From Vreelandella neptunia (GTDB taxonomy: Bacteria > Pseudomonadota > Gammaproteobacteria > Pseudomonadales > Halomonadaceae), in contig NZ_CP140255.1 of assembly GCF_034479615.1 (NCBI RefSeq), positions 4,278,001 to 4,342,000 on the forward strand: a stretch of 64,000 bases of DNA, given 5' to 3'. Position numbers and translations under genes: made by a program. The first letter of the stretch is position 1. Every line of letters starts with the position of its first letter. Positions 1 through 64,000 of this stretch are shown here, piece by piece. The notes under the pieces were generated by a model. That model had not been told where the DNA came from and did no database searches. It worked only from the letters and a program-made list of their open reading frames with translations.

Positions 1-2
1 CC

Positions 3-416
3 GCTGAGCGACTGCCGAACCTATTTGGGCAGCTGCACATAGAGTGGATACTGTCTCGAGATCCCGACGTCATCATTCAAACCGGGGGTGACTGGCAGGT
101 ACTAAGCAGCAGTTCAATTCCCCTGGGCTATGACGTTTCAGCGCAAGAAACCCGCGCCGCCATGCGGGAGCTGATTGCGGCGCGACCAGGGTGGTCAACC
201 CTTAAAGCGGTGGAAGAAGGCCGCGTGCATGCGCTTTGGCACCTATTCTACAACACACCCTTTCAGTTTATCGCCGTTCAGCAAGTCACAAAGTGGCTGC
301 ACCCTGAGGCCATGGCAGACCTAGACCCTGCCGCAGCCTGGCAATCCATACACGAAACCTTACTGCCTTACTCGCTAGAAGGCACCTTCTGGGCTGATTT
401 GGTACCCGCGCCATGA
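3..416 (+). CDS. C-terminal part of periplasmic metal-siderophore/cobalamin-type binding protein
   Basis: The reading frame is open from the window edge to the TGA ending at 416, so the 5' part of the gene lies outside. The visible 137 or so residues contain a typical clamp-like (TroA/BtuF/FepB class) C-terminal lobe: a segment on a DPDVII pattern followed by TGGDW, then AARPGWSTLKAVEEGRVHAL and a final helix pair. In this family the protein delivers Fe-siderophore, heme or cobalamin to an ABC permease in the inner membrane. No permease or ATPase follows on this side, so they would lie upstream. Substrate cannot be decided from the fragment. Confidence 0.75.
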   Translation, partial: AERLPNLFGQLHIEWILSRDPDVIIQTGGDWQVLSSSSIPLGYDVSAQETRAAMRELIAARPGWSTLKAVEEGRVHALWHLFYNTPFQFIAVQQVTKWLHPEAMADLDPAAAWQSIHETLLPYSLEGTFWADLVPAP

Positions 417-515
417 TGCCTTGATGTGCTTTGGTATACCTGGGAGGCACACTATTCAACCGCGTATATTATTTTGCAGAACACTTGGAACGTTGAAAAA
501 AAGCTTATGAGCTTC

Positions 516-540
516 AGGCTAGGCTAGGCTAGGCTAGGCT
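516..540. repeat. Five tandem copies of AGGCT
   Basis: The pentamer AGGCT occurs five times without interruption in the gap between the binding-protein gene and the histidine-kinase gene. The tract lies about 125 bases before the kinase start codon. A change in copy number would shift spacing by 5 bases, which is the behaviour expected of a promoter-modulating short repeat. No promoter boxes could be assigned with confidence around it. Confidence 0.85.
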
Positions 541-665
541 AAACAAATGTAGCTGGCACATAAATCGATAACAAAAACCATGCCGCCAAAGCCAACATTA
601 TTTTAAATTCAAAAGTTAGCCACAAAAACACATAGATTTGGCCATTTATTGCGAGATTAATCAGC

Positions 666-2630
666 ATGGCTAGAACCGTTTTAATGATTCGCCAGCAAAT
701 TAATCTCGGGTTTGCGCTGGTGCTGATCATGGCGCTCTTAATTATCTTCGTCGTCGTAGACTTAAGAGTAAAGCCTGATCTAATTCAGCAGCAACAGCAG
801 CAGCTTGCCGTCAACCAGGATCAGTTGATCAGCCTTATCAGCGCCAAGTTAGGCCAAACAGAACTTCTCGCCAGTACGATCGCTCTTGCCGCCTCCCAGT
901 TGCCTAAAGACGAGGCGCTGTTTAAGGCGCTGTTTCCTCCCATTATCAACAACCGCGGCGACTCGGTCATCGCCGGTGGCGGTATTTGGCCCGAGCCTGG
1001 CGCCTTTACGGAGGAAGCGCAACGACGCAGCTTCTTCTGGGCACGCTCAGCAGGCAACATGCGATACCTTGATGATTACAATGACCCAGACGGCGTGGGC
1101 TATCACACTCAACAATGGTACCAAGTCGGCCGCAATGCACCGATCGATCGCTGCAGCTGGTCAAAAGCCTATACCGATCCCTTCACCGATATACCCATGG
1201 TCACTTGCACTTTACCCATGCAGGAAAACGGCAGCTTTAGCGGCGTGGCCACCGTCGACATGAGGCTTGACGGTATCAAAGAGATACTCGCACGCTACGG
1301 CTCAGAGCAGGGTGGTTATGCCTTTGCGCTCGACTCCACAGGACAAATGCTCAGCTTTCCCCTGTCGGAAGCACAGCTTGAACATTCCGCTGGCTCACTA
1401 ATGACCGCGCGCGAACTCGGCCAGCAACTGCCCTGGCTCAGCGAGACTTTAGACCGAGCCGCCGACCTGCAAAGCCCGACGGTCGTAGCGCTACGCAACG
1501 ACGGCATTCTAGGCGAGGCAGCCTACGTTAACCTGGTAAAACATCCCCAAACCGGCTGGAGAATCGGACTCGTTGTGCCCCAGAGCCGCATGACGGCGTC
1601 GGCGGAAAGCATGGGACTCTTTTTGATGCTAGCCATTGGTGCGTTGCTGGTGATAGTAGGCATTGTGGCGGCCATCATCTCGCGCAACTTACTGGGATTG
1701 ATTCAGCAAACGACGCAACAGATTAGAGAATTAACCCATGGTGAGACCGCTCAGGCACTCGATACCGGCACGATGAACGAAATTGGCGAGCTGCGCCAAG
1801 CGGTCAATGCCTATGGCGACAAACTCAAGTCACTGCTGACCCACTTGGAAAACGTTAAAGATGAGCTGGTGCAGAGTGAAAAACTCGCCTCGCTGGGATC
1901 GCTTGTGTCGGGCATTGCCCATGAGCTTAATACGCCGATTGGCAATGCAATGATGTCATCGACGGCAATCGCGGATGCCAAGCGGCATTTCTCCAGACAG
2001 CTTAGCCACCAGGTGACGCGCAACGACCTCAACAATTTCATTGAGGATGTCGGTGAAGGCGCGGAGATCATTGAACGCAATATGGCGCGTGCAGCTGAGC
2101 TGATCGGCGCGTTTAAACAGCTCGCGGTAGACCAAGAAAGCGCCAACAGACGAGAGTTTGACCTTTATAGCCTGGTAAAAGAAGTCAACCTATCGATGCG
2201 CCCAACACTGCAGCGAACCCCGTATCGACTCGATGTCGACGTGCCAGAGGGTTTGCACTTCGACAGCTATCCGGGTGCGCTTTCGCAGGTATTGATCAAC
2301 TTGATTAACAATGCGGTTGTCCACGCTTTTAGCGAGCGTAGTCAGGGGTGTATCCAAATCACTGCCAGGGTCAGGCCCAACAATTGGGTATCCTTGAGCG
2401 TGAGCGATGATGGTTGTGGCATTCCCCTTGAGTTGCAAAAGCACATCTTTGATCCGTTTTATACTACCAAGCTAGGTCAAGGGGGCTCTGGGCTAGGGCT
2501 GCATATCACCTTCAACCTTATAACAGGTGTTCTTGGTGGCCGCATCGATGTTGATAGCGTAGAAGGAAGAGGCAGCCGTTTTACGGTCACCTTACCTAAA
2601 AGCGCCCCCCGCATCGTAGAGAGCGGATAA
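666..2630 (+). CDS. Membrane-bound sensor histidine kinase with periplasmic Cache-type sensor
   Basis: The 654-residue protein has an N-terminal membrane helix (about 8-30), a periplasmic region of nearly 290 residues with Cache-like features (YLDDYNDPDGVG, then W-Y and a DPFTD segment), a second helix near 318-340, a HAMP-like linker, and a transmitter. The phospho-acceptor box GIAHELNTPIG sits near residue 419. The ATPase domain shows NLINNAVVHAF, DDGCGIP and GGSGLGLH. The ELNTP form of the H box marks the class of kinases that often signal with a receiver/GGDEF partner. The next gene encodes such a receiver protein on the same strand 300 bases on, so the two are a likely pair. An alternative start is the ATG at 684. 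The ligand is unknown. Confidence 0.9.
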   Translation: MARTVLMIRQQINLGFALVLIMALLIIFVVVDLRVKPDLIQQQQQQLAVNQDQLISLISAKLGQTELLASTIALAASQLPKDEALFKALFPPIINNRGDSVIAGGGIWPEPGAFTEEAQRRSFFWARSAGNMRYLDDYNDPDGVGYHTQQWYQVGRNAPIDRCSWSKAYTDPFTDIPMVTCTLPMQENGSFSGVATVDMRLDGIKEILARYGSEQGGYAFALDSTGQMLSFPLSEAQLEHSAGSLMTARELGQQLPWLSETLDRAADLQSPTVVALRNDGILGEAAYVNLVKHPQTGWRIGLVVPQSRMTASAESMGLFLMLAIGALLVIVGIVAAIISRNLLGLIQQTTQQIRELTHGETAQALDTGTMNEIGELRQAVNAYGDKLKSLLTHLENVKDELVQSEKLASLGSLVSGIAHELNTPIGNAMMSSTAIADAKRHFSRQLSHQVTRNDLNNFIEDVGEGAEIIERNMARAAELIGAFKQLAVDQESANRREFDLYSLVKEVNLSMRPTLQRTPYRLDVDVPEGLHFDSYPGALSQVLINLINNAVVHAFSERSQGCIQITARVRPNNWVSLSVSDDGCGIPLELQKHIFDPFYTTKLGQGGSGLGLHITFNLITGVLGGRIDVDSVEGRGSRFTVTLPKSAPRIVESG

Positions 2631-2931
2631 TCTTTTAATGGCGCGCAGGTACAGCACCGGGCTTCAAACAGGCTAGCGCCGCCGCATATTGCTAGCCCGC
2701 TCATAAGTCACAAAAATTTACCTTTGAGTGTTAGAAACCATTAAAAATGTGCTAATTGGCGACTAAGTGGATGTTATGCTCAAATGTATTACTGCTCGCT
2801 TAATACGACCTACATGGTTGAATAGTGAGAAGCTTTTATTGAGTCTTGAAGAACCGGCATAGCCATGCGGCCCCGCCTTCTATCCATGTGTTCATAACGA
2901 CGCTTATTATTTTCATGGGAGGGTATGAAGT
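2631..2931. other. Intergenic gap between kinase and receiver protein
   Basis: I see no gene here. A purine-rich ribosome binding site (GGGAGGG) lies about 10 bases before the ATG at 2932 and supports that start. The segment is AT-richer than its neighbours and probably holds the promoter for the downstream gene. Confidence 0.4.
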
Positions 2932-5133
2932 ATGGGCGACAACAATGAGCCACTGGTGTTTGCGGAGGATATTGCCGAACTCGCAAGCCCGATGCCAGCG
3001 CCCTGGAAAATATTGATCGTCGATGATGATCCAGACGTGCACGCCGCGACCAAGCTAGCACTAAAGGGCTCATTGATCGAGGAGCGCACGCTCTCCTTTG
3101 TAGATGCCTATTCGGCAGCAGAGGGGCTTTCCCTACTGGAGCAAAACGCGGATTTTGCCGTTGCCTTGATCGATGTGGTGATGGAAAGCGACGACTCTGG
3201 CCTTAATTTGGTGCAAAACATACGAGATAAGCTCAATAACCACAGCATTCGCTTAATTTTACGCACCGGACAGCCTGGATACGCCCCGGAAAGTGACACT
3301 ATTCGTTTATACGATATCAATGACTATAAAACCAAAGCAGAGTTAACAAGGATTCGGCTATTTACCAGTGTTACCATCGCCATTCGCTCATATTCGCAGA
3401 TTAAACAGCTCGAAGCTAAACGCGATGGTTTAAAGCAAATTTTAGCGGCAACGTCCGAACTGACCAGGCTAACCAACGGGCAAAATTTTTCCTCAGTCGT
3501 CATAAAGCAGCTTTGCGCCTTATTGAAAACGGAACGGGAGTGTCTAGTTTGTGCCGCCTCACATGGGCACAACGAACCGTCCTTTATAGTCGCCGCCACG
3601 GGGCACTTTTCCAGCTGGTTAAATATGCCTTTGGCATCCCTGCCCAACGAGCGCATCCGTACCCATCTGACCCAGGCACTTAATGAAAGGCAACATTTTT
3701 TCCATGACGGCGTCTGTGTTTATTTCCCGGGAAAAGATAACCAAGCGCTAGCCGCGTTTGTCGATATGCCGCGCGCTATTTCCAGCTCAGAGCAATATTT
3801 ATTAGCCGTACTGTGTAGCAATATTGCCGTCGCCTATGAAAATTTTCAGCTATACAGATCGATTGAACAGCTCGCTTATCAAGACCCCTTAGTCTGCCTG
3901 CCCAACCGCAATGGGTTTGTTGCCGAGATAGAGCGTCAGATGAGATTAAACGCCACCACACCACAAGCCGTTGTTTTGGTGGATTTGGATAACTTTACCT
4001 ATATCAACAGCGTGCTTGATGATGCCTATGGCGACGACATTCTACGTGCGGTTGCCCAGCGCCTATGCTCACAGCTCAGTAAAAGCCTGTGTATCGCACG
4101 CGTGAGTGGCGACGTATTTGGCATATTGGGCGATGCAAGCGATTTGACTCCAGAGAGTATCGAAACCGTCTTTGCGGAACCCTTCAGACTGCACCAGAAC
4201 GAGCCGCTGCGGCTTTCCGCCACCAGCGGTTTAATTATTCTCGACAAGACATCGCGCCACGCCATGGAAATTCTCAAAAACGCAGGCGTGGCTTTAAAAC
4301 AGGCCAAGCATTTTCACCGCGGTAAAACTGTCTTATTCGCCACAGAATTAGCCGATGCTGCCCGTGATCGTATGCAGCTGTTGAGCCGTTTGCGCGTGGC
4401 GTTCTCCAGTGAGCGTTTAACGTTACACTTCCAGCCATTTATTCGCTTACACGACGGTGCCGCGATGGGGGCGGAGTGTTTGTTACGCTGGCAGACAGCC
4501 GAGGGCCAGCATATCCCACCAGATCACTTTATTCCCCTGGCTGAACAATCCGGCATGATCGTCGCACTGGGCGACTGGGTGATTCGTACCGCGCTGCGTT
4601 GGCGGGCAGGCTTAATAGGGCGCGTGGACGATACGTTCCGTGTGGCGATCAACGTCTCGCTTGTGCAACTGATAGAAGATAACTTCGTCGCCAATATACT
4701 TCATTATATTCACACGCAAGGCTTGCAGGGATATCACGTTGAAATTGAGCTAACCGAATCGATGGCGGCACATGATATTAACAGTGTTATACAAAAACTT
4801 AAGCAGATGCGAGAGCACGGTATTAGTATTGCGATTGATGACTTTGGCACGGGCTATTCGTCGCTAAGTATTTTGAGCAGCCTACCGATTGATCGACTTA
4901 AAATTGACCGTAGCTTCGTGAGTGGCGATGCTGCCAACCAACCCCATTTTGGAATAGCGCATACCGTCATAGAGCTGGCGACTAATTTGCAGATGCACAC
5001 GATTGCAGAGGGCATCGAAACCGAGAGCCAGCGTGATACCCTGCGGCAGAACGGCTGCCTGGAAGGACAAGGTTACTTATTTTCACGGCCACTTGATGAA
5101 GCGCAGTTCAACCAATGGCTGGCGCAACAATAA
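2932..5133 (+). CDS. Response regulator with DUF3369, degenerate GGDEF and EAL domains
   Basis: Four parts can be read in 733 residues. A receiver domain (about 27-150) has the acidic patch VDDDP and the likely phospho-acceptor Asp80 in LIDVV. A DUF3369-type GAF-like region follows (about 165-300). The GGDEF domain (about 310-460) has the signature changed to SGDVF, so cyclase activity is unlikely. The EAL domain (about 485-733) has ECLLRW in place of EALLRW but keeps ELTES, IDDFGTGYSS, LKIDRSF and AEGIET. The expected role is regulated hydrolysis of cyclic-di-GMP, with phosphorylation by the kinase encoded at 666-2630. Loss of the canonical Ala in EAL is a common neutral change because the metal-binding Glu is kept. 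Confidence 0.9.
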   Translation: MGDNNEPLVFAEDIAELASPMPAPWKILIVDDDPDVHAATKLALKGSLIEERTLSFVDAYSAAEGLSLLEQNADFAVALIDVVMESDDSGLNLVQNIRDKLNNHSIRLILRTGQPGYAPESDTIRLYDINDYKTKAELTRIRLFTSVTIAIRSYSQIKQLEAKRDGLKQILAATSELTRLTNGQNFSSVVIKQLCALLKTERECLVCAASHGHNEPSFIVAATGHFSSWLNMPLASLPNERIRTHLTQALNERQHFFHDGVCVYFPGKDNQALAAFVDMPRAISSSEQYLLAVLCSNIAVAYENFQLYRSIEQLAYQDPLVCLPNRNGFVAEIERQMRLNATTPQAVVLVDLDNFTYINSVLDDAYGDDILRAVAQRLCSQLSKSLCIARVSGDVFGILGDASDLTPESIETVFAEPFRLHQNEPLRLSATSGLIILDKTSRHAMEILKNAGVALKQAKHFHRGKTVLFATELADAARDRMQLLSRLRVAFSSERLTLHFQPFIRLHDGAAMGAECLLRWQTAEGQHIPPDHFIPLAEQSGMIVALGDWVIRTALRWRAGLIGRVDDTFRVAINVSLVQLIEDNFVANILHYIHTQGLQGYHVEIELTESMAAHDINSVIQKLKQMREHGISIAIDDFGTGYSSLSILSSLPIDRLKIDRSFVSGDAANQPHFGIAHTVIELATNLQMHTIAEGIETESQRDTLRQNGCLEGQGYLFSRPLDEAQFNQWLAQQ

Positions 5134-5334
5134 TAGCGTTTAACCCAGTTGAGCAGTCAAAACTCTTGGGTGCGCCACGCCTATCTCACACAGTTCCATT
5201 CTCAGACTGAAAGAAAGCATTCCATACTGAATGACGAAGAACCAACAAAGCGCTGGTCACTATGCTAATTAACGGATGACTGATGGACTTACTCGCTGCT
5301 TTTCTTTTCCAGCACAGCGATTAAATACTTTTTC

Positions 5335-5363
5335 GCTCACTGAGCAGACTCAGTGAGCATTTT
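5335..5363 (+). terminator. Rho-independent terminator after the GGDEF-EAL gene
   Basis: A perfect 10-bp stem (GCTCACTGAG / CTCAGTGAGC) with a CAGA loop is followed by ATTTTA on the plus strand. It lies 200 bases beyond the stop of the cyclic-di-GMP gene and just before the end of the convergent mvaT-like gene. Confidence 0.6.
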
Positions 5364-5417
5364 AAGGGGTAACTTTGCCATGCTGGCGCTGCCACCCCGA
5401 AGTAAATATCAGTTTTA

Positions 5418-5807
5418 TTACTCGGTTACTTTCACAACCCAACTGACAACTTCTTCATTACCAAATTCAGCCTTCCACTCTTGGATGACTTTGTTATTGC
5501 CGCCACGGGTTTCTACCGTTTCGCCAGTGTGTGGGTTTTTGTATACCTTCAAAGGGCGTTTTTTACGACCATCTGTACTGCTTGTGCTTACCTTGCCAGC
5601 TTTTGCTGGTTTAGAGCGGTAAGATGGGTCAAGCATTTCACATACATCGCGCGCTAATTTGCCGTGCTCCGTCATAAGTGCTTGTAGTCTTTCTTTGAAT
5701 TCAAGCTCTGCTTTTAGCTCACTGTTATTTTCCAACGCTTGCAGCTCTTCCTGCAGTTGCTTCAACATCTGTTCTTTTTTGAGATAATCACTCAGTACTG
5801 ACGCCAT
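5418..5807 (-). CDS. MvaT-like H-NS family nucleoid protein
   Basis: This 129-residue protein has a charged coiled-coil N-terminal half (about 5-60) and a C-terminal DNA-binding part with RPLKVYKNPHTGETVETRGG then NNKVIQEWKAEFG. That is the pattern of Pseudomonas MvaT/MvaU (about 120-125 residues), functional analogues of H-NS. Such proteins oligomerise through the coiled coil and silence AT-rich, often horizontally acquired DNA. A gene for it next to a series of accessory blocks is therefore suggestive, although mvaT-like genes are also core genes. The start is supported by an AGGAAT-type site upstream of the ATG at 5807. Confidence 0.88.
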   Translation of the reverse strand: MASVLSDYLKKEQMLKQLQEELQALENNSELKAELEFKERLQALMTEHGKLARDVCEMLDPSYRSKPAKAGKVSTSSTDGRKKRPLKVYKNPHTGETVETRGGNNKVIQEWKAEFGNEEVVSWVVKVTE

Positions 5808-5959
5808 AGTCTACATTCCTATATTTTTTTAAAATTTAAGATAAACCTTAAATATATATCCTGAGCATTATAGCTTTAATATCGTCTTTGAGAAAAGGAA
5901 AGCTCAAGTTTGAACGTTGAAGATGGGCCGCGCCATTTGGTCACACCCCATATAGGGCC

Positions 5960-6035
5960 TGTGAGAAATCGCAGATCCTTTTTGTAATCTGGCGCGCCCT
6001 GGAGAAGCTAACCTGCAACTCTCGTATCGGAGACT
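5960..6035 (-). other. Decayed tRNA-Arg 3' end with terminator-like hairpin (copy A)
   Basis: Read on the minus strand, 5990-6035 aligns with the 3' portion of a tRNA-Arg. The last ten bases before CA are GGGCGCGC-C, and upstream the T-arm-like GCAGGTT and an anticodon-region TCCGA remnant are present with a one-base gap and several mismatches. Beyond the CCA lies a weak hairpin resembling the strong one at 20906-20931. The T-loop consensus is broken, so this is a remnant. It matches the cleaner fragment at 35534-35580 and is read as an old attachment-site scar. Confidence 0.45.
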
Positions 6036-6060
6036 GGTTTCAGCCGCTAGCGGCTGAACC
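6036..6060. repeat. Near-perfect palindrome
   Basis: GGTT and AACC flank a perfect 18-base palindrome (TCAGCCGCT and its complement); one extra T breaks the full symmetry. It lies directly next to the tRNA remnant in a gene-free stretch of 569 bases (5808-6376). Neither strand shows a T-tract, so it is not an obvious terminator. It could be a recombination or protein-binding site. Confidence 0.5.
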
Positions 6061-6178
6061 GTTCTACACAGGTTGCATACAAAAAAGCCCCAATAAGGCT
6101 GAGGAACGATACTGGATAAACTATAAACCGGTAGCCGACCTTACTTTGCCACTAAAGTCCACCAACACACTCATTCAT

Positions 6179-6217
6179 CAAAAACGATCCAAGACGTCGA
6201 CTGACGTCTTGGATCGT
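6179..6217 (-). terminator. Terminator of the first GlxA-type regulator
   Basis: A perfect 15-bp stem (6184-6198 with 6203-6217) and a 4-base loop are followed on the minus strand by TTTTT. It lies 160 bases beyond the stop codon of the minus-strand regulator gene ending at 6377. Confidence 0.75.
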
Positions 6218-6376
6218 GGCTTGATGTTCAGAGGTAGTGTGCAAACTACCGATGCTATGCCCAATCCCAGATAAGGCCTACTCAAATCGAATACTGAGCC
6301 TCAAGTAGCATAATATTGATTCGATCTTTCGTAGCAAAATAGCGATAGCAATGACGCTTGCCAAATCCTGCGCGCC

Positions 6377-7420
6377 TCAGAGATCAGGCGTCTCAATATG
6401 CAGATACCGCTCGGCATCTAAGCGCTTATCAGCAGTGGCACTGGGAGCTTCACCAAAGCGTTTCCGGTAGGCTCGAGTGAAATGTGCAGGCTGGGTAAAG
6501 CCGGTGGCCAAGGCCGCCTCGGTCACCAGGATGCGGCTATCGGCGAGTAACTGGCGTGCCCGGTCTAGCCTCATTCCTAGGTAACACTGCTGAGGAGTCT
6601 CGTCAAAGTGGCGCCTAAATAACCGTGTTAGTTGACGCTGCGATTGCCCTACCAATTTACACACCTCTGGGATAGGTAGCGCCTGAAACAAGTTGGCCTC
6701 CATTACCGCCAGCGACTGCACCACACTGCGCGGCAGATCCCCGTAGTGTTGCCGTGGAGTCTCAACGCCATTGCCGCTTGGCCTCTCGTGAATCAATTGC
6801 CGTCCCACAGCATCGGCCAGGGCAGGGCCATAGGCATTCTCTATCCATGCTAGCATCATGTCGATGCTCCCCGCTCCACCAGAGCCAGTCAGACGCATAG
6901 CGTCGAACTCGTAATGGGCCGGACTAATCTCCAACGCTGGGAACTCTCGACGAAAGCCCGGCACGCTCTCCCAATGCAATGCCACACGATGACCGGCCAA
7001 TACGCCCGCTCGCGCCAATATGAAGGGCGCCGTATCCAGCCCACCCAGCCAACCACCGTGAGCGGCAATTCGGCGCAGCACAGCGCGATCCTGTGAGCGC
7101 ACCGTTGCCTCCGCATCGTAAGAAGAAACCACCATCAGGTGTGACGAGTCCTCCAGCGACGATAATGCGCCGTCTACGTCGATGCGAACCCCGTTACTGG
7201 CCACCACAGCATCGCCATCGGCAGAGAGCAGCCTCCAGGCAACGAGGTCGCGGCCGAAACGATTAGCCACACGCAGCGGCTCAAGTAGGCCGAATAGTGT
7301 CAGCATGGAGAAACGCGGTACTAGCCATACATTCAGAGTGTGCTCGGCTTGCTCTGGGGTCAGCAGGGGTGGCGAATCAGGGCGCGGATATGGCCATGGG
7401 GCGTTAGTAACATCAATCAT
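6377..7420 (-). CDS. GlxA family AraC-type transcriptional regulator
   Basis: The product is a DJ-1/PfpI-like amidotransferase-fold sensor domain (about 20-190: PRFSMLTLFGLLEPLRVANRF, then GGWLGGLDTAPFILARAG and ALHWE) followed by an AraC-type double helix-turn-helix (about 235-335: VCKLVGQSQRQLTRLFRRHF, ATGFTQPAHFTRAYRKRFG). I chose the ATG at 7420, since the longer frame adds an unrelated hydrophobic segment lying over the divergent promoter. Pseudomonas relatives of this architecture (ArgR, GbdR, CdhR) control arginine, betaine and carnitine catabolism. It is divergent from the dioxygenase gene at 7523 and probably controls that catabolic operon. Confidence 0.87.
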   Translation of the reverse strand: MIDVTNAPWPYPRPDSPPLLTPEQAEHTLNVWLVPRFSMLTLFGLLEPLRVANRFGRDLVAWRLLSADGDAVVASNGVRIDVDGALSSLEDSSHLMVVSSYDAEATVRSQDRAVLRRIAAHGGWLGGLDTAPFILARAGVLAGHRVALHWESVPGFRREFPALEISPAHYEFDAMRLTGSGGAGSIDMMLAWIENAYGPALADAVGRQLIHERPSGNGVETPRQHYGDLPRSVVQSLAVMEANLFQALPIPEVCKLVGQSQRQLTRLFRRHFDETPQQCYLGMRLDRARQLLADSRILVTEAALATGFTQPAHFTRAYRKRFGEAPSATADKRLDAERYLHIETPDL

Positions 7421-7422
7421 GA

Positions 7423-7456
7423 CCAATATAATCAAACATATGGCCAATACTATCAA
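7423..7456. promoter_or_regulatory. Direct repeats, candidate AraC-type operator
   Basis: CCAATATAATCAA (7423-7435) and CCAATACTATCAA (7444-7456) are identical at 11 of 13 positions and lie 21 bases apart, two helical turns. They occupy the 102-base space between the divergent glxA-type regulator and dioxygenase genes. Two direct half-sites on one face of the helix are what AraC-family dimers bind. Which of the two regulators in this block binds here cannot be told. Confidence 0.5.
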
Positions 7457-7522
7457 GTCATGTTGAATTGGGGCAGTTACCATAGATTTAGTTCCATTAA
7501 CATAAACTATGGATGCGCTGCC

Positions 7523-8641
7523 ATGACTCATGTCATTACTCAGGCCAATCGCCAACGCCTCGTCCTTAACCACCAGGATCATAAGTACGAATTTACTGCC
7601 TTATGGCTACGCGAACGCAGCCCCGATGATGCAACCAGAGACCCCTATACCGGCCAACGCCTGATCGAAGCTGCTGAGATACCGCTTGATTTGGCCATTG
7701 AGAGAGCCGAAGCCTCTGATGAAGAGCTAACACTGAATTTCAGTGATGGTCACAGCACTACGTTTACGCTTGCAACACTGTTTGACAAGCAGACCAGCGA
7801 TTCACCCCGGCAACTTTGGGATGCCGCGCAGGCGCCAATCTCCGAGGCCAACTTCGCCACCGCCCTTGAGGATGACTCGGCGCTGCTGGACATGCTCGAT
7901 GCGCTACATCGAAACGGCTTTGTCATCGTCTCGGGAGTGCCCGCCGATAGCGACGGCATGCAACCACTCATCGATCGCATTGGCCCGCTAAGACGCACCA
8001 ACTGGGGCGGCATCGCCGACGTCAAGTCGGTGGCCAACGCCTACGACCTGACCATGACTCAGCGCGGCTTAGAGCCCCATACCGACAACCCCTACCGGGA
8101 TCCTATTCCCGGCTATATTTGGTTGCATTGCCTGGCCAATGCCGCCGAGGGCGGCGACAGCACCTTGGCCGATGGCTTTATGGCGGCGCGCCTGCTTCGC
8201 CAGCGCGACCCAAGCGCCTACGCCTGTCTCACTCGGGTAACACCCAGCTTTCGCTATTGCGACGCCGATACCTATCTGGAAAGTGAAGGCCCTTTGATCG
8301 AGCTGGACAGCAGAGGCGAGCCCGTCCGGGTGCGCTACTCCAACCGTACCGAATACATTCCAGCGCTGCTCGCGAAAGAGTTAGAGGCTTACTATGCCGC
8401 CCGCAAAGCCTTCTATGAGTTGATCACTGGCGAAGAACTAACCCTGCACCTGAAGCTCGATCCAGGCCAGATGCTGATTATCGATAACTATCGTCTGTTG
8501 CACGGGCGCAGCGCTTTCCAACTCGCCGGCGGCGTACGCCATATGCGTCAAGGTTATGTCGATCGCGACAGCACCACCAGCCGTCGTCGCGTGCTGCAAC
8601 AGCGGCTCACCAACCCACAGAGCCAAGGAGAACCCGCATGA
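7523..8641 (+). CDS. Gamma-butyrobetaine-hydroxylase-like Fe(II)/2-oxoglutarate dioxygenase
   Basis: The start at 7523 gives 372 residues; the open frame upstream overlaps the regulator gene and is not needed. An N-terminal DUF971-like domain (FTALWLRERSPDDATRD) precedes a TauD/TfdA catalytic domain. The iron ligands are visible as H-x-D in LEPHTDNPYRDPIPGY and the distal His in YRLLHGRSAF. Relatives include gamma-butyrobetaine hydroxylase and TmpA, which hydroxylates trimethylaminoethylphosphonate. Its stop overlaps the start of the HD-domain gene by 4 bases, the same pairing as PhnY-PhnZ and TmpA-TmpB. The actual substrate is not known; a quaternary-ammonium or guanidinium zwitterion is my inference. 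Confidence 0.85.
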   Translation: MTHVITQANRQRLVLNHQDHKYEFTALWLRERSPDDATRDPYTGQRLIEAAEIPLDLAIERAEASDEELTLNFSDGHSTTFTLATLFDKQTSDSPRQLWDAAQAPISEANFATALEDDSALLDMLDALHRNGFVIVSGVPADSDGMQPLIDRIGPLRRTNWGGIADVKSVANAYDLTMTQRGLEPHTDNPYRDPIPGYIWLHCLANAAEGGDSTLADGFMAARLLRQRDPSAYACLTRVTPSFRYCDADTYLESEGPLIELDSRGEPVRVRYSNRTEYIPALLAKELEAYYAARKAFYELITGEELTLHLKLDPGQMLIIDNYRLLHGRSAFQLAGGVRHMRQGYVDRDSTTSRRRVLQQRLTNPQSQGEPA

Positions 8642-9225
8642 ATCAAGCTCGCTTTCGCTACTTCGGCGAGGCCCAGCGCGATGACTGGGCACTGATTGAT
8701 GCCCGCTTTCGCGACTATCTCTCCGATACCCCGCGCCGGGTACTCGCCCATCTGCATAACTTGGCCGGTGATCACCACGGCTATCCGGTGGATCGCTATG
8801 AACATAGCCTGCAGACCGCCACCCGGGCGCTGCGCGACGGAGCCGACGAGGAAATGGTCGTCTGCGCACTGCTTCACGATATCGGCGACGACCTGACCCC
8901 GGCTAATCACGCCGAGATCGCCGCGGCTATCCTTGAACCCTTCGTCGATCCGCTCAACGCCTGGATGATCCGTCACCACGAACTCTTCCAGGGGTATCAC
9001 TACCGGCATTTCTTCGGGCAGGATCCCCACGCTCGGGAGCAATACCGCGACCACCCTGCCTATGAGCGCACAGTTCGCTTCTGCGACCGCTGGGATCAAG
9101 CCAGCTTTGATCCCGATTATGACACCCTGCCCCTGGAACACTTTGTCCCCATGGTTGAGAGAGTACTGGGGCGCACGCCCCGCGGTGGTCTCCCCGAACC
9201 GCTCTCCGAGGAGGCGTTACGATGA
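8638..9225 (+). CDS. HD-domain protein of the PhnZ/TmpB diiron oxygenase type
   Basis: The 195-residue protein has the HD-fold metal pattern: His in VDRYEHSLQTA, the HD pair in LLHDIGDD, HH in WMIRHHELFQGYHY and Asp in FCDRWDQASFDPDYD. Members next to a TauD/GBBH-type partner (PhnZ, TmpB) are mixed-valent diiron oxygenases that cleave the C-P or C-C bond beside the newly added hydroxyl, like myo-inositol oxygenase. The ATGA overlap with the dioxygenase gene before it and the decarboxylase gene after it shows translational coupling. The annotation 'phosphohydrolase' often given to this family would probably be wrong here. Confidence 0.8.
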   Translation: MNQARFRYFGEAQRDDWALIDARFRDYLSDTPRRVLAHLHNLAGDHHGYPVDRYEHSLQTATRALRDGADEEMVVCALLHDIGDDLTPANHAEIAAAILEPFVDPLNAWMIRHHELFQGYHYRHFFGQDPHAREQYRDHPAYERTVRFCDRWDQASFDPDYDTLPLEHFVPMVERVLGRTPRGGLPEPLSEEALR

Positions 9226-10820
9226 GCCAGACCTGCGCCCAGTTGCTGCTGCGCCTGCTGGAAGCCTACGAGGTGGACACCGTGTTCGGTATCCCTGGGG
9301 TACATACGATTGAGCTCTACCGCGCGTTAGGCGAAGGGCCAATACGCCACATCACCCCGCGTCATGAGCAGGGCGCAGGCTTTATGGCCGACGGCTACGC
9401 TCGCGCCAGCGGTCGGCCCGCCGCCTGCTTTATCATCACCGGCCCCGGCATGACCAACATCGCCACGGCAATGGGTCAAGCACTGGCGGACTCGGTGCCC
9501 ATGCTGGTGATCTCCAGCGTTAACCGCCGCAACACGCTTGGGCGTGGCCAGGGGCGGCTCCATGAGCTGCCTAACCAGCAACAAACCCTGGCAGGCGTCA
9601 GTGTTTTTAGCCACACCTTGCACGACCCGGCCGCCCTGCCGGAGATCATGGCCCGCGCTTTTGCCATCTTTCGCGGTGCACGACCAGGGCCGGTGCACAT
9701 CGAGATTCCTATCGACCTGTTTGACGCACCGGTTGCCGATAACCTGCCGCGTCCGATCGAGGTGTTCCCCCCAGCCCCGGCGCCCGCCGCCATTGCTCGC
9801 GCCGCCGAGTGGTTAAGCCAGGCCGAGCGCCCACTGTTGCTGCTGGGTGGCGGCTGCGTGGCGGCCCCCGAGGCCGCCCGCGCCTTGGTTGATCGGCTGC
9901 AGGCCCCGGCGCTAACGACGATCAACGCCAAGGGCGTGCTGGGGCTAGACCACCCGCTTGATCTGGGGGCCACCATGAGCCTGCCCGCTGCGCGTGCCCT
10001 GGCAGCCGATGCCGATATCATTCTGGCGCTGGGCACCGAGCTGGGCGAAACCGACTACGACCTAGTGTTTGACGAGGGCTTCCACCTCAACGGACGGCTA
10101 ATTCGGGTAGACATCGACCCTCAGCAATTGGGCCGCAACCAGTGTGCCGATCTGGCTATGGTCGCCGATGCTAGCGAGACCATAGCAGCATTGTTGCAGG
10201 CACTGCCCGAGCGCCGCGAGGCCGATGGACGCGCCGTCGGTACTCGTCAGGCGTTGGCACTGCATAAAGATCCCGATCTGGCCCCCTATGTGCCACTCTA
10301 CGCCACTCTGCAGGCCACACTTCCCAATGCCATCTTGGTCGGCGACTCCACCGGGCCAGTGTATGCAGGCAATTTTTTGGCTTCGCTACCCACGCCACGC
10401 CGCTGGTTCAACTCAGCCACCGGCTACGGCACATTGGGCTATGGCCTGCCTGCTGCTCTCGGCGCTGCCCTGGCCTGCCCAGAACAACCCGTGGTTGCCT
10501 TAGTGGGCGACGGCGGGGTGCAGTTTGTTCTCGGTGAGCTGGGCACTGCCCGTGACCTGTCCTACCCAGTGGCAGTGCTGATCTGGAACAACCAAGGCTA
10601 TGACGAAATTCGCCGCTACATGGCCATGCATGCGGTGCCGCAGTTAGGCGTCGACTTGACGGCCCCAGACTTTGCCGACCTGGCCAGTGCGTTCAACTGC
10701 CGCTATCGCGCAGTGGGTAACCCCGCGTCCCTCGGCGAGGCGCTTGCCCAACTGGGCGAAGAGACCTCACCTCTACTGATTGAGGTAGACGCCGCCGCCT
10801 GGATGAGCACTTTGCAATAA
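9222..10820 (+). CDS. aruI: AruI-like ThDP-dependent 2-oxo acid decarboxylase (5-guanidino-2-oxopentanoate type)
   Basis: This 532-residue protein has the full three-domain ThDP architecture. The N-terminal Pyr domain carries a Glu near residue 48 (RHEQGAGFMADGYAR), a central domain follows, and the PP domain has GDGGVQF...WNN near 430-455. Sequence flavour (VFGIPGVHTIELYRAL, LHELPNQQQTLAGV) is that of AruI of the arginine transaminase pathway, not acetolactate synthase; no regulatory subunit gene is nearby. AruI decarboxylates 2-ketoarginine to 4-guanidinobutyraldehyde. An AruH-like transaminase gene lies 1.8 kb downstream and an aldehyde dehydrogenase further on, so the assignment fits the context. 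A related 2-oxo acid substrate remains possible. Confidence 0.8.
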   Translation: MSQTCAQLLLRLLEAYEVDTVFGIPGVHTIELYRALGEGPIRHITPRHEQGAGFMADGYARASGRPAACFIITGPGMTNIATAMGQALADSVPMLVISSVNRRNTLGRGQGRLHELPNQQQTLAGVSVFSHTLHDPAALPEIMARAFAIFRGARPGPVHIEIPIDLFDAPVADNLPRPIEVFPPAPAPAAIARAAEWLSQAERPLLLLGGGCVAAPEAARALVDRLQAPALTTINAKGVLGLDHPLDLGATMSLPAARALAADADIILALGTELGETDYDLVFDEGFHLNGRLIRVDIDPQQLGRNQCADLAMVADASETIAALLQALPERREADGRAVGTRQALALHKDPDLAPYVPLYATLQATLPNAILVGDSTGPVYAGNFLASLPTPRRWFNSATGYGTLGYGLPAALGAALACPEQPVVALVGDGGVQFVLGELGTARDLSYPVAVLIWNNQGYDEIRRYMAMHAVPQLGVDLTAPDFADLASAFNCRYRAVGNPASLGEALAQLGEETSPLLIEVDAAAWMSTLQ

Positions 10821-10859
10821 CCAAAATAGATCGATTAATCGATACACAAGGATCCTGAC

Positions 10860-11828
10860 ATGCTGAGACTTAATATGCGTAGACCTGATATGCGTAGACC
10901 CGCCTTACTGGCCCTCTTGGCTCTCACTGGTCTGCTGCCGTTCGCTGCCCAAGCGGCTCAAGACGTCAGCGACGAACTGCGTCTAGTAGCTCCCCCCTGG
11001 CCCGGGGTAACGGTCAAGAGCGAAATTCTCGCCCAGCTAGCAGAGCCACTGGGATATCGCGTTGAGATACTTGAAGTCAGTTCCACAGTGGGCTACCAGA
11101 CACTGCAGAGCGACGAGGCTGATGCCTTCCTGGCCGGCTGGCTGCCTGCCCAACAGGAAAGCTATGACGCTTCCATGGCGGCCGGTGCGATTGTCGATCT
11201 GGGTAACAACGTGGAAGGTGCCCGCATGGGTTTCGCGGTGCCGGGCTATGTCTATGCGGCGGGTGTGACCAGCGCCGAGCAGTTGGCCGATCCTGAAACT
11301 GCCGAACGCTTTAACCACCGTGTCTACAGCATTGAGAGTGGCTCCACCGTCACCGACATGATCGAGAGCGCCATCGCGGCCGATACCTATGGTCTTGGTG
11401 ATTGGAAAGGGATGCCGTCTTCCACACCGGGTATGCTCAGCGAGGTGGCAGCCGCCGTAGACGAGAACCGCTGGATTCTTTTTTACGGCTGGACGCCCCA
11501 CTGGATGATCCCCGAGTACGACGTGCATATCCTGGATGATCCAGAGGGCGTTTTCGGCAAGAACAACGGCCAAAGCGATGTAAAAACCATCGTTGCTAAA
11601 CGTTACACCGAGGCTAACCCCAACCTGACCCGCCTGCTTGATCAGTTCACCTTCTCCGCCGATGAGCAGAGCGAATTCATCAGCGCCTTCAGCCTAGAGG
11701 AGCGGGATCTTGATGCGGTGGCCAGAGAGTGGATCAAACAACACCCTGAGCGTGTCGCTAGCTTCCTGGAGGGTGTCACCACCTACAACGGCATGGACGC
11801 CCAGGCGGCAGTAGAGGCCAGCCTATGA
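10860..11828 (+). CDS. Glycine betaine/choline-type (OpuAC) periplasmic binding protein
   Basis: The 322-residue protein has a signal peptide (hydrophobic LLALLALTGLLPFAAQA, cleavage likely at AQA-AQD) and the OpuAC/ProX-like pattern: LVAPPWPGVTVKSEILAQLA, DAFLAGWLPAQQ, YSIESGSTVTDMI, and aromatic-rich FYGWTPHWM. In this family tryptophans and tyrosines form a cage around a quaternary ammonium group. No matching permease or ATPase lies in the block, so it would serve a transporter encoded elsewhere or, less likely, the downstream ABC system. Its presence argues that the pathway substrate or a precursor is a methylated or guanidino cation. A ribosome site (AAGGATC) precedes the ATG. Confidence 0.82.
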   Translation: MLRLNMRRPDMRRPALLALLALTGLLPFAAQAAQDVSDELRLVAPPWPGVTVKSEILAQLAEPLGYRVEILEVSSTVGYQTLQSDEADAFLAGWLPAQQESYDASMAAGAIVDLGNNVEGARMGFAVPGYVYAAGVTSAEQLADPETAERFNHRVYSIESGSTVTDMIESAIAADTYGLGDWKGMPSSTPGMLSEVAAAVDENRWILFYGWTPHWMIPEYDVHILDDPEGVFGKNNGQSDVKTIVAKRYTEANPNLTRLLDQFTFSADEQSEFISAFSLEERDLDAVAREWIKQHPERVASFLEGVTTYNGMDAQAAVEASL

Positions 11829-12574
11829 GTACCTATGCCTCTCAGGAGGATGAGGTTCGCCGGGACTTGGCCGCTGCCTATCGGTTGATCGCTTTGGACG
11901 GCATGGACGACGGTATCGATACGCATATCTCGGCGCGCCTGCCTGGCGAGCGCTTTCTTCTCAACGCCTACGGCCTGCGTTTCGACGAAGTACGCGCCGA
12001 GTCACTGGTGACGGTAGATGCTGACGGCAAGGTGATTGACGACCCTACCGGACTGGGCATCAACCCGGCCGGCTTCACCATACACAGCGCTCTCCACACC
12101 GCCCGACCCGACGTTAACTGTGTACTGCACACCCATACCGTGGCTGGCGTTGCGCTCTCCTGTCTTGAAGAAGGCCTCCTGCCGCTCAACCAGTGGTCGC
12201 TGGCGTTCTACGAACGGCTGGCCTACCACGACTTCGAAGGCATTGCGCTGGCGCTTGATGAACGTCAACGCCTGGCTGACGACCTGGGCGATCATTCGGC
12301 GATGATCTTGCGTCAGCACGGTTTACTGACCTGTGGCCAAAACGTTGGTGACGCTTTCTTGCGCATGCGCAACCTGGAGCGCAGCTGCCAGGCACAGTTA
12401 GCAGCTCAGGCCACCGGCCAGACGCTGCGCTTGGCATCGCCCTCCTTGGCCGAACACGTCGCCCAACAATACGAAACTTGGGCGGCCAGCCCCGCTGGCA
12501 GTGACCGAGCCTGGCAAGCCGAAAAACGGCGGCTGGATGGCGCTGACGATTCCTTCTCACCAGACCCCAAATAG
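11825..12574 (+). CDS. Class II aldolase/adducin family protein
   Basis: The 249-residue protein has the class II aldolase fold marks: DTHISARLPGERFLLNAYG near the N-terminus, the zinc-binding HTHT in VLHTHTVAGVALS, and the third His in MILRQHGLLTCG. Members act on sugar phosphates (fuculose or ribulose phosphates) or other hydroxy-oxo acids; some are epimerases or decarboxylases. The gene overlaps the binding-protein gene by 4 bases and ends 7 bases before the transaminase gene, so it belongs to the operon. Retro-aldol cleavage of a hydroxylated intermediate made by the oxygenases would fit, but that is inference. Confidence 0.82.
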   Translation: MSTYASQEDEVRRDLAAAYRLIALDGMDDGIDTHISARLPGERFLLNAYGLRFDEVRAESLVTVDADGKVIDDPTGLGINPAGFTIHSALHTARPDVNCVLHTHTVAGVALSCLEEGLLPLNQWSLAFYERLAYHDFEGIALALDERQRLADDLGDHSAMILRQHGLLTCGQNVGDAFLRMRNLERSCQAQLAAQATGQTLRLASPSLAEHVAQQYETWAASPAGSDRAWQAEKRRLDGADDSFSPDPK

Positions 12575-12581
12575 GAACCCT

Positions 12582-13793
12582 ATGCACTATTCAAAACTCA
12601 CCGGCCGCATCGCTGGCGAAGGAGCAGCAGCCTGGGATATTCACTACCGCGCCCTGGCCCGCCAAGCCGCTGGTGAGGAGATCACCGTGCTGTCGGTGGG
12701 GGATCCTGACTTTGCCACTCCGGCGCCGATTGTCGAGAGCGCTGTGGCTAGCCTACGCGGTGGCGCTACCCACTACCCGGATGTTCAGGGCAAGCGGGCG
12801 CTGCGCCAGGCGATCGCCGAGGGCTACCGCCGCCAAGGCATTGATGCAGGCCCGGATAACGTTATTGTCATGGCCGGTGCTCAGTGCGGTCTCTATGCCG
12901 CCGCCCAGTGCTTGCTAGATCCCGGCGACGAAGTGCTGGTGCCCGAGCCGAGCTATGTCACCTACGAGGCAGTGCTGCGTGCAACTGGTGCCGAGCTCGT
13001 ACAGGTGCCACTGCAGCCCGAAGAAGACTTTCGCCTCGACCCAGCGGCTCTCGCGGACGCCATCACACCCCGCACTAGGGCGATATTACTGAACAGCCCC
13101 CACAACCCCACCGGTCAGTTGATTGATGCCGACACCTGGGACGCCATCGCCGCATTGTGTCGACACCACGACCTCTGGTTGATCGCCGACGAGGTCTACG
13201 CCGAGCTCATCTTCGAGGGCGAACACCTATGCCCTGCAACGCTTCCGCACATGGCCGAGCGAAGCGTAATTGTCAGCAGCCTTTCCAAATCCCATGCCAT
13301 GACCGGCTGGCGCTTGGGCTGGGTGTTGGGCCCCGCGGCGCTGATTGAGCACCTCACCCATTTGGCGCTGTGCATGCTCTATGGATGCCCGGACTTTATT
13401 CAAGATGCCGCCTGTGAGGCCCTTCAAACGCCCCCTGTCGAGCTGCACGCCATGCGCGAAGCCTACCGGCAACGCCGCGACGCTGTTTGCGAGGCACTCG
13501 CCGAGAGTACCGCGGTGACCGCTATCCGCCCGCCAGCAGGAATGTTTCTGATGGTGGATGTTCGTGCCACCGGCCTCTCCTCCCAAGCCTTTGCTGATCG
13601 ACTGCTTGACGAGGAGGGCATCTCGGTACTCTCCGGCGAAGCATTTGGGCCTTCAGCAGCGGGCTTTGTGCGACTCAGCCTGACCATCGAGGCCGAGCAC
13701 CTCACCACGGCTAGCCTACGCCTGGCGGCCTGTGCTGAGCGTGCCCGAGCCGAACTGTCACCCACCCCGGCTACGGAGGCCGGTTGCCTATGA
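12582..13793 (+). CDS. aruH: AruH-like arginine:pyruvate transaminase
   Basis: I chose the ATG at 12582, preceded by an AGGAAC site; the longer frame has no support. The 403-residue fold-type I class I/II aminotransferase reads like AruH from the first residues ([33 protein letters not shown]). PLP-binding features are the Lys near 236 in [24 protein letters not shown] and ADEVYAEL. AruH transaminates arginine with pyruvate to 2-ketoarginine and alanine. The neighbouring decarboxylase, arginine-type ABC transporter and aldehyde dehydrogenase together make up the arginine transaminase route. The stop overlaps the next start (ATGA). Confidence 0.85.
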
Positions 13794-14587
13794 CATCATC
13801 ATTTCCGCCTGTTTCCAGCTCACGCGCCACCACCGCTCCGGCGGTAGTCGCTAACCACCTCATCAAACATTTCGGCGATCTTGAGGTACTCAAAGGGGTC
13901 TCCCTTGAAGTGCCCGAAGGAAGCGTCACGTCTATTATCGGCGCCAGCGGCTCAGGAAAGAGCACCTTGTTACGCTGCATGAACCTGTTGGAAAGACCCG
14001 ACCAGGGCGAGCTGGGGATTGCCGATGAAGCGATTCGCTTCACCCGCAATCCCCAGGGCGACATCACCGGTCTGGATCGGCGCCAACTGCAACGGTTGCG
14101 CGCCAAAGTGGCGATGGTCTTCCAGCAGTTCAATCTTTGGCCCCACTTAACCGTGCTGGGCAACGTCATTGAGGCCCCTATGCGAGTCAAGGGGCTCTCC
14201 CGCAAACGCGCAACTGCCCTGGGCGAGCACTATCTAGCGCGCGTCGGCATGGCCGACCGGCGCGACGCTTACCCTGCCTTCCTTTCCGGCGGGCAGCAGC
14301 AGCGGGTGGCTATTGCTCGGGCACTGACGATGGAACCGCGGCTGCTGCTCTTCGATGAACCTACCTCAGCGCTGGATCCTGAGCGAGTCAACGAGGTACT
14401 GGGGGTGATCCGCGGCCTCGCCGACGAGGGTCGCACCATGCTGCTGGTCACCCACGAGATGCACTTTGCCCGAGAGGTTTCCGACCAGTTGGTCTATCTC
14501 GACCAGGGGCGTATCGCCGCCGAAGGCACACCGGAAGAAGTTTTTGATGATCCTCGCTGCCGCCAGTTCATGGCCCCTGCGGCTTGA
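13790..14587 (+). CDS. Basic/polar amino acid ABC transporter, ATPase (HisP/ArtP type)
   Basis: The protein shows Walker [10 protein letters not shown], the Q-loop in [14 protein letters not shown], the signature [15 protein letters not shown], Walker [15 protein letters not shown] and the switch His in [10 protein letters not shown]. This is the pattern of the PAAT family (HisP, GlnQ, ArtP). The ATG at 13790 overlaps the transaminase stop and has GGAGG ten bases upstream; a TTG two codons earlier is the alternative. With the binding protein and two permeases that follow it makes a complete importer, most likely for arginine or a relative, judged by the pathway genes beside it. Confidence 0.92.
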
Positions 14588-14648
14588 CGACGCCACATCG
14601 CCATAACAAGAACCACCATCACAAGAACCGATCTAACAGGAGAAGACC

Positions 14649-15419
14649 ATGAAATTCCCCATGATGATTACCGCCGTGACTGCGCTTGCCCTCGGCCACA
14701 CTGCCCAGGCCGCCGAGCCTCTAAAGGTGGGTATCTCCGGTGAACCCTACCCACCTTTCACCTACAAGGCCGCAAGCGGTGACTGGACGGGCTTTGAGGT
14801 GGAGTTGGCCCATGCTTTTTGTGACGCCATGGGCCGCGAATGTGACATTGTGCCCACCGGTTGGAGTGGCATTATTCCCTCGTTAAATGCCGGACGCATC
14901 GACATGATCATGAACTCCATGTCAATCACCGAGCAGCGCCAGCAAGTCATCGACTTCACTCGCCCCTACTACTTCACACCCGGCGCTTATGTGGCAGCAA
15001 TCAATGCAACGCTCGATATCCCCGAGGGCCTGGACGGCTTGACGATGGGGGTTCAAGGGGCCACCACCAACGCCACCTACGCCCGCCGTGAACTACGCGA
15101 TAGCGGCGTGGATATCAGGCTCTACAATCAGGCCGAGCAGGTCAATAACGACCTGCTTTCAGGGCGCCTGGACGTCATTTTGGCGGATGAGATTGCCATG
15201 CTGCAGTTCCTTGATCGCGACGAGGCGGAAGGATTCGAGATCAAAGCCACCGCCCCCCGGCATGAGGCTTATGGCGCAGGCATCGGTATTGGCCTTCGCC
15301 AAGCGGATGACGAACTGGGCGAGGCCCTTAATACCGCCATCGCCACGGTGATTGAAGAAGGTACCTGCGCCAGCCTTTCCGAGCGGTACCTGGGCACCGA
15401 TGTCTGCGTCTACGACTGA
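14649..15419 (+). CDS. Amino acid ABC transporter periplasmic binding protein (arginine/lysine type)
   Basis: The protein begins with a signal peptide (MKFPMMITAVTALALG, cleavage likely after AQA). The mature part has the SBP_bac_3 pattern: VGISGEPYPPFTYKAASGDWTGFEVEL, then IDMIMNSMSIT and RQQVIDFTRPYY. About 256 residues, normal for the family. An AGGAGAAG ribosome site precedes the ATG. The acidic residue in place along the GFEVEL segment is common in cationic amino-acid binders, but the exact ligand cannot be read. It lies between its ATPase and its permease genes. Confidence 0.9.
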   Translation: MKFPMMITAVTALALGHTAQAAEPLKVGISGEPYPPFTYKAASGDWTGFEVELAHAFCDAMGRECDIVPTGWSGIIPSLNAGRIDMIMNSMSITEQRQQVIDFTRPYYFTPGAYVAAINATLDIPEGLDGLTMGVQGATTNATYARRELRDSGVDIRLYNQAEQVNNDLLSGRLDVILADEIAMLQFLDRDEAEGFEIKATAPRHEAYGAGIGIGLRQADDELGEALNTAIATVIEEGTCASLSERYLGTDVCVYD

Positions 15420-15443
15420 GTAATAACTGGCTGTTAACGTCTT

Positions 15444-15468
15444 CCCCCGGTGCCATAGATATCGGGGG
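15444..15468 (+). other. Intercistronic hairpin after the binding-protein gene
   Basis: CCCCCG (15444-15449) pairs with CGGGGG (15463-15468) around a 13-base loop and is followed by only TT. Hairpins of this sort between binding-protein and permease genes usually protect the upstream message and lower downstream expression, giving an excess of binding protein. Confidence 0.55.
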
Positions 15469-15498
15469 TTCGTTCTGTGACCAAGGAAATAGTCGATC

Positions 15499-16206
15499 AT
15501 GACTGCCATGACACCGGAGGGGCTCGGCGAATGGGCCGGCCCCATTCTTAGCGGCGCGCTGACCACGGTAGAGATTGCCGTGCTGGCCTATGCCATCGGA
15601 CTACTGCTGGGACTACTGGGCGCTGGCGCAAAGCTCAGCCCTTGGGCGCCTTTACGTGGCCTGGCTACCGCCTACTCCACGTTGATCCGGGCGGTGCCCG
15701 AACTGCTATTGATCCTTCTGCTCTACTATGCCGGTGGGCAGGCGCTGGATGCCCTACTAGCGTATCTAGGCATGGCGGGTGCCGTGCAGATCACCGGCTT
15801 CGCCACCGCAGTGGGCGTACTGGCCTTCGTTCAGGGCGCCTATATGACCGAGGTATTCCGCGGCGCCATCCTGGCCATTCCCCGTGGTCAGCTGGAGGCC
15901 GCTAGCGCCTTTGGCTTCTCACGCTGGGCCCGTTTCCATCGCATTGTGCTACCAGGCATGCTACCCAACGCCCTGCCAGGCATGTCCAACCTGTGGTTGA
16001 TCTTAATCAAAGATACCGCGCTGATCAGTGTGATCGGCTTCAACGAGCTGTTTTTCACTATCCAGCAAGCCGCCGCCAGTAGCCGCGCCTACTTCCTCTT
16101 CTACGCTGCCGCGGGGGTTATTTACCTGCTAATGACGCTTAGCTCCACAGCACTGTTCGCGCGCCTTGAGCGTTATGTGCGGCGCGGCCAACCCACGGAG
16201 GCCTGA
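15499..16206 (+). CDS. Amino acid ABC transporter permease 1 (HisQ/ArtQ type)
   Basis: This 235-residue membrane protein has about five helices and the PAAT permease loop: YMTEVFRGAILAIPRGQLEAASAFGFSRW...FHRIVLPGMLPNALPG, which contacts the ATPase. It forms the membrane channel with the next gene product; the two are separated by one base. Start ATG at 15499 is preceded by AAGGAAAT. Confidence 0.92.
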   Translation: MTAMTPEGLGEWAGPILSGALTTVEIAVLAYAIGLLLGLLGAGAKLSPWAPLRGLATAYSTLIRAVPELLLILLLYYAGGQALDALLAYLGMAGAVQITGFATAVGVLAFVQGAYMTEVFRGAILAIPRGQLEAASAFGFSRWARFHRIVLPGMLPNALPGMSNLWLILIKDTALISVIGFNELFFTIQQAAASSRAYFLFYAAAGVIYLLMTLSSTALFARLERYVRRGQPTEA

Positions 16207-16207
16207 T

Positions 16208-16933
16208 ATGGATTTTTCCTGGCTGAGCGATCCTTTCTATCAGGGCTACCTGTGGGAGGGGTTTATCAATACCCTTTGGCTACTGCTGGTCTCGGCGGTG
16301 GGCGGCCTGTTGCTAGCAGTGGGGGTGGCGCTGGCACGGATCCGCGGGCCCCGTCCCCTGGCTTGGCTGACTTGGGCTTTTACCACCGTAATACGCGGTA
16401 CACCGCTACTGGTGCAGCTGTTCTTCTTCTACTATGGCGTAGGACGCCTGCTGGAGGGAGTTCCAGGCATTCGCGACAGCTTATTCTGGCCGCTGCTACG
16501 CGACCCCTTCTTCTTCGCTGCGGTGACCTTCATCCTCAGCGTGGGCGCTTACTCCGGCGAGGTAATCCGCGGCGCGATGCAGAGCGTTCCCCAGGGCGAA
16601 TTAGAGGCTGGCCGCGCCTTCGGCCTCTCAGGTTTCCAGGTGCTTACCCGGCTATGGCTGCCGCGAGCCATACAGCTCTGTCTACCCACGCTTACCGGCG
16701 AGATGATCCTGTTGCTCAAGTCGGTTCCGTTGGTTTCCACTATTGCCCTGATGGATCTATTACAAGCGGCCAATATCATCCGCGACGAGACCTTCCTGGT
16801 CTACGAACCCCTACTGCTGATCGCCGGTATTTACCTGGCCACCACGGTGGTGCTAACGCTGGCGCTACGTCTTGTAGAGCTCAATTTTCCCGGCATGCGG
16901 CCAACGCGACGCCGCTGGCTGCCTCTTCGCTGA
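16208..16933 (+). CDS. Amino acid ABC transporter permease 2 (HisM/ArtM type)
   Basis: I set the start at ATG 16208, just after the preceding stop, with GGAGGCC as ribosome site; the open frame reaching back to 16166 overlaps the first permease. The 241-residue protein has the PAAT permease pattern VIRGTPLLVQLFFFYYG and YSGEVIRGAMQSVPQGELEAGRA with the EAA-type loop. It pairs with the first permease to form a heterodimeric channel. Confidence 0.92.
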   Translation: MDFSWLSDPFYQGYLWEGFINTLWLLLVSAVGGLLLAVGVALARIRGPRPLAWLTWAFTTVIRGTPLLVQLFFFYYGVGRLLEGVPGIRDSLFWPLLRDPFFFAAVTFILSVGAYSGEVIRGAMQSVPQGELEAGRAFGLSGFQVLTRLWLPRAIQLCLPTLTGEMILLLKSVPLVSTIALMDLLQAANIIRDETFLVYEPLLLIAGIYLATTVVLTLALRLVELNFPGMRPTRRRWLPLR

Positions 16934-16947
16934 ACAGGAAACACTCC

Positions 16948-18417
16948 ATGCCTGCTTCCATAAACGCTTGCAAAGACATCCTGAACGAACAGTTTATTGA
17001 CAACGCCTGGGTACCGAGCCGAAGCCAGACGTGTCGGCCGGTGCTCAACCCCTATAACGAATCCCTCCTGGCCGAGGTGACCTGCGGTGACTCGGCAGAC
17101 GTCGATATCGCCGTGGCAGCGGCTCGGCGCGCCCTACCCGGCTGGCGAGCCATGCCGGAGGTAAGTCGAGGCGAGTACCTGGTGGCCATCGCGGCGGGGC
17201 TTGAAACCCGCCGTCAGGCCCTCGCCGAACTTTCCTGCCGCAACAACGGCAAACCTTTGGTAGAGGCGCACCAGGATCTGGACGATGCCATTGCCTGTTA
17301 CCGCTACTACGCCAAGGCCGCCGTAGCCCTGGGGCAACGCCAGGGGACCGTTGCAGATGCGGGTCAAGCCGACCTGGAAGCGCGCCACTACTGGGATGCC
17401 ATCGGCGTGGTGGGGCTGATCACCCCTTGGAACTTCCCGTTGGTCAGTAGTGCCTGGAAACTGGCGCCAGCGCTCGCCGCTGGCTGCGCGGTGGTGTTCA
17501 AACCCTCCGAGGTCACCCCCCTGCCCGAGCGAATACTGGCGGAGATTGTTATAGAGGCTGGCCTGCCACCGGGGGTATTCAATCTACTGCTGGGCGACGG
17601 CGAGGGGATCGGCGCCCCGCTGAGCCGACATCCCGGTATCGACAAATTATCCTTCACTGGCAGCAATGCGGTGGGCGAAGCGGTGATGCACGCGGCTGCC
17701 CAGGGTGTCAGGCCGGTCTCCCTGGAACTGGGCGGCAAGTCACCGATTCTTGTCACCGAGGATGCCGATCTCGGCCTTGCTCGGGATCTGGTGATGGCCG
17801 GCATTTGCTATAACGCTGGCCAAATGTGCTCGGCCACCAGCCGGCTATTGGTTCATGAGAGTGTGGCGGACGACCTCTATGCAGCCATTGACGCCGCCAT
17901 CTCAGAGCTCCATTTGGGCGACCCCATGACGAAAGGAACCGATATGGGACCGCTGGTCAGCGCTACCCAGCGTGAACGGGTCCAGGGCTATATGGTTCTA
18001 GCCAATGAGGAGGGTCTCAGTAGTAAAACACCCACCATCGCCTTGCCTGGGTGTGGCTTCTTTGTGGCGCCGCGCCTCTACCGAGAAGTGCCCACCACCA
18101 GCCGCCTGTGGCAGGAGGAGATCTTTGGCCCGTTGCTCTGCGCACGCCGCGTTGCCGACGACGCAGAGGCCATTGGCCTGGCCAACGGCAGCGACTTCGG
18201 CTTAGCGGCCACCGTTGTAACTGGCGACGCTGACCGCGCCGAGGCCATCGCCCGGCGCCTTGAGGCAGGCAACGTCTGGTGCAACAGCGATCAGGTAGCG
18301 CCGCCCCAAGGGAGCTGGGGTGGTATGAAGCGCAGTGGCATAGGTCGCGAACTGGGCGATTTGGGACTGGGCGCTTACCTGGAACTCAAGCGCATTACAC
18401 GCCCCTTGAAGACTTGA
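16948..18417 (+). CDS. NAD(P)-dependent aldehyde dehydrogenase (betaine/guanidinobutyraldehyde type)
   Basis: The start ATG at 16948 follows AGGAAAC; the frame continues far upstream but overlaps the permease. The 489-residue protein has the ALDH family features: GLITPWNFPL, FTGSNAVGEAVM, catalytic Glu near 261 in SLELGGKSP and catalytic Cys near 294 in GQMCSATSR. The general form is that of betaine-aldehyde or aminobutyraldehyde dehydrogenases. In this operon it would oxidise 4-guanidinobutyraldehyde made by the AruI-like enzyme to 4-guanidinobutyrate (the KauB role in Pseudomonas). No guanidinobutyrase gene is visible, so the end of the route is missing or different. Confidence 0.87.
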   Translation: MPASINACKDILNEQFIDNAWVPSRSQTCRPVLNPYNESLLAEVTCGDSADVDIAVAAARRALPGWRAMPEVSRGEYLVAIAAGLETRRQALAELSCRNNGKPLVEAHQDLDDAIACYRYYAKAAVALGQRQGTVADAGQADLEARHYWDAIGVVGLITPWNFPLVSSAWKLAPALAAGCAVVFKPSEVTPLPERILAEIVIEAGLPPGVFNLLLGDGEGIGAPLSRHPGIDKLSFTGSNAVGEAVMHAAAQGVRPVSLELGGKSPILVTEDADLGLARDLVMAGICYNAGQMCSATSRLLVHESVADDLYAAIDAAISELHLGDPMTKGTDMGPLVSATQRERVQGYMVLANEEGLSSKTPTIALPGCGFFVAPRLYREVPTTSRLWQEEIFGPLLCARRVADDAEAIGLANGSDFGLAATVVTGDADRAEAIARRLEAGNVWCNSDQVAPPQGSWGGMKRSGIGRELGDLGLGAYLELKRITRPLKT

Positions 18418-18489
18418 TTAATGGCGCTCACAACGTTGTGACGAACACTCAAGAGTTATGGGCTTTCGGTTTACCGGGACTTCGCGATT

Positions 18490-19458
18490 ATGAGACTCCA
18501 GCCCTCTGATACCCTCCCCGAACGCATTGGATTTCTTCTCCTACCGCGCTTCGCCATGGTGGCCTTCTTCTCTGCTATTGAGCCGCTACGTATTGCCAAT
18601 CGTATCGATGGGCGCCCTCTCTTTAGGTGGGATGTGATTAGCCGCGATGGCGAGCCGGTGGTGGCCTCCAACGGCATGACACTCATTGCCAGCGGCTCCC
18701 TTCACACAGCCCCTCAAGTTCCTAGCCTGGCCGTTTGTGCAAGCTTTGACCCAGAGAGTGCTATTGATGGCGAACTGATTGACTGGTTACGGGCGCGCGC
18801 TTACGAAGGTTGTGTGCTTGGCGGCATCGATACCGGCTGCTATGCGCTAGCCGCTGCGGGCCTTCTCGATGACAAAACGGTGACCCTGCATTGGGAGTGC
18901 CTAGCTGACTTCAGCACACGCTTTCCCCGAGTTGACGTCGTTGAGTCAATATACGAGGTTACCGACGAGGGGTTCTCCTGTGCCGGTGGCAGTGCAGCCA
19001 TCGATATGAGCCTTGACCTAATCCGGCGCCGACACGGTGATGCGCTCGCCAAACAGGTACGCGATCAGCTCATCCATGAGCAGGGGCGGCGTCCAGCCAG
19101 TCGACAGCGCAATCCAGCGATTCCCCAAGAACCCATGCTTCAACGGGCCATCACCTTAATGGATGACCACCTGGAGTCACCGCTAAGCATCCGTGCACTG
19201 GCTAATGAACTAGGCATTACCTGGCGACGTCTCGACCGGCTCTTCGCCCGCCATTTAGCGATATCGCCTCAAAAAACGTACTTGGCCCGGCGTTTAGACC
19301 ATGCCTACTGGCTGCTGAGTGAAACACCCCATAGCATTATGGACATCAGTCTGGCCTGTGGCTTTGCCTCGGCTTCAAGCTTCAGCCGTGCCTTTCGTCA
19401 CCATTACGGCTCCACCCCCAGCCAACTACGCCAGCAAGCAGTGTCGAATCGTGCATAG
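18490..19458 (+). CDS. Second GlxA family AraC-type transcriptional regulator
   Basis: The 322-residue protein has the same two-part build as the regulator at 6377-7420. The DJ-1/PfpI-like domain includes PRFAMVAFFSAIEPLRIANRI, VLGGIDTGCYALAAAGLL and TLHWECL. The C-terminal AraC helix-turn-helix pair includes LANELGITWRRLDRLFARHL and ACGFASASSFSRAFRHHYG. GlxA-type regulators of Pseudomonas (GbdR, CdhR, ArgR) sense or respond to betaine, carnitine or arginine catabolism. It stands between the aldehyde dehydrogenase and the second dioxygenase gene and may control the latter, since 80 bases separate them. Confidence 0.87.
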   Translation: MRLQPSDTLPERIGFLLLPRFAMVAFFSAIEPLRIANRIDGRPLFRWDVISRDGEPVVASNGMTLIASGSLHTAPQVPSLAVCASFDPESAIDGELIDWLRARAYEGCVLGGIDTGCYALAAAGLLDDKTVTLHWECLADFSTRFPRVDVVESIYEVTDEGFSCAGGSAAIDMSLDLIRRRHGDALAKQVRDQLIHEQGRRPASRQRNPAIPQEPMLQRAITLMDDHLESPLSIRALANELGITWRRLDRLFARHLAISPQKTYLARRLDHAYWLLSETPHSIMDISLACGFASASSFSRAFRHHYGSTPSQLRQQAVSNRA

Positions 19459-19537
19459 TTAGTGTCGAATCCTGCCGCGAATCACATGCTCCTGACAGGC
19501 ATTCTATGCGCTATAGCCAATCGCCTAGGAGGCCAAC

Positions 19538-20770
19538 ATGTCCCAAGCACTTCCTCTAACACCTGATTACAATGTTTGGCCCATTGAGGCTAGCCTCAAA
19601 AAGGTATCCTTCAAGCCACGCGTACTAACAGTATGCTGGAGTGACGGACGCGAGAGTCGCTACCATAGCATCTGGTTGCGTGAGAACGCCGCTGACGAGA
19701 CGACCGTCAATCCGGCGACTCGTGAGCGTATTCTCGATCTTTCCACCTTACCCAGCTGGCCTGAAATTGCCGCAGCTGACATCGATGAAGCTGGCGCATT
19801 GTGCATAGATTTTGCGCCTGAAGGACGGCGCTTGCGCTTCCACCCCGGCTGGCTTCGAGCTCACGACTACGACAATACTGGCGATCCCGCAGCACCGCTC
19901 GTGTCGGTAAAGACATGGAAGAGAAACTCAGCAGACGGCCCAGACAGCCTGGACGCCACAGGGCTCCTCGACACCGAAGCGGGCAGTGAGGCAGAAGAGG
20001 CCATTCTCGCTCCTGCTCTTTCAAGTATTTTGGGCAAGGGTCTAATACGCCTTTGCAACTTGCCCATCAAGCCCGACTCGCTCAAAGCGATAGCCCAGCG
20101 CATCGGCCCAGTAAGACCCACTAATTTCGGTATGCTATTTGACGTCAAAGCCAAACCTAACCCTGACTCTAACGCTTACACGTCTATCGCTCTGCCCCCC
20201 CATGTCGACTTGCCGACCAGGGAGTATCAGCCGGGAATGCAGATGCTGCACTGCCTAGAAAACAGCGTAGAAGGCGGCGAGGCGGTAATGCTTGATGGTT
20301 TTGCCGTGGCCGAGGCTCTGCGTGAGCATCATTCAGAGGCCTTTACCACCCTGACCCGAGTGCGTTGGTGCTTTGCTAATACCGCCAAGAACACCGACTA
20401 CGTTTGGTACTCGCCGATCATTCGCATTGATGAGCGCGGAGAGCTGTGTGAAGTTCGCATTGCTGACTTCCTGCGTGGACCGTTGCAAACCGACTTCGAG
20501 GAGGTAGAACCTGCCTACGAAGCGCTAATGGTTTTACAGAAAGTGCTGCAAGATCCCCAATTCGCCATCCGCTTCACCTACCAACCAGGCGACCTAGTAA
20601 TATTTGATAACCGGCGGCTGCTCCATGCTCGCGATGCCTTTGAGGGCACAAGCGGTCATCGCTGGTTACAGGGCTGTTATATGGAGCGTGACGAGATCCG
20701 CTCCCGCTATCGTATGATTAAGCGTGCCTGCCAACAGCGCAAAGCGACCGGCGAGGCATCATTAGCTTGA
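19538..20770 (+). CDS. Second gamma-butyrobetaine-hydroxylase-like dioxygenase
   Basis: The 410-residue protein has the DUF971-like N-terminal domain (YHSIWLRENAADETTVNPATRER) and a TauD/TfdA domain with the iron triad H-x-D in LPPHVDLPTREYQPG and the distal His in RRLLHARDAF. It is larger than the dioxygenase at 7523 and differs from it clearly, so it is a second activity and not a recent copy. Gamma-butyrobetaine hydroxylase itself (about 385-410 residues) is the closest described function by length and layout. A good AGGAGG site precedes the ATG. Substrate unproven. Confidence 0.85.
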   Translation: MSQALPLTPDYNVWPIEASLKKVSFKPRVLTVCWSDGRESRYHSIWLRENAADETTVNPATRERILDLSTLPSWPEIAAADIDEAGALCIDFAPEGRRLRFHPGWLRAHDYDNTGDPAAPLVSVKTWKRNSADGPDSLDATGLLDTEAGSEAEEAILAPALSSILGKGLIRLCNLPIKPDSLKAIAQRIGPVRPTNFGMLFDVKAKPNPDSNAYTSIALPPHVDLPTREYQPGMQMLHCLENSVEGGEAVMLDGFAVAEALREHHSEAFTTLTRVRWCFANTAKNTDYVWYSPIIRIDERGELCEVRIADFLRGPLQTDFEEVEPAYEALMVLQKVLQDPQFAIRFTYQPGDLVIFDNRRLLHARDAFEGTSGHRWLQGCYMERDEIRSRYRMIKRACQQRKATGEASLA

Positions 20771-20905
20771 ATGACATCAAGGGTTTTACGAGACGCCTTG
20801 ACACGGAGCAGGCAGAACTATAAGACGGCAGATAGTTCGAAGCACATCGCCGCTAAAGCGGAACCGCTTAAATGCCAAGCTTCCGTTCCGGCTGATAGAA
20901 AAAAA

Positions 20906-20939
20906 GGGGCCTGTGATTTCTCGCAGGCCCCTTTTTTTT
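20906..20939 (+). terminator. Strong bidirectional terminator
   Basis: GGGGCCTG pairs perfectly with CAGGCCCC (8 bp) around a 10-base loop, followed by eight T on the plus strand and preceded by seven A. It closes the dioxygenase transcript and would also work on the minus strand. It lies next to the tRNA-Arg imprint at 20946-20955, so it may originally have been the terminator of that tRNA. Confidence 0.85.
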
Positions 20940-20945
20940 GCAATT

Positions 20946-20955
20946 TGGCGCGCCC
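20946..20955 (-). other. tRNA-Arg 3'-terminal imprint (copy B)
   Basis: Ten bases, reading GGGCGCGCCA on the minus strand, equal the acceptor end of the tRNA-Arg fragment at 35534-35580. They stand beside a terminator hairpin related to that next to copy A at 5960-5990. The bases that would continue the tRNA are lost, and an IS5-type element is inserted just 6 bases away. Alone this would be weak, because the sequence is palindromic and GC-rich; the shared hairpin is the main support. Confidence 0.35.
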
Positions 20956-20961
20956 TAACTA

Positions 20962-21807
20962 GGGCCTATTGACGTTTTGAAGGATAGCATTGGCAGGATA
21001 TGGACAAAATCGCAGAATACAGGTTCCGGCACCAACAAACTGCGAGCTTGCCATGCCCCGACTGATGCTCACGGATGAACACTGGTCGAAGCTAAAACCT
21101 ATCCTGCTTCAACAACGTATCTATGACAAGGCTGATCTTCGGATGACAGTAGAAGGCATACTTTACCGAATCCGTACCGGCTGCCAGTGGCGCGATTTAC
21201 CGGACGCCTTTGGGCACTGGAATACGGTCTATACGCCTGGTCGGCCGCGGACAAGCTGGTGACTGTTTTTAATCGGTTAGTGGAAGATCCAGATACGGAG
21301 TGGCTCTTCATTGATGGCTCCTATATCAAGGCGCATCAAGACTGCACAGGGGCTGCCACAAAGGAAGTAGAAGCCATTGGTAAAAGACGTGCGGGCAATA
21401 CAAGCAAGATACACCTAGCCGTTGACGCTTATGGACTATCGATTGCATTCAGAATCACCGGAGGTGACGTACACGACAGCACCGAGGCACAGGCGCTGAT
21501 TGATGAGTTGCCAACAGGCGGGGCATTAGTGGCTGACAAGGGGTATGACAGTGAGCGTATCCGCGAGCAGGTTGACGCCTAAGGGATGGACTCGGTGACC
21601 CCACGCAAACGCAACTCAAAGACAGGAAATGGCAGTTTAGACAGAGAGTTATATCGCTATCGTCATCTGGTGGAAAATGCCTTTGCTCGGTTGAAGCCGT
21701 ATCGCGCCATAGCGACGCGTTACGACAAGCTCAAGCGAAACTACGAAAGCACGGTGGCCTTAGCTTGTGGTTTTTTATGGCTGCCTATGTGAAACGTCAA
21801 CAGGCCC
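20962..21807 (+). mobile_element. IS5 family (IS427-like) insertion sequence, decayed
   Basis: Terminal inverted repeats GGGCCTATTGACGTTT (left) and AAACGTCAACAGGCCC (right) bound 846 bases. The flanks read C-TA and TA-G, so a CTAG target with TA duplicated fits, as is usual for the IS427 group. The transposase inside is broken (see 21053-21792). Confidence 0.85.
21053..21792 (+). pseudogene. IS5-type transposase, disrupted by a deletion and a nonsense codon
   Basis: The N-terminal part (MPRLMLTDEHWSKLKPILL to HWNTVY) and the catalytic part (WSAADKLVTVFNRL onward) are in different frames. About ten bases that should encode the link KRFNR-like are missing near 21230, so this is a deletion and not a programmed shift. 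A TAA at 21580-21582 then stands where relatives have Gln (DA-Q-GMDSV), and the frame continues to HLVENAFARLKPYRAIATRYDKL. Both lesions make the element inactive on its own. Confidence 0.85.
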
Positions 21808-21839
21808 TAGTTGAATTCAGGAGAGCAAGAAAAGCGTGT

Positions 21840-23201
21840 TTAACCTATCAGTGAAGCCAGCACTTTCTGCTTGGACATTCGCTCGCGTTCAGCATAGAGC
21901 GATAGCTCATCCGTTACTTGAGCACCCAACGCTTCTTCAAAGGCATCGCGATTGGCATTTCCAGCATAGGCTTCGCTCTCTGCACCGCCCAGGTTTGACT
22001 GGAAAATACCCGCCGCGCTGACCGGCAGGAAGTCTTCATAGGTAATCGGCTGTGCTTCTACCAAGCCCTGGGCGATTAACGCCTCAATATCGGCACTATC
22101 AACACCTTTAGCGGCCTGACCCTTCTCGGTCAGATGATAGTGAAAATACGCTAACGACTCACGGCGCATGGCTTCATCGTTATCAGGGAACTTGGCAAAA
22201 ACGTTATTCATAACCGTCTGGTGGGCGTCGTTATCCAACCCTGCGGTTTGCTTGCGACCCTCAGTAAGCAACTGATCATAAAGCGCACGACCTTTCGGTG
22301 TTAGCGCCACTCCACGCTGCTCAATTTCACCAAAGCGAGCCGTGTGAGTACCTTGCGCGTCACCAGCAAAGTGAATTGACTCTTCTAACGCTTTAAAGCT
22401 GGTTTGGCGCAGCAAAATGGGGCATTCACGACGCGGCGGCCCTTCAATGACGGCTTTGGGGTTCATGCCCATCTCCGGCATGCGGCGCTGTACTACGTCG
22501 ATATCCAGGGTGCGTGGCGTCAGGTGATTAATATGCGGCCCACGGAAGCACACTACATCAGCAATCAAACGGTGCTCATCATGTAGGGCCTGATAAGTCT
22601 CCAGATCGACCGTCGCATCCTGGTGCCAACGGAAAGTTTCCAGAGCTTCTTTAACGAACTGGTCAGCCTCTTCGCTGGATAGTCCCCCCTGGGTTTCGTG
22701 ACGCTCAATAAGTTCGCGCGCCCTTGGGGTAAAGATATCGCGCTTGGCTAGAATTTCTTCTGAACGCTGACGTAGCGCCTCGCTTTCAATAAGCTCTAAA
22801 CGCAATAGCGAGGTAAAAACGCGGAAAGGGTTCATCGCCAACGCATCATCGTCGATTGGCCGGAAGGCGGTTGAGTGGACCGGCACGCCTGCTTCAGAAA
22901 GGTCGTAATAACCGACCGGATACATGCCCATAACGGCAAACAGGCGGCACAGCATGGAAAGCTCTGTAGCGGTTCCCACGCGAATGGCTCCGTGGCGCTC
23001 TACGCTCAAACGCGCCAACTCACCCTGTGCCTCCAAGCGGCGATGAAGTTCGGGCTGCTGACTAAGCGTTTCTTGATTAACGCGCTCGACAAGTTCAAGC
23101 AGCGTGCCGTACTGCGGCACTTCGGCTTGATACATAGCCGACATCGCCTTAGAGAAACGGTCGCGAACATCATTGGTTGAAAGAAGGTTCGGTTGAGTCA
23201 T
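21840..23201 (-). CDS. hglS: HglS/YdcJ-type 2-oxoadipate dioxygenase/decarboxylase
   Basis: The 453-residue DUF1338 (VOC-like metalloenzyme) protein matches the layout of Pseudomonas putida HglS and E. coli YdcJ (about 450-465 residues). Recognisable stretches are HGAIRVGTATELSMLCRLFA, MGMYPVGYYDLS, FRPIDDDALAMNPFRVFTS, VCFRGPHINHLTPRTLD and GPPRRECPILLRQTSFKAL. HglS converts 2-oxoadipate, made from lysine through 2-aminoadipate, to D-2-hydroxyglutarate with O2. The neighbouring gene encodes the YdiJ-type dehydrogenase that would oxidise that product, and the start overlaps its stop by 4 bases. The assignment is therefore strong. Confidence 0.88.
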   Translation of the reverse strand: MTQPNLLSTNDVRDRFSKAMSAMYQAEVPQYGTLLELVERVNQETLSQQPELHRRLEAQGELARLSVERHGAIRVGTATELSMLCRLFAVMGMYPVGYYDLSEAGVPVHSTAFRPIDDDALAMNPFRVFTSLLRLELIESEALRQRSEEILAKRDIFTPRARELIERHETQGGLSSEEADQFVKEALETFRWHQDATVDLETYQALHDEHRLIADVVCFRGPHINHLTPRTLDIDVVQRRMPEMGMNPKAVIEGPPRRECPILLRQTSFKALEESIHFAGDAQGTHTARFGEIEQRGVALTPKGRALYDQLLTEGRKQTAGLDNDAHQTVMNNVFAKFPDNDEAMRRESLAYFHYHLTEKGQAAKGVDSADIEALIAQGLVEAQPITYEDFLPVSAAGIFQSNLGGAESEAYAGNANRDAFEEALGAQVTDELSLYAERERMSKQKVLASLIG

Positions 23202-26200
23202 TTCGTTGCTCTCTCTTGCATATGGTTGGGATAAGGATGAGATACCGACGTCAATTGCGCCAATAGCGCCTGAAGCGGGTGCGGCAAAGTTTGCCCAGAA
23301 TAGCGTTTTACCTGGCTGCGACAGGAGTAGCCTGTCGCGAGAAGCTTGCCCGCGTTTTCATCGGCTTCCACTTGGGGCTGCCAGGATTGGGCGTAGATGG
23401 TTTGGGAGGTCTCGACATTACGGGTTTCATGCCCGTAGGTGCCGGACATACCGCAGCAGCCGGTTGCCATTAACTCAAGCTCTAAGCCAAACGCCGCAAA
23501 TAGCTGCTGCCAGACCCGGGGGCTGCCCGGTGCGTTGGTTTTTTCGGTGCAATGGGACAGCAGCTTAAAGCCAGGATTGGTTAGGTTCAGTTGGCTAGGC
23601 GCTAGCGTATTAATACGGGTGGCCAGCCACTCTTGCAGCATCAACACATTGGGCACTTGCTCGGCCCCCAGGGCTTTGACGTACTCCTGGCGGTAGGTCA
23701 GCGTCATGGCAGGGTCGATACCCACCATGGGTACTTCGAACTCTGACAGTGCCCGCAGGCGCTTAGCCTGTTTTTCCGCCGTACGCTCAAAGGCGCCTAA
23801 AAAGCCCTGTACTTGCAGCGGTTTGCCGTTGGCAGAAAACGGCATCACAAACACCCTCAGATTCAACCGCGACAGCAGTTCTACCACGTCCATCACCAGC
23901 TTGGCTTCAAAGTGGCTGGTGAACGCGTCCTGGACAATAATCACGCTGTTGGCGCGCTGTTGTTCGGTAAGCAGTGCCAGCGAGGTGGGGGTGGCTTCTG
24001 CAACGTCCCAAGCCCTTAGCTGTTTTTTCACGCTGGCGCGGGAAAGCTTCGGGGAGTCGCTCATTCCCAGCCCTTTACTCATCAGGCTATCTACCCAGCG
24101 CTGATTGAGTAGGGCGTTATACAGCGGCGCGACTTTGGCAAGGGTTGGCAACATAAATTCGGTGCCACCGATGATGTAATCGCGCAGCGGGCGTAAATAG
24201 CGGCCATGGTAGACCTCTAAAAACTGCGAACGGAACTGCGGCACGTTGACCTTAATCGGGCACTGGCCCGCACAGGATTTACACGCCAAACAACCCACCA
24301 TGACATCGTAAACTTCGTGAGAATAGTCGTGGTGTTGCTTGCGGCTGAGCGTATTGGCAACGCGCAGCGGAAAACTTTTAATAAAGCCCCAACCGTTTTC
24401 GGCTTTCTTTTTGCGCGACTCCTCCACCACATCGATACCTGCCTGGGACTGCAGGCGCAGCCACTCACGCATCAAGCTGGCCCGGCCTTTGGGCGAATGA
24501 CGTCGATCGCGGGTGGCCTTCCAGGAAGGGCACATCGGGTCATCAAGGTCGTAGTTGTAACAGGCACCATTGCCATTGCAGTAGACCGCCGCGTCGTAGG
24601 CCTGCCAAGCCCGTTCATCAATGGTGCGGTCCAACTGGCCGCGCATGGTGACGCCATCAACCGTTAATAGCTCAGGGTCACTGTCTTTGGCGATTAGTTC
24701 ATGGTTTTCGGATCTACCCACGGCTTCGGGCAGGTTAGACAACGGCGACGCGATTTTGCCGGGATTTAGCTGGTTATGCGGATCAAACGCGGCTTTGACG
24801 CGCTTCAGGCTGGGATAGAGTTCACCAAAGAATTTAGGGCCGTACTCCGAACGCACGCCTTTGCCGTGTTCCCCCCATAATAGCCCGCCGTACTTCTGGG
24901 TCAGGGCCGCTACTTCATCAGAAATCTCACGAATCAGTTTTTCCTGTTCGGGATCTTTGATATCTAGCGCTGGACGCACGTGCAGCACCCCTGCATCCAC
25001 ATGGCCAAACATCCCGTAGGAGAGCTTTCGGGCATCCAGCGCGGCGCGAAACTCAGTAATAAAGTCAGCCAAGTGCTCCGGTGGTACGGCGGTATCTTCC
25101 ACAAAGGCAATCGGCCGCTTTTCGCCCTGCACATTGCCTAGCAAACCCACCGAGCGTTTGCGCATGGCGTAAACTTTTTGGATCTGCGGGCGACCCTGCG
25201 CCAGGGTGTAGCCTAAACGCTCGACGGTCACATCAAGGCCAAGGTGCTCGGTAAAGGAGCGAACCCGGTTGGCCAAGCGCTCAGAATCATTGTCGCTAAA
25301 TTCGATCAGGTTAATGCCGCGAATCGGCGTACTACCGGTGGAGGGGAAAAACGCTGCCACGCTATCCCAAACAAAGTCATCCATGGCCAGCTGCAGCACG
25401 GTGTCGTCAATGGTTTCAATCGAGGTCGGGCGAGCGCTGGCGGCCATGAGAGCTTTGGCATCGCGCAGCGCGTCCATAAAGCTGGCATAGCGCACATTGA
25501 CCAAGGTGGCGTACTTGGGAATCGGCAGCACATTGAGTACCGCTTCATTCAAAAAGCCTAACGTGCCTTCCGAGCCGCACAGCAGGCTGTTCAGGTTCAA
25601 CTGGCCTTGCGCTTCCCGCAGGTGCACCAGATCATAGCCAGTTAAACAGCGGTTGAGCGGTGGAAATTTCGCCTCAATCAGCCCGCGCTGCTGGTCGATA
25701 ATCTCAGCGGCGATGGAGTGTACACGGCCAAGAATGCCGGATTGGGCAACGGCCTGCTGCTCCTCGTCAGCGCTAAGCGGGCGGCTATGCAGATGCTGGC
25801 CCCCCAGTAGAACCGTATCCAGTTCCAGCACGTGGTCACGGGTTTTACCGTACTCGCAGCTGCCCTGGCCGCTGGCATCAGTGGAGATCATCCCGCCGAT
25901 AGTGGCGCGGTTAGAGGTGGATAACTCAGGGGCGAAAAACAGCCCATGAGGCTTCAGCGCCGCGTTGAGTTGATCCTTCACCACGCCCGCCTGAACGCGC
26001 ACTCGCCGTGCCTCTACATCAATCGCTAGGATCTGGTTCATGTGGCGGGAAACATCCACCACGATACCGTCGGTCAGCGACTGGCCGTTAGTCCCCGTGC
26101 CACCGCCCCGAGGCGTTAGCACGATATCGCGGTGTGGCAGCTCTGCAGCCAATTTAGCTAGGCGCTCAAGATCTTCTGCGTGCTTAGGAAACACAGCCGC

Positions 26201-26356
26201 CTGGGGCAGGCGTTGGTAAATCGAGTTATCCGTCGCCAGCACCGTGCGATTGGCGTAGTCAGGGGCAATCTCACCTTCAAAGCCGCGAGCGCGCAAGGCG
26301 TCGAGAAACGTCACATACCCACGCCGAACTGCCACCTCGCTGACCAATGCGATCAT
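23198..26356 (-). CDS. ydiJ: YdiJ-type D-2-hydroxyglutarate dehydrogenase (FAD and Fe-S)
   Basis: The 1052-residue protein has an N-terminal FAD-binding domain (about 50-230: GGGTGTNGQSLTDGIVVDVSRH, TIGGMISTDASGQGS), an FAD-oxidase C-terminal-like region, and a ferredoxin-like part with CLACKSCAGQCP near 695. C-terminal cysteine-rich segments end with GCCGMSGTYGHE. Length and order fit YdiJ (about 1018 residues in E. coli), which oxidises D-2-hydroxyglutarate to 2-oxoglutarate and passes electrons to a carrier. It lies between the aminotransferase and HglS genes with ATGA overlaps on both sides, so the three products should be made together. Confidence 0.9.
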   Translation of the reverse strand: MIALVSEVAVRRGYVTFLDALRARGFEGEIAPDYANRTVLATDNSIYQRLPQAAVFPKHAEDLERLAKLAAELPHRDIVLTPRGGGTGTNGQSLTDGIVVDVSRHMNQILAIDVEARRVRVQAGVVKDQLNAALKPHGLFFAPELSTSNRATIGGMISTDASGQGSCEYGKTRDHVLELDTVLLGGQHLHSRPLSADEEQQAVAQSGILGRVHSIAAEIIDQQRGLIEAKFPPLNRCLTGYDLVHLREAQGQLNLNSLLCGSEGTLGFLNEAVLNVLPIPKYATLVNVRYASFMDALRDAKALMAASARPTSIETIDDTVLQLAMDDFVWDSVAAFFPSTGSTPIRGINLIEFSDNDSERLANRVRSFTEHLGLDVTVERLGYTLAQGRPQIQKVYAMRKRSVGLLGNVQGEKRPIAFVEDTAVPPEHLADFITEFRAALDARKLSYGMFGHVDAGVLHVRPALDIKDPEQEKLIREISDEVAALTQKYGGLLWGEHGKGVRSEYGPKFFGELYPSLKRVKAAFDPHNQLNPGKIASPLSNLPEAVGRSENHELIAKDSDPELLTVDGVTMRGQLDRTIDERAWQAYDAAVYCNGNGACYNYDLDDPMCPSWKATRDRRHSPKGRASLMREWLRLQSQAGIDVVEESRKKKAENGWGFIKSFPLRVANTLSRKQHHDYSHEVYDVMVGCLACKSCAGQCPIKVNVPQFRSQFLEVYHGRYLRPLRDYIIGGTEFMLPTLAKVAPLYNALLNQRWVDSLMSKGLGMSDSPKLSRASVKKQLRAWDVAEATPTSLALLTEQQRANSVIIVQDAFTSHFEAKLVMDVVELLSRLNLRVFVMPFSANGKPLQVQGFLGAFERTAEKQAKRLRALSEFEVPMVGIDPAMTLTYRQEYVKALGAEQVPNVLMLQEWLATRINTLAPSQLNLTNPGFKLLSHCTEKTNAPGSPRVWQQLFAAFGLELELMATGCCGMSGTYGHETRNVETSQTIYAQSWQPQVEADENAGKLLATGYSCRSQVKRYSGQTLPHPLQALLAQLTSVSHPYPNHMQERATK

Positions 26357-27633
26357 GCCTTAAGCGTCTCCAGCGCCTGCTCGATGAGCCCTAACCCTTC
26401 TTCCATGACGTCTGGTTCAGTGGTCAACGGCGGCAATAAGCGTAAGACGTTACGTTTGCGGCCACTGGGCATTAATAAGACACCGGCATCACGACCGGCT
26501 ACTAACAGATTGGCTAAGTGCTCCGCACCCGTGGCGTTTTCGGTGTCTTCAAAGACGATGCCGCGCATAGCGCCAATACCTGTCATAGCGCCTACCATCG
26601 GGAAACGCTCACTTGCCTTCCAGCGCCGATAAGCATTTACAATCGCCGCTTCTTGGACATTACCCCATTCACTTAGCGCCTCATCTTGCATGATATCCAT
26701 TACTGCTAATGCAGCTGCACACGCAACCGCATTACCTGAATAGGTACCTCCTAGCGCGCCTTTGGGTAAGGCATCCATTAACTCTTTACGCCCTACCAAG
26801 GCGGCAAGAGGGAGACCCGAGGCAATACTTTTTCCTAACAGAAGTAGGTCGGGCTCAATACCGAGGTGACTAAAACCAAAGCGTTTACCGGTTCTTCCGA
26901 AGCCCGATTGAATTTCGTCACAAATCAATAAAATGCCGTGCTGATCGCAGATTGCCCGCAGCGCTTTGGCAAACTGGGGGCAAAGTAAGCGAAAACCGCC
27001 TTCCCCTTGAATGGGTTCAACGACGACACAGGCTACTTCACTGGGAGCAATCTCTACGTCAAATACACGCTCTAGGGCGGCCAGCGACTGCTCAGAGGAT
27101 ATCCCACTGTCCTGGCTAGGAAACGGCACGTGATAAACCGGGCCAGGCAGCGCGCCTAAACCAGCTTTATAGGGCTTAACTTTGCCGTTCAAATTGAGTG
27201 CTGCCAGCGTGCGGCCATGAAAAGCATCGTCAAAGGCAATCACTCCTTGACGCCCCGTAACACCACGGGCCACTTTCAGGGAATTTTCGGTCGCTTCCGC
27301 TCCACTGTTTGTCAGCATGCATCCCAGCGGATAAGGCAATGGCACAAACTGGTCAAGACGCTCGACAACTGAGAGGTAGGCACGGTGAGGCACGGCATTA
27401 AACGCTGAATGCATGAGGGTATCGACTTGGGCTTTGACGGCCTCGACCACCACTGGATGGCAATGCCCCAAGTTAAGCACACCAATACCGCCAATAAAGT
27501 CGATATAGCGTTGCCCCGCCTCATCCCATACCTCTGCATTACGCCCTTTAGTGATACAGACGGGATGGAGGATGCCTAATGCACTGCTGACGTTGGGAAG
27601 GTCCATCGTCGGAAACGCTCCTGAAATAGCCAT
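26353..27633 (-). CDS. Class III aminotransferase, probably 2-aminoadipate:2-oxoglutarate
   Basis: The ATG at 27633 has AAGGAAA six bases upstream and is preferred to the one five codons earlier. The 426-residue fold-type I protein has the GabT pattern: LTNSGAEATENSLKVARG, FDDAFHGRTLAALNL, CDEIQSGFGRTGK and the PLP Lys near 266 in LLLGKSIASGLPLAALVG. By sequence alone it could be a 4-aminobutyrate aminotransferase. Its place as first gene of an operon with YdiJ and HglS points to 2-aminoadipate, as for the class III enzyme used in P. putida lysine catabolism. The operon would turn 2-aminoadipate into 2-oxoglutarate. Confidence 0.85.
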   Translation of the reverse strand: MAISGAFPTMDLPNVSSALGILHPVCITKGRNAEVWDEAGQRYIDFIGGIGVLNLGHCHPVVVEAVKAQVDTLMHSAFNAVPHRAYLSVVERLDQFVPLPYPLGCMLTNSGAEATENSLKVARGVTGRQGVIAFDDAFHGRTLAALNLNGKVKPYKAGLGALPGPVYHVPFPSQDSGISSEQSLAALERVFDVEIAPSEVACVVVEPIQGEGGFRLLCPQFAKALRAICDQHGILLICDEIQSGFGRTGKRFGFSHLGIEPDLLLLGKSIASGLPLAALVGRKELMDALPKGALGGTYSGNAVACAAALAVMDIMQDEALSEWGNVQEAAIVNAYRRWKASERFPMVGAMTGIGAMRGIVFEDTENATGAEHLANLLVAGRDAGVLLMPSGRKRNVLRLLPPLTTEPDVMEEGLGLIEQALETLKA

Positions 27634-28057
27634 GTGTTTCCTTATCAAACAGGTTCATATGGCAGATCACAAACGAAAAAAAATGCTAAATACATGCCAA
27701 GCAGGAATGCACTGAGTGTGAACACTTGATCAGAAGCAGAATCAGCAGCCGCACAGCATAGCCCAACCATTACTAGCGCATATTCCAATAGGCCAGCTAT
27801 AAAAAGAAAACGCTATGCCGGGGATGCAGATAAAAAGCATAAACCATCTCTTACATAAGGGATTTCTTAATAGCCTATGGCATGACAAAATGGAATACGT
27901 ACGCAACTTAATTTCTTTTGCCTGTCGAGCTGCATACGTGAACAATAGCCAGCTATCTTTTTCGCGACCTTTTTCACTGATCGATCCCCAGACAGTCGGA
28001 TTGCGAAAATTGCTAAGCAAAATTTTATTATAAATAATTTAATTAGCAGGAGTTAAT
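27634..28057. other. Divergent intergenic region
   Basis: These 424 AT-rich bases lie between the 2-aminoadipate operon (minus) and the TAXI-TRAP genes (plus), so both promoters should be here. Short open frames exist on both strands but show no family resemblance, and I do not call them. An AGGAG ribosome site appears at 28048-28052 for the binding-protein gene. Confidence 0.4.
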
Positions 28058-29053
28058 ATGAAAAATATCCCCTCAAAAGTGCTGTGCAGCGTAGGCGCTA
28101 CTCTTCTGTTGGCGGGCTGTGGTGGCGAGAGCAAACCTAATATCGCTATTGGCCCTCCTGCCAGCACCACTCAAAGCGTTTCTCAACTACTTTTTGATGC
28201 CTATGGTATTGGTAGCGACAAGTACAATACCTATCAAGAGGGGTTTGGTGCTGCACTCGATGGCGTACAAGATGGCAACATTGATATTTCTATCGGCATT
28301 CTTGGTTTGCCTTCTGGCAGCATCGAGAACTTACAAGCCTCGAGTGGCGATGCACGTCTGATCAGCTTAAGCGATGATGCTATTGACTATATTGAAGAGA
28401 ATAGTGCCTATCAGCGCTTTACAATTCCTGCTAATAGTTATGCCTTTCAAAATGAAGATGTAAATACTATTACGGCTTATGCCATTTTAGTAGGCAACAC
28501 GAATACGATTGATGAAGACCTAGGTTATGAACTAGCGCGCTTAATGCATGAGCATGCTGAAGAAAACACACATTCTCAATCTGCGTTTATCACCCTTGAA
28601 AATGCACTGAATGGCTCAGAAGGTCTGCCCATTCATCCCGGTGCTAAAAAATATTACGAAGAACAAGGCCTCACCGTAGATAACCCGGTCGCTGAGCTTG
28701 GCGAAACTAAAGCCAAAGAAGAATTTATTCTAGGCACCGGTAGCCAAGGTGGCACTTACTACCCTCTGGGCGGTGAGATGGCCACTATTTGGAACCGCTA
28801 CCTGGAAAACCAAAACTTCACCAATATTGAAACAGGCGCCTCAATCGAGAACTTAGTGAGTATCCGTGATAACAATATGGATCTTGGGATGACTGTGCAC
28901 GCACCTGCGCAAGATGCCATTGCGGGGAGAGGTGAGTTCGAAAGCGGTACTATTGATAATGTCGCCTTTATCGGACACATCTATCCTGAAGTCATTCAGA
29001 TTATCACCCGTGAACGCTCCAACATTGACAGTCTAAGTGATCTAACCGATTGA
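28058..29053 (+). CDS. TAXI-type TRAP binding lipoprotein with circularly permuted domain order
   Basis: The 331-residue protein has a lipoprotein signal (LLLAGCGG, lipobox Cys near 21). What follows directly is the second half of a usual TAXI protein: NIAIGPPASTTQSVSQLL, then GLPSGSIENLQ, YQRFTIPANSY, and ending PIHPGAKKYYEEQGL. After a short linker comes what is normally the mature N-terminus: EEFILGTGSQGGTYYPLGGEMATIW, then DLGMTVHAPAQDAI and a stop just after SNIDSLSDLTD. In ordinary members SLxDL-GK joins straight to VAIGPP, so the break falls exactly at that joint. Both halves are complete, so the protein may fold as a circular permutant. It should bind a carboxylate substrate for the fused permease next to it. 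Confidence 0.85.
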   Translation: MKNIPSKVLCSVGATLLLAGCGGESKPNIAIGPPASTTQSVSQLLFDAYGIGSDKYNTYQEGFGAALDGVQDGNIDISIGILGLPSGSIENLQASSGDARLISLSDDAIDYIEENSAYQRFTIPANSYAFQNEDVNTITAYAILVGNTNTIDEDLGYELARLMHEHAEENTHSQSAFITLENALNGSEGLPIHPGAKKYYEEQGLTVDNPVAELGETKAKEEFILGTGSQGGTYYPLGGEMATIWNRYLENQNFTNIETGASIENLVSIRDNNMDLGMTVHAPAQDAIAGRGEFESGTIDNVAFIGHIYPEVIQIITRERSNIDSLSDLTD

Positions 29054-29064
29054 TGTTCCCTTTT

Positions 29065-29087
29065 CGCCGCTGGCTAAGCCAGCGGCG
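29065..29087. other. Intercistronic 10-bp hairpin
   Basis: CGCCGCTGGC pairs perfectly with GCCAGCGGCG around TAA. There is no T-tract on either side. It lies between the binding-protein and permease genes, where it would stabilise the upstream message or reduce read-through. Confidence 0.65.
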
Positions 29088-29218
29088 TTATATGTATGAG
29101 GTTTAATCGTGGATAAAAAAAAACTCCTGACGAAGCGGCGCTTTTAGAAAAGTATGATCGTGAGTCACAAGTACGTTCGGCACTACAGCTAGGCAAGTGG
29201 GGATGGCTGATCACCTTA

Positions 29219-31066
29219 ATGGGTGTATCACTGACATGCTTTCATCTCTACACCGCATATTTTGGTACGCTACCTTCACAGCAGCAAGGCGCTGTCCACT
29301 TGGGCATTGCTTTGGGGATGATCTTTATCCTATTCCCTGCAACCCGCGGCGCAGGCCGTCGCAATGAAGTGCCGTGGTACGATGTACTACTCGCCTTCGC
29401 AGCAACTTTTGCCGCCTATTATAAAATCCTATTTTATGAAGAAGTACTACGTGCAAGGGTCACGGGCTATTCAGCCTTTGATCTAACGATTGCGGCACTC
29501 GGCGTGCTGTTTGTACTCGAAGCGACTCGCCGTACCGTTGGTATGCCAATCGTTGTCATGGCCACACTGGCAATTCTATATGCGCTGTTTGGCAATCTAA
29601 TCCCAAGCCCTTTGCTTTCCCATCCTGGCTTCTCTCTTGAGCAGGTGTCTCCATACTTATGGTTCAGGGAAAGCGGCGTTTTCGGTACGCCTCTACAAAT
29701 ATCGGCGCGCTTTATCTTCTTGTTTTTATTTTTCGGCGTTGTCCTGATGCATACCGGAGTAGGTCGATTCTTTAATGACTTAGCCTTTGCATTAACCGGG
29801 CGATTTACCGGTGGTGCCGGCAAAGCCGCTGTCATAGCAAGTTCGCTGCAGGGCATGATTTCGGGGAGCTCTATCGGCAACACTGTAGCCTCTGGCTCTT
29901 TCACTATACCCATGATGAAAAATGCACGCTTTAAGCCCGAGGTAGCGGGAGCAGTCGAAGCGTCAGCCTCTACTGGTGGTCAGATTATGCCCCCTTTGAT
30001 GGGCGCGGCTGCCTTTATCATGGTGGAGTATGTAGGTGTTTCTTATCGCGAAATCATGTTCTCAGCGCTGATTCCCGCCATTCTCTATTTTGCTAGCATT
30101 TTTATCGGCGTGCATTTCGAAGCTAAACGTCATCGCATTCTAGGCCTGCCTAAAGATCAGCTGCCCAGCAAACGTAAGCTCATGCTGTCAAAAGGCTACA
30201 TGCTGCTGCCTTTGCTCGTCATTATTACGACCATTAGCGTTGGCTTTACCGCTCAACGAGCAGCGCTACTGGGGATAGCATGTGCTTTTGCCGTCAGTTT
30301 GGCGCGTAAAGAAACACGTCCCTCATTAAAAGATATATTGGTGATTTTTGAAAAAGGAGCGCGCGTGGCACTACCAGTGATCGCTGCAGTCGCTTGCGCG
30401 GGTATTATTGCCGGCGTGGTAGGCATGACAGGAATGGGGTCAAAATTTGCCGCCGGCATTATTAGTTTGGCTGATGGCGTTTTGATACTTGCGCTGTTAT
30501 TCACGATGATCGCCTGTATTGTTCTAGGCATGGGATTACCCACAACGGCAAACTATGTGGTCACCGCTACGATTGCCGCACCGGCGCTTATTAATGAGTT
30601 TGGCCTCCCGCCAATGGCGGTGCATTTGTTTGTCTTTTATTTCGGCATTATTGCCGATATTACGCCCCCCGTTTGTTTGGCCGCGTTCGCTGGCGCCGGC
30701 ATTGCGCGAGCCAACCCAATGAAGACGGGCTTTACGGCGGTTAAATTGGCCATTGGTGCGTTCATTATTCCTTACGCCTTCATTTATAACCCCATGCTGG
30801 TATTGGTTGAACCTACGCCGCTAGGGCTTTTAAGCGCATTGTTCTTTTCACTTGTAGGGATCATGGGCGTTAGCAGCGCGCTACTAGGTTACTTTATACG
30901 CGATTCCTTCTTCTTGGAGCGTCTGGTACTGTTAGTTGCAGGGCTTGCCATGGTGGTTCCTGAGTTGCTAACCAGCGGCTTAGGCCTACTTGCCATGGTG
31001 ACGGTAGGCTGGCTTCAATCGCGCCGCCCTGACAAATATCAGGAAGCCGCGTCGCTCGCCCAATGA
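29219..31066 (+). CDS. TRAP transporter fused DctQM-type permease (TAXI system), start region frame-disrupted
   Basis: The protein has many membrane helices and the DctM pattern of TAXI systems: SSLQGMISGSSIGNTVASGSFTIPMM, EASASTGGQIMPPLMGAAAFIM and LGMGLPTTANYVVTATIAAPAL. The coding signal extends upstream of this ATG in the same frame to about 29124 (TPDEAALLEKYDRESQVRSAL and on), but no start codon exists there. A GTG with a GAGG site lies at 29109 and is out of frame by an A9 run (29115-29123). A one-base gain or two-base loss in the run would join them. The natural product is therefore probably about 650 residues, made by slippage, or the run is miscounted. The stop overlaps the LysR start. 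Confidence 0.85.
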   Translation: MGVSLTCFHLYTAYFGTLPSQQQGAVHLGIALGMIFILFPATRGAGRRNEVPWYDVLLAFAATFAAYYKILFYEEVLRARVTGYSAFDLTIAALGVLFVLEATRRTVGMPIVVMATLAILYALFGNLIPSPLLSHPGFSLEQVSPYLWFRESGVFGTPLQISARFIFLFLFFGVVLMHTGVGRFFNDLAFALTGRFTGGAGKAAVIASSLQGMISGSSIGNTVASGSFTIPMMKNARFKPEVAGAVEASASTGGQIMPPLMGAAAFIMVEYVGVSYREIMFSALIPAILYFASIFIGVHFEAKRHRILGLPKDQLPSKRKLMLSKGYMLLPLLVIITTISVGFTAQRAALLGIACAFAVSLARKETRPSLKDILVIFEKGARVALPVIAAVACAGIIAGVVGMTGMGSKFAAGIISLADGVLILALLFTMIACIVLGMGLPTTANYVVTATIAAPALINEFGLPPMAVHLFVFYFGIIADITPPVCLAAFAGAGIARANPMKTGFTAVKLAIGAFIIPYAFIYNPMLVLVEPTPLGLLSALFFSLVGIMGVSSALLGYFIRDSFFLERLVLLVAGLAMVVPELLTSGLGLLAMVTVGWLQSRRPDKYQEAASLAQ

Positions 31067-32028
31067 GCCATTATAAAAGCCTAGCTTCCCCCCGGTGTTT
31101 AGTCACCGGGGCGGCTTTCAGGTCATCAGGAGCGCCTGGTTTGGCATCACGCAATCTTCCTTCTACGGCGGCTATGCAGTGCTTTGAAGCGGCCGCACGC
31201 CATATGAGTTTCACTCGGGCCGCAGACGAGCTAAACCTCACGCAAAGTGCTGTCAGCAAACAAGTCGCGCAGCTCGAAACCACCTTGCAACACAAGCTAT
31301 TTCGTCGCGTGCGACGCAGCCTACTGCTAACCCCTGAAGGTGCCATTTTTTTAAGTGACGTACGTAAAGTGCTCACTCAAATTGAGATGTCGACACAAGC
31401 GATAATGACCTACAGCGGTAATAGCGAGGTTCTTAAAATCGCGACGTTACCGAGCTTCGGTAGCCGTTGGTTGGCAAATAAATTGCCAGCGTTTCTAGCG
31501 GACAATCCAGGCATTAGCTTGGAGTTTCATGACCGAGTGAAAGATTTCGATCTTGAACAACAAGATATCGATATTGCTCTGTTTTATGGGCATGGCAGTT
31601 GGCCAAGCCTTGCTTGTCATAAGCTTATTGATGAGGACATGGTCGCGGTTGCTTCTCCAGAATTACTGGCTCAGCACCCCATCCATTCAGTGGATGACTT
31701 AACACAACTACCGCTGCTTCACCTCTCGACACGCCCTGACGCGTGGCACCATTGGTTTGCAAACCAAGAGATCATCACTGACCGTAGCTATCATGGCACT
31801 CGCTTCGAGACTTTTCCTATGCTGGTACGAACGGCAATGGCAGGCGGCGGGGTTGCACTGGTACCTCACTTTACCGTCGATGAAGAGTTGGAAGGCGGCC
31901 GACTGACCGTCGCTTGGCCATATCGGTTGCTCAGTGAGAGTGCTTATTATCTTGTTTACCCTGAACACTTAGGGGAACTCGCCAAAGTACGACGCTTTGT
32001 AGAGCATGTTACCCAGCTTAGTGATTGA
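31063..32028 (+). CDS. LysR family transcriptional regulator (GcvA-like)
   Basis: The N-terminal winged helix-turn-helix is clear (AMQCFEAAARHMSFTRAADELNLTQSAVSKQVAQLE, LFRRVRRSLLLTPEG). A periplasmic-binding-like effector domain follows (KIATLPSFGSRWLANKLPAFL and on) with GcvA-type features. The annotated ATG at 31063 gives about 35 extra residues before the usual start of the fold; it overlaps the permease stop (ATGA), so it may be real through coupling. It probably regulates the TRAP genes, the divergent 2-aminoadipate operon, or both. Confidence 0.87.
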   Translation: MSHYKSLASPRCLVTGAAFRSSGAPGLASRNLPSTAAMQCFEAAARHMSFTRAADELNLTQSAVSKQVAQLETTLQHKLFRRVRRSLLLTPEGAIFLSDVRKVLTQIEMSTQAIMTYSGNSEVLKIATLPSFGSRWLANKLPAFLADNPGISLEFHDRVKDFDLEQQDIDIALFYGHGSWPSLACHKLIDEDMVAVASPELLAQHPIHSVDDLTQLPLLHLSTRPDAWHHWFANQEIITDRSYHGTRFETFPMLVRTAMAGGGVALVPHFTVDEELEGGRLTVAWPYRLLSESAYYLVYPEHLGELAKVRRFVEHVTQLSD

Positions 32029-32197
32029 TACTGGTACAAATGCTACGCACTGCTATATTATAGCTAAACAACTAGATATTGCTTTGTGCCAACAATTACC
32101 TCATTTAATCTCTATTAAAAGATTAGTGCTATTTATATGCTTATATATTCATACGTTTGATATTTTATAGCGGCATTAATAAGTGTCTACTCAAAAT

Positions 32198-32280
32198 CCT
32201 GAATTCATAGAATAACTACAGCACTTTGGATCATACGGTAGAGGCAGGAGGGCCAGCAGCGGTACCCTCTCTGACTTACC
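32198..32280 (+). mobile_element. Left-end remnant of an IS30-type element
   Basis: About 83 bases match the left end of the IS30-type element at 34144 closely, beginning CCTGAATTCATAGAATAAC and running through TTTGGATCA and GGTACCCTCTC. The similarity stops before the transposase gene. The rest of this copy is gone and other IS debris follows. Confidence 0.75.
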
Positions 32281-32377
32281 AATGGGATGGAGTCCGTCCC
32301 ACCCTACATCAGCGTTGCTGCTCCATAATAGATAGAGTGAGAGGGCTACGGCCTTGCCTATCGCTTAGGAGCACATC

Positions 32378-32508
32378 CCATAACCATTTCCCGAGTCGGT
32401 GTTGATATTGCTAAGTCTGTCTTCCATGTCCACGGTGTCGACCGTCATGATCAGGTGCAGTGGCGAGGCAAGTACGCCCGTGACAAGTGGCTGGACGCGA
32501 TCGCCATT
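32378..32508 (+). pseudogene. N-terminal fragment of an IS110-type transposase
   Basis: The translation ITISRVGVDIAKSVFHVHGVD continues RHDQVQWRGKYARDKWLDAIA, the opening of the DEDD domain of IS110 transposases with the first catalytic Asp. It lacks a normal ATG (ATA is in place) and ends within the domain near 32508. The 80 or so bases upstream (32290-32377) may be the remains of the non-coding end that encodes the guide RNA in intact IS110 elements, but I cannot fold it with confidence. Confidence 0.75.
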
Positions 32509-32565
32509 GGTGTGAGCTGTGTCGTTTGTACTCAAAAGCACGAAGGTTAGTAAGAGCATCCAGCA

Positions 32566-32724
32566 TTATCGGATAAGGAAAAGCACCAGCAGTACGATAG
32601 CCCACATGCCAATAATGACGTTGACCATGGTGTTGCCTTTCTCGCCTTCGTTATCAACCCCCTTGGTGATAAGTACCGCTGTCACAATGATAACGACACC
32701 TATGATCCAGAACTTCGCATGCAT
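32566..32724 (-). CDS. Small two-helix membrane protein
   Basis: An ATG at 32724 opens a 52-residue frame: MHAKFWIIGVVIIVTAVLIT forms one helix, a charged loop KGVDNEGEKGN follows, and NVIIGMWAIVLLVLFLIR forms the second. The helix-charged loop-helix pattern and the stop right after make a real gene likely. I do not recognise the family. The opposite strand carries a longer frame with poor composition, which I regard as a shadow. Confidence 0.5.
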   Translation of the reverse strand: MHAKFWIIGVVIIVTAVLITKGVDNEGEKGNTMVNVIIGMWAIVLLVLFLIR

Positions 32725-32947
32725 AGCCTTAACCTATTTTATGACGACATGAGCACCGAGCATTGATTAGGCTCCCGCTGGTAGCAAACTGTCAAAACGC
32801 ACGAGAGAACAATAGGGATAAGGTGGTGCGATTCGGCCTAACGCGCGGCATGCTATCCAAGGCATATTATGAAAAGCACATGAGCTGGATAACGAATGGG
32901 CAAAGCTAGCCATATACGCCAGAGAAAACGGAAAAAGGAGTAACTTA

Positions 32948-33505
32948 GTGGATAGGAAAGAGGCATACCTAGCGTTTCATACTGCCAATAAAAGCAGTGG
33001 CTTGCACGAGCATTTGCGCAACAAAACTAAGTTTAATGCACGAATTTATCTTGCTCTATTTCTAGTGGTAATTGCGGGGTTTATGCCCTATCTACATTTC
33101 GAGGCATTTTTATACTTTGATCACCTGCAAGCAGAAGGTGCTGGAGAGTGGATTAAACGCTCTGGATCTATTGTTATCGTGTTGGCGATTGCTGCCGAGT
33201 TCTCTGCAATAGACGCTAAAGACATAGCTGGCCTTGGTGGGCACACCGGATTCGGGCCTTACGGACCGGCACTGATTAAGTATGAATCAAGGCATACAGT
33301 TAGCTTGACCACTATTGGCGTTATTGTTCAGGTACTGATGGGCACACTGATCACGTCTCATGGGGATATAATTTTCAATGCTATGCCGATCCAAGTTTGG
33401 ATGGCTCCAGCTATAGCTGCTATTGCGGCTTGTTTGGCAGTGACATTCTCAATGCATAGGATGCGGCCAATCAGTTATAACAAGTTAGCCATTGATCAAG
33501 AATAA
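32948..33505 (+). CDS. Hypothetical four-helix membrane protein
   Basis: A GTG start at 32948 has AGGAG nine bases upstream and gives 185 residues. Hydrophobic segments lie near 34-50 (IYLALFLVVIAGFMPYL), 72-88 (GSIVIVLAIAAEF), 118-136 (LTTIGVIVQVLMGTLI) and 148-166. The stretch DIAGLGGHTGFGPYGPALIKYESRHT between helices two and three is well structured but unfamiliar. It is followed 66 bases on by another small membrane-protein gene, and the two may be co-expressed. Function unknown. Confidence 0.65.
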   Translation: MDRKEAYLAFHTANKSSGLHEHLRNKTKFNARIYLALFLVVIAGFMPYLHFEAFLYFDHLQAEGAGEWIKRSGSIVIVLAIAAEFSAIDAKDIAGLGGHTGFGPYGPALIKYESRHTVSLTTIGVIVQVLMGTLITSHGDIIFNAMPIQVWMAPAIAAIAACLAVTFSMHRMRPISYNKLAIDQE

Positions 33506-33571
33506 GTCTTATAAATCCATTATAATTCAACGCCTTAATCTTAACGGGCGTTCTCATATGAGGCCCCGCGA

Positions 33572-34081
33572 ATGCCGCCGTTGCTGACAGAGTATCTAAG
33601 CCAACCATTACAAATTGTTGTTGAAGCGCCACCGACCGATTGGAACGCAGTGCTTGCTGGAGGCTTGTTTACTCTAATCGGCGCCGGAATAGGTGCTGGT
33701 CTCGGCGCCTATTTTAGCTACATGGCTGCTACAAGGGCGCAAAAGAAAGCTGCACTTGAAGAGAAAAGAGAGCTAGCTTTATTTATTTGTGAAGAATGCA
33801 AGCACTACGCTGCGGTAATTAAAAGAAAAGAACACGAAAATTACGTTATCCAAAGAACTCAACCAAATAAGCCTCTTCCTAATAATCTTAGAAGAGATCA
33901 GGAAGAAGCTCTTAGTAAGGGTCGTGAGCTGTCCCTGTTATTGCATCATCACTTTCCGCAGGTTCCTAATGGTCTGCAAAATCATCTTGATGAATGGGGA
34001 AAAAGTGCTGGCAACAATTTAGTAATCGAAGAACTGATACCAGAGATCGAAGCTATCATTCAACGCCTTATCAAATTATAG
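33572..34081 (+). CDS. Hypothetical membrane-anchored protein
   Basis: The 169-residue protein has one hydrophobic segment (about 27-52, GGLFTLIGAGIGAGLGAYFSYMAA). A long charged, largely helical domain follows, with a Cys pair (ICEECKHYAAVI) and a His cluster (LLHHHFPQVP). The glycine-rich helix followed by a lysine/glutamate-rich coil is typical of anchored cytoplasmic coiled-coil proteins. I do not recognise a family. Composition is AT-richer than the catabolic operons. Confidence 0.6.
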   Translation: MPPLLTEYLSQPLQIVVEAPPTDWNAVLAGGLFTLIGAGIGAGLGAYFSYMAATRAQKKAALEEKRELALFICEECKHYAAVIKRKEHENYVIQRTQPNKPLPNNLRRDQEEALSKGRELSLLLHHHFPQVPNGLQNHLDEWGKSAGNNLVIEELIPEIEAIIQRLIKL

Positions 34082-34143
34082 CCCTGCTACTTGGCAAGTC
34101 CTTTCACTTTCTACTGCTGTGAACGACAGCCCTACTCACTCAA

Positions 34144-35245
34144 CCTGGATTCATAGAATAACCGCAGCACTTTGGATCACACAGTAGAGGAAGGAGGGAC
34201 AGCGCCGGTACCCTCTCGACTTTACCGACCAAAGTGAAGCAGAGCATGGGATACCGACAACTGACCCAGGCCCAACGATACCAAATTTTTGCTTATCTTG
34301 AGACTGGCATCAGCCAGCGACAAATAGCCAAGGCTATCGGGGTTCACAGCAGTACCATTAGCCGGGAGATAAAGCGCAATGGGCTTAAGACTGGCTATGC
34401 GACTGAACAGGCGCAATCGAGAAGTGATCAGCGCCGACGCACCGCCTGGAAAGTGACGAAGCGCCTGCCAAGCCTGATTTGATGGGTCACTGATCAACTG
34501 ATGGACGAATGGAGCCCCCAGCAAATTAGTGGCTTCATGGCGAATGCCAACGGCGTTTGCGTCAGCCATCAGTGGATCTATGCGCTAATCTGGGACGACA
34601 AGAAACGCGGCGGCGAATTATGGAGGCGACTCCGGCTACCACGCCAGCGGCGCTATCAGCGCCGATTGGCCAAGCATGCGGGATTGGGCAAAATTCCACA
34701 CCGGGTAGGCATTGAATAGCGTCCCGCTGAAGCGGAAGAAAGGCGCCATATCGGCCATTGGGAGGGCGATACGGTGCTCAAAGGCCACAAAGAATCTGGC
34801 TTGGTGACCCTGGCCGAGAGACGCAGCGGTTACCTCTTGGCAGCGCGCCTGTCGAGGATCACGGCCACTGGAACGGCTAAAGCGATGACCCGTTTATTAA
34901 AACCACGCCGAGGCGCAGTGCAGACCATCACCTTGGATAACGGGTCGGAATTCGCCGAGCACCGACAGGTTGCCAAGGCTGTCTCGGCCAAGACCTATTT
35001 TTGCGACCCGTACCGCTCATGCCAGCGTGGCACTAATGAAAACACCAACGGCCTGATTCGCCAATATTTCCCGAAAGGGACGGACTTCCGAAAGGTGAGC
35101 GACTCAGAACTGAGGAGAGTCGTTGCCAAGTTGAACAACCGCCCCAGAAAACGTTTGGGGTATCGGACACCGGCACAAGTGTTCCTGGGAGAGTATTCAG
35201 GGGCGCTAAAAACCGCAGGTGCTGCACTTATTAGTTGAATTCAGG
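34144..35245 (+). mobile_element. IS30 family insertion sequence, decayed
   Basis: Imperfect terminal inverted repeats of about 26 bases (left CCTGGATTCATAGAATAAC, right ending TTATTAGTTGAATTCAGG) enclose 1.1 kb with a transposase frame broken by two stops. A second copy of the left end stands at 32198. Confidence 0.8.
34234..35238 (+). pseudogene. IS30-type transposase with two in-frame stops
   Basis: One frame runs through the whole gene but is cut by TGA at 34480-34482 and TAG at 34717-34719. The first part has the IS30 helix-turn-helix (RQIAKAIGVHSSTISREIKRNG). The last part has the DDE core: GHWEGDTVL, TLDNGSEFAEH and the RGTNENTNGLIRQYFPKGTDF motif with its Glu. Everything else looks intact, so inactivation is recent. 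Confidence 0.85.
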
Positions 35246-35499
35246 AAGAAAAGACCAGTTATCAAGCTAATTAGTATAAAGAAGGTTACGAGAACTACTG
35301 AGCTGATTCAGTGGATTTATCGCTAGTACGGTCACGCTCAAATGATCAAAACGCAACAACTGTAGAGAAGTGCAACGACAGGTCTACTGTGAAATCTTCA
35401 GAGTAAGCAGAGCTAGCGAATAAAACCGCTTAACACCGTTTGGGATTGCCTTTTGTGGTTACTAGTGTGGTTATAGCAACCTTCACCACAAAACAAAAA
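35246..35499. other. Gene-free stretch before the terminator
   Basis: No coding frame of any quality is visible. The region is AT-rich and leads to the hairpin at 35500. Confidence 0.3.
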
Positions 35500-35528
35500 G
35501 GCTTACGCGTTAACGGTAAGCCCTTTTT
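35490..35528 (-). terminator. Terminator of the former tRNA-Arg gene
   Basis: GGCTTAC (35500-35506) pairs with GTAAGCC (35516-35522). On the minus strand TTTTTGTTTT follows, and on the plus strand a T5 run does. It lies 12 bases beyond the CCA end of the tRNA-Arg fragment on the same strand, exactly where a tRNA terminator is expected. Confidence 0.75.
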
Positions 35529-35533
35529 AAATT

Positions 35534-35580
35534 TGGCGCGCCCGGCAGGATTTGAACCTGCGACCCTCGGCTTCGGAGGC
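35534..35580 (-). other. 3' 47 bases of a tRNA-Arg(CCG) gene, attachment-site scar (copy C)
   Basis: On the minus strand the sequence contains an anticodon loop CTCCGAA (anticodon CCG), 3' anticodon stem GCCGA, variable loop, a perfect T-arm (GCAGG TTCAAAT CCTGC), acceptor strand CGGGCGC, discriminator G and encoded CCA. The match to a tRNA stops abruptly at the 5' anticodon stem, and no D-arm follows. Such 3' fragments mark the far end of islands integrated into a tRNA gene. With this orientation the island would extend to the right and the old chromosome with the tRNA terminator lies to the left. Confidence 0.8.
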
Positions 35581-35995
35581 TAATTTCAAGCCTTGTGAAT
35601 TAGCTTACCTATCGAACCTTCCCATCGATAAATGCCTATTTAATTCAATAAAAACAGCTATTTATTAAATATATAAGTGTTTGTAGTGCTTCCCGCTTTA
35701 TCCCGTTTTACACCGACCGTTGCCCATCGCCACCATAATAAGGGTCACATGGCGTGATTTTAAAATGTCTGTTTTTTGGACAATTTTGACCTTTGGCGGT
35801 AGTGCCTTACCTGTGTTTAATAACACATCTTTATGATGACTTTGGAAAAGCGTCTCCTCTCCCCGCACGATTCGTCGACAGCGATACTATTACTGCATCA
35901 AACCGCTCTTTACTTAAAACAGCTTATTTTCTCAGCGCATTACGACGGTGAACGCTGACCGGGCTTTTTGTTGCTGATTGATGACGCTCTAACGC
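35581..35995. other. Gene-free stretch between tRNA scar and IS1380
   Basis: I see no gene. The segment is the first part of the presumed island beyond the attachment scar and is low in coding signal on both strands. Confidence 0.3.
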
Positions 35996-37577
35996 CTAGC
36001 CTGGATATTGCATAAGACATGAAAAAGGCGGCTGAAAATCGGTTATAATTCAAGCTCCTACACAAGAACCAACCGCCTCAGCCGCCATGACAAAATGTAC
36101 CACGCCGTCCGCTTCCTTTCCACGCTGCAAAGGCCGTCAGGTCATCGCCCGTTTCGATGGCGGTGATCTCACTTCCGACGGCGGTATCCTGCTGCTGCGG
36201 CAGCTCGATCGCGAGATGGGCCTGACCCGCGCCGTCGCTCGCCGGCTCAGCGACGAGCGCGACGCTCAGCGCTGCCTGCATCGCACCGAAACCCTGGTCC
36301 GGCAGCGCGTGTTCGGCCTGGCGCTGGGCTATGAGGATCTCAATGACCACCAGGCCCTGCGTCACGATATCGCCCTGCAGACCGCCGTCGATACCGATGG
36401 CGTGCTGGCCAGTCAGTCCACCTTGTGCCGCTTCGAGCAGCAAGCCGACCGGGACTGGGCGATCACCATCCACGAAGAGATGATCGAGCAGTTCATCCGC
36501 TCGTTCCGGCGGCCACCCAAGAAACCGCTCTACCTCGACTTCGATGCCACCGACGATCGGGTGCATGGCCAGCAGCTCGGGCGGCACTTCAACGGCTACT
36601 ACAACCACTACATCTTCCTGCCGCTGTTCGTATTCTGTGGCGACCAGCTGCTGGTCAGCTATCTGCGTCCGGCCTCGCTGGATGCCGCTCACCACGCCGG
36701 TGCCATCCTCGCCCTGTTGGTCCGGCGGCTGCGCCAGGCGTGGCCTGAGGTGAAGATCGTCTTCCGAGGCGACAGCGGCTTCTGCCGTCCACTGATCCTC
36801 AACTGGTGTGACCGCCACGGCGTCGATTACATCATCGGCCTCGCCGGCAACAAGCGCTTGGCCAAGCTGGCTCTGAACATCGACTACGCGTCGGCCATCC
36901 GCTTCGAGAAGACCTGGGAGAAGGAGCGTGTCTTCGGCTTCATCGAGTACGCTGCCAAGAGCTGGAAGGAGCGTCGACGAAAGGTCATCGTCAAGTCCGA
37001 GACCAGCCGGCGTGGCTTCAACACCCGCTATGTGGTCACCAGCCTGCGCGGCTGCAGCGCCGAGTGGCTCTATGACCACCGCTACTGTGCTCGGGGCGAG
37101 ATGGAGAACCGTATCAAGGAGCAGCAGTTCCTGTTCTCCGACCGCACCAGCTGCCACGAATGGTGGCCCAACCAGTACCGACTGCTGCTGTCGGGGTTGG
37201 CCTACCTGCTGCTGGAGCGGCTGCGCCGGGTCTACCTCAAGCGCACCGCCTTCGCCCAGGCCCAGGTCAACACCCTCCGCCTGAAGCTGCTGAAGATCGG
37301 CGCTGTCATCACCCGCAACACGCGCACGATTCGGCTGATGTTGAGCAGCCAGTACCCGGAGCAGGACCTCTTCCTGAAGCTGGCCAGCAAGCTGGTGCCG
37401 GGATAGCGCCGCGGCGTGCTGTCCCCGGCACAGAAAACACATGGGGGTAGGGGGAAATGCGCCTTGAGCTCAGGAAATTGATCAATATATAGCCAACTTC
37501 CAGCTCTGGGCGGCATCATCGCCACCAAACCTGGCATTTGGGTGCTGCTGACCAACCCGATGCAACATCCGGGCTAG
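35996..37577 (+). mobile_element. IS1380 family insertion sequence
   Basis: Inverted ends reading CTAGCCTGGATATTGCAT (left) and, as complement, CTAGCCCGGATGTTGCAT (right) bound about 1.58 kb with an intact transposase. Composition is much more GC-rich than the flanks, so arrival was recent or from a different host. Confidence 0.8.
36087..37406 (+). CDS. IS1380 family transposase
   Basis: The 439-residue DDE transposase has the family pattern: FDGGDLTSDGGILLLRQLDRE at the start, LYLDFDATDDRVHGQQ (first Asp), VFRGDSGFCRPLIL (second Asp) and MENRIKEQQFLFSDRTSC (Glu). Length is normal and there is no internal stop, so it could be active. A long frame on the opposite strand is a shadow of its GC-rich codon use. 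Confidence 0.93.
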   Translation: MTKCTTPSASFPRCKGRQVIARFDGGDLTSDGGILLLRQLDREMGLTRAVARRLSDERDAQRCLHRTETLVRQRVFGLALGYEDLNDHQALRHDIALQTAVDTDGVLASQSTLCRFEQQADRDWAITIHEEMIEQFIRSFRRPPKKPLYLDFDATDDRVHGQQLGRHFNGYYNHYIFLPLFVFCGDQLLVSYLRPASLDAAHHAGAILALLVRRLRQAWPEVKIVFRGDSGFCRPLILNWCDRHGVDYIIGLAGNKRLAKLALNIDYASAIRFEKTWEKERVFGFIEYAAKSWKERRRKVIVKSETSRRGFNTRYVVTSLRGCSAEWLYDHRYCARGEMENRIKEQQFLFSDRTSCHEWWPNQYRLLLSGLAYLLLERLRRVYLKRTAFAQAQVNTLRLKLLKIGAVITRNTRTIRLMLSSQYPEQDLFLKLASKLVPG

Positions 37578-37583
37578 CCTTGA

Positions 37584-37796
37584 AAGCGCGTAGCCGCGGC
37601 GGATTTTGAGGCGCTATATCGCGTAACGACGGTGACAGGATTGCAAGCACTGCACGACCGACGGGCAACAAGTTTTAATACACGCATGGGTGCCGGGGAT
37701 ATGGCCCGTGATACCGCTTTACTTGAGAAGCGCCATAGGCCTTATTTATCACCACCACTACCTAACCGTGGTGCCATTACGGCCATCACATCGTGG
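37584..37796 (+). pseudogene. Unrecognised gene fragment cut by IS elements
   Basis: A frame reading DFEALYRVTTVTGLQALHDRR, then MARDTALLEKRHRPYLSPPLP and AITAITSW has normal coding composition. It is cut on the left by IS1380 and on the right by the IS3-type element. I cannot name the family. No convincing continuation was found beyond 38994. Confidence 0.3.
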
Positions 37797-37835
37797 GGTA
37801 ATCCCCCCATCTTCAGAGGGCTTCAAAAGTAGACT

Positions 37836-38618
37836 TCAGACCACAGCGGCCAGTTTCTGTTGAGGGCTGATCCCTCCAAGCCCCATATTAGGGCGCTCGT
37901 GATTGTAGTGCCAGAGCCAACGAGTGGCGTAATCCTGAACCTCTTCGGTACTTTCGAACAGGTATTGGGCCAACCAGTCATAGCGCACTGTTCGATTGTA
38001 GCGTTCTATAAACGCATTCTGCTGGGGCTTTCCTGGCTGGATAAACATCAGTTGAATACCTCGACCTTCCGCCCATGCTGATAACTTACCGCTGACATAT
38101 TCTGGCCCGTTGTCACAACGAATAGAGCGCGGCTTACCACGCCATTCAATGATCTGGTCTAGCGCCCGGATAACGCGTTCAGTCGGCAACGAGATGTCTA
38201 CTTCGATACCAAGACCTTCTCGGTTAAAGCCGTCGATCACGTTCAGAAGGCGGTAGCGACGACCATCGCTCAGTTGGTCATGCATAAAATCCATAGACCA
38301 ACTGTTATTAATCGTTTCGGGAACCGTTAAAGGCTCAGGCTTCTCGCGGAATAACCGTTTCTTCGGTTTGATGCGCAGATGCAGCTCCAGCTCGCGGTAA
38401 ATCCGGTAGACCCGCTTATGGTTCCAACGAAAGCCTTTCACATTACGCAGGTGCAGGAAGCACAAGCCAAAGCCCCAGTTTCTCGGGTTATGCGTCAGCG
38501 TGATCAACCAGTCGGCGATTTGATCGTTCTCGCCGCTGAGATTCGCATGGTATCGATAGCCACTTTTACTGATGCTAAACATCCAGCAGGACAGGCGGAT
38601 GCTGGCGTGCTTTTCCAT
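37836..38618 (-). CDS. IS3-type transposase OrfB
   Basis: This 260-residue integrase-like part has the HTH_21 region ([22 protein letters not shown]), then [14 protein letters not shown] (first Asp), [11 protein letters not shown] (second Asp) and [13 protein letters not shown] (Glu). It is normally made as a fusion with OrfA by a -1 frameshift. OrfA is cut by a stop, so fusion protein is probably not made. Confidence 0.88.
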
Positions 38619-38656
38619 GACGGCTTACTGGGCCATCTCACGGCAACGGGACGGCT

Positions 38657-38923
38657 TCACCACTTTTTTTCGATGGTTTCCTTGAGGATGTCCGCTTTCA
38701 ATCGTTCCTCGGCATACATCTTCTTGAGCCGTCAGTTTTCATACTCTAGCTCTTTCAGCCGTGCCACCATGGATGCATCCATACCACCGAATTTAGCTCG
38801 CCACTTATAGAAGGACGCGCTGCTCATGCCGTGCTCACGACATAGCTCCGGAACCGGGGCACCGCCTTCGGCTTGCTTAAGGATTGACAGTATTTGGCTG
38901 TCTGAAAAACGTGATTTTTTCAT
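38657..38923 (-). pseudogene. IS3-type transposase OrfA with a premature TGA
   Basis: MKKSRFSDSQILSILKQAEG and the helix-turn-helix ELCREHGMSSASFYKWRAKFGG begin a normal OrfA. A TGA at 38732-38734 stands where relatives have Arg (EN-R-RLKKMY). The frame then continues MYAEERLKADILKETIEKKW to its natural stop. A single CGA-to-TGA change would explain this. Confidence 0.8.
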
Positions 38924-39119
38924 GCAGAATCTCCCTTCGTTTAGCTTACGGAAAATTCTACTTCTGAGCATCCTGGTTTTTCGGGGGGATTACCGCATGA
39001 CGCGCGTCGGGCTCAAGTGCCTGCGCGCGAGAACACAGTTGTCGTTGGCACTAGAAGCCTAGTCATAATTAACGAAGTGCGGTACGTTCGCTATTGGGGT
39101 AACTAAACAGGGAATTTTT

Positions 39120-39947
39120 ATGTCAGCACAAAATATGCCGGATAGAGAGCGTTGGAGCGGCTGGGTCGCGCTTGCGTGGACATTTGCACTGCTCGCAATT
39201 GTGGGAGGTATTGCAGTTATTGCTACCACTGGCTTTATTGAAGTGCCACGCCTTAATAGTTTTGACCGGACAGAAACCTCTACAGAGCCAAACGTATTTA
39301 TATGGACGATTGCAATAGGGCAAGCAGTAAGCTTTACGATGCTAGCAGCCATTTTTAGCATGATTAATAGTATTTATCAGAACTCATGTGATCAGTTGGA
39401 GGAGGTCGATTTATCTCAGCCTTCCTCAAAACAGGTGAACACTCCAAAAAACAGTGTTCTAAGGTTAACATCGGTGCCCGCAACAAGCTCTCTCTCTAAA
39501 ACCCTTTCCACCGGGGACATAATCATTACCTTTAACGGTCAGCCCGTCACATCGTTAGAAAATGATGTAGTCGATCGTATCGTTACAGGTGAAAATTCAA
39601 TTACATTTTTGACGCTTGAAGGTGAAGAAAAAACAGTTACTTTATTCCTTAATCATACTTCTTTTAATGGCATTCAAGGGCAGATGGATCAGCTTCGGAC
39701 TTCTATGAACACCGGTGATGGGCTGAAAGTTGTCAGTATACACTCCGCTTCACAGCTAGAGGGGATACTACATCCGAACTATGTGCTACTAAGTATCAAT
39801 GACCAGCTAGCGTTATCAGAAATGGATGCGGCTAAAGCAGTAGTGAATGGCGAGAACAAGATTGAGTTTATAAACTCAAAAGGGGATCATCAGGTAAATT
39901 TTAGAAACATGAAACCAGGCCCTCTTCATATTCAGTTTGAAACGTAA
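39120..39947 (+). CDS. Membrane protein with two PDZ-like repeats
   Basis: The 275-residue protein has two hydrophobic segments (about 14-37 and 61-85). A soluble part follows, in which two similar units are visible. One contains STGDIIITFNGQPVTS...VTGENSITFLTLEGEEKTVTL, the other PNYVLLSINDQLALS...VNGENKIEFINSKGDHQVNF. The order (groove, ING-like turn, V-GEN-I-F and a paired strand) is that of degenerate PDZ domains. The protein has no protease domain. It stands alone between two IS elements and its role is unknown. Confidence 0.7.
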   Translation: MSAQNMPDRERWSGWVALAWTFALLAIVGGIAVIATTGFIEVPRLNSFDRTETSTEPNVFIWTIAIGQAVSFTMLAAIFSMINSIYQNSCDQLEEVDLSQPSSKQVNTPKNSVLRLTSVPATSSLSKTLSTGDIIITFNGQPVTSLENDVVDRIVTGENSITFLTLEGEEKTVTLFLNHTSFNGIQGQMDQLRTSMNTGDGLKVVSIHSASQLEGILHPNYVLLSINDQLALSEMDAAKAVVNGENKIEFINSKGDHQVNFRNMKPGPLHIQFET

Positions 39948-40063
39948 AAGCGAACAGCTAGCAAAAAACCGCTAATTTGAACTGCACCCGTCACTTGGAA
40001 GATCTGAGAGAGCTGATAAGTTTGGATCCGTCGATGGTTAGACGGGATTTGTCATGTCCTGAA

Positions 40064-40295
40064 TCAAGTGGGAGGCGAAATAATGCTCGACGCTTCGGCT
40101 ACCACCTGGTTGCGGCCACCTTTCTTAGCCTGGTACATCGACTGATCTGCTCGGGCGACCAGGCTCTTGCGACTGTCGCCGGGTCGCCAGACGGCGACGC
40201 CAATGCTGATGGTTACAACACCCAGTTTGCTTAGGTCCAGTGCCTCTTCTTGCGCAAGTGTGAGGCCCTTAAGCTGACTCAGCTGCAATACATTA
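40064..40295 (-). pseudogene. C-terminal fragment of a diguanylate cyclase, cut by an IS element
   Basis: On the minus strand the reading LGVVTISIGVAVWRPGD and LVARADQSMYQAKKGGRNQVV is the end of a GGDEF domain (TxSIGVA and AxxAMYxAKxxGRN motifs). The upstream part, including the GGDEF signature, is missing, because the IS3-type element begins at 40296. I found no matching N-terminal part on the other side of the element. Confidence 0.8.
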
Positions 40296-40345
40296 TGAAC
40301 CGCCCCGGCTTTACCGGAGACTCCATATCTTGAGAGGATGGAGTT

Positions 40346-41562
<1,217 letters not shown>

Positions 41563-41801
41563 CTCAAACAAACCGGTCTCCGGAATAACCGGGGCGGTTC
41601 AACCAGCCTTCCAAGGCACTCATGTGTCTCTTTGAGAAGATGGCTGCAGTAAATATTATCAGTGGTCGCATTATCCTTTTGACTAAGCAATAGGATAGCC
41701 CCGAAAACGCGACAAGGCTTGGAGGTGGCTCCTATAAGTCAAGCCAATATATCTATGAACGCGGTCAAGAGCAGGGTGGGGCAATGCAGGCCCGACAAAA
41801 A

Positions 41802-42803
41802 TCAAGAAATGTCGCCGAAAGTCTTGCGCCAATCGCGTGGGCTAACCCGATGACGCTGCCTAAAATGTTGCCGGAAAGACGTCGCTGTGTGAAAGCCAGT
41901 CTTTTCTGCAATCGCTTCTACCGACAAAGAGGTGGTTTCCAAAAGCTCGCGCCCACGCCGTAACCGCTCGCTCACCAGCCACGCCACTACGGTCATGCCG
42001 GTGGCTTTTTGGAAATTTCGCGTAAAGGTACGTCGGCTCATGGCGGTGCGAGCAGCAAGCTCATCGATAGTGTGCGATGCCGACAAGTTTTCTCGCAGAT
42101 AGTCGAGCAGGCGATTGATATGAGCATCTTGTGTTGAGGCGGCTACAGGCTGCTCTATGAACTGCGCCTGCCCACCTTCCCGATGTGGTGGGACTATCAT
42201 GGCACGAGCTACCTTGTTGGCAACCTGCGCGCTATAGTATTCGCGTACCAGGAATAAGCAACAGTCCAGGCCAGCAGCGGTACCGGCAGACGTCACTAGA
42301 CGATCTTCCTCCACATAGAGCGCATTGGTGTCCAGCTTAACTTTAGGAAAGCGGCCACTAAAGTCCTGCTCGGCCATCCAGTGGGTTGACGCCCGCCTGC
42401 CATCCAATAGCCCGGCGTAAGCCAGTGCATAGGTGCCGTAACACAGCCCCACTACGTGGGCGCCTCGCTCATGACAGCGGACGAGCGCCTCACACAACTC
42501 TTGTGGCGGTGCTTCATTCAGGTCATGCCATCCAGGCACTATCGCAATATCCATCTTATCCAACAGTTCTAAACCGCCATCGGGCCTCACTGTCATCGCC
42601 CGTTCGCCCTCCATGGACTTTCCCCCAGGTGCCACAATGGACAGATTGAACAGCGTGCGATCGGACAACGCTATACCAAACACCATATAGGGCACGGAGA
42701 AATGGAAGGGACTGAAGCGCGGGTGGAGGATTAGGCCGACGTTGGGTAGAGACAAAGCGCGACTCCTGCTATGTATTTTATAAACGATAGCATCATGGCC
42801 CAA
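41802..42803 (-). CDS. FtrA-like (GlxA/AraC family) transcriptional regulator
   Basis: The 333-residue protein has a DJ-1/PfpI-like domain with a Cys in the nucleophile-elbow position (GLCYGTYALAYAGLL) and THWMAEQDF, then an AraC-type pair of helix-turn-helices (LAARTAMSRRTFTRNFQKATG, KTGFHTATSFRQHFRQRH). The ATG at 42803 is the longest; a start 10-20 codons later is possible. It is divergent from the secreted MBL hydrolase gene 98 bases away and probably regulates it and the isochorismatase-like gene. Confidence 0.85.
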   Translation of the reverse strand: MGHDAIVYKIHSRSRALSLPNVGLILHPRFSPFHFSVPYMVFGIALSDRTLFNLSIVAPGGKSMEGERAMTVRPDGGLELLDKMDIAIVPGWHDLNEAPPQELCEALVRCHERGAHVVGLCYGTYALAYAGLLDGRRASTHWMAEQDFSGRFPKVKLDTNALYVEEDRLVTSAGTAAGLDCCLFLVREYYSAQVANKVARAMIVPPHREGGQAQFIEQPVAASTQDAHINRLLDYLRENLSASHTIDELAARTAMSRRTFTRNFQKATGMTVVAWLVSERLRRGRELLETTSLSVEAIAEKTGFHTATSFRQHFRQRHRVSPRDWRKTFGDIS

Positions 42804-42901
42804 AAGTTTCGATAACTGTCATTCAGGCCAATTTTCTTGTTAGTTGAGCCTCTCTAAACTACTTACCATTAACCCAGCAACGAATTGAAGGAAGTATAGA
42901 G

Positions 42902-43780
42902 ATGCTAATTAAGACCCTCGCTAGTTCTACCGTCCTAGCCACGGCACTCATCGCCGGTAGTGCATCTGCTGACTTGAGCGCTAAAGAATCAACGCATCAG
43001 GTGCAGCAGGTTCGCAATGCGACTGTGAAGATCACCTATGGGGATACCACCTTCCTGATCGATCCTATGCTGGCCGAACAGGGCGCCTATCCAGGCTTCG
43101 AGGATACTTACCGTAGCGAGCTGCGTAATCCGCTGGTTGAGCTGACAATGCCGGCAGAGGAAGTGGTCGACGACACAGACGCCGTAATAGTCACTCATAC
43201 ACACCTCGACCACTGGGATGCCGCCGCGCAGGAGCTATTGCCGAAGAACATCCCCTTATTCGCTCAGAATGCCACCGATGCCGAGCTAATTCGCTCTCAG
43301 GGTTTTAGCGATGTGCGCATCCTTGATGTAGGAGCCGAATTCGGCGGAGTGCAGCTTCACAAGACGGGTGGCCAGCATGGCTCCGATACCCTCTATGCCG
43401 TTCCCGAACTGGCGCAATCGCTCGGTGACGTCATGGGCGTAGTCTTCGAAGCCCCTGGGCAAAAAACCACTTATGTGGTCGGCGATAGCGTATGGCGTGA
43501 CGAAGTCGAGCAGGCACTGGAGCGCTACAACCCTGAGGTGATCGTGTTGAATACAGGCGCCGCTGAGGTAACCGGCTTCGAAGGTGATCCCATCATTATG
43601 GGTAAAGAAGATACGCTACGTACCCATAAGACGACCCCCAACGCCACCATCATCGCGGTGCATATGGATGCCGTGAATCATATGACATTAAGCCGTGACG
43701 AACTGGCCGATTACGTGCAGAAAGAGGGAATTCAAGATCACGTATTGATTCCTTCCGATGGCGAAGTCACCTCCTTTTAA
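42902..43780 (+). CDS. Periplasmic MBL-fold metal-dependent hydrolase
   Basis: A signal peptide (LASSTVLATALIAGSASA) precedes a 270-residue beta-lactamase-like domain. The metal motif is HTHLDHWD, with further ligands in GGQHG and VVGDSVW and a late His in IIAVHMDAVNHM. The family acts on many esters, lactones and phosphodiesters; UlaG-like forms are closest by the FLIDPML opening. Secretion and the divergent FtrA-like regulator suggest it processes an external compound before uptake. An AAGGAAG site precedes the ATG. Confidence 0.85.
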   Translation: MLIKTLASSTVLATALIAGSASADLSAKESTHQVQQVRNATVKITYGDTTFLIDPMLAEQGAYPGFEDTYRSELRNPLVELTMPAEEVVDDTDAVIVTHTHLDHWDAAAQELLPKNIPLFAQNATDAELIRSQGFSDVRILDVGAEFGGVQLHKTGGQHGSDTLYAVPELAQSLGDVMGVVFEAPGQKTTYVVGDSVWRDEVEQALERYNPEVIVLNTGAAEVTGFEGDPIIMGKEDTLRTHKTTPNATIIAVHMDAVNHMTLSRDELADYVQKEGIQDHVLIPSDGEVTSF

Positions 43781-43786
43781 TCTCAA

Positions 43787-43816
43787 GGGCCGCTTCTTTT
43801 ATGACGGCCCGCTTCT
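43787..43816 (+). terminator. Weak terminator-like hairpin
   Basis: GGGCCG pairs with CGGCCC around a 12-base loop just after the MBL hydrolase stop; the following bases are pyrimidine-rich (GCTTCTTCC) but not a T-run. Partial termination is possible. Confidence 0.35.
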
Positions 43817-43912
43817 TCCTATCAGCTTATTGAAGGCTTGCTCGTCTACCTACCGCCTTCTTTGCCAAAGCGCAAACGCACTGGCAAACACTACAGAAAA
43901 AGGATTGATAAC

Positions 43913-44458
43913 ATGAGTAACCGCGCAATCATTGTCGTCGATATTCAGAATGAATATTTCCCTGGCGGCCAGCTGCCACTAGAAGGTATTGAGAAGGCAG
44001 TAACGAATGCAGCCAAAGTCATTGAGCATGCTCGGTCGGTAAAAGATCTCGTCGTCTATTTTCAACATGAATCTGCTGATTCAGAAATCCCTTTCTTCAC
44101 CCCCGGTACGCAAGAGGTAGCCATTCATCCCGTGGTCGCGCCGTTGGACCAGGAAACGGTACTAGTGAAGCATTTTCCTAACTCGTTTCGTGAGACCGGT
44201 TTGAAAGCGCTATTGGATCAGCAAAATATTGAGGAGGTTGTCATTATCGGCGCAATGAGCCACATGTGCATCGATGCAACCAGCCGTGCAGCTTCGGATT
44301 TGGGTTACAAGACGACGATTGTCCACGATGCCTGCGCCACGCTGGACCTTGAATTCGATGGCGTGATGGTGCCGGCGACTCAGGTTCATGCAACGATAAT
44401 GGCAGCCTTGGCATTCGCTTATGGCACGGTAACTGCAACGGAGCACTATATCGGGTAA
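43913..44458 (+). CDS. Isochorismatase-like cysteine hydrolase
   Basis: I take the ATG at 43913, with AAAAGGAT upstream, giving 181 residues. The catalytic triad is visible: Asp in IIVVDIQNEYFPGG, Lys in LVKHFPNSF, and Cys in GAMSHMCIDATSRAA preceded by the usual cis-peptide turn. Such enzymes hydrolyse amides (nicotinamide, carbamoylsarcosine, ureido compounds) or isochorismate; the substrate is not evident. It follows the MBL hydrolase on the same strand. Confidence 0.88.
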   Translation: MSNRAIIVVDIQNEYFPGGQLPLEGIEKAVTNAAKVIEHARSVKDLVVYFQHESADSEIPFFTPGTQEVAIHPVVAPLDQETVLVKHFPNSFRETGLKALLDQQNIEEVVIIGAMSHMCIDATSRAASDLGYKTTIVHDACATLDLEFDGVMVPATQVHATIMAALAFAYGTVTATEHYIG

Positions 44459-44696
44459 TGCCATAGCCCGATGCGACGTGGCCACCTCATCGCCGCCTTA
44501 GAAGCACCACGGATGGAAGGCGGCACTCGGGAACCGGATCACCCCTGATGGCTTCCCGCGCGAATCGACTTGAACGAGCTGAGCAATCTCGGTTTTGATC
44601 TTTGCGCAAGCGCTGACGCAAAGGTGGGATCCCTAAGCCACGAGTGCTGGGTGGATTTAAATTAGAATTAACTGAAAGTCCGCTGTTGGCCGGGTA

Positions 44697-44721
44697 ACGA
44701 CGGCCCGATATCGGCCGTCGT
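44697..44721 (+). other. Inverted repeat before the recombinase gene end
   Basis: ACGACGGCC pairs with GGCCGTCGT around CGATATC. It lies 9 bases beyond the stop of the minus-strand recombinase. It is followed by TTGTCC on the plus strand and has no clear T-tract, so it is a weak terminator at best. Confidence 0.4.
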
Positions 44722-44730
44722 TTGTCCATA

Positions 44731-45357
44731 TCAAACTTCTGTCTGTTCTGCCATTTCCAAAGCATCATCTACTTCAATCCCAAGATATCTGACGGTGCTT
44801 TCCAGCTTCGTATGACCTAGGAGCAGCTGCACGGCCCTTAAGTTTTTCGTGCGACGGTATATCAGCGACGCTTTGGTGCGGCGCATCGTGTGCGTGCCAT
44901 AAATTGACGCATCTAGACCTATTTCGGTGACCCAGGCTTTCACAATACGGGCATATTGGCGCGTCGAAAGATGCTTTGCGCTATTGATTCTGCTGGGAAA
45001 TAAGAAGTCTTCGTTTCGGAGCTGAGCCAGCTGTATCCAGTCGATAATAGCGATGCGCGTTTGCTCGGTTATTTCGAACTGGACAGGTCGATGCGTTTTT
45101 TGCTGCATCACAATCGCTCGTGGGGATATACACGCACCATGAGCTATATCCCGTACTCGTAAATTGACGAGGTCGCAGCCTCGTAATTTACTATCGATGG
45201 CTAAATTGAAGAGGGCGAGGTCTCTCGTCTTTTTAGCAAGCTGTAGGCGAACACGTATAGCCCAGATATCGCGAAGACGCAGAGGCGCCTTCTGTCCAAC
45301 CAACTTGCCTTTATTCCAAGGTGTAGGTTTACAGGAGATTTCAGTCAAAACGTTCAT
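44731..45357 (-). CDS. Short tyrosine recombinase lacking the usual N-terminal core-binding domain
   Basis: The ATG at 45357 has GGAGG eight bases upstream and is preferred. The 208-residue protein is nearly all catalytic domain. Arg is in DSKLRGCDLVNL, the Lys region in VMQQKTHRPVQF, His-x-x-Arg in GTHTMRRTKASL, the second His in LLLGHTKLESTVRYLG and the nucleophile Tyr in the same motif. Integrases normally have 100-200 residues more at the N-terminus. Proteins of this compact form occur near islands and may act on short sites. It might be the recombinase of the right-hand island, but no attachment site adjoins it. Confidence 0.82.
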   Translation of the reverse strand: MNVLTEISCKPTPWNKGKLVGQKAPLRLRDIWAIRVRLQLAKKTRDLALFNLAIDSKLRGCDLVNLRVRDIAHGACISPRAIVMQQKTHRPVQFEITEQTRIAIIDWIQLAQLRNEDFLFPSRINSAKHLSTRQYARIVKAWVTEIGLDASIYGTHTMRRTKASLIYRRTKNLRAVQLLLGHTKLESTVRYLGIEVDDALEMAEQTEV

Positions 45358-45519
45358 GGCATGTTCCTCCATCAGGTGGAGGTCAAAGAATGGCTCAATT
45401 CATGCTCATCATGTGCTAAGATTAATTTATAGTCGGTGCTCGACCCAAAGCGGTCTTTTCGGAAAATGCAGCTGGCGACGCTAACTCGGGATCAAGCGAG
45501 AAAAGCATGAGTAAAATAG

Positions 45520-45543
45520 AAACCCAGCCGTGGGGCTGGGTTT
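45520..45543 (-). terminator. Terminator of the chemoreceptor gene
   Basis: AAACCCAGCC pairs with GGCTGGGTTT around GTGG; on the minus strand TTTCTATTTT follows. It lies 45 bases beyond the stop of the minus-strand chemoreceptor gene. Confidence 0.75.
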
Positions 45544-45586
45544 CAACACTAACTAACGATAACCTGCCTTTGAGTTAGGCTCTTAC

Positions 45587-47278
45587 TTAAAACTCTTCCC
45601 ACTCCAGCTCTGCCGTTTTAGAGCTAGCCAGTCTTCCACTTGGAGCACGAGCCTTTATAGCAGGTGAGACTGTCCTAGATACGGGTTTGCCGGCAGGAAG
45701 GTGCCCTCGAACCTCTCCCTCCGACAGCTTAAAGGTTGAGACTGCTGATTCAAGCTGCGCTGCTTGCTCTTCAAGAGACGATGCCGCTGTAGCAGATTCC
45801 TGAACGAGAGCTGCGTTCTGCTGAGTAACCTCGTCCATCTGTGACACAGCTTGATTGACCTGCTCAATCCCGTCGCTTTGCTCCATCGAAGCGGCAGAAA
45901 TTTCATCCATAATATCGGCAACACGCTTCACAGCAGCCATAATATCTTCCATCGTTTGGCCTGCTCCTTCCACTAGGGTTGAGCCCTGGTCAACCTGACC
46001 AGCCGATGTTTCGATTAACGCCCTAATTTCTTTAGCTGCATCAGCACTACGGCTAGCGAGATTGCGAACTTCAGTCGCTACAACGGCGAAACCTCGTCCT
46101 TGCTCCCCCGCACGGGCTGCTTCAACAGAGGCATTGAGCGCCAGAATATTGGTCTGAAAGGCAATCGAGTCGATCACGCCAATGATGTCTCTTACCTTTT
46201 TAGAGCTTTCCGCTATGCCGTGCATTGTCACGACCACTTGATCAACGGCATCTCCACCACGTGCTGCTGTAGCAGAAGCCTCACTAGCTAAAGTGCTTCC
46301 CTGTCGAGCGTTATCTGAGTTTTGTTTCACTGTGGCGGTTAGCTGTTCCATGCTGGCAGCCGTCTCTTCTAGTGAAGCTGCTTGCTGCTCAGTACGCGAT
46401 GATAGGTCGGCATTGCCACCGGAAATTTCACGTGCGCCGATGTGGATGGACTCACTACTGTCACGCACAGTTGAAACGGTTTGATAAAGCCCTGTCTGCA
46501 TATGCTGCATGGCTGCGAACAGTTGGCCAATTTCGTTTCGACCACGATCGGCGATCTTGTGCGAAAGGTCTCCCTTAGCAATCTGCTCAAAATGCTGCAC
46601 GGCTTCATGAAGGGGACGAATGACAACACGCATCATGCCTACCCGAACCAAGACGACACAAAAGACAACCAGTAGCAATGCAGCCAGTCCAATATAACTA
46701 TACGTGGATATGGTTGATCGGTAGTCGACCATAAGGTTCTGACCACGTGAACTGGCATAATCGATGAAGGCTTCATTAGCTTGTATATAGGCTAGGTTGA
46801 GCTGGTCACCTTCACGTTTAGCCGCACGAAAGGCGCTTTCACTATTACGCTCCAATGCCTCGTACTGTGGTTCTAAACCGAGGGTCAATAGCTGATTAAA
46901 AGCAGCTTCTATCGCTTCGGCATAGGGTTTACCTAGCTCTGACTTCGGTACCGCTGCGAAGGCTTCAAAACGCTGTTGGGCTCGTTGCAGCATTTGGCCT
47001 GCTTTTTCTAGATGGGCTTCCGCCAGAGCCCGTTCCCCTTCGTTCAAAGCGTCGAGGTGATTCATGAAAAAAAGCTGGGTGTCAGCGATATTCACTTGAG
47101 CACGGTTAATCGCGTTCAACTGCTTAACATTGATGCTGTTAAGTTCATCAATCGAACTAGCACCTAGAGAGCTGGATTGGTAGCCCAACGCAGCGACAAG
47201 CAGGATCAGGGCAGTAAACAAGCCAAGAACAGTCGTTAATCCTGACTTAACGGAGAGGTTTTTCAATACGTTATTCAT
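45587..47278 (-). CDS. Methyl-accepting chemotaxis protein (Tar/Tsr class with four-helix-bundle sensor)
   Basis: The 563-residue protein has a membrane helix at 15-36, a periplasmic helical domain of about 150 residues, a second helix near 190-212, a HAMP domain and a long cytoplasmic coiled coil. The signalling tip [37 protein letters not shown] is intact, and candidate methylation stretches ([18 protein letters not shown]) flank it. The C-terminus ELEWEEF resembles the CheR-binding pentapeptide of Tar (NWETF-like), so it may recruit methyltransferase. The ligand is unknown, perhaps a substrate of the nearby transport systems. Confidence 0.92.
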
Positions 47279-47679
47279 TTTCCGCTCTTAGATAGGGGAT
47301 CAATCGGTAACGAATGTATCCAGCCAAGGGAAGGTGCAATTCAATAACATGCAATTGAAACGCGTTTTTTATGCAAGTAAATTCACTATCGGCAGGAGCC
47401 ATCCGAACATGAATAATTAAAAAACAATAATTTTGTATTTTTGATCTAGGTCAATTTTTCATTGGTTTTTCGGGCGGGGCGTTTGGTTGGATTCAATAAA
47501 CAAACTCACCAAGAAAACGGTGCGTTTAGTGATGGCAATAGGTGTTGGGTTTCAAATTTCTAAATTTTTCTTTACCACATTGCAGAGCTGCTGCTGTCGA
47601 GTACTAAGGAAGCTCTGAAAAAGTCACTGCCATCAGTGATAATACGGCTATCGTCAACTGCATAGGATTCAGTGCTGCC
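47279..47679. other. AT-rich gap with chemoreceptor promoter and left end of an IS5-type element
   Basis: The first half is AT-rich and should hold the promoter of the minus-strand chemoreceptor. The sequence GGAAGCTCTGAAAAAGTC near 47608 resembles an IS5-type end. I could not find its clear inverted partner beyond the transposase, so the element boundaries are not set. Confidence 0.4.
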
Positions 47680-48624
47680 ATGGATCAAATCACCTTCTCC
47701 GAAGCCGAGTACCAGAACAAGAAGAGAAAGACTCGCCGCGAACTCTTTCTGGAGCGGATGGACAAGCTGATCCCCTGGACGCAGCTGGAGAAGAAGATAG
47801 CCCGTTATTACCCCAAGGGCGAGAGCGGGCGGCCTCCGTATCCGTTGTCTGCCATGCTCCGCGTCCATTGCATGCAGTTGTTTTACAACCTGAGCGATCC
47901 GGCCATGGAAGACGCCCTCTACGAGATCGAGTCCATGCGCCAATTCGCCGGTTTGAAACTAGACCGATTGCCGGACGAAACCACGATTCTCAAGTTTCGC
48001 CATTTTCTGGAACACCACGGCCTTGGCAAGGTGCTGTTCCAGGAAGTGAACAACCACCTAGAGAAAAATGGCCTGATGCTGCGCGAAGGGAGCATTGTCG
48101 ATGCCACTATCATCTCTGCGCCTAGTTCCACCAAAAACAAAAAAGGCGAGCGCGATCCGGAAATGCACCAGACTAAAAAAGGTAGCTCTTGGCACTTTGG
48201 CATGAAAATGCATATAGGTGTCGACGATAAGCTTGGGTTGATTCACAGCATCGAGACCACGGCTGCCAATGTCCATGACATTGTGCCTGCCGATAAGCTC
48301 CTTCACGGTGAAGAGCAACGCGTCTTCGGTGATGCCGGTTACCTGGGTATTCAAAAACGCGACGAGCACAAGCACCGCAACGATATCTCTTGGTATATTG
48401 CCAAACGGCCTGGCACCCGCAAGAAGCTAGATGCCAGGCGACAGAAAGTCGAAAACATCAAAGCCAGTATCCGTGCCAAGGTGGAGCACCCCTTTCGGTA
48501 CATCAAACAAGTTTTTGGTTATGGCAAGGCTCGCTATCGTGGACTGGCCAAAAACACTCAGCGCCTGCACTTGCTGGCGGCGTTCAGCAACCTGCTGATC
48601 AGTGAGAAATACCTATGGGAATAA
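47680..48624 (+). CDS. IS5 family transposase
   Basis: The 314-residue protein has the IS5 pattern: MLRVHCMQLFYNLSDPAMEDALYE, MRQFAGLKLDRLPDETTILKFRHFLE, then the DDE core with SIVDATIISAPSS (Asp), VFGDAGYLGIQ (Asp) and the C-terminal RAKVEHPFRYIKQVFGY (Glu). It is full-length and uninterrupted. Another transport gene (TctA) is cut just downstream, which is probably the result of its insertion. Confidence 0.92.
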   Translation: MDQITFSEAEYQNKKRKTRRELFLERMDKLIPWTQLEKKIARYYPKGESGRPPYPLSAMLRVHCMQLFYNLSDPAMEDALYEIESMRQFAGLKLDRLPDETTILKFRHFLEHHGLGKVLFQEVNNHLEKNGLMLREGSIVDATIISAPSSTKNKKGERDPEMHQTKKGSSWHFGMKMHIGVDDKLGLIHSIETTAANVHDIVPADKLLHGEEQRVFGDAGYLGIQKRDEHKHRNDISWYIAKRPGTRKKLDARRQKVENIKASIRAKVEHPFRYIKQVFGYGKARYRGLAKNTQRLHLLAAFSNLLISEKYLWE

Positions 48625-48633
48625 GGCGATTGC

Positions 48634-48666
48634 GCTCCTTTCCCGCTCAATGAGCGGGAAAGGAGC
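48634..48666. repeat. Perfect 16-bp inverted repeat with a single central base
   Basis: GCTCCTTTCCCGCTCA and its exact complement are separated by one A, immediately after the IS5-type transposase. No T-run follows on the plus strand. It may be a transcription barrier of the element or a cruciform. Confidence 0.75.
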
Positions 48667-48712
48667 AAAAATACACAAAGAAAGGGAGAAGAGTGTCTGA
48701 ATTTTCGATTTT

Positions 48713-49015
48713 TTGTCGGCTCAAGTAAGCGTTGATGAATATCGGCAGTTATTCAGACCTTCCCTAGGCTTCGGTTTTATCGGCTACTTTATGGACAAAC
48801 TGAAGTTCCCATTGCCCCCCGTCGTGCTGGGCCTAATTCTCGGGGGCTTCGCCGAGCAGAACCTGCGACTGGCTCTGCGTATTGGTGGCGGCGATTGGAC
48901 AGCCTTGGCAGCGAATACAACGTCGAAGGTGCTTATTGTCATGATTCTACTGGTCATTCTTACGCCACTCTTTTCACGACTGTCCCGCCGCAAGAAGAGT
49001 CAGTCGACGGCATAG
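48713..49015 (+). pseudogene. C-terminal fragment of a TctA-type tricarboxylate transporter subunit
   Basis: The reading FRPSLGFGFIGYFMDKLKFP, PLPPVVLGLILGGFAEQNLR and LALRIGGGDWTAL is the end of a TctA large membrane subunit, which normally has about 500 residues. Everything upstream is replaced by the IS5-type element. No TctB or TctC gene is nearby. Confidence 0.8.
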
Positions 49016-49084
49016 AAACCCGGTAATAATTTATGTCCTCCGGTCTGATAAAGCATACAAGCGCGGCGCCCCTGCCGCGCTCTT

Positions 49085-49154
49085 CTTTTGGGGAGCCCGC
49101 CACGGCTTCGCCCAGGAAACCAATGATCTGTTCTTCGCTAAAACGCTTCTTCAT
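49085..49154 (-). pseudogene. N-terminal scrap of an IS3-type OrfA
   Basis: On the minus strand MKKRFSEEQIIGFLGEAVAG is the typical opening of OrfA in IS3 elements; the similarity ends after about 22 codons. The IR-like bases upstream are part of the same scrap. Confidence 0.7.
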
Positions 49155-49159
49155 GTCCA

Positions 49160-49877
49160 ATCTCCTTACGCATAGGATCGGACTCTAAAGTGTAGCGCTA
49201 CTCAATCAGGGGGTGGCGTCGGCGCCACCACATACGCCATCCGAACGGAAATAGAGCGATCGACGAAATCAATCGCTACGTTGGGTCGACGTACGGCGTC
49301 AGCCCCTAGACCGTGTGCAAGTGGTGTCACCGAGATGCTGTCGAGGAAACTCGCATGGGACCAACAACACTTCGTTCCACGTCGCTTACGCCATTGGGAG
49401 AAACTGCTGCTGTCACTTTTCGGCAATAAGCGCTGCTACCGCTGGATGACTGTCTCCATGCGCTTCAGCGGGAATTCCCCTCACCGCCCCGAATGAGCCT
49501 GCACCGCCTTTACCAGCGATAAAGAGTTAGCCAACTGCAGAGAAATTGCCACCAAAAGCGTGAGTAGAAGCCCTTCAAGCGGTACCCAACCGGCTACCTG
49601 AACGATCAATGAGATCCGTAACGGCGTGGGCAAAGCCTATCTGTTTGTCGCAGTGGTTCAGACATCCAAGCATGTACATGCACGCCTGTATCGCCAAATG
49701 ACTAGATCGATCGTCGCTTTTTCTCGAAGCGACGCTGGGGTATTGCCTGACGAGTCCACACCATGCTGGCCGATAATGGGGGTCAGTCCTGTGAGGACGC
49801 TTTGCACCGTCAGTGACAAACAACAAATACGTCTCATGATTAACCATCACACCCTGAGACGCCGCTTCGCTAGACAA
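49160..49877. other. IS debris without a complete gene
   Basis: Several short frames are open but none is a plausible complete gene. At 49626-49740 (plus) the reading GKAYLFVAVVQTSKHVHARL resembles a stretch of IS481/IS3-type integrase cores near the first catalytic Asp, with that Asp lost. The rest is unrecognised. Confidence 0.45.
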
Positions 49878-49898
49878 ATTGTAATACAGTAGTACAAT
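49878..49898. promoter_or_regulatory. GntR-type operator O1
   Basis: The 21-base palindrome has arms ATTGTA and TACAAT around a centre containing ACAGT; symmetry continues outward to CTAG on both sides (49870-49904). It is identical at 18 of 21 positions to the site at 58055-58075. It lies 64 bases before the aminotransferase start. The FCD-type GntR protein encoded at 52949 is the obvious candidate to bind it. Confidence 0.7.
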
Positions 49899-49961
49899 TT
49901 CTAGTGAAGGACAGTTGCACAACAATTTCTTAGTTTCAGCTCAACCCCGATAGGTGACAGA

Positions 49962-51230
49962 ATGACAACTCCGGCTTTGTGGAGTGCGCAAGCACACATG
50001 CCCTCGGTGATCGGCCGACAGATCCAGGTGGTCTCCGCGAAAGGCTCCTACCTCACTACGGATACGGGCGCCAAACTCTTCGATGGCACCGCTTCTCTGT
50101 GGTATGCCAATATCGGCCACGGTCGCGAAGAGATGGCGAAAGTCGCCTACGAGCAGATGAAGACGCTCGACTCCTACCATGTGTTTGGTCGCTACACGAA
50201 TAACCGGGCCGTAGAGCTTGCGGAAATGCTCGTTAGCATGGCCCCCATCGACGATGCCAAAATGATCTTGAACAGCGGCGGTTCTGATTCCATTGACGTG
50301 GCGTTGAAGTTGGCGCGCCGCTACTGGAACCAGGTAGGCTGCACATCGAAGAAGGTCATCATCAGCCGGGAGCACTCCTACCATGGGCTCCACGCTTATG
50401 GCACCAGCGTCGCCGGCCTCGACTTTAACCGTGAAGGTTACGGTTCGGATTCTCTGGTCGATGGCACCGAGCGGATCGACAAGCACTCCACAGAGGCATT
50501 TGCCGAGGCAATCGAACGTATCGGTGCGGAAAACATCGCTGCCTATATCGCAGAGCCAGTGATGGGAACCGGAGGGGTGCACCCCCCGCACGAAGGCTAC
50601 TTCGCGGAAATTCAGCGGCTGTGCCATGAGAACAATATTCTGTTTATCGCCGATGAGGTGATCACCGGCTTCGGGCGAACCGGCACTATGTTTGCCTCAT
50701 CCCGCTATGCGCTGCAGCCGGATATCATCACTTTTGCTAAAGGCGTAACCTCCGGCTATGCCGCTCTGGGCGGGGTATTCGTTGCCCCTCGCGTGTGGCA
50801 GCCGTTCTTTGAACAAGGGGCCGCCTCACCGATATACCGTCATGGCACTACTTATTCAGGCCATCCCGTTACCGCCGCATTAGCGATGAAAAACCTAGAA
50901 ATCCTTGAACGCGAAGGTTTGGTGGAGCGCTCGGCAGCGCTTGAACGAATACTGGCCGGTGAGCTCGCGGCAATCGAATCTCATGACCTCGTGGCAACCA
51001 CACGTGTCGGTGGCTTTCTGGGCGCAATCGAGCTGCATGATGAAGTCCAGGCGGAATGGGTCACCGACCAGATTCTCGACCTAGGCTTCATTACTCGCCC
51101 GTTGCGGGGTAACGCCGTGCAGATCAGTCCGCCCTTTATCACTACAGATCAGGAAGTGCGCGACCTCGTCAACGGAGTTCGACATGTACTTGACGACATT
51201 CGGTCAGGCAAGGCCCGGGCCTCGGCATAA
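49962..51230 (+). CDS. Class III aminotransferase
   Basis: The 422-residue protein has LNSGGSDSIDVALKLARRYW, REHSYHGLHAYGTS, ADEVITGFGRTG and the PLP Lys near 260 in TFAKGVTSGYAALGG, as in omega-amino acid:pyruvate or GABA aminotransferases. It is the first gene of a plus-strand unit with the semialdehyde dehydrogenase. A reasonable reading is that an omega-amino acid is turned to a semialdehyde, which the next enzyme oxidises. Operator O1 upstream indicates control by the local GntR protein. Confidence 0.88.
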   Translation: MTTPALWSAQAHMPSVIGRQIQVVSAKGSYLTTDTGAKLFDGTASLWYANIGHGREEMAKVAYEQMKTLDSYHVFGRYTNNRAVELAEMLVSMAPIDDAKMILNSGGSDSIDVALKLARRYWNQVGCTSKKVIISREHSYHGLHAYGTSVAGLDFNREGYGSDSLVDGTERIDKHSTEAFAEAIERIGAENIAAYIAEPVMGTGGVHPPHEGYFAEIQRLCHENNILFIADEVITGFGRTGTMFASSRYALQPDIITFAKGVTSGYAALGGVFVAPRVWQPFFEQGAASPIYRHGTTYSGHPVTAALAMKNLEILEREGLVERSAALERILAGELAAIESHDLVATTRVGGFLGAIELHDEVQAEWVTDQILDLGFITRPLRGNAVQISPPFITTDQEVRDLVNGVRHVLDDIRSGKARASA

Positions 51231-51254
51231 GTTAAAAACTAAGAGGTTAATACC

Positions 51255-52736
51255 ATGCAGCTACCAACCCCATCACCGGAGCGCCTAGCCGCTTCCGATG
51301 AAGCACTGAAGAGCTTGCCCGGCTATAGCAAGCATGCACCCGGCGACAATGAATTTGCCGTCCTCGACCCTTCCACGGAGGAGCGCATCGCTACCCTGCC
51401 CAGCATGACGCCACAAGAAGCCCTGGCTGAGGTAGCGATAGCCGACAAGGCGGGCCGCACTTGGGCGAAGACGACGCCACGGCTGCGTTCCGACACCCTG
51501 CACAACGTCTATTCGGTACTTATCGCCAACCAGCAGCGCCTGGCCTATGTCATCAGTCGCGAGATGGGAAAACCGCTGGCAGAGGCCCAAGGCGAGGTGC
51601 AGTATGCCGCCGATTACGTACGATGGTATGCTGAAGAGTTGCTGCGCCCGGCCGGAGAGTATCGTGAGAATCCAGCTGGAGGCTCGACGATACTGACACG
51701 ACGCGCTCCTGTGGGCCTGGCACTGCTCATTGCTCCGTGGAATTTCCCCATGGCGATGATCACGCGCAAGATCGCTCCAGCAATTGCCACCGGTTGCGCA
51801 TCCGTGATCAAGCCAGCGGCCCTGACTCCATTGACCACCCTGCTGACCGTCGAGCTGATGGCGGAAGCCGGCGTGCCGCGTGAGCTGATGCGCGTGGTCA
51901 CCACAGCGAACCCTGCCGCTTTCAGCGAAGCGGTACTCTCAGACCCTCGGGTCCGGAAGATTTCGTTCACCGGCTCCACCAGTGTGGGCAGCACTCTTAT
52001 GGGGCTTGCGGCTAAAAACATCGTCAAGAGCTCGATGGAACTAGGGGGTAATGCCCCGCTCATCGTCTTCGACGACGCCGACCTCGAGCGCGCCGTGGAC
52101 GGGGCGATACTGGCGAAACTGCGCAATGGGGGGCAATCCTGCGTGGCGGCAAACCGCTTCTATGTGCAAGACGGTATTGCCGACGCTTTCGTCGAGGCCT
52201 TCAGTAAGCGGATGTCCGAGGTCGTGGTCGGCAATGCCATCGCCGAGGGGGTTGGTCTGGGGCCGGTGATCAACCGTAATGCTGTCAACAACTTTCAGCA
52301 TCTTGTCAGTGATGCCATTGCGCACGGTGCCAATCTGCGCACCGGAGGACAAGCCCCTGAAGGCAACGGCTACTTCTTTGCCCCGACTGTGCTCGATAAC
52401 GTGCCAGCTGAGGCCAGAATCGCGAACACTGAAATCTTCGGCCCCATCGCGGCCATTTCCCGCTTCTCAACGCAGGAAGAGGTGGTATCGCGAGCAAACG
52501 ATACGCCGTTCGGGCTGGCCGGCTACGTTTTCACAGAAAACCTCGACCGTGCACTCAATGTTGCCGACGAACTGGAAACCGGGCTGGTTGGCATCAACAA
52601 CGGGGTACCCTCCAATCCGGCTGCGCCGTTTGGTGGCATGAAGCAGTCCGGTCTTGGCCGCGAAGGCAGCCACGAAGGGCTAGAAGAGTACCAGGAGATT
52701 CGTTACTACAATATAGCGCGGCGACCCACCGTGTAA
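51255..52736 (+). CDS. NAD(P)-dependent (succinate-)semialdehyde dehydrogenase
   Basis: The 493-residue ALDH has LIAPWNFPMAMITRKIAPA, FTGSTSVGSTLM, Glu near 262 in SMELGGNAP and Cys near 295 in GGQSCVAANRFYV. The sequence between (AALTPLTTLLTVELMAEAG) and the C-terminus (GMKQSGLGREGSHEGLEEY) is typical of the GabD family. It lies 24 bases after the aminotransferase gene. Together they form a GABA-like shunt, although other omega-semialdehydes are possible. Confidence 0.88.
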   Translation: MQLPTPSPERLAASDEALKSLPGYSKHAPGDNEFAVLDPSTEERIATLPSMTPQEALAEVAIADKAGRTWAKTTPRLRSDTLHNVYSVLIANQQRLAYVISREMGKPLAEAQGEVQYAADYVRWYAEELLRPAGEYRENPAGGSTILTRRAPVGLALLIAPWNFPMAMITRKIAPAIATGCASVIKPAALTPLTTLLTVELMAEAGVPRELMRVVTTANPAAFSEAVLSDPRVRKISFTGSTSVGSTLMGLAAKNIVKSSMELGGNAPLIVFDDADLERAVDGAILAKLRNGGQSCVAANRFYVQDGIADAFVEAFSKRMSEVVVGNAIAEGVGLGPVINRNAVNNFQHLVSDAIAHGANLRTGGQAPEGNGYFFAPTVLDNVPAEARIANTEIFGPIAAISRFSTQEEVVSRANDTPFGLAGYVFTENLDRALNVADELETGLVGINNGVPSNPAAPFGGMKQSGLGREGSHEGLEEYQEIRYYNIARRPTV

Positions 52737-52748
52737 GCACTTCCCGTG

Positions 52749-52780
52749 AACAAGGTCCTGACTACCATCAGGACCTTGTT
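52749..52780 (+). terminator. Terminator after the semialdehyde dehydrogenase
   Basis: AACAAGGTCCTGA pairs perfectly over 13 bp with TCAGGACCTTGTT around CTACCA, followed by CTTCCC. It separates the first two genes from the GntR gene. Confidence 0.7.
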
Positions 52781-52948
52781 CTTCCCGGGTACCCTGCATA
52801 GGATTACATGGATGCAAGGCGATACTCAGGCCCGGTATCATCATGTTTCATTCACCCAGGAAACAGGAGAAGGGAGATCGCGCCACTACCGGCTAAAGGG
52901 ATTGGCAACCCACCCTAGTTCCCCAACTCAAGGTATCTCCCACCCCCC

Positions 52949-53659
52949 ATGAGTACACCTAAGCTTCGCACTATCTCAGTCGTGGATGCGGTTGCCGAGC
53001 AACTCAGTGAGGCGATTTTCGATGGTACCTTTCGTCCCGGTGACGTGCTGGTGGAATCGCAACTCGCGGACCGCTACCAAGTACCTCGGCAAACGATCCG
53101 CTCTGCGGTCGTGGTGCTGATACATGATGGCATCCTTCGGCGTGAGCCCAACAAGAGCGTATACGTTCCACAGTTCTCGGAAGATGATCTTCACGACCTT
53201 TTTGCTGCACGCCGACTACTCGAGATTGAAACAGCTCGCATCCTCGCATCACGAAAGACAGTTCCCAAAAGCGCCGAGAGCGCTGTACGGTTCATGGAAG
53301 TGCTATGTGATGGCAACGACTGGGACGAAGTCTTGAAGCTTGACTTTCAGTTCCATCAAGCTCTTATTGAAGCCACCGACAGTCCACGCCTGCAGCGATT
53401 CTATCGCAGCATTTCGGCCGAAAAACGTCTGGCTCTCTCCTATTACCGCTCAGGAAACTCTTCACCCCAGGTAATCGCTCAGGAGCACCGGGAACTGTTG
53501 GATGCCCTTCGTACTGGAGATCCTGACATGGCCGCAAAAGCTAGCCGCATCCATATAGAAGAGTCAGAAGCGTTCATCAAGCGGGCGATACAAGCGCAAC
53601 GCGAATCTCAGTCCGGTAATCAAAGTGCCCAGACCTCTAAAAAGGAAGCGGAAAAATGA
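52949..53659 (+). CDS. GntR family regulator, FCD subfamily
   Basis: The 236-residue protein has a GntR winged helix at the N-terminus (EQLSEAIFDGTFRPGDVLVE, LADRYQVPRQTIRSAVVVL). An all-helical FCD effector domain follows (about 80-215), with the metal/ligand-binding Asp and His residues in LDFQFHQALIEATDSPRL and EHRELLDAL. Regulators of this type sense a carboxylate and repress catabolic genes. Two nearly identical palindromes at 49878 and 58055, flanking the unit, are likely operators. The stop overlaps the start of the oxidase gene by 4 bases. Confidence 0.9.
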   Translation: MSTPKLRTISVVDAVAEQLSEAIFDGTFRPGDVLVESQLADRYQVPRQTIRSAVVVLIHDGILRREPNKSVYVPQFSEDDLHDLFAARRLLEIETARILASRKTVPKSAESAVRFMEVLCDGNDWDEVLKLDFQFHQALIEATDSPRLQRFYRSISAEKRLALSYYRSGNSSPQVIAQEHRELLDALRTGDPDMAAKASRIHIEESEAFIKRAIQAQRESQSGNQSAQTSKKEAEK

Positions 53660-54852
53660 GAGTTGCGGTCATCGGACTAGGAGCCATCGGCGCGCAGGTA
53701 CTTTGGCAGTTAAGCCGCGTTGACGGAGTCGAGGTGCATGGCTTCGATAAGGAGTACCCCGGCCACCCTTCAGCGGGTGTTGGAGGAGAGAGCCGGCTCT
53801 TCTGGAACCTAGAGATGACCGAGCCTGCCTACGTCCCCCTGATCGAGCGTGCCGCGGTGGCATGGCGTGAGCTGGAAGCCTCTAGCGGCCAGACGCTGCG
53901 CGATCCTAATGGCGTGCTGATATACGGTGGAGAGCAAGACGCCCAGATGCAGTGCGCGCTCAACTCCGCCAAAGCACTAGAAGTACCCGTAGAGCTCCTG
54001 GAGACATCCGTACTGCGTAGGCGCTTTCCCCACTTTGCGTTCGATGATCATTCCTTCGGTCTCTGGGACATCAATGGGGCCGTCATTCGGCCAGAGCGTA
54101 CAGTGGAAGTCACCGTTGAACTGGCCCGTCGAAACGGCGCAATCGTTCATGAATTTAACCCTGTCACAGCGCTAGATGTTACAGGTTCCACGGTCAGCGT
54201 ACTCTCACCGTCTGGTAAGCAGACATTCGATCGGGTGGTGATGTGTTGTGGCGGTTGGACCTCGAAACTGGTGCCCCATATCCAGGACGAGGTGGTGACA
54301 AGACGCTTGACCTCATTGTGGTTTAATGCACGCCAAGACGACTTCATTGACCTGCCACCATTCCTGAGGACGGCTCCTCAATACTGCTATGGTATTCCCA
54401 GCCAGGATCGGCGCTCAATCAAGCTCGGGCTTGGGTTCAATGATCATTACGTCACTGGCGATGCCGACACGCTACCTCGACAGCTTGAAGGAGCTGAGCT
54501 CGCGGCGGAGCTGAACAAGTTCGAATGGATTCGCGAGGGAATGCTGCCGTGGCTCAGCCGCCGACCCTACCGTGTCGAAACGTATGTCGAAAGCTATACG
54601 CGCTCAATGCTCGAGTATATCCGCCCACATGTAGAGAATCCGAATGTCATTATCATGACAGGGTTCTCGGGACATGGCTTCCGTGTCTCTCCCGCCATCG
54701 GCGAGATCGGTTGCCAACTAGTGGTCGATGGGAAAACCTGTGTGGATATCGGCTTCATGGAAAGGGCAAGCCCGCTCTTCTCCATTCTTGACCCTAAACA
54801 AGGCACCACAACTCATAACTCAGCCATGGCCAGCGGCCCTTCGCGAGTTTGA
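53656..54852 (+). CDS. FAD-dependent amine oxidase of the MSOX/SolA (DAO) family
   Basis: The 398-residue protein opens with a Rossmann motif (VIGLGAIGAQVLWQLSR), keeps the SRLFWNLE segment, and ends with the C-terminal FAD motif TGFSGHGFRVSPAIGEIG. Build and length match monomeric sarcosine oxidase, N-methyltryptophan oxidase and related enzymes that demethylate or deaminate secondary amines. The Cys that binds FAD covalently in MSOX lies in a KxxC-like place that I cannot confirm here. In this unit it would prepare an N-methylated or secondary amine for the aminotransferase. Confidence 0.85.
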   Translation: MRVAVIGLGAIGAQVLWQLSRVDGVEVHGFDKEYPGHPSAGVGGESRLFWNLEMTEPAYVPLIERAAVAWRELEASSGQTLRDPNGVLIYGGEQDAQMQCALNSAKALEVPVELLETSVLRRRFPHFAFDDHSFGLWDINGAVIRPERTVEVTVELARRNGAIVHEFNPVTALDVTGSTVSVLSPSGKQTFDRVVMCCGGWTSKLVPHIQDEVVTRRLTSLWFNARQDDFIDLPPFLRTAPQYCYGIPSQDRRSIKLGLGFNDHYVTGDADTLPRQLEGAELAAELNKFEWIREGMLPWLSRRPYRVETYVESYTRSMLEYIRPHVENPNVIIMTGFSGHGFRVSPAIGEIGCQLVVDGKTCVDIGFMERASPLFSILDPKQGTTTHNSAMASGPSRV

Positions 54853-55039
54853 GTCTATCCATTTCCTCTTCCTGCCCGAGCCGGTCATGCGTCGGTCGCG
54901 AACCTAGCTGTGTATGCATATCGAGGCCACGACCGCTTGAAACCGGCCCAGTTGGGCAAGACCGTACACCACCACACTAAGGGAGTGCTGGACGCCGAAC
55001 GGATGCCGACGACGACCAACCACGTTCACCAAAAATACG

Positions 55040-56317
55040 TTATCCCAACAAATTGGGTAAGAAGAGAGATATCTGTGGCACATAAGCCACCAGGAACAGG
55101 ATAGCAACAAGAGCCGCCACGAACGGCAGCGCCGCTATACTCACTTTTTCGATCGACAAGCCGCTAATGGCACTGGCCACATTGAGGTTGTCACCCACTG
55201 GTGGAGTGGCAAACCCAATCATTGACGCCATGATCATTACAATGCCGAAATGAACTGGGTCCATTCCCATCTGCATAACCACCGGAACGAGAATGGGAGC
55301 CAGAAGGATAATACCCGCTATGGTCTCCATAAACATTCCAACGAAGAGCAACAGCAGAACGATCACTGCGAGAACAATCCAGAACGGTACAGGCAGCGCA
55401 CCGAGAAAGCTGGCAATAAGTGTGGGGATGCGTTCAAGCGTCAAGATTCTGGCATAAGTGGACGCAGTAGCGATGATCACCAGAATCATTCCAGAAATGA
55501 GGAATGTGGTTTTCAGCATCAAAGGTATCTGTGATATCTGAGCCTCACGATACAGTATTGCAAGAACCAGACTGTAGGCCACGGCGATACCCGATGCCTC
55601 AGTCGGAGTGAACACACCGCCATAAATGCCGCCCAACACCACCAAAGGCATCATCAGCGTCCACTTAGCTCGCCATATCGCTTTGCGACGTTCACCCCAG
55701 TTCGCTTTGGGTGACTTGATTCCGTAGCCCTTTTTCTTACAGATGTAACGACTAACGATATAGAGAGTCAGTACGATGACAATACCGGGAATGAGGCCGG
55801 CAAGAAAAAGGTCTCCAATAGAAGTGTTCGTGGTTATTCCGTATATGATGAGCGGAATGCTGGGTGGGATCACAATGCCCACACCCCCACTAGTCGCCAG
55901 TATGCCAGCACTAAAGCCTCGACCGTATCCTTCCCGGATCATCGCAGGGATCATGATGCCACCGATAGCGGCAACCGTTGCCGGACCAGAGCCACTCAAC
56001 ATGGCAAAAACGGTGGTCCCCAGCAAGGTAACGGCCGGCAATCCACCGGTGATATGACCAACAAATGCCTTGGCAGCATCAATCAGTCTTTTGGAGAGCC
56101 CCCCATACTCCATAATGACGCCGGATAATACGAAGAGAGGTACCGCAAGCAACGAGTATGAGTCAACAGCTCCAAACATCGTTTGCGTGAGATAGTTGAC
56201 AGGAACGACCTCAGTAATGATTACCGAGAGCATAGAGGAAATGCCAAGCGCAAAGGCAACTGGCATGCCCATGATGAGAAGCACGATAAAGCTTATTGCC
56301 AGAATACTGATGCCCAT
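55040..56317 (-). CDS. dctM: TRAP transporter large permease, DctM
   Basis: The 425-residue protein has about 12 helices and the DctM features: MPVAFALGISSMLSV, LLGTTVFAMLSGSGPATVAAIGG, GGVGIVIPPSIPLIIYG, GGVFTPTEASGIAVAYSLV and ATPPVGDNLNVAS near the end. It lies 3 bases after the DctQ gene. It uses a sodium gradient to import a carboxylate delivered by DctP. Confidence 0.93.
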   Translation of the reverse strand: MGISILAISFIVLLIMGMPVAFALGISSMLSVIITEVVPVNYLTQTMFGAVDSYSLLAVPLFVLSGVIMEYGGLSKRLIDAAKAFVGHITGGLPAVTLLGTTVFAMLSGSGPATVAAIGGIMIPAMIREGYGRGFSAGILATSGGVGIVIPPSIPLIIYGITTNTSIGDLFLAGLIPGIVIVLTLYIVSRYICKKKGYGIKSPKANWGERRKAIWRAKWTLMMPLVVLGGIYGGVFTPTEASGIAVAYSLVLAILYREAQISQIPLMLKTTFLISGMILVIIATASTYARILTLERIPTLIASFLGALPVPFWIVLAVIVLLLLFVGMFMETIAGIILLAPILVPVVMQMGMDPVHFGIVMIMASMIGFATPPVGDNLNVASAISGLSIEKVSIAALPFVAALVAILFLVAYVPQISLFLPNLLG

Positions 56318-56320
56318 GTC

Positions 56321-56869
56321 TTAATCACCTTCGGGCTGTGATGGAGGAATAGGTGCCCAGGGGTTCCGAATGAGATCGATGAGTGAACGCACCATATGCT
56401 GCAACACCCGAAACGACATTAGGGATAGGCCAAGGGGAAGCCCTACATACACGAGATACATGGGAATCTGTGAACCTGGGGACAACTGCCCAGTAATCAT
56501 TTGCCTCCTGACCATCTCAATCGACAGAGTGAACATGTAGATAAGAAAGGCTAGCCAGGTAATAAATACGAAAAGGCGAATAATCCGTTGCACGAATGGC
56601 ATTTTTTTGCCGATCAGATCGACTACAACACCAAATCTTACATGTCGCTGATATTTGATGGCATAACTTCCACTCAAATAGACGAACCAGACGAGAGCAT
56701 AGCGCGCAATCTCTTCAGACCATGAGGATGGACTGTTAAAGAAGTAGCGCATCACGACCTGATAAATCACCAAGGATGCAAACACGACTAGGGCTATTGT
56801 GGCTAAGTAGGTTTCTATGTGATCGTCGAAATGTGAATATATCCACTTCAGCATGGGGTTATCATCCAT
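56321..56869 (-). CDS. dctQ: TRAP transporter small permease, DctQ
   Basis: The 182-residue protein has four hydrophobic segments and the DctQ stretch NSPSSWSEEIARYALVWFVYLSGSYAIK with RHVRFGVVVDLI. It is needed with DctM for transport. An alternative start lies four codons downstream. Confidence 0.9.
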   Translation of the reverse strand: MDDNPMLKWIYSHFDDHIETYLATIALVVFASLVIYQVVMRYFFNSPSSWSEEIARYALVWFVYLSGSYAIKYQRHVRFGVVVDLIGKKMPFVQRIIRLFVFITWLAFLIYMFTLSIEMVRRQMITGQLSPGSQIPMYLVYVGLPLGLSLMSFRVLQHMVRSLIDLIRNPWAPIPPSQPEGD

Positions 56870-56937
56870 TCTGCGACAAAGACAACGAGCCCCTACCCAA
56901 GCCTTGTTGACTCAGATAGGGGCACTTTCAGCCTAAA

Positions 56938-57966
56938 TTACTGAATAGCTTCAAGAAAGGTGGTATTGCCTGCCGCTTCCAGTATCGCTTTAAGCTTGTC
57001 TGTATCCACTTCAGAAGCGTTATCTGCATAGAACGGAACAGCAGAGTCAATCCATGCTTGCCGCTCTTCTTCCGTCAGGTCAGTGACTGTGCCGCCTGCG
57101 GCCTCAATCTCGGCACGGATCTCATCACTCACGGTTTTCTTGAGCGAGCGAATTTTGTCGATCGCTGCATCCGCTGCAGACTGAATGATTTCCTGATCCT
57201 CGTCGGACAGACTTTCATAGAAATCCTTGTTGATGAGCAGGACTTCAGGATCATAAATGTGCCGGGTTTCGGTCAGGTAGCTCGCAGGCTCGGTCAAGCG
57301 AGCAGAGTAGAGAAGTTCGTAAGGGTTCTCAACACCATCCACGACTCCCTGTTGCAAGGAGGTAAAAACCTCGGGAAAGGAGAGGGGAGTGGGCGCCGCA
57401 CCGACGCTCTCCCAGTAAGCAATGTGCATTGGCACCTGCATGGTACGCAGTTTGACGCCTTCCATATCCTCAGGGACTCGAACCGTGCCATCTGTCATGG
57501 CCAGATTACGGAAACCATTCTCTCCCCAGCCGAGCGCGATCAAGCCGCTGTCGGCCAGACCTGCCAGCATTTCGTCACCGAGTTCGCTGTCAAGTACTTC
57601 ATAGGCGGTCTCGGCATCTTCAAATATGAAGGGAAAGTCGAAGACCTGGAGTGACTTGTCGAAATTAGCAAGCACACCGACCGAAGGCGCTGTCATCTCA
57701 ATATCGCCGAACTGGGTAGCTTCGATCATTTCCCGTTCACCACCGAGCTGACTATCGGGGTACACCTCGACCGTAATTCGCCCGTCGGTACGTTCGGCCA
57801 CCTGCTCAGCGAACAGTTCGTAACCCTGGTTTTGTGTGTCACCAGCCGAGATCACATTCCCGAATTTGATGGTGTGGCTGTCACTGGCGACGACGACGCC
57901 CGACCAGGCAGTGAGGCCGAAGGCAGCGACGGCTCCAGCGGTGATGAGGTTTGTAGTGCGGATCAT
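56938..57966 (-). CDS. dctP: TRAP transporter periplasmic binding protein, DctP
   Basis: The 342-residue protein has a signal peptide (ITAGAVAAFGLTAWSGVVVA) and the DctP pattern: FGNVISAGDTQNQGYELFAEQV, SQLGGEREMIEATQFGDIEM, then GVKLRTMQVPMH with the carboxylate-binding Arg and FTSLQQGVVDGVENPYELLYS. The order DctP-DctQ-DctM reads leftward. Operator O2 lies about 90 bases upstream. A carboxylate ligand is implied by the conserved Arg in the family. Confidence 0.93.
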   Translation of the reverse strand: MIRTTNLITAGAVAAFGLTAWSGVVVASDSHTIKFGNVISAGDTQNQGYELFAEQVAERTDGRITVEVYPDSQLGGEREMIEATQFGDIEMTAPSVGVLANFDKSLQVFDFPFIFEDAETAYEVLDSELGDEMLAGLADSGLIALGWGENGFRNLAMTDGTVRVPEDMEGVKLRTMQVPMHIAYWESVGAAPTPLSFPEVFTSLQQGVVDGVENPYELLYSARLTEPASYLTETRHIYDPEVLLINKDFYESLSDEDQEIIQSAADAAIDKIRSLKKTVSDEIRAEIEAAGGTVTDLTEEERQAWIDSAVPFYADNASEVDTDKLKAILEAAGNTTFLEAIQ

Positions 57967-58731
57967 AAAGCACTCCTGTTATTGGAAAATTATTTGGGAG
58001 CAACTGCACGTGGGCTGGTGTCTGGTGCCATTTTCACCAATCATGCACACCCACATTGTATTACAGTAACACAATATGCTTCTACCGCAACTCACGCGAC
58101 TACTACCCCTCGAAGGTTGGTGTTGATGCCCTAAGTGCTTCACTGCTAGCCGTGTGGTGGGGAAGAAACCAAATTCTTTTGGTCAAGGTTCCTGAATCAT
58201 AGCTGTGGCAACCTTGCTCCAGCCCGCAAGGTCTATTTCCATTGCCAGAGAAGCTCATACTGAGGTCATCCCACTTCGCTCAAAGTCAGTGGTACCTCAA
58301 CGTTGGCTATCTCGACCACAACGTAGATTGCAGCTCCGGCATACACATCGCTTGGCATGTGGTTAAAAACTCAGTGTTTCCGGCCTGAGGTAATGGGATA
58401 GATCGCACTCTCAGCTGGGTTGATGTTCGTAGCAGGCGTGAGCCCATCTACCGTAAGCTCTAACAGCGTAACCTTTCAGCCCCCCAATATGAGGCACTAC
58501 CCCGCCTCACACTAAAAGTATGACATATACCTCGCAACATCTAATGGGGCGGGCATCGTTACGCAGTAATTGTCCACGACTCCATTTATAGGCTGAGTAA
58601 TTAGCTGTTTTGCGGGTCTCCTGATGTGGGTTTGTACTGTGTGAGCACTAAAATAGAATCGCTACTTGATGTGCATACTGCATCCTAGTGAAGCATCCTG
58701 TGCGTGTCGGATATATATAAAGGGGGATGGT
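57967..58731. other. Gene-free region with TRAP promoter and operator
   Basis: Apart from the operator at 58055 I see no gene in these 765 bases. Short frames are present on both strands but none is convincing. The stretch from about 58140 to 58640 is probably IS or gene debris. Confidence 0.4.
58055..58075. promoter_or_regulatory. GntR-type operator O2
   Basis: The 21-base imperfect palindrome has arms ATTGTA and CACAAT around TTACAGTAA. It matches O1 (49878-49898) at 18 of 21 positions. It lies 89 bases upstream of the dctP start, in the promoter region of the TRAP genes. The two sites link the transport and enzyme genes into one probable regulon of the GntR protein at 52949. Confidence 0.7.
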
Positions 58732-59175
58732 ATGAATCTCAGCGAACAAGACAATTGTGTTACCCGTATGCTGGGTGATATCGGCCTCCCTCTTGAAGTG
58801 TATGCCGATCAGGTGGCTTTCATTAGGACTGTGCGAGAAGGCTTGCCTGGCCGCGTACTCCAAAAAGCGGTAAATGCACTGCGTGGTGATCGAGATGTCT
58901 TCGTGCGACTACTAGAAACTGACTCAGGAAACCTGCATCGTTTGTACAAGCGTAAGGCCCTGGGCCGTGTTCAGAGCGAGGAAGTCCTGGATACACTGAA
59001 GCTGTATGTCCACGCCGGAAAGGTCTTCGGTGATCGCGATAGCGCCCAGGAGTGGCTGCACAGCGAGGTTCGAGCGCTGAATGGGTCTCAGCCCATCGAT
59101 CTTTTCGATACCTTCGCTGGCCGCAAAATGGTGAGGGATGTGCTGGGCAAGATTAAATTCGGGGAGTTCAGCTAA
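58732..59175 (+). CDS. Xre/MbcA/ParS-type antitoxin
   Basis: I use the ATG at 58732 with AAGGGGGAT upstream; it gives 147 residues. The protein has an N-terminal helix-turn-helix-like part (GRVLQKAVNALRGDRDVFVRLLETDSGNLHRLYKRKAL) and the C-terminal toxin-binding DUF2384 domain (HAGKVFGDRDSAQEWLHSEVRALNGSQPIDLFDTFAGRKMV). Such antitoxins neutralise RES-domain NAD-degrading toxins encoded directly after them. Here the RES gene follows in its expected place but is ruined, so the antitoxin is an orphan. Confidence 0.88.
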   Translation: MNLSEQDNCVTRMLGDIGLPLEVYADQVAFIRTVREGLPGRVLQKAVNALRGDRDVFVRLLETDSGNLHRLYKRKALGRVQSEEVLDTLKLYVHAGKVFGDRDSAQEWLHSEVRALNGSQPIDLFDTFAGRKMVRDVLGKIKFGEFS

Positions 59176-59221
59176 TAATATTTTAGATGCGGTGAGTCAA
59201 ATCAGCTCGCAAAACCGCATA

Positions 59222-59253
59222 AATACCCTTAGCACTTACCAAAACTAAGGGTA
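59222..59253. repeat. Perfect 10-bp inverted repeat between antitoxin and RES remnant
   Basis: ATACCCTTAG pairs with CTAAGGGTAT around a 12-base loop. No T-run follows. It lies in the 82-base gap that separates the two genes, which usually overlap or nearly touch in this family, so it may be a small inserted sequence. Confidence 0.55.
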
Positions 59254-59257
59254 TCCG

Positions 59258-59553
59258 AGTGAAGTTATATCGAATCAAAAAAGTACGCTATTTGACCACC
59301 CTTTCCGGCCAGGATGGAAGCTACCGAGACGGCGGACGCTGAAACAAAGCCGGTAGCCTGTCCTGTATTTCAGCCTGTCAGCTGCGGCCGTCATGCTCGA
59401 AATGGGGAACTACACCTCGAATCTCCGGCTGTTGCTCTAGACATGATGCTCAGCATTTACGAAGTCGACGCCACCTCAATTCAAAGCCTCGATCTCTCAG
59501 ATCTGCCCGCAGGTGAAACCGGTTCCCCTGCCCCGCTTGCACACACCCCCTAA
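59258..59553 (+). pseudogene. RES-domain toxin, inactivated by nonsense and frameshifts
   Basis: From the GTG at 59258 the reading VKLYRIKKVRYLTTLSGQDG, then RDGGR is the RES opening. A TGA stands where the conserved Trp of GGRWN should be. The frame resumes NKAGS, shifts, and continues PVLYFSLSAAVMLEMGNYTS. It shifts again to DMMLSIYEVDATSIQSLDL. The normal length is about 150 residues; the end is also missing. At least three lesions are visible, so no toxin is made. Confidence 0.8.
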
Positions 59554-59592
59554 GTACCGACTTTCTAGGAAAGCCAGAAAATGCTGGCCTCT

Positions 59593-59796
59593 TTATTCCT
59601 CGCGACCAATTCGCCTCGATGCACGCCATTCGATGACCTCCTCCATCTCAGGGGCAGTTGAATCGCATTGGGTGAGAAGCTGATCCAGCGTGTATCTTGG
59701 TGTCTCACTGAGCGCCTCCCACTCGTCGTCCATGGGTGTGAGGAGATCCCTCTGAGAGGTAACACTGCCACGCAGCTTATTTAGTGGGGAAGTCAT
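59593..59796 (-). CDS. Small protein resembling the C-terminal half of a MazE/PemI-type antitoxin
   Basis: The 67-residue frame starts at 59796 with GAGAGGT upstream. Its second half, RYTLDQLLTQCDSTAPEMEEVIEW followed by GREE, resembles the toxin-binding tail of PemI/MazE-type antitoxins (YTLDELLAxCD). The AbrB-like DNA-binding N-terminal part is replaced by an unrelated short segment. No toxin frame follows within the 160 bases downstream. It may be a remnant or a free toxin-binding peptide. Confidence 0.4.
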   Translation of the reverse strand: MTSPLNKLRGSVTSQRDLLTPMDDEWEALSETPRYTLDQLLTQCDSTAPEMEEVIEWRASRRIGREE

Positions 59797-59959
59797 GCTG
59801 TATTGACCTCTCTTAAACCTAGTGAGTATAGGTGTGGGTGGGTAATTATTATCTAACGTAATCGCCGATGCTGAAGAGATCGAGATATTTCGTTCTATTT
59901 ATATTTAGCACTTGAATCAGCTATTCTTGGTATGGCGGTGCTCTACCTACGCAACAGCT

Positions 59960-60067
59960 TCATGAATTGCGATCTTTATGCCTAGCCCACAATATGAGTA
60001 GGACTGACATCACAACGGTAATAACAATAATGCCTAGAAGGCCATAGACCTCGACAGGTATCACCAT
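59960..60067 (-). CDS. 35-residue single-helix membrane microprotein
   Basis: From the ATG at 60067 (AGGGG site seven bases upstream) the protein reads MVIPVEVYGLLGIIVITVVM, a helix continuing SVLLILWA, then RHKDRNS. A paralogue of 34 residues is encoded at 62524-62628 with the same ends (EVYG-LGII, and WAR-KDRNS). Conservation of sequence and of the basic tail between the copies is strong evidence for a real gene. It follows another microprotein gene (60119-60232) on the same strand by 51 bases. Function unknown; single-helix subunits of transporters or oxidases look like this. Confidence 0.6.
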   Translation of the reverse strand: MVIPVEVYGLLGIIVITVVMSVLLILWARHKDRNS

Positions 60068-60118
60068 ATATAAACCCCTAATTTGAGCCGAGTTTCTCAA
60101 GCTTGAGTATTGACTCGA

Positions 60119-60232
60119 TCATTGGCGAGATTTATTTCTTCGCTTAAGAGTCACATGAGCGGCAACTAATGTCCCGAACATAATAACCAAAATCGGAGAA
60201 ACACCGATTAAAAACTGCGCTAAATCACCCAT
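60119..60232 (-). CDS. 37-residue single-helix membrane microprotein
   Basis: An ATG at 60232 has GGAGG five bases upstream, an excellent site. The protein reads MGDLAQFLIGVSPILVIMFG with a helix extending to LVAAHVTL and a strongly basic tail KRRNKSRQ. It forms an apparent two-gene transcript with the microprotein at 59960-60067. I do not recognise the family. Confidence 0.55.
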   Translation of the reverse strand: MGDLAQFLIGVSPILVIMFGTLVAAHVTLKRRNKSRQ

Positions 60233-60536
60233 AACGCCTCCGCCTGCTTGCTGAATTGCTGCAACATTTCTAACTATAGCACCAAGCGGTATCACCTGCC
60301 GAGCCAGCCACATTCGTTAGGTCAATCGCTGACTTAATGTTCCAACTGACTGTGCCTGAGGAGATCGTTGTCTGTGCAATGTCAGTGATTGATCGATTCC
60401 TTACATGAGTATTTGAAGAGCACTTTATCAGCAGGAAACGCGAAGCTACTAGACCTGAAAAAACAGAGACTTCTAATATAAGTCTATTCAATCACATTTT
60501 CCATATCACTGAGTTCGAACATGTCTGTCAAGCGTT

Positions 60537-62362
60537 GAGCCTGTAGAAAAAACCCGCTGACGGCTAAGTTTTGGTAGGATCGAGAAAACAGACGAGGAGT
60601 GGTCAGCATGCCGCGCTTCAAGCCTTATAACTACGATCAAAATGCCATGGTGGTGATTAACTACCAAGATCAACTCCAACCCGGTACCTTTGAGCACGCA
60701 GTGCATTACCTGATCGAGCATAAACTCGACTTGTCCGTTTTCCACCCCAAGTACCGCAACGATGCGACCGGCCGGCTGGCCTATGATCCGGCCATCCTGC
60801 TTAAGATTATCCTGTTTGCTTACTCAAAAGGCATCACCTCCAGCCGTGAAATGCAGTGGTGCTGCGAGACCAATATTATTTTTAAAGCTCTTTCCTGCGA
60901 TACCGTTCCCCACTTCACCACACTGGCCAGCTTCGTCAGTCGCCATGCCGATGAGATTGAAGCGCTATTCGAACAAGTGCTGCTGGTGTGCCACGAACAA
61001 GGCTTGCTGGGTAACGAACTCTTTGCCATTGACGGCTGCAAGATGTCCTCCGATGCCTCTAAGGAATGGTCGGGTACGTTCAAAGAATTGGGCGAGAAAC
61101 GGGAGAAACTGAGAGGCCTGATTCGGCATCACCTACTGGAGCACTACGCGCGTGATGAAGCTGAAACGGAAGCCGACCTGGATCGGGACATTCGCCGCGC
61201 CAAGACGATTCTCTCGCTAGATGCGGCCATGAACAAAGTTGACCGTTTCCTAAAGACGCACAGCCCAAGGATGGGCCGGGGGAAGCGCATCAAGGAAGTG
61301 AAGAGCAATCTGACCGATAACGAAAGTGCCAAAATGACGACAAGCAAGGGCACGATCCAGGGCTATAACGGCGTAGCCACGGTGGATAAAAAGCACCAGA
61401 TCGTCATTGACGCTCAAGCCTTCGACGAAGGCCAGGAGCATCACACCCTGAAGCCAGTTCTGGAGCAGGTAGAAGCCCGTTTTAAGAAACTGGGCATTGC
61501 GGAAAACATCTACCAGAAAGGCACCGTCGTCACCGCGGATACAGGCTTTGCCAACGAAGCCAATATGAAGTATCTGCACGAACAGCAGATCAACGGCTAC
61601 ATCCCCGATAACCAGTTCCGCAGCCGAGATCCGAAGTTCGCCGATCAGAAAGACAAATACGGCAAGCGCCACCAGAACTTACCAGATAAAGGCTGGCGAG
61701 AGACGACGCCAGCCAGCGCGTTCCAGTTTGATCCGGTAGAACTAACGTGTATCTGCCCAACCGGCGAAAAGCTGTCCTATCGTGGGCAAGGAGAAACGGA
61801 CAATGGCAAGATCCGGGTACACTTTGAAGGGCGTTTGCTGCAATGTCGGCACTGTCCAAAGAAATACCGATGCATGCAGACCCCGAGTTCTGCCGACCAT
61901 CGCAAGGGTGCTGGTCGACAAGTGTCTTTTATTATCGAGAACAAACGCTTACCCAATTATACCGACTGGATGAAACACCGAGTTGATAGCCCGAAGGGCA
62001 AAGAAATTTACAGCCATCGTATGTCTGTCGTGGAACCCGTCTTTGGCAACATTGGCACGACGAAAAGACTGAACCGCTTCAGCCTTCGGGGTAAGAAAAA
62101 GGTGCAAGGTCAGTGGCAGCTTTACTGCTTAGTGCACAATATTGAGAAGTTAGCGAATTATGGTCATTTGGCCGCGTCATGAAGGGCTTGGAGCAGGGTA
62201 TGTCGCTTCATAAGTGAAAAATAGCTCTCTTAACTGGCATTAGGCGCGCACCTTAGCGGCTGAATGGCGATATTAGGATGACTCAGCCATATGACTGACT
62301 GAGCCAAAAGATTAAGACGACAGGCGATAGAAGTGCTCGAAATCGGGTTTTTCTACAGCCTC
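60537..62362 (+). mobile_element. IS1182 family insertion sequence
   Basis: Inverted ends GAGCCTGTAGAAAAAACCCG (left) and CGGGTTTTTCTACAGCCTC (right) bound 1.83 kb with an intact transposase. It stands between the two copies of a duplicated microprotein gene. Confidence 0.85.
60608..62182 (+). CDS. IS1182 family transposase
   Basis: The ATG at 60608 gives 524 residues with the family pattern: YDPAILLKIILFAYSKGITSSREM, LLGNELFAIDGCKMSSDASKEW (Asp), VVTADTGFANEANMKYL (Asp), the cysteine cluster LQCRHCPKKYRCMQ, and HRMSVVEPVFGNIGTTKRLNRF (Glu). It is complete and could be active. Confidence 0.93.
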   Translation: MPRFKPYNYDQNAMVVINYQDQLQPGTFEHAVHYLIEHKLDLSVFHPKYRNDATGRLAYDPAILLKIILFAYSKGITSSREMQWCCETNIIFKALSCDTVPHFTTLASFVSRHADEIEALFEQVLLVCHEQGLLGNELFAIDGCKMSSDASKEWSGTFKELGEKREKLRGLIRHHLLEHYARDEAETEADLDRDIRRAKTILSLDAAMNKVDRFLKTHSPRMGRGKRIKEVKSNLTDNESAKMTTSKGTIQGYNGVATVDKKHQIVIDAQAFDEGQEHHTLKPVLEQVEARFKKLGIAENIYQKGTVVTADTGFANEANMKYLHEQQINGYIPDNQFRSRDPKFADQKDKYGKRHQNLPDKGWRETTPASAFQFDPVELTCICPTGEKLSYRGQGETDNGKIRVHFEGRLLQCRHCPKKYRCMQTPSSADHRKGAGRQVSFIIENKRLPNYTDWMKHRVDSPKGKEIYSHRMSVVEPVFGNIGTTKRLNRFSLRGKKKVQGQWQLYCLVHNIEKLANYGHLAAS

Positions 62363-62523
62363 GTTGGACGATTTTATGTCTTCGGCACTACTAGTCATGG
62401 TGAAAAGATAACGATACATGAGCTAAATTCATGATAGCTACAGATACCGTGAAAATGGTGAGTTACCGCTGCGTTTGTTTTTGAGACTGCCTACTATACG
62501 GATGCTTAAACCACACATGCGCA

Positions 62524-62628
62524 TCATGAATTGCGATCTTTATACCTAGCCCACCAGATTAGTAGGACTGATATTATAAAAGCAGCAATAATAATACCTA
62601 GAACCCCATAAACTTCACTTGTCATCAT
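62524..62628 (-). CDS. 34-residue membrane microprotein, paralogue of 59960-60067
   Basis: The frame from ATG 62628 reads MMTSEVYGVLGIIIAAFIIS then VLLIWWARYKDRNS. It shares the first and last thirds with the microprotein at 59960-60067, and the DNA of the two is similar over about 90 bases. It lacks the neighbouring 37-residue gene. The second ATG at 62625 is an equally possible start. Confidence 0.55.
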   Translation of the reverse strand: MMTSEVYGVLGIIIAAFIISVLLIWWARYKDRNS

Positions 62629-63591
62629 CAGCTTTCTCGCTTAAGGCTGGTTATATAAATATACCGACATTAGCTTGTGACTGGCAATTATTCATTTTCT
62701 GCAAAAAAACAATCTTTCAATAAGAGTAAATAACATACAGAGTCAGATAAGTGAAAAATCCATTAAGACCTGTGACGTATCATATATAACCCCTCTCTTA
62801 TATATTTACAACTCTAGAATTAAAAATAGCAATATGTATTACATAATTTACGCTTTTAACCGTCTGGCTTTGACAATTATCTGTAAACTGGTAAAAATCA
62901 TAAGATTGATAAAACGTAGGCTGCCAAATTTCACATAGGCTTGCGATCATTATTAAGACAAAATACTGTGAGTATTTCCCTGCAACTAGGCTGATCTACC
63001 GCTGTGCTGTACAAATGTCAGTATGTTCATTCATACTTAATATGCCATGAGCGAATCTCGACCTTAGCCTCAACCTTTCCACATAGCTCGTATTAATCAA
63101 AAACTATCAACAATTCACCTATTGCACTCTTTCCTAGAACTATTTTGAGCCGATTTAGCTGCTTCTAAGCGATTCTTAAAGCATATAACCTGCCAACGAT
63201 TTGAATCATAACTTAAACTATTTTTTCACAAAATATCCCTGTCTCCTTTAACACATTTATAAAGCTAGCTTTTACCATATTGCCTGCCTTAACTTAAGTC
63301 AACAAATAGCTAAAAACCACGACTTCAGCAAACAACCAGTATTATTATAAATAATTTTATATAAGTCTCAAACATTAAAATATATGCAGCCAAGTTCCAG
63401 CTACGATACTACGATACTATCGTAATATGATAGCGACATAGCATTTTAGGCATCCCAGCCGAGCCTCCAGGCTCACTTAACCGCGAACTTAAATCGCCTA
63501 AAATTATTTGAAAAATACACTTGCACATCTATAAAAAACTAATTAACTTATCAGCATCAAAAGTAATTTACGAAACTAGGCGCCTCAGTTA
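62629..63591. other. Long AT-rich non-coding stretch
   Basis: I see no gene in these 963 bases. The AT content is the highest of the window, with many A/T runs and the tandem CTACGATA-like repeat near 63400-63418. Such DNA would be a natural target for the MvaT/H-NS protein encoded at 5418. Confidence 0.45.
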
Positions 63592-64000
63592 ATGATCAAC
63601 GTTATCGGCTCTCGAGTGGTTCTCACTTCTCAAATAAAGATCTCAGAACAGATAGCGAGCACTGTTAGAAAAACATTATTTGGGCGCCCTCCCTTATTGC
63701 AAGATGCACGCGACTTAACTGACGAAGCCATCATTATGGCAATTCTTCTATCACCGCCAATTGTTTATGAGAAAAAGAGCCTAGTCGGCAAAAGGCTCTA
63801 TATATGTATTGCCAACTTCCGATCTCTTCAGCTTGCTGGACTACTACCTGGCTCTTCAAAAATCAGAGTCAATCTTATTGAGCCACCCTCTCATTTTAAT
63901 ATTGACTCGGTGTCACTCATGTTAAATATGATCAGTGATCTGGCTTTATCTTTAGATCCCGATAAAGCAGGACCATATTTTTTAGAGCTTCGAAACCATG
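63592..64000 (+). CDS. Unrecognised protein, 5' part only
   Basis: An ATG at 63592, just after an in-frame TAG at 63577, opens a frame that runs off the window after 136 codons. It reads MINVIGSRVVLTSQIKISEQ, then RRPPLLQDARDLTDEA-like and LYICIANFRSLQLAGLLPGS, with mixed helix and strand character and no signal peptide. I do not recognise the family; the coding signal is fair but the gene is AT-rich. Confidence 0.5.
   Translation, partial: MINVIGSRVVLTSQIKISEQIASTVRKTLFGRPPLLQDARDLTDEAIIMAILLSPPIVYEKKSLVGKRLYICIANFRSLQLAGLLPGSSKIRVNLIEPPSHFNIDSVSLMLNMISDLALSLDPDKAGPYFLELRNH

Follow-up and report, generated by a model that had tools for sequence, protein, structure and literature searches.

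Permuted and atypical receptors among solute-binding proteins

Canonical TAXI solute-binding proteins (SBPs) of the TRAP class (TIGR02122/PF16868), including VcGluP (8S4J) and a Thermus protein (1US4), are two-lobed receptors that are commonly lipid-anchored, are encoded upstream of a fused QM permease and carry the residues Y45, S75 and E125 (VcGluP numbering). In VcGluP, hinge strands 116-131 and 255-267 join lobe 1, made up of residues 29-115 and 268-328, to lobe 2, which spans residues 132-254 (PMC11574862). The protein described here, cpTAXI, shares all of these general features and is homologous to canonical TAXI proteins over its full length, but its two halves are inverted, with the termini at the position of VcGluP residues 145-147. 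It also differs from VcGluP in that Q93 is replaced by V and that it is lobe 2 which is anchored, by a short tether.

Natural permuted binding proteins are already known from ABC systems (PMC4990184, PMC2395249). The glucose-binding lipoprotein TpMglB-2 (Tp0684) of Treponema pallidum, designated 'Type Ic', is likewise a natural, permuted, lipid-tethered SBP, and homologues have been reported in spirochaetes and Gram-positive bacteria (PMC4990184). However, TpMglB-2 serves an ABC transporter, has a type I fold, binds a sugar and is poorly conserved in sequence over its permuted part, whereas cpTAXI belongs to the TRAP class, has a type II-like fold, is clearly homologous to TAXI proteins in both halves and has an identified canonical sister. 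By sequence and by partner cpTAXI is a TAXI/TRAP protein and falls outside the 'Type Ic' group of type I, cluster B ABC receptors, with which it has the phenomenon of permutation alone in common. Glycine-betaine-binding proteins, among them OpuAC (PDB 2B4M/2B4L), have also been reported to be circular permutants of one another (PMC2395249). OpuAC differs from cpTAXI in its ABC transporter and betaine ligand, with only 11% identity between the two; cpTAXI lies outside the OpuAC-type family of ABC betaine receptors (PF04069) and resembles it in structural chain order alone, a likeness that is due to convergence or to common type II topology and not to close kinship.

TAXI proteins of unusual architecture have been described before. 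BP0403/TAXI-GltS, a predicted lipoprotein, and other TAXI-GltS fusions differ from cpTAXI in having extra domains and a GltS partner, and are described as containing a standard SBP domain, with no mention of permutation (PMC12344293). A search of open-access literature returned no description of a permuted TRAP receptor; on that evidence cpTAXI seems to be the first natural permutant known among receptors of the TRAP class. Its gene lies in a 64,000-nucleotide stretch of the Vreelandella neptunia genome (NZ_CP140255.1, positions 4,278,001 to 4,342,000), referred to below as the window; the features discussed are collected in Table 1.

Table 1. Features of the cpTAXI locus in window coordinates
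Feature	Coordinates	Strand	Basis or remark
HglS, 2-oxoadipate dioxygenase/decarboxylase (DUF1338)	21840..23201	-	NF049974, 752.7 bits (cut-off 550)
YdiJ, D-2-hydroxyglutarate dehydrogenase	23198..26356	-	NF049975, 1537.5 bits (cut-off 1350)
AmaD, 2-aminoadipate transaminase, divergent from cpTAXI	26353..27648	-	NF049976, 737 bits (cut-off 650)
cpTAXI, circularly permuted TAXI-type TRAP solute-binding lipoprotein, 331 aa	28058..29053	+	inverted profile order; 30/275 Halomonadaceae genomes
Lipoprotein signal peptide (residues 1-20) and lipobox cysteine C21 (28118-28120)	28058..28120	+	LLLAGC; lipobox in 46/46 permuted homologues checked
Short tether, C21 to first strand of lobe 2	28121..28141	+	7 residues in most homologues
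Canonical second half (PF16868 model 113-289), residues 28-205	28139..28672	+	profiles; 8S4J alignment; AlphaFold elements E8-10 to H174-182 (mature protein)
Linker between old C- and N-termini, TVDNPVAELGETKAKE	28673..28720	+	18-21 residues between fixed motifs in 60 homologues
Canonical first half (model 1-117), residues 222-331	28721..29050	+	profile; 8S4J alignment; AlphaFold elements E202-206 to H306-309
Intercistronic stem-loop CGCCGCTGGCTAAGCCAGCGGCG	29065..29087	+	predicted stem in 25/25 loci examined, sequence differing between lineages
Fused TRAP permease (QM)	29109..31066	+	TIGR02123, 700 bits (cut-off 320.65)
GcvA-like LysR regulator	31063..32028	+	profile match; neighbour in most Halomonadaceae loci

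A TAXI receptor with its halves exchanged

The open reading frame reads as quoted in the initial annotation, and its score places it in the TAXI family under both PF16868 (206.5 bits against a cut-off of 27), which is its sole Pfam match at 0.001, and TIGR02122 (216.7 bits; cut-off 84.35). The order of the matches is inverted. PF16868 aligns twice, with model positions 113-289 at 28139-28669 (121 bits) standing ahead of positions 1-117 at 28730-29074 (88 bits, a match that runs beyond the stop codon), and between them the two matches span the 289-position model a single time, 5 positions being shared. Residues 29-204 correspond to model positions 144-320 of TIGR02122, and alignment to the 8S4J chain places query residues 220-330 on chain positions 3-116 and residues 29-205 on positions 120-298. 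Since this order is not colinear with the family model, cpTAXI is classed as a permuted subclass by descent and not as a standard TAXI protein. The initial annotation had proposed that the halves are swapped, that each is complete and present once, and that the lipoprotein signal is retained, all of which these alignments and the lipobox common to the permuted homologues confirm. Six TAXI paralogues in the same genome have the canonical order (PF16868 profile search). Family profiles score permuted proteins as ordinary TAXI subunits and do not flag their order.

The canonical second half, now first, holds most of lobe 2, the return hinge strand and the C-terminal part of lobe 1; the canonical first half holds the N-terminal part of lobe 1, the hinge strand and a short lobe 2 helix. 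Lobe 1, which is split in canonical TAXI proteins, is thus made continuous by the linker, whose core N-P-V/I-A-E-L is common to both phyla in which permuted forms occur, and lobe 2 is split instead. Aligned to 8S4J, the permuted chain starts at about VcGluP residue 148 and ends at 144. The new termini therefore fall in a G-K-R turn ahead of the first strand of lobe 2, about 13 residues beyond the hinge strand at which the cut had originally been placed. The cut site in canonical Bacilli sisters reads SIADLKGKKVAIGPP, and the permuted forms end in ...SLDDLKK-stop and begin, after the signal peptide, C-GGGGK-NIAIGPP. The chain would accordingly run from the first strand of lobe 2 through that lobe and back into lobe 1, pass through the 19-residue linker into the rest of lobe 1, and end in the short helix that would formerly have stood before the first strand of lobe 2.

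Predicted fold

The AlphaFold model of cpTAXI, for which 73 sequences derived from the window and from homologous loci served as input, was confident (AF2; pLDDT 91.8, pTM 0.85), and so was that of the control, a canonical Bacilli sister (L193; pLDDT 91.2, pTM 0.85). The two models contain the same 21 helices and strands in rotated order. The point of rotation lies between H133-136 and E140-142 of L193, the first eight elements of which (E28-33 to H133-136) are the last eight of cpTAXI (E202-206 to H306-309), while its remaining 13 are the first 13 of cpTAXI. Two alpha/beta lobes with a hinge are thus present in the prediction, and cpTAXI is predicted to close into a two-lobed fold. In Foldseek comparisons with VcGluP 8S4J, L193 aligned over 299 columns (TM 0.88, rmsd 2.4) and cpTAXI over just 191 (TM 0.48), a contrast between models that is the signature expected of a permutant.

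The best full-length sequential structural match of the cpTAXI model was Bacillus subtilis OpuAC (Z 14.0 over 214 residues, model positions 4-311). This suggests that the permuted chain keeps to the chain order common among type II receptors, except that the lobes have traded places; the cut may be tolerated for this reason. A comparison of the two halves with hhalign detected no internal symmetry at sequence level, and to regard the new start as the pseudo-symmetric mate of the old is therefore an argument from topology.

Distribution and conservation

Relatives were found to carry the same permuted order. Full-length homologues, aligning over query residues 1-331 or nearly so in a single alignment, occur in 19 of 82 genomes of the genus and in 30 of 275 Halomonadaceae genomes belonging to five genera (the query genome included in each count), with identities of 73-97%, a common start and an identical end point. 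A scan of named genomes placed permuted forms in Vreelandella, Halomonas, Billgrantia, Bisbaumannia and Pseudomonas sp. Q2-TVG4-2 and, at 62-70% identity, in the Bacilli genera Oceanobacillus, Virgibacillus, Sporosarcina, Bhargavaea and Lentibacillus; about 30 are known from the Oceanobacillus family. The record named Pseudomonas has amaD and hglS near its permuted system and groups with Bisbaumannia, and represents either a recent transfer or a misnamed genome. One genome of Oceanobacillus damuensis contained two permuted TAXI-QM pairs (L095 and L099), and in Marinobacter sp. ELB17 a fragment (L108:4907-5145) whose match to the permuted protein is confined to residues 17-96, at 73%, is apparently a remnant.

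Scans for close relatives found no permuted form outside the query's own genus and family among 391 genomes sampled from the order, 321 from the class and 200 from the phylum. Among 199 Bacillota genomes drawn across that phylum, a scan of the same kind returned no permuted form apart from the query's own, and the plasmid collection contained no near match to cpTAXI. As such scans are sensitive to close relatives only, distant permutants of independent origin may exist elsewhere.

The possibility that the halves truly stand in standard order and were rearranged by an assembly or sequencing error, which the initial annotation had itself named as a refuting case and for which no supporting evidence was found, is practically negligible. 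The genome consists of a single closed contig, 29 further independent Halomonadaceae assemblies have their halves in this order, and a second phylum shows it too, with 61-97% protein identity over the two phyla and divergence at synonymous sites; the agreement of independent genomes refutes an artefact. A pseudogene was likewise considered and rejected, the reading frames being intact and dN/dS about 0.03-0.04. Between the window and near relatives dN/dS of the mature protein is 0.027-0.039, with a looser 0.25-0.47 in the linker. cpTAXI is a genuine and old circular permutation under strong purifying selection.

Origin and transfer

For the receptor tree, permuted sequences were first rotated to standard order. 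All permuted forms fell into one clade (ultrafast bootstrap 100, SH-aLRT 99) surrounded by canonical Bacilli TAXI proteins. Within it the Halomonadaceae forms make up one clade (100/100) nested inside the Bacilli permuted forms, which formed a single clade in none of 200 bootstrap trees. In the permease tree, too, permuted and canonical systems lie apart (SH-aLRT 99), although there the permuted permeases of Bacilli and Halomonadaceae are sisters, unlike the nested arrangement of the receptors. Compared half by half with the same canonical Bacilli clade (L193-L197), the N-half shows 60-63% identity and the C-half 55-56%. Taken together, the two trees and the half comparisons point to one permutation in Bacilli followed by transfer of receptor and permease to Halomonadaceae. 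The initial annotation had read the protein as permuted; beyond that reading, the permutation proves to be old, common to two phyla and of single origin.

Since both halves derive from the same canonical clade, the proposed tandem duplication, after which the outer halves would have been lost, is plausible and is the simplest route. A search for a tandem-duplicate intermediate found none; one suspected case (G1412) turned out to be a single canonical gene. The weak resolution of the trees of separate halves would also allow a chimaera of halves from two TAXI paralogues instead of a permutation of one gene, but both halves are closest to the same canonical Bacilli clade and the rotated concatenation groups cleanly, and this origin is very improbable. 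In the preferred history, a single canonical lipoprotein TAXI gene of Bacilli was permuted once, probably through a duplication whose outer halves were then lost, and cpTAXI later entered Halomonadaceae along with its cognate fused permease, at a site beside amaD-ydiJ-hglS. Some relatives without the transporter carry hglS with the same LysR gene (L228, L230), or amaD-ydiJ-hglS (L229), alone. Such loci are as expected if the transporter was inserted into a catabolic locus that was already there, or if those relatives have lost it.

The permease and its start site

A QM permease lies directly downstream of the permuted receptor in every locus examined, and cpTAXI is accordingly encoded in an operon with a fused QM membrane component, for which it probably works as a Venus-flytrap receptor. 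With high confidence cpTAXI can be regarded as a permutation of single origin that would work as a TRAP receptor.

The initial annotation had taken the permease to be a working one. The fused QM protein does pass TIGR02123, but it is not a plain open reading frame from 29219; it starts at a GTG at 29109 and includes an out-of-frame A9 tract. A Shine-Dalgarno sequence (GAGG, 29098-29101) precedes the start, which reads GTG-GAT-A9 (A9 at 29115-29123), and the main frame is then shifted by -1 and continues with the conserved permease stretch TPDEAALLEKYDRES..., ahead of which, back to the upstream TAA, there is no start codon (ATG, GTG or TTG). A run of exactly A9 stands out of frame in 27 of 30 Halomonadaceae-type loci; of the other three, one carries an in-frame A10 (VDKKKTPDEAS), and the remaining two show an in-frame ATG and no run. 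Runs of at least nine A or T are scarce, with just 25 in 391 kb of these loci, 21 of them at the permease-start site. The Bacilli permeases have in-frame upstream starts and no A run. From this pattern the tract is likely to be a conserved site of programmed transcriptional slippage or of -1 ribosomal frameshifting; a literature search returned no paper on slippage in TRAP genes. The stem-loop between the two genes perhaps sets the ratio of receptor to permease. Several transposase-like ORFs lie downstream of the transporter locus, at 34774-38618 and 40660-41562.

Anchor, tether and possible adaptive value

The tether between the cysteine and the first strand measures 6-14 residues in permuted forms (median 7, n=60), and 11-65 in canonical sisters (median 23.5, n=30), where it is acidic and rich in Ser and Gly. 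The permutation would thereby exchange a long-tethered lipid anchor on lobe 1 for a short-tethered one on lobe 2, a change which may alter docking. A parallel idea, that permutation is an adaptation to tethering, was suggested for the permuted lipoprotein TpMglB-2 by its authors (PMC4990184).

There is an even chance that the permutation is functionally neutral, with fold, docking and transport as in canonical TAXI proteins and the position of the anchor irrelevant. The binding-site columns are nearly identical to those of the near canonical sisters, and natural permutants usually keep their function (PMC2395249). However, the short tether is found in 60 of 60 permuted forms, no reversion was seen in the sampled clade, and permutation has arisen in parallel in other tethered receptors (PMC4990184). 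A less probable reading is adaptive: the lobe 2 anchor with its 6-14-residue tether would fix the orientation of the receptor on the permease, as tethered ABC receptors (TpMglB-2, perhaps OpuAC) would have come to do independently, and the output of the permease would be further set, in Halomonadaceae, by the conserved slippage tract at the start of its gene.

Genomic context and candidate ligand

Adjoining cpTAXI, the genes amaD, ydiJ and hglS encode the tail of lysine (2-aminoadipate) catabolism, in which HglS converts 2-oxoadipate to D-2-hydroxyglutarate, a chemistry that is established (PMC7286885). Linkage of amaD and hglS is kept in nearly all Halomonadaceae loci with long enough contigs; ydiJ is often missing. 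A TAXI-TRAP system of Proteus mirabilis has been reported to take up 2-oxoglutarate and 2-hydroxyglutarate (PMC12344293). The position of the Halomonadaceae locus beside amaD, hglS and usually ydiJ makes a C5-C6 2-substituted dicarboxylate a likely ligand, and we lean slightly towards 2-aminoadipate, 2-oxoadipate or 2-hydroxyglutarate, taken together. Lysine genes are absent beside the Bacilli permuted copies, so this proposal is drawn from the Halomonadaceae loci.

The VcGluP ligand contacts Y45, S75 and E125 are kept in the permuted forms. Q93, which in VcGluP is worth 990-fold for glutamate, is V in 29 of 29 Halomonadaceae-type sequences, 36 of 36 Bacilli permuted sequences and 13 of 13 near canonical sisters, and Q in the far ones. 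The set of contacts seen in glutamate-type (VcGluP-like) TAXI proteins is therefore incomplete in cpTAXI, with Y45 kept and V at position 93. As the replacement is already present in the near canonical sisters, the choice of ligand changed before the permutation, the ligand is probably not glutamate, and ligand choice is not linked to the permutation as such.

Somewhat less than an even chance can be given to a working permutant with another ligand (2-oxoglutarate, glutamate or an unrelated acid), for which the linkage of amaD and hglS would be a regulatory coincidence. The Bacilli copies stand beside genes for a chemoreceptor and a CynX/NimT-type MFS protein or beside nothing constant, and the catabolic genes, as noted above, occur in relatives without the transporter. 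However, three adjacent genes encode consecutive enzymes of one pathway and score above curated cut-offs, the linkage is maintained in nearly all Halomonadaceae loci, and each of the 65 permuted sequences compared has V in place of the residue critical for glutamate.

Two further gene neighbourhoods are recorded. At the Bacilli permuted loci L180, L181 and L183, the TAXI-QM pair follows a chemoreceptor-like gene and is followed by a gene for a CynX/NimT-type MFS transporter. In the window, a separate cluster on the + strand (14649-20770) encodes a lysine/arginine/ornithine-type ABC receptor, two permeases, an aldehyde dehydrogenase, a GbdR-like regulator and a gamma-butyrobetaine/trimethyllysine dioxygenase-like protein, and possibly serves the use of methylated lysine or betaine.

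Implications

The event that produced cpTAXI is unusually clean, in that the canonical sister, the single origin, the lineage of the cognate permease and the move from one phylum to another can all be seen. It therefore offers a testable natural experiment on the question of which lobe of the receptor has to be held by the anchor and by the permease. In addition, cpTAXI provides ready-made new termini for sensor design.

Follow-up and report, generated by a model that had tools for sequence, protein, structure and literature searches.

In type I toxins, a single helix is commonly joined to a C terminus that carries positive charge and lies mainly in the cytosol (PMC8309996). For the Fst/Ldr peptides, a second account describes a signature Trp between the helix and the charged tail and, in the majority of members, a P/D/S/T-X-X-X-G helix motif (PMC7472228). 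We have analyzed three small frames of Vreelandella neptunia, P0001, P0002 and P0003, within a stretch of 64,000 nucleotides (the window; G000:C1:4278001–4342000) of a genome assembled as one contig of 4.95 Mb. P0003 shares the size, the predicted single helix and the basic C terminus of type I membrane toxins, but its core motif is conserved, and more strictly so than is described in PMC8309996. It also resembles the Fst/Ldr peptides in length (∼35 residues), in having one hydrophobic helix and a charged tail, and in its presence on mobile elements (PMC7472228). The Trp of that signature is invariant in P0001, P0002 and their relative in genome G219 (3/3), whereas P0003 has none. The helix motif is also lacking from P0003, where S-P-I-L-V-I-M-F-G places the Gly seven residues past the Pro; P0001 reads V-E-V-Y-G, and only P0002 fits, with S-E-V-Y-G at the edge of the helix. 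The Pfam models of Ldr (PF13940) and Fst (PF13955) have no match in the window, their best matches elsewhere fall below the cut-off (E 0.027 and 0.27, respectively), and neither is among the Pfam matches of the P0003 family. We do not assign these peptides to Fst/Ldr.

Three small frames around an insertion sequence

The original prediction had described two paralogous frames and a third frame of 37 residues with a strong ribosome site, all encoding single-helix proteins. On translation, all three are present as described, on the minus strand (Table 1); their single helices agree with hydropathy and, for P0003, with the predicted structure, and GGAGG stands four bases upstream of the P0003 ATG. 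The KDRNS end ascribed to the paralogues is correct, but EVYG, described as their start, lies only near it (residues 6–9 of P0001 and 5–8 of P0002).

Table 1. Features of the locus, in window coordinates
Feature	Position	Strand	Description
Xre/MbcA/ParS-type antitoxin, outer neighbour	58666..59175	+	PF09722 above cut-off
ChpS-like protein	59593..59796	-	67 aa; NCBIfam NF008463 24.3 bits, cut-off 101
P0001	59960..60067	-	35 aa; predicted single helix, Trp, then basic tail WARHKDRNS
P0003	60119..60232	-	37 aa; predicted single-helix protein, family founder, GGAGG site
Promoter-like site upstream of P0003	60273..60302	-	TCGGCA-18-TATAGT, TG before second hexamer; consensus match only
Insertion sequence between P0001 and P0002	60537..62362	+	18-bp inverted ends, 89% complementary
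P0002	62524..62628	-	34 aa; ends KDRNS; paralogue of P0001 across the insertion sequence
Promoter-like site upstream of P0002	62658..62687	-	TTGCCA-18-TATATT; consensus match only

Read along the minus strand, the order is P0002, the insertion sequence, P0003, P0001 and the ChpS-like gene, with P0001 beginning 51 bp past the stop codon of P0003. Promoter-like sites of the P0003 type number 3 in the stretch against 1.8 expected, and those of the P0002 type 8 against 5.4. The ChpS-like protein is apparently a MazE-type antitoxin reduced to its C-terminal part, and the outer neighbour scores 82.5 bits with NF049845 (cut-off 90). Toward and past the window edge lie genes of 169, 794 and 1092 residues, the last XerC-like, together with a 423-residue phage-type integrase.

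The insertion sequence is bounded by inverted ends at 60537–60554 and 62345–62362, and its transposase (60599–62182) has DUF772 and DDE_Tnp_1/1_6 as its only Pfam domains; like the original prediction, we take it to be an IS1182 element. A profile search (locus L031) found no remnant of P0003 upstream of P0002, and no insertion-free version of the site was found, the likeness to genome G198 stopping at window base 60400. We read the stretch as a probable piece of a mobile island. It seems to have carried a short row of genes for small membrane proteins, each standing on its own, in the inferred original order P0002–P0003–P0001, before the insertion sequence interrupted the row.

Coding evidence for P0003 and for the P0001/P0002 pair

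A profile search of 275 Halomonadaceae genomes places the P0003 family at 25 full-length sites in 21 of them, leaving out a 26th match of only 12 residues (G142). Four matches of a separate search, in long frames (L022–L025; E ∼0.003, TRAP-transporter-like by eye), were also dropped. Named relatives are from Vreelandella and Halomonas (14 loci), and a second relative is present in the same genome (G000:C1:3548605–3548715), in a region of the exonuclease type described below. Among 390 genomes sampled evenly across the order, matches were found in three, all of the same genus and including the genome studied here, with none outside Halomonadaceae. That most genomes lack the gene counts against the family evidence.

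Members share a G-x-x-P-I core, mostly in the form F-x-x-G-x-S-P-I-L-x-x-M, and a basic tail. M1, F7, G10, S12, P13, I14, L15 and M18 are common to all 17 rows of our alignment (A1), a count that flatters the family because the alignment leaves out the off-core G198 member L028, with other residues at L15 and M18 (as well as L008, nearly identical to L027), and because members found later in G217 and G194 have changed F7 and S12. Gly10, Pro13 and Ile14 are kept in every member read. The G194 copy has ATA at the position where other members start. In 22 of the 25 regions (not in L074, L076 and L077), an automatic scan detected the member's frame as hydrophobic, with ATG or GTG and a motif for a ribosome site, and the pairwise likeness of L045 and L046 drops off at the stop codon. 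AlphaFold2 predicts P0003 to be a single helix spanning residues 3–36 (mean pLDDT 84, pTM 0.40).

Selection was assessed by a neutral simulation, in which the observed transitions and transversions were placed at random and stop-free outcomes were kept. Four close pairs of the family gave P values of 0.016, 0.014, 0.0004 and 0.021 on identity, and their pooled differences fall 13/8/39 on the three codon positions. dN is smaller than dS in 30 of the 31 pairs with usable dS, pairs which share sequences; 140 of the 171 pairs were saturated or undefined. The family matches and the simulation rule out a chance open reading frame, and P0003 is almost certainly a real protein-coding gene.

The 17 aligned members gave weak matches only in Pfam and PHROGs. 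The helix of three of them weakly matches DUF7248 (PF23906; best E 0.00097), and the two matches with bit scores shown fall below its cut-off of 27 bits (17.8 and 13.3). When P0003 and four relatives were compared with NCBIfam, one relative (L012) barely passed the LPXTG_anchor model (16.1 versus 15.9 bits, E 0.014), which we read as generic likeness of a helix plus a basic tail. P0003 as a single query had no match in PADLOC. A viral origin was rejected, as 28 pattern-fitting stretches in IMG/VR yielded no confirmed case and phage records hold no relative of P0003 by tblastn. In PLSDB, no gene of its own is annotated at the frame in Halomonas sp. KO116 (NZ_CP011054) and Halomonas sp. KG2 (CP098529), a gap that is at most suggestive because the PLSDB tables are incomplete. 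Among the matches listed in a literature search, with coverage mostly excluding subscription papers, there is no description of the family. The P0003 family is newly seen, but of a known kind.

The claim that P0001 and P0002 are paralogues holds: a search of the 4.95 Mb assembly matched exactly two places, with E values of 1.7e-17 and 2.7e-9, so that their likeness is beyond chance. At the DNA level (75% over 129 columns), it extends from base 2 of the P0001 frame to 21 bases past the stop codon and is thus essentially limited to the frame. The further claim, that the divergence of the pair implies selection, is a weak argument. Over 30 codons from EVYG, 18 of 90 bases differ, giving 6 synonymous and 9 nonsynonymous codons; the dN/dS calculation that had been proposed as a check gives 0.39 (dN 0.17, dS 0.45), but neutral identity is not rejected (P=0.16; 0.016 for the BLOSUM score). 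The corresponding P values for P0001 and its G219 relative, 0.35 and 0.13, contribute little more. The search for relatives, also proposed, shows the pair to be narrow but not confined to this genome. A P0002 query matches 2 of the 275 family genomes, and a profile of P0001, P0002 and the G219 relative finds full-length copies in 82 genus genomes only here (two) and in G219 (one); in G198 a remnant of just 12 residues survives, and seven further partial hits, all weak (E 0.0005–0.07), were left out of the count.

Three full-length copies, a truncated fourth and the neutral identity values would all suit an older duplicated stretch drifting under little constraint, with P0003 as the sole real gene. 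The flanks of the G219 copy, at 88% over 315 bp, are also no less conserved than its frame. However, the likeness between the paralogues ends where the frame ends, the changes are more conservative than neutral by BLOSUM score (P 0.016 and 0.012, uncorrected for several tests), and all three sequences retain EVYG, L11-G-I-I14, W27 and K-D-R. We consider it unlikely, though far from negligible, that both frames are nonfunctional; a function for them is plausible. Comparison of the pair with the P0003 family by hhalign gave a probability of 50% and an E value of 1.7e-4 (one comparison), over 18 tail columns only. P0003 appears to found a family separate from the pair, and is not a demonstrable paralogue of it. 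The strong evidence of selection and the wide occurrence belong to P0003, which the original prediction had treated as a side remark, not to P0001 and P0002.

Genomic settings and neighbouring genes

Regions of 6–19 kb were compared at all 25 places and at one place with P0001 only, an earlier round having taken in the first 20 loci. Most settings of the P0003 family are mobile DNA of several kinds in Halomonadaceae. Members are present on two complete plasmids (NZ_CP011054 and CP098529) and on a contig of 6.1 kb that also carries a Rep3 plasmid initiator gene; transposase pieces are the sole mobile mark in L045 and L075, and no mobile-element mark was noted in the compared regions of L034, L039, L074, L076 and L077. 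A trio of recombinase genes occurs in six of the 25 regions (two near-identical pairs and two more). These genes, of 169, 794 and 1092 residues (the 1092-residue product is XerC-like, and no family was matched by the other two), were seen in L031, L042, L043, L046, L078 and L079, five of which also have genes of 101 and 106 residues; the set in L031 (7593–14462) corresponds to window positions from 63592 onward and runs past the window edge. Distant plasmid relatives of the set share 22–29% identity among the matches listed, and several are annotated as integrases.

In L044 (G224:C1:2058000-2075000), the P0003-family gene (8431–8544) is flanked by the tniQ and tnsA genes of a transposon. The region encodes, between 1038 and 12429, TnsA, a Mu-type transposase, TniB, TniQ, a 701-residue protein containing Csy2, and Csy3, the last with a match above the family cut-off. 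We take the element to be a type I-F CRISPR-associated transposon, with the Mu-type transposase and TniB in the positions of TnsB and TnsC. A 24-nt sequence occurs there twice without change, 60 bases apart (1038–1061 and 1098–1121), and the two copies presumably resemble a minimal type I-F array.

A ChpS-like gene adjoins the P0003-family gene in four of the 25 regions, with probable remnants in two more by eye. It was rejected as an obligate partner, as a P0003-family gene is next to it at only four of the nine places where it occurs in 82 genomes.

The start codons of three members of the family overlap the stop codon (as ATGA) of a gene encoding a two-helix protein of 72–89 residues. This gene has eight homologues in the 275 genomes and, by eye, a one-helix ORF with a basic tail comes next in all but one (L099). 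Four of these seven ORFs are not among the P0003 profile matches (L100, L101, L102 and L103); a further ORF of this type lies downstream in L102. Such coupling, together with the recurrence of the one-helix ORF and a conserved core that implies a specific contact, would suit a small peptide that serves a membrane protein as accessory subunit or as regulator better than a toxin. The peptide's partner would be the two-helix protein in one branch, and a host or element complex elsewhere. The coupled gene makes this case nearly as good as that for toxin-like action; only three of the 25 places coincide with the eight two-helix places, however, and the settings vary widely. We hold the subunit as a tentative alternative with a real chance of being correct.

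A different neighbour, an accessory DEDDh exonuclease gene, follows the P0003-family gene in six of the 25 regions, ∼330 bases on in five; in L040 the gap and the exonuclease are both shortened. Within the gap downstream of the peptide gene, a conserved stretch of ∼120 bases, predicted to fold strongly, lies in a part that is ∼90% identical in five sequences (L037 9235–9356, L032 7422–7538, L035 1115–1234, L036 8632–8752 and L038 3655–3773). Over columns 300–420, RNAalifold gives −26.0 with a z score of −4.8 on the coding strand and −0.6 on the other, and over the longer columns 286–490 both strands score (z −3.0 and −2.6). As five sequences at ∼90% identity are too few, a conserved structure is unproven. 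The folding region was not found in the other loci compared or in the window.

GhoT and GhoS constitute a type V pair, in which a small membrane peptide is matched with a Cas2-like nuclease. The exonuclease branch of the P0003 family likewise places a predicted small membrane peptide near a nuclease gene; in a reading of this type the peptide would be a membrane toxin, and the exonuclease, with a putative structured RNA lying between the two, would control the toxin mRNA. We think this very improbable. The nuclease is of the DEDDh type rather than Cas2-like, the expression link is hypothetical, none was noted beside P0003 in the window, the strand specificity of the fold is lost over the longer stretch, and only five of the 17 close exonuclease places (E <1e-50) adjoin one of the 25 peptide places (L110, L114 and one further place were judged by the P0003 profile matches, with no peptide there). 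As a more distant relative occurs in 251 of the 275 genomes, the exonuclease was also rejected as an obligate partner. In L117, L118 and L119, the accessory exonuclease is in frame with a part resembling a tyrosine integrase by eye (604–637 residues between stops), an arrangement that suggests a possible tie to island integration.

Proposed action at the membrane

Positively charged tails of membrane proteins stay cytoplasmic (the positive-inside rule), and the basic tails of the P0003 family therefore suggest an N-out/C-in orientation. We propose that the peptide may enter the inner membrane as a single helix, leaving its basic tail on the cytoplasmic side, and that this helix would pack via its conserved G-x-S-P-I-L face. 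At higher dose it may disturb the membrane in the manner of a type I toxin, an effect that would stabilise or guard the element carrying it. P0001/P0002 could represent another peptide of this type, more recent in origin.

The antisense RNA of a type I system was sought in the window without success: the leaders are not unusually folded (z −0.9 to +0.8), complementarity of the start regions to their surroundings is at chance level, and Rfam returned nothing at E up to 1. Weak antisense promoter-like sites occur at the same place in both paralogues (60004–60031 and 62568–62595); the codons that contain them are conserved, and promoter-like sites are about as frequent as expected by chance. Toxin-like action is also opposed by the strictness of the core motif, by the coupling to the two-helix protein in three regions, by the ATA start position of the G194 copy, and by the changed tail and core of one G198 copy. 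The case that these element-borne inner-membrane peptides work like type I toxins is moderate; we infer their function, and give this mechanism a probability of about 0.4.

A broader reading makes the P0003 family a general cargo module of Halomonadaceae mobile DNA, a membrane-active guardian peptide whose partner (P0001, the ChpS-like protein, the DEDDh exonuclease with its structured RNA, or the coupled two-helix protein) is swapped between elements. It is improbable but, if true, would amount to a new class of membrane system, with several interchangeable partners, for addiction or against invaders, present even on a type I-F CRISPR-associated transposon. P0003, a gene of 37 codons with strong evidence of selection, matched no dedicated family in the scans of Pfam, NCBIfam and PHROGs, yet its relatives turn up repeatedly on plasmids, on recombinase islands and on a transposon guided by CRISPR. 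Should the peptide prove to be a subunit, it would indicate a small membrane complex common to unrelated elements; if it serves in maintenance or defence, it would help to explain the persistence of such elements.
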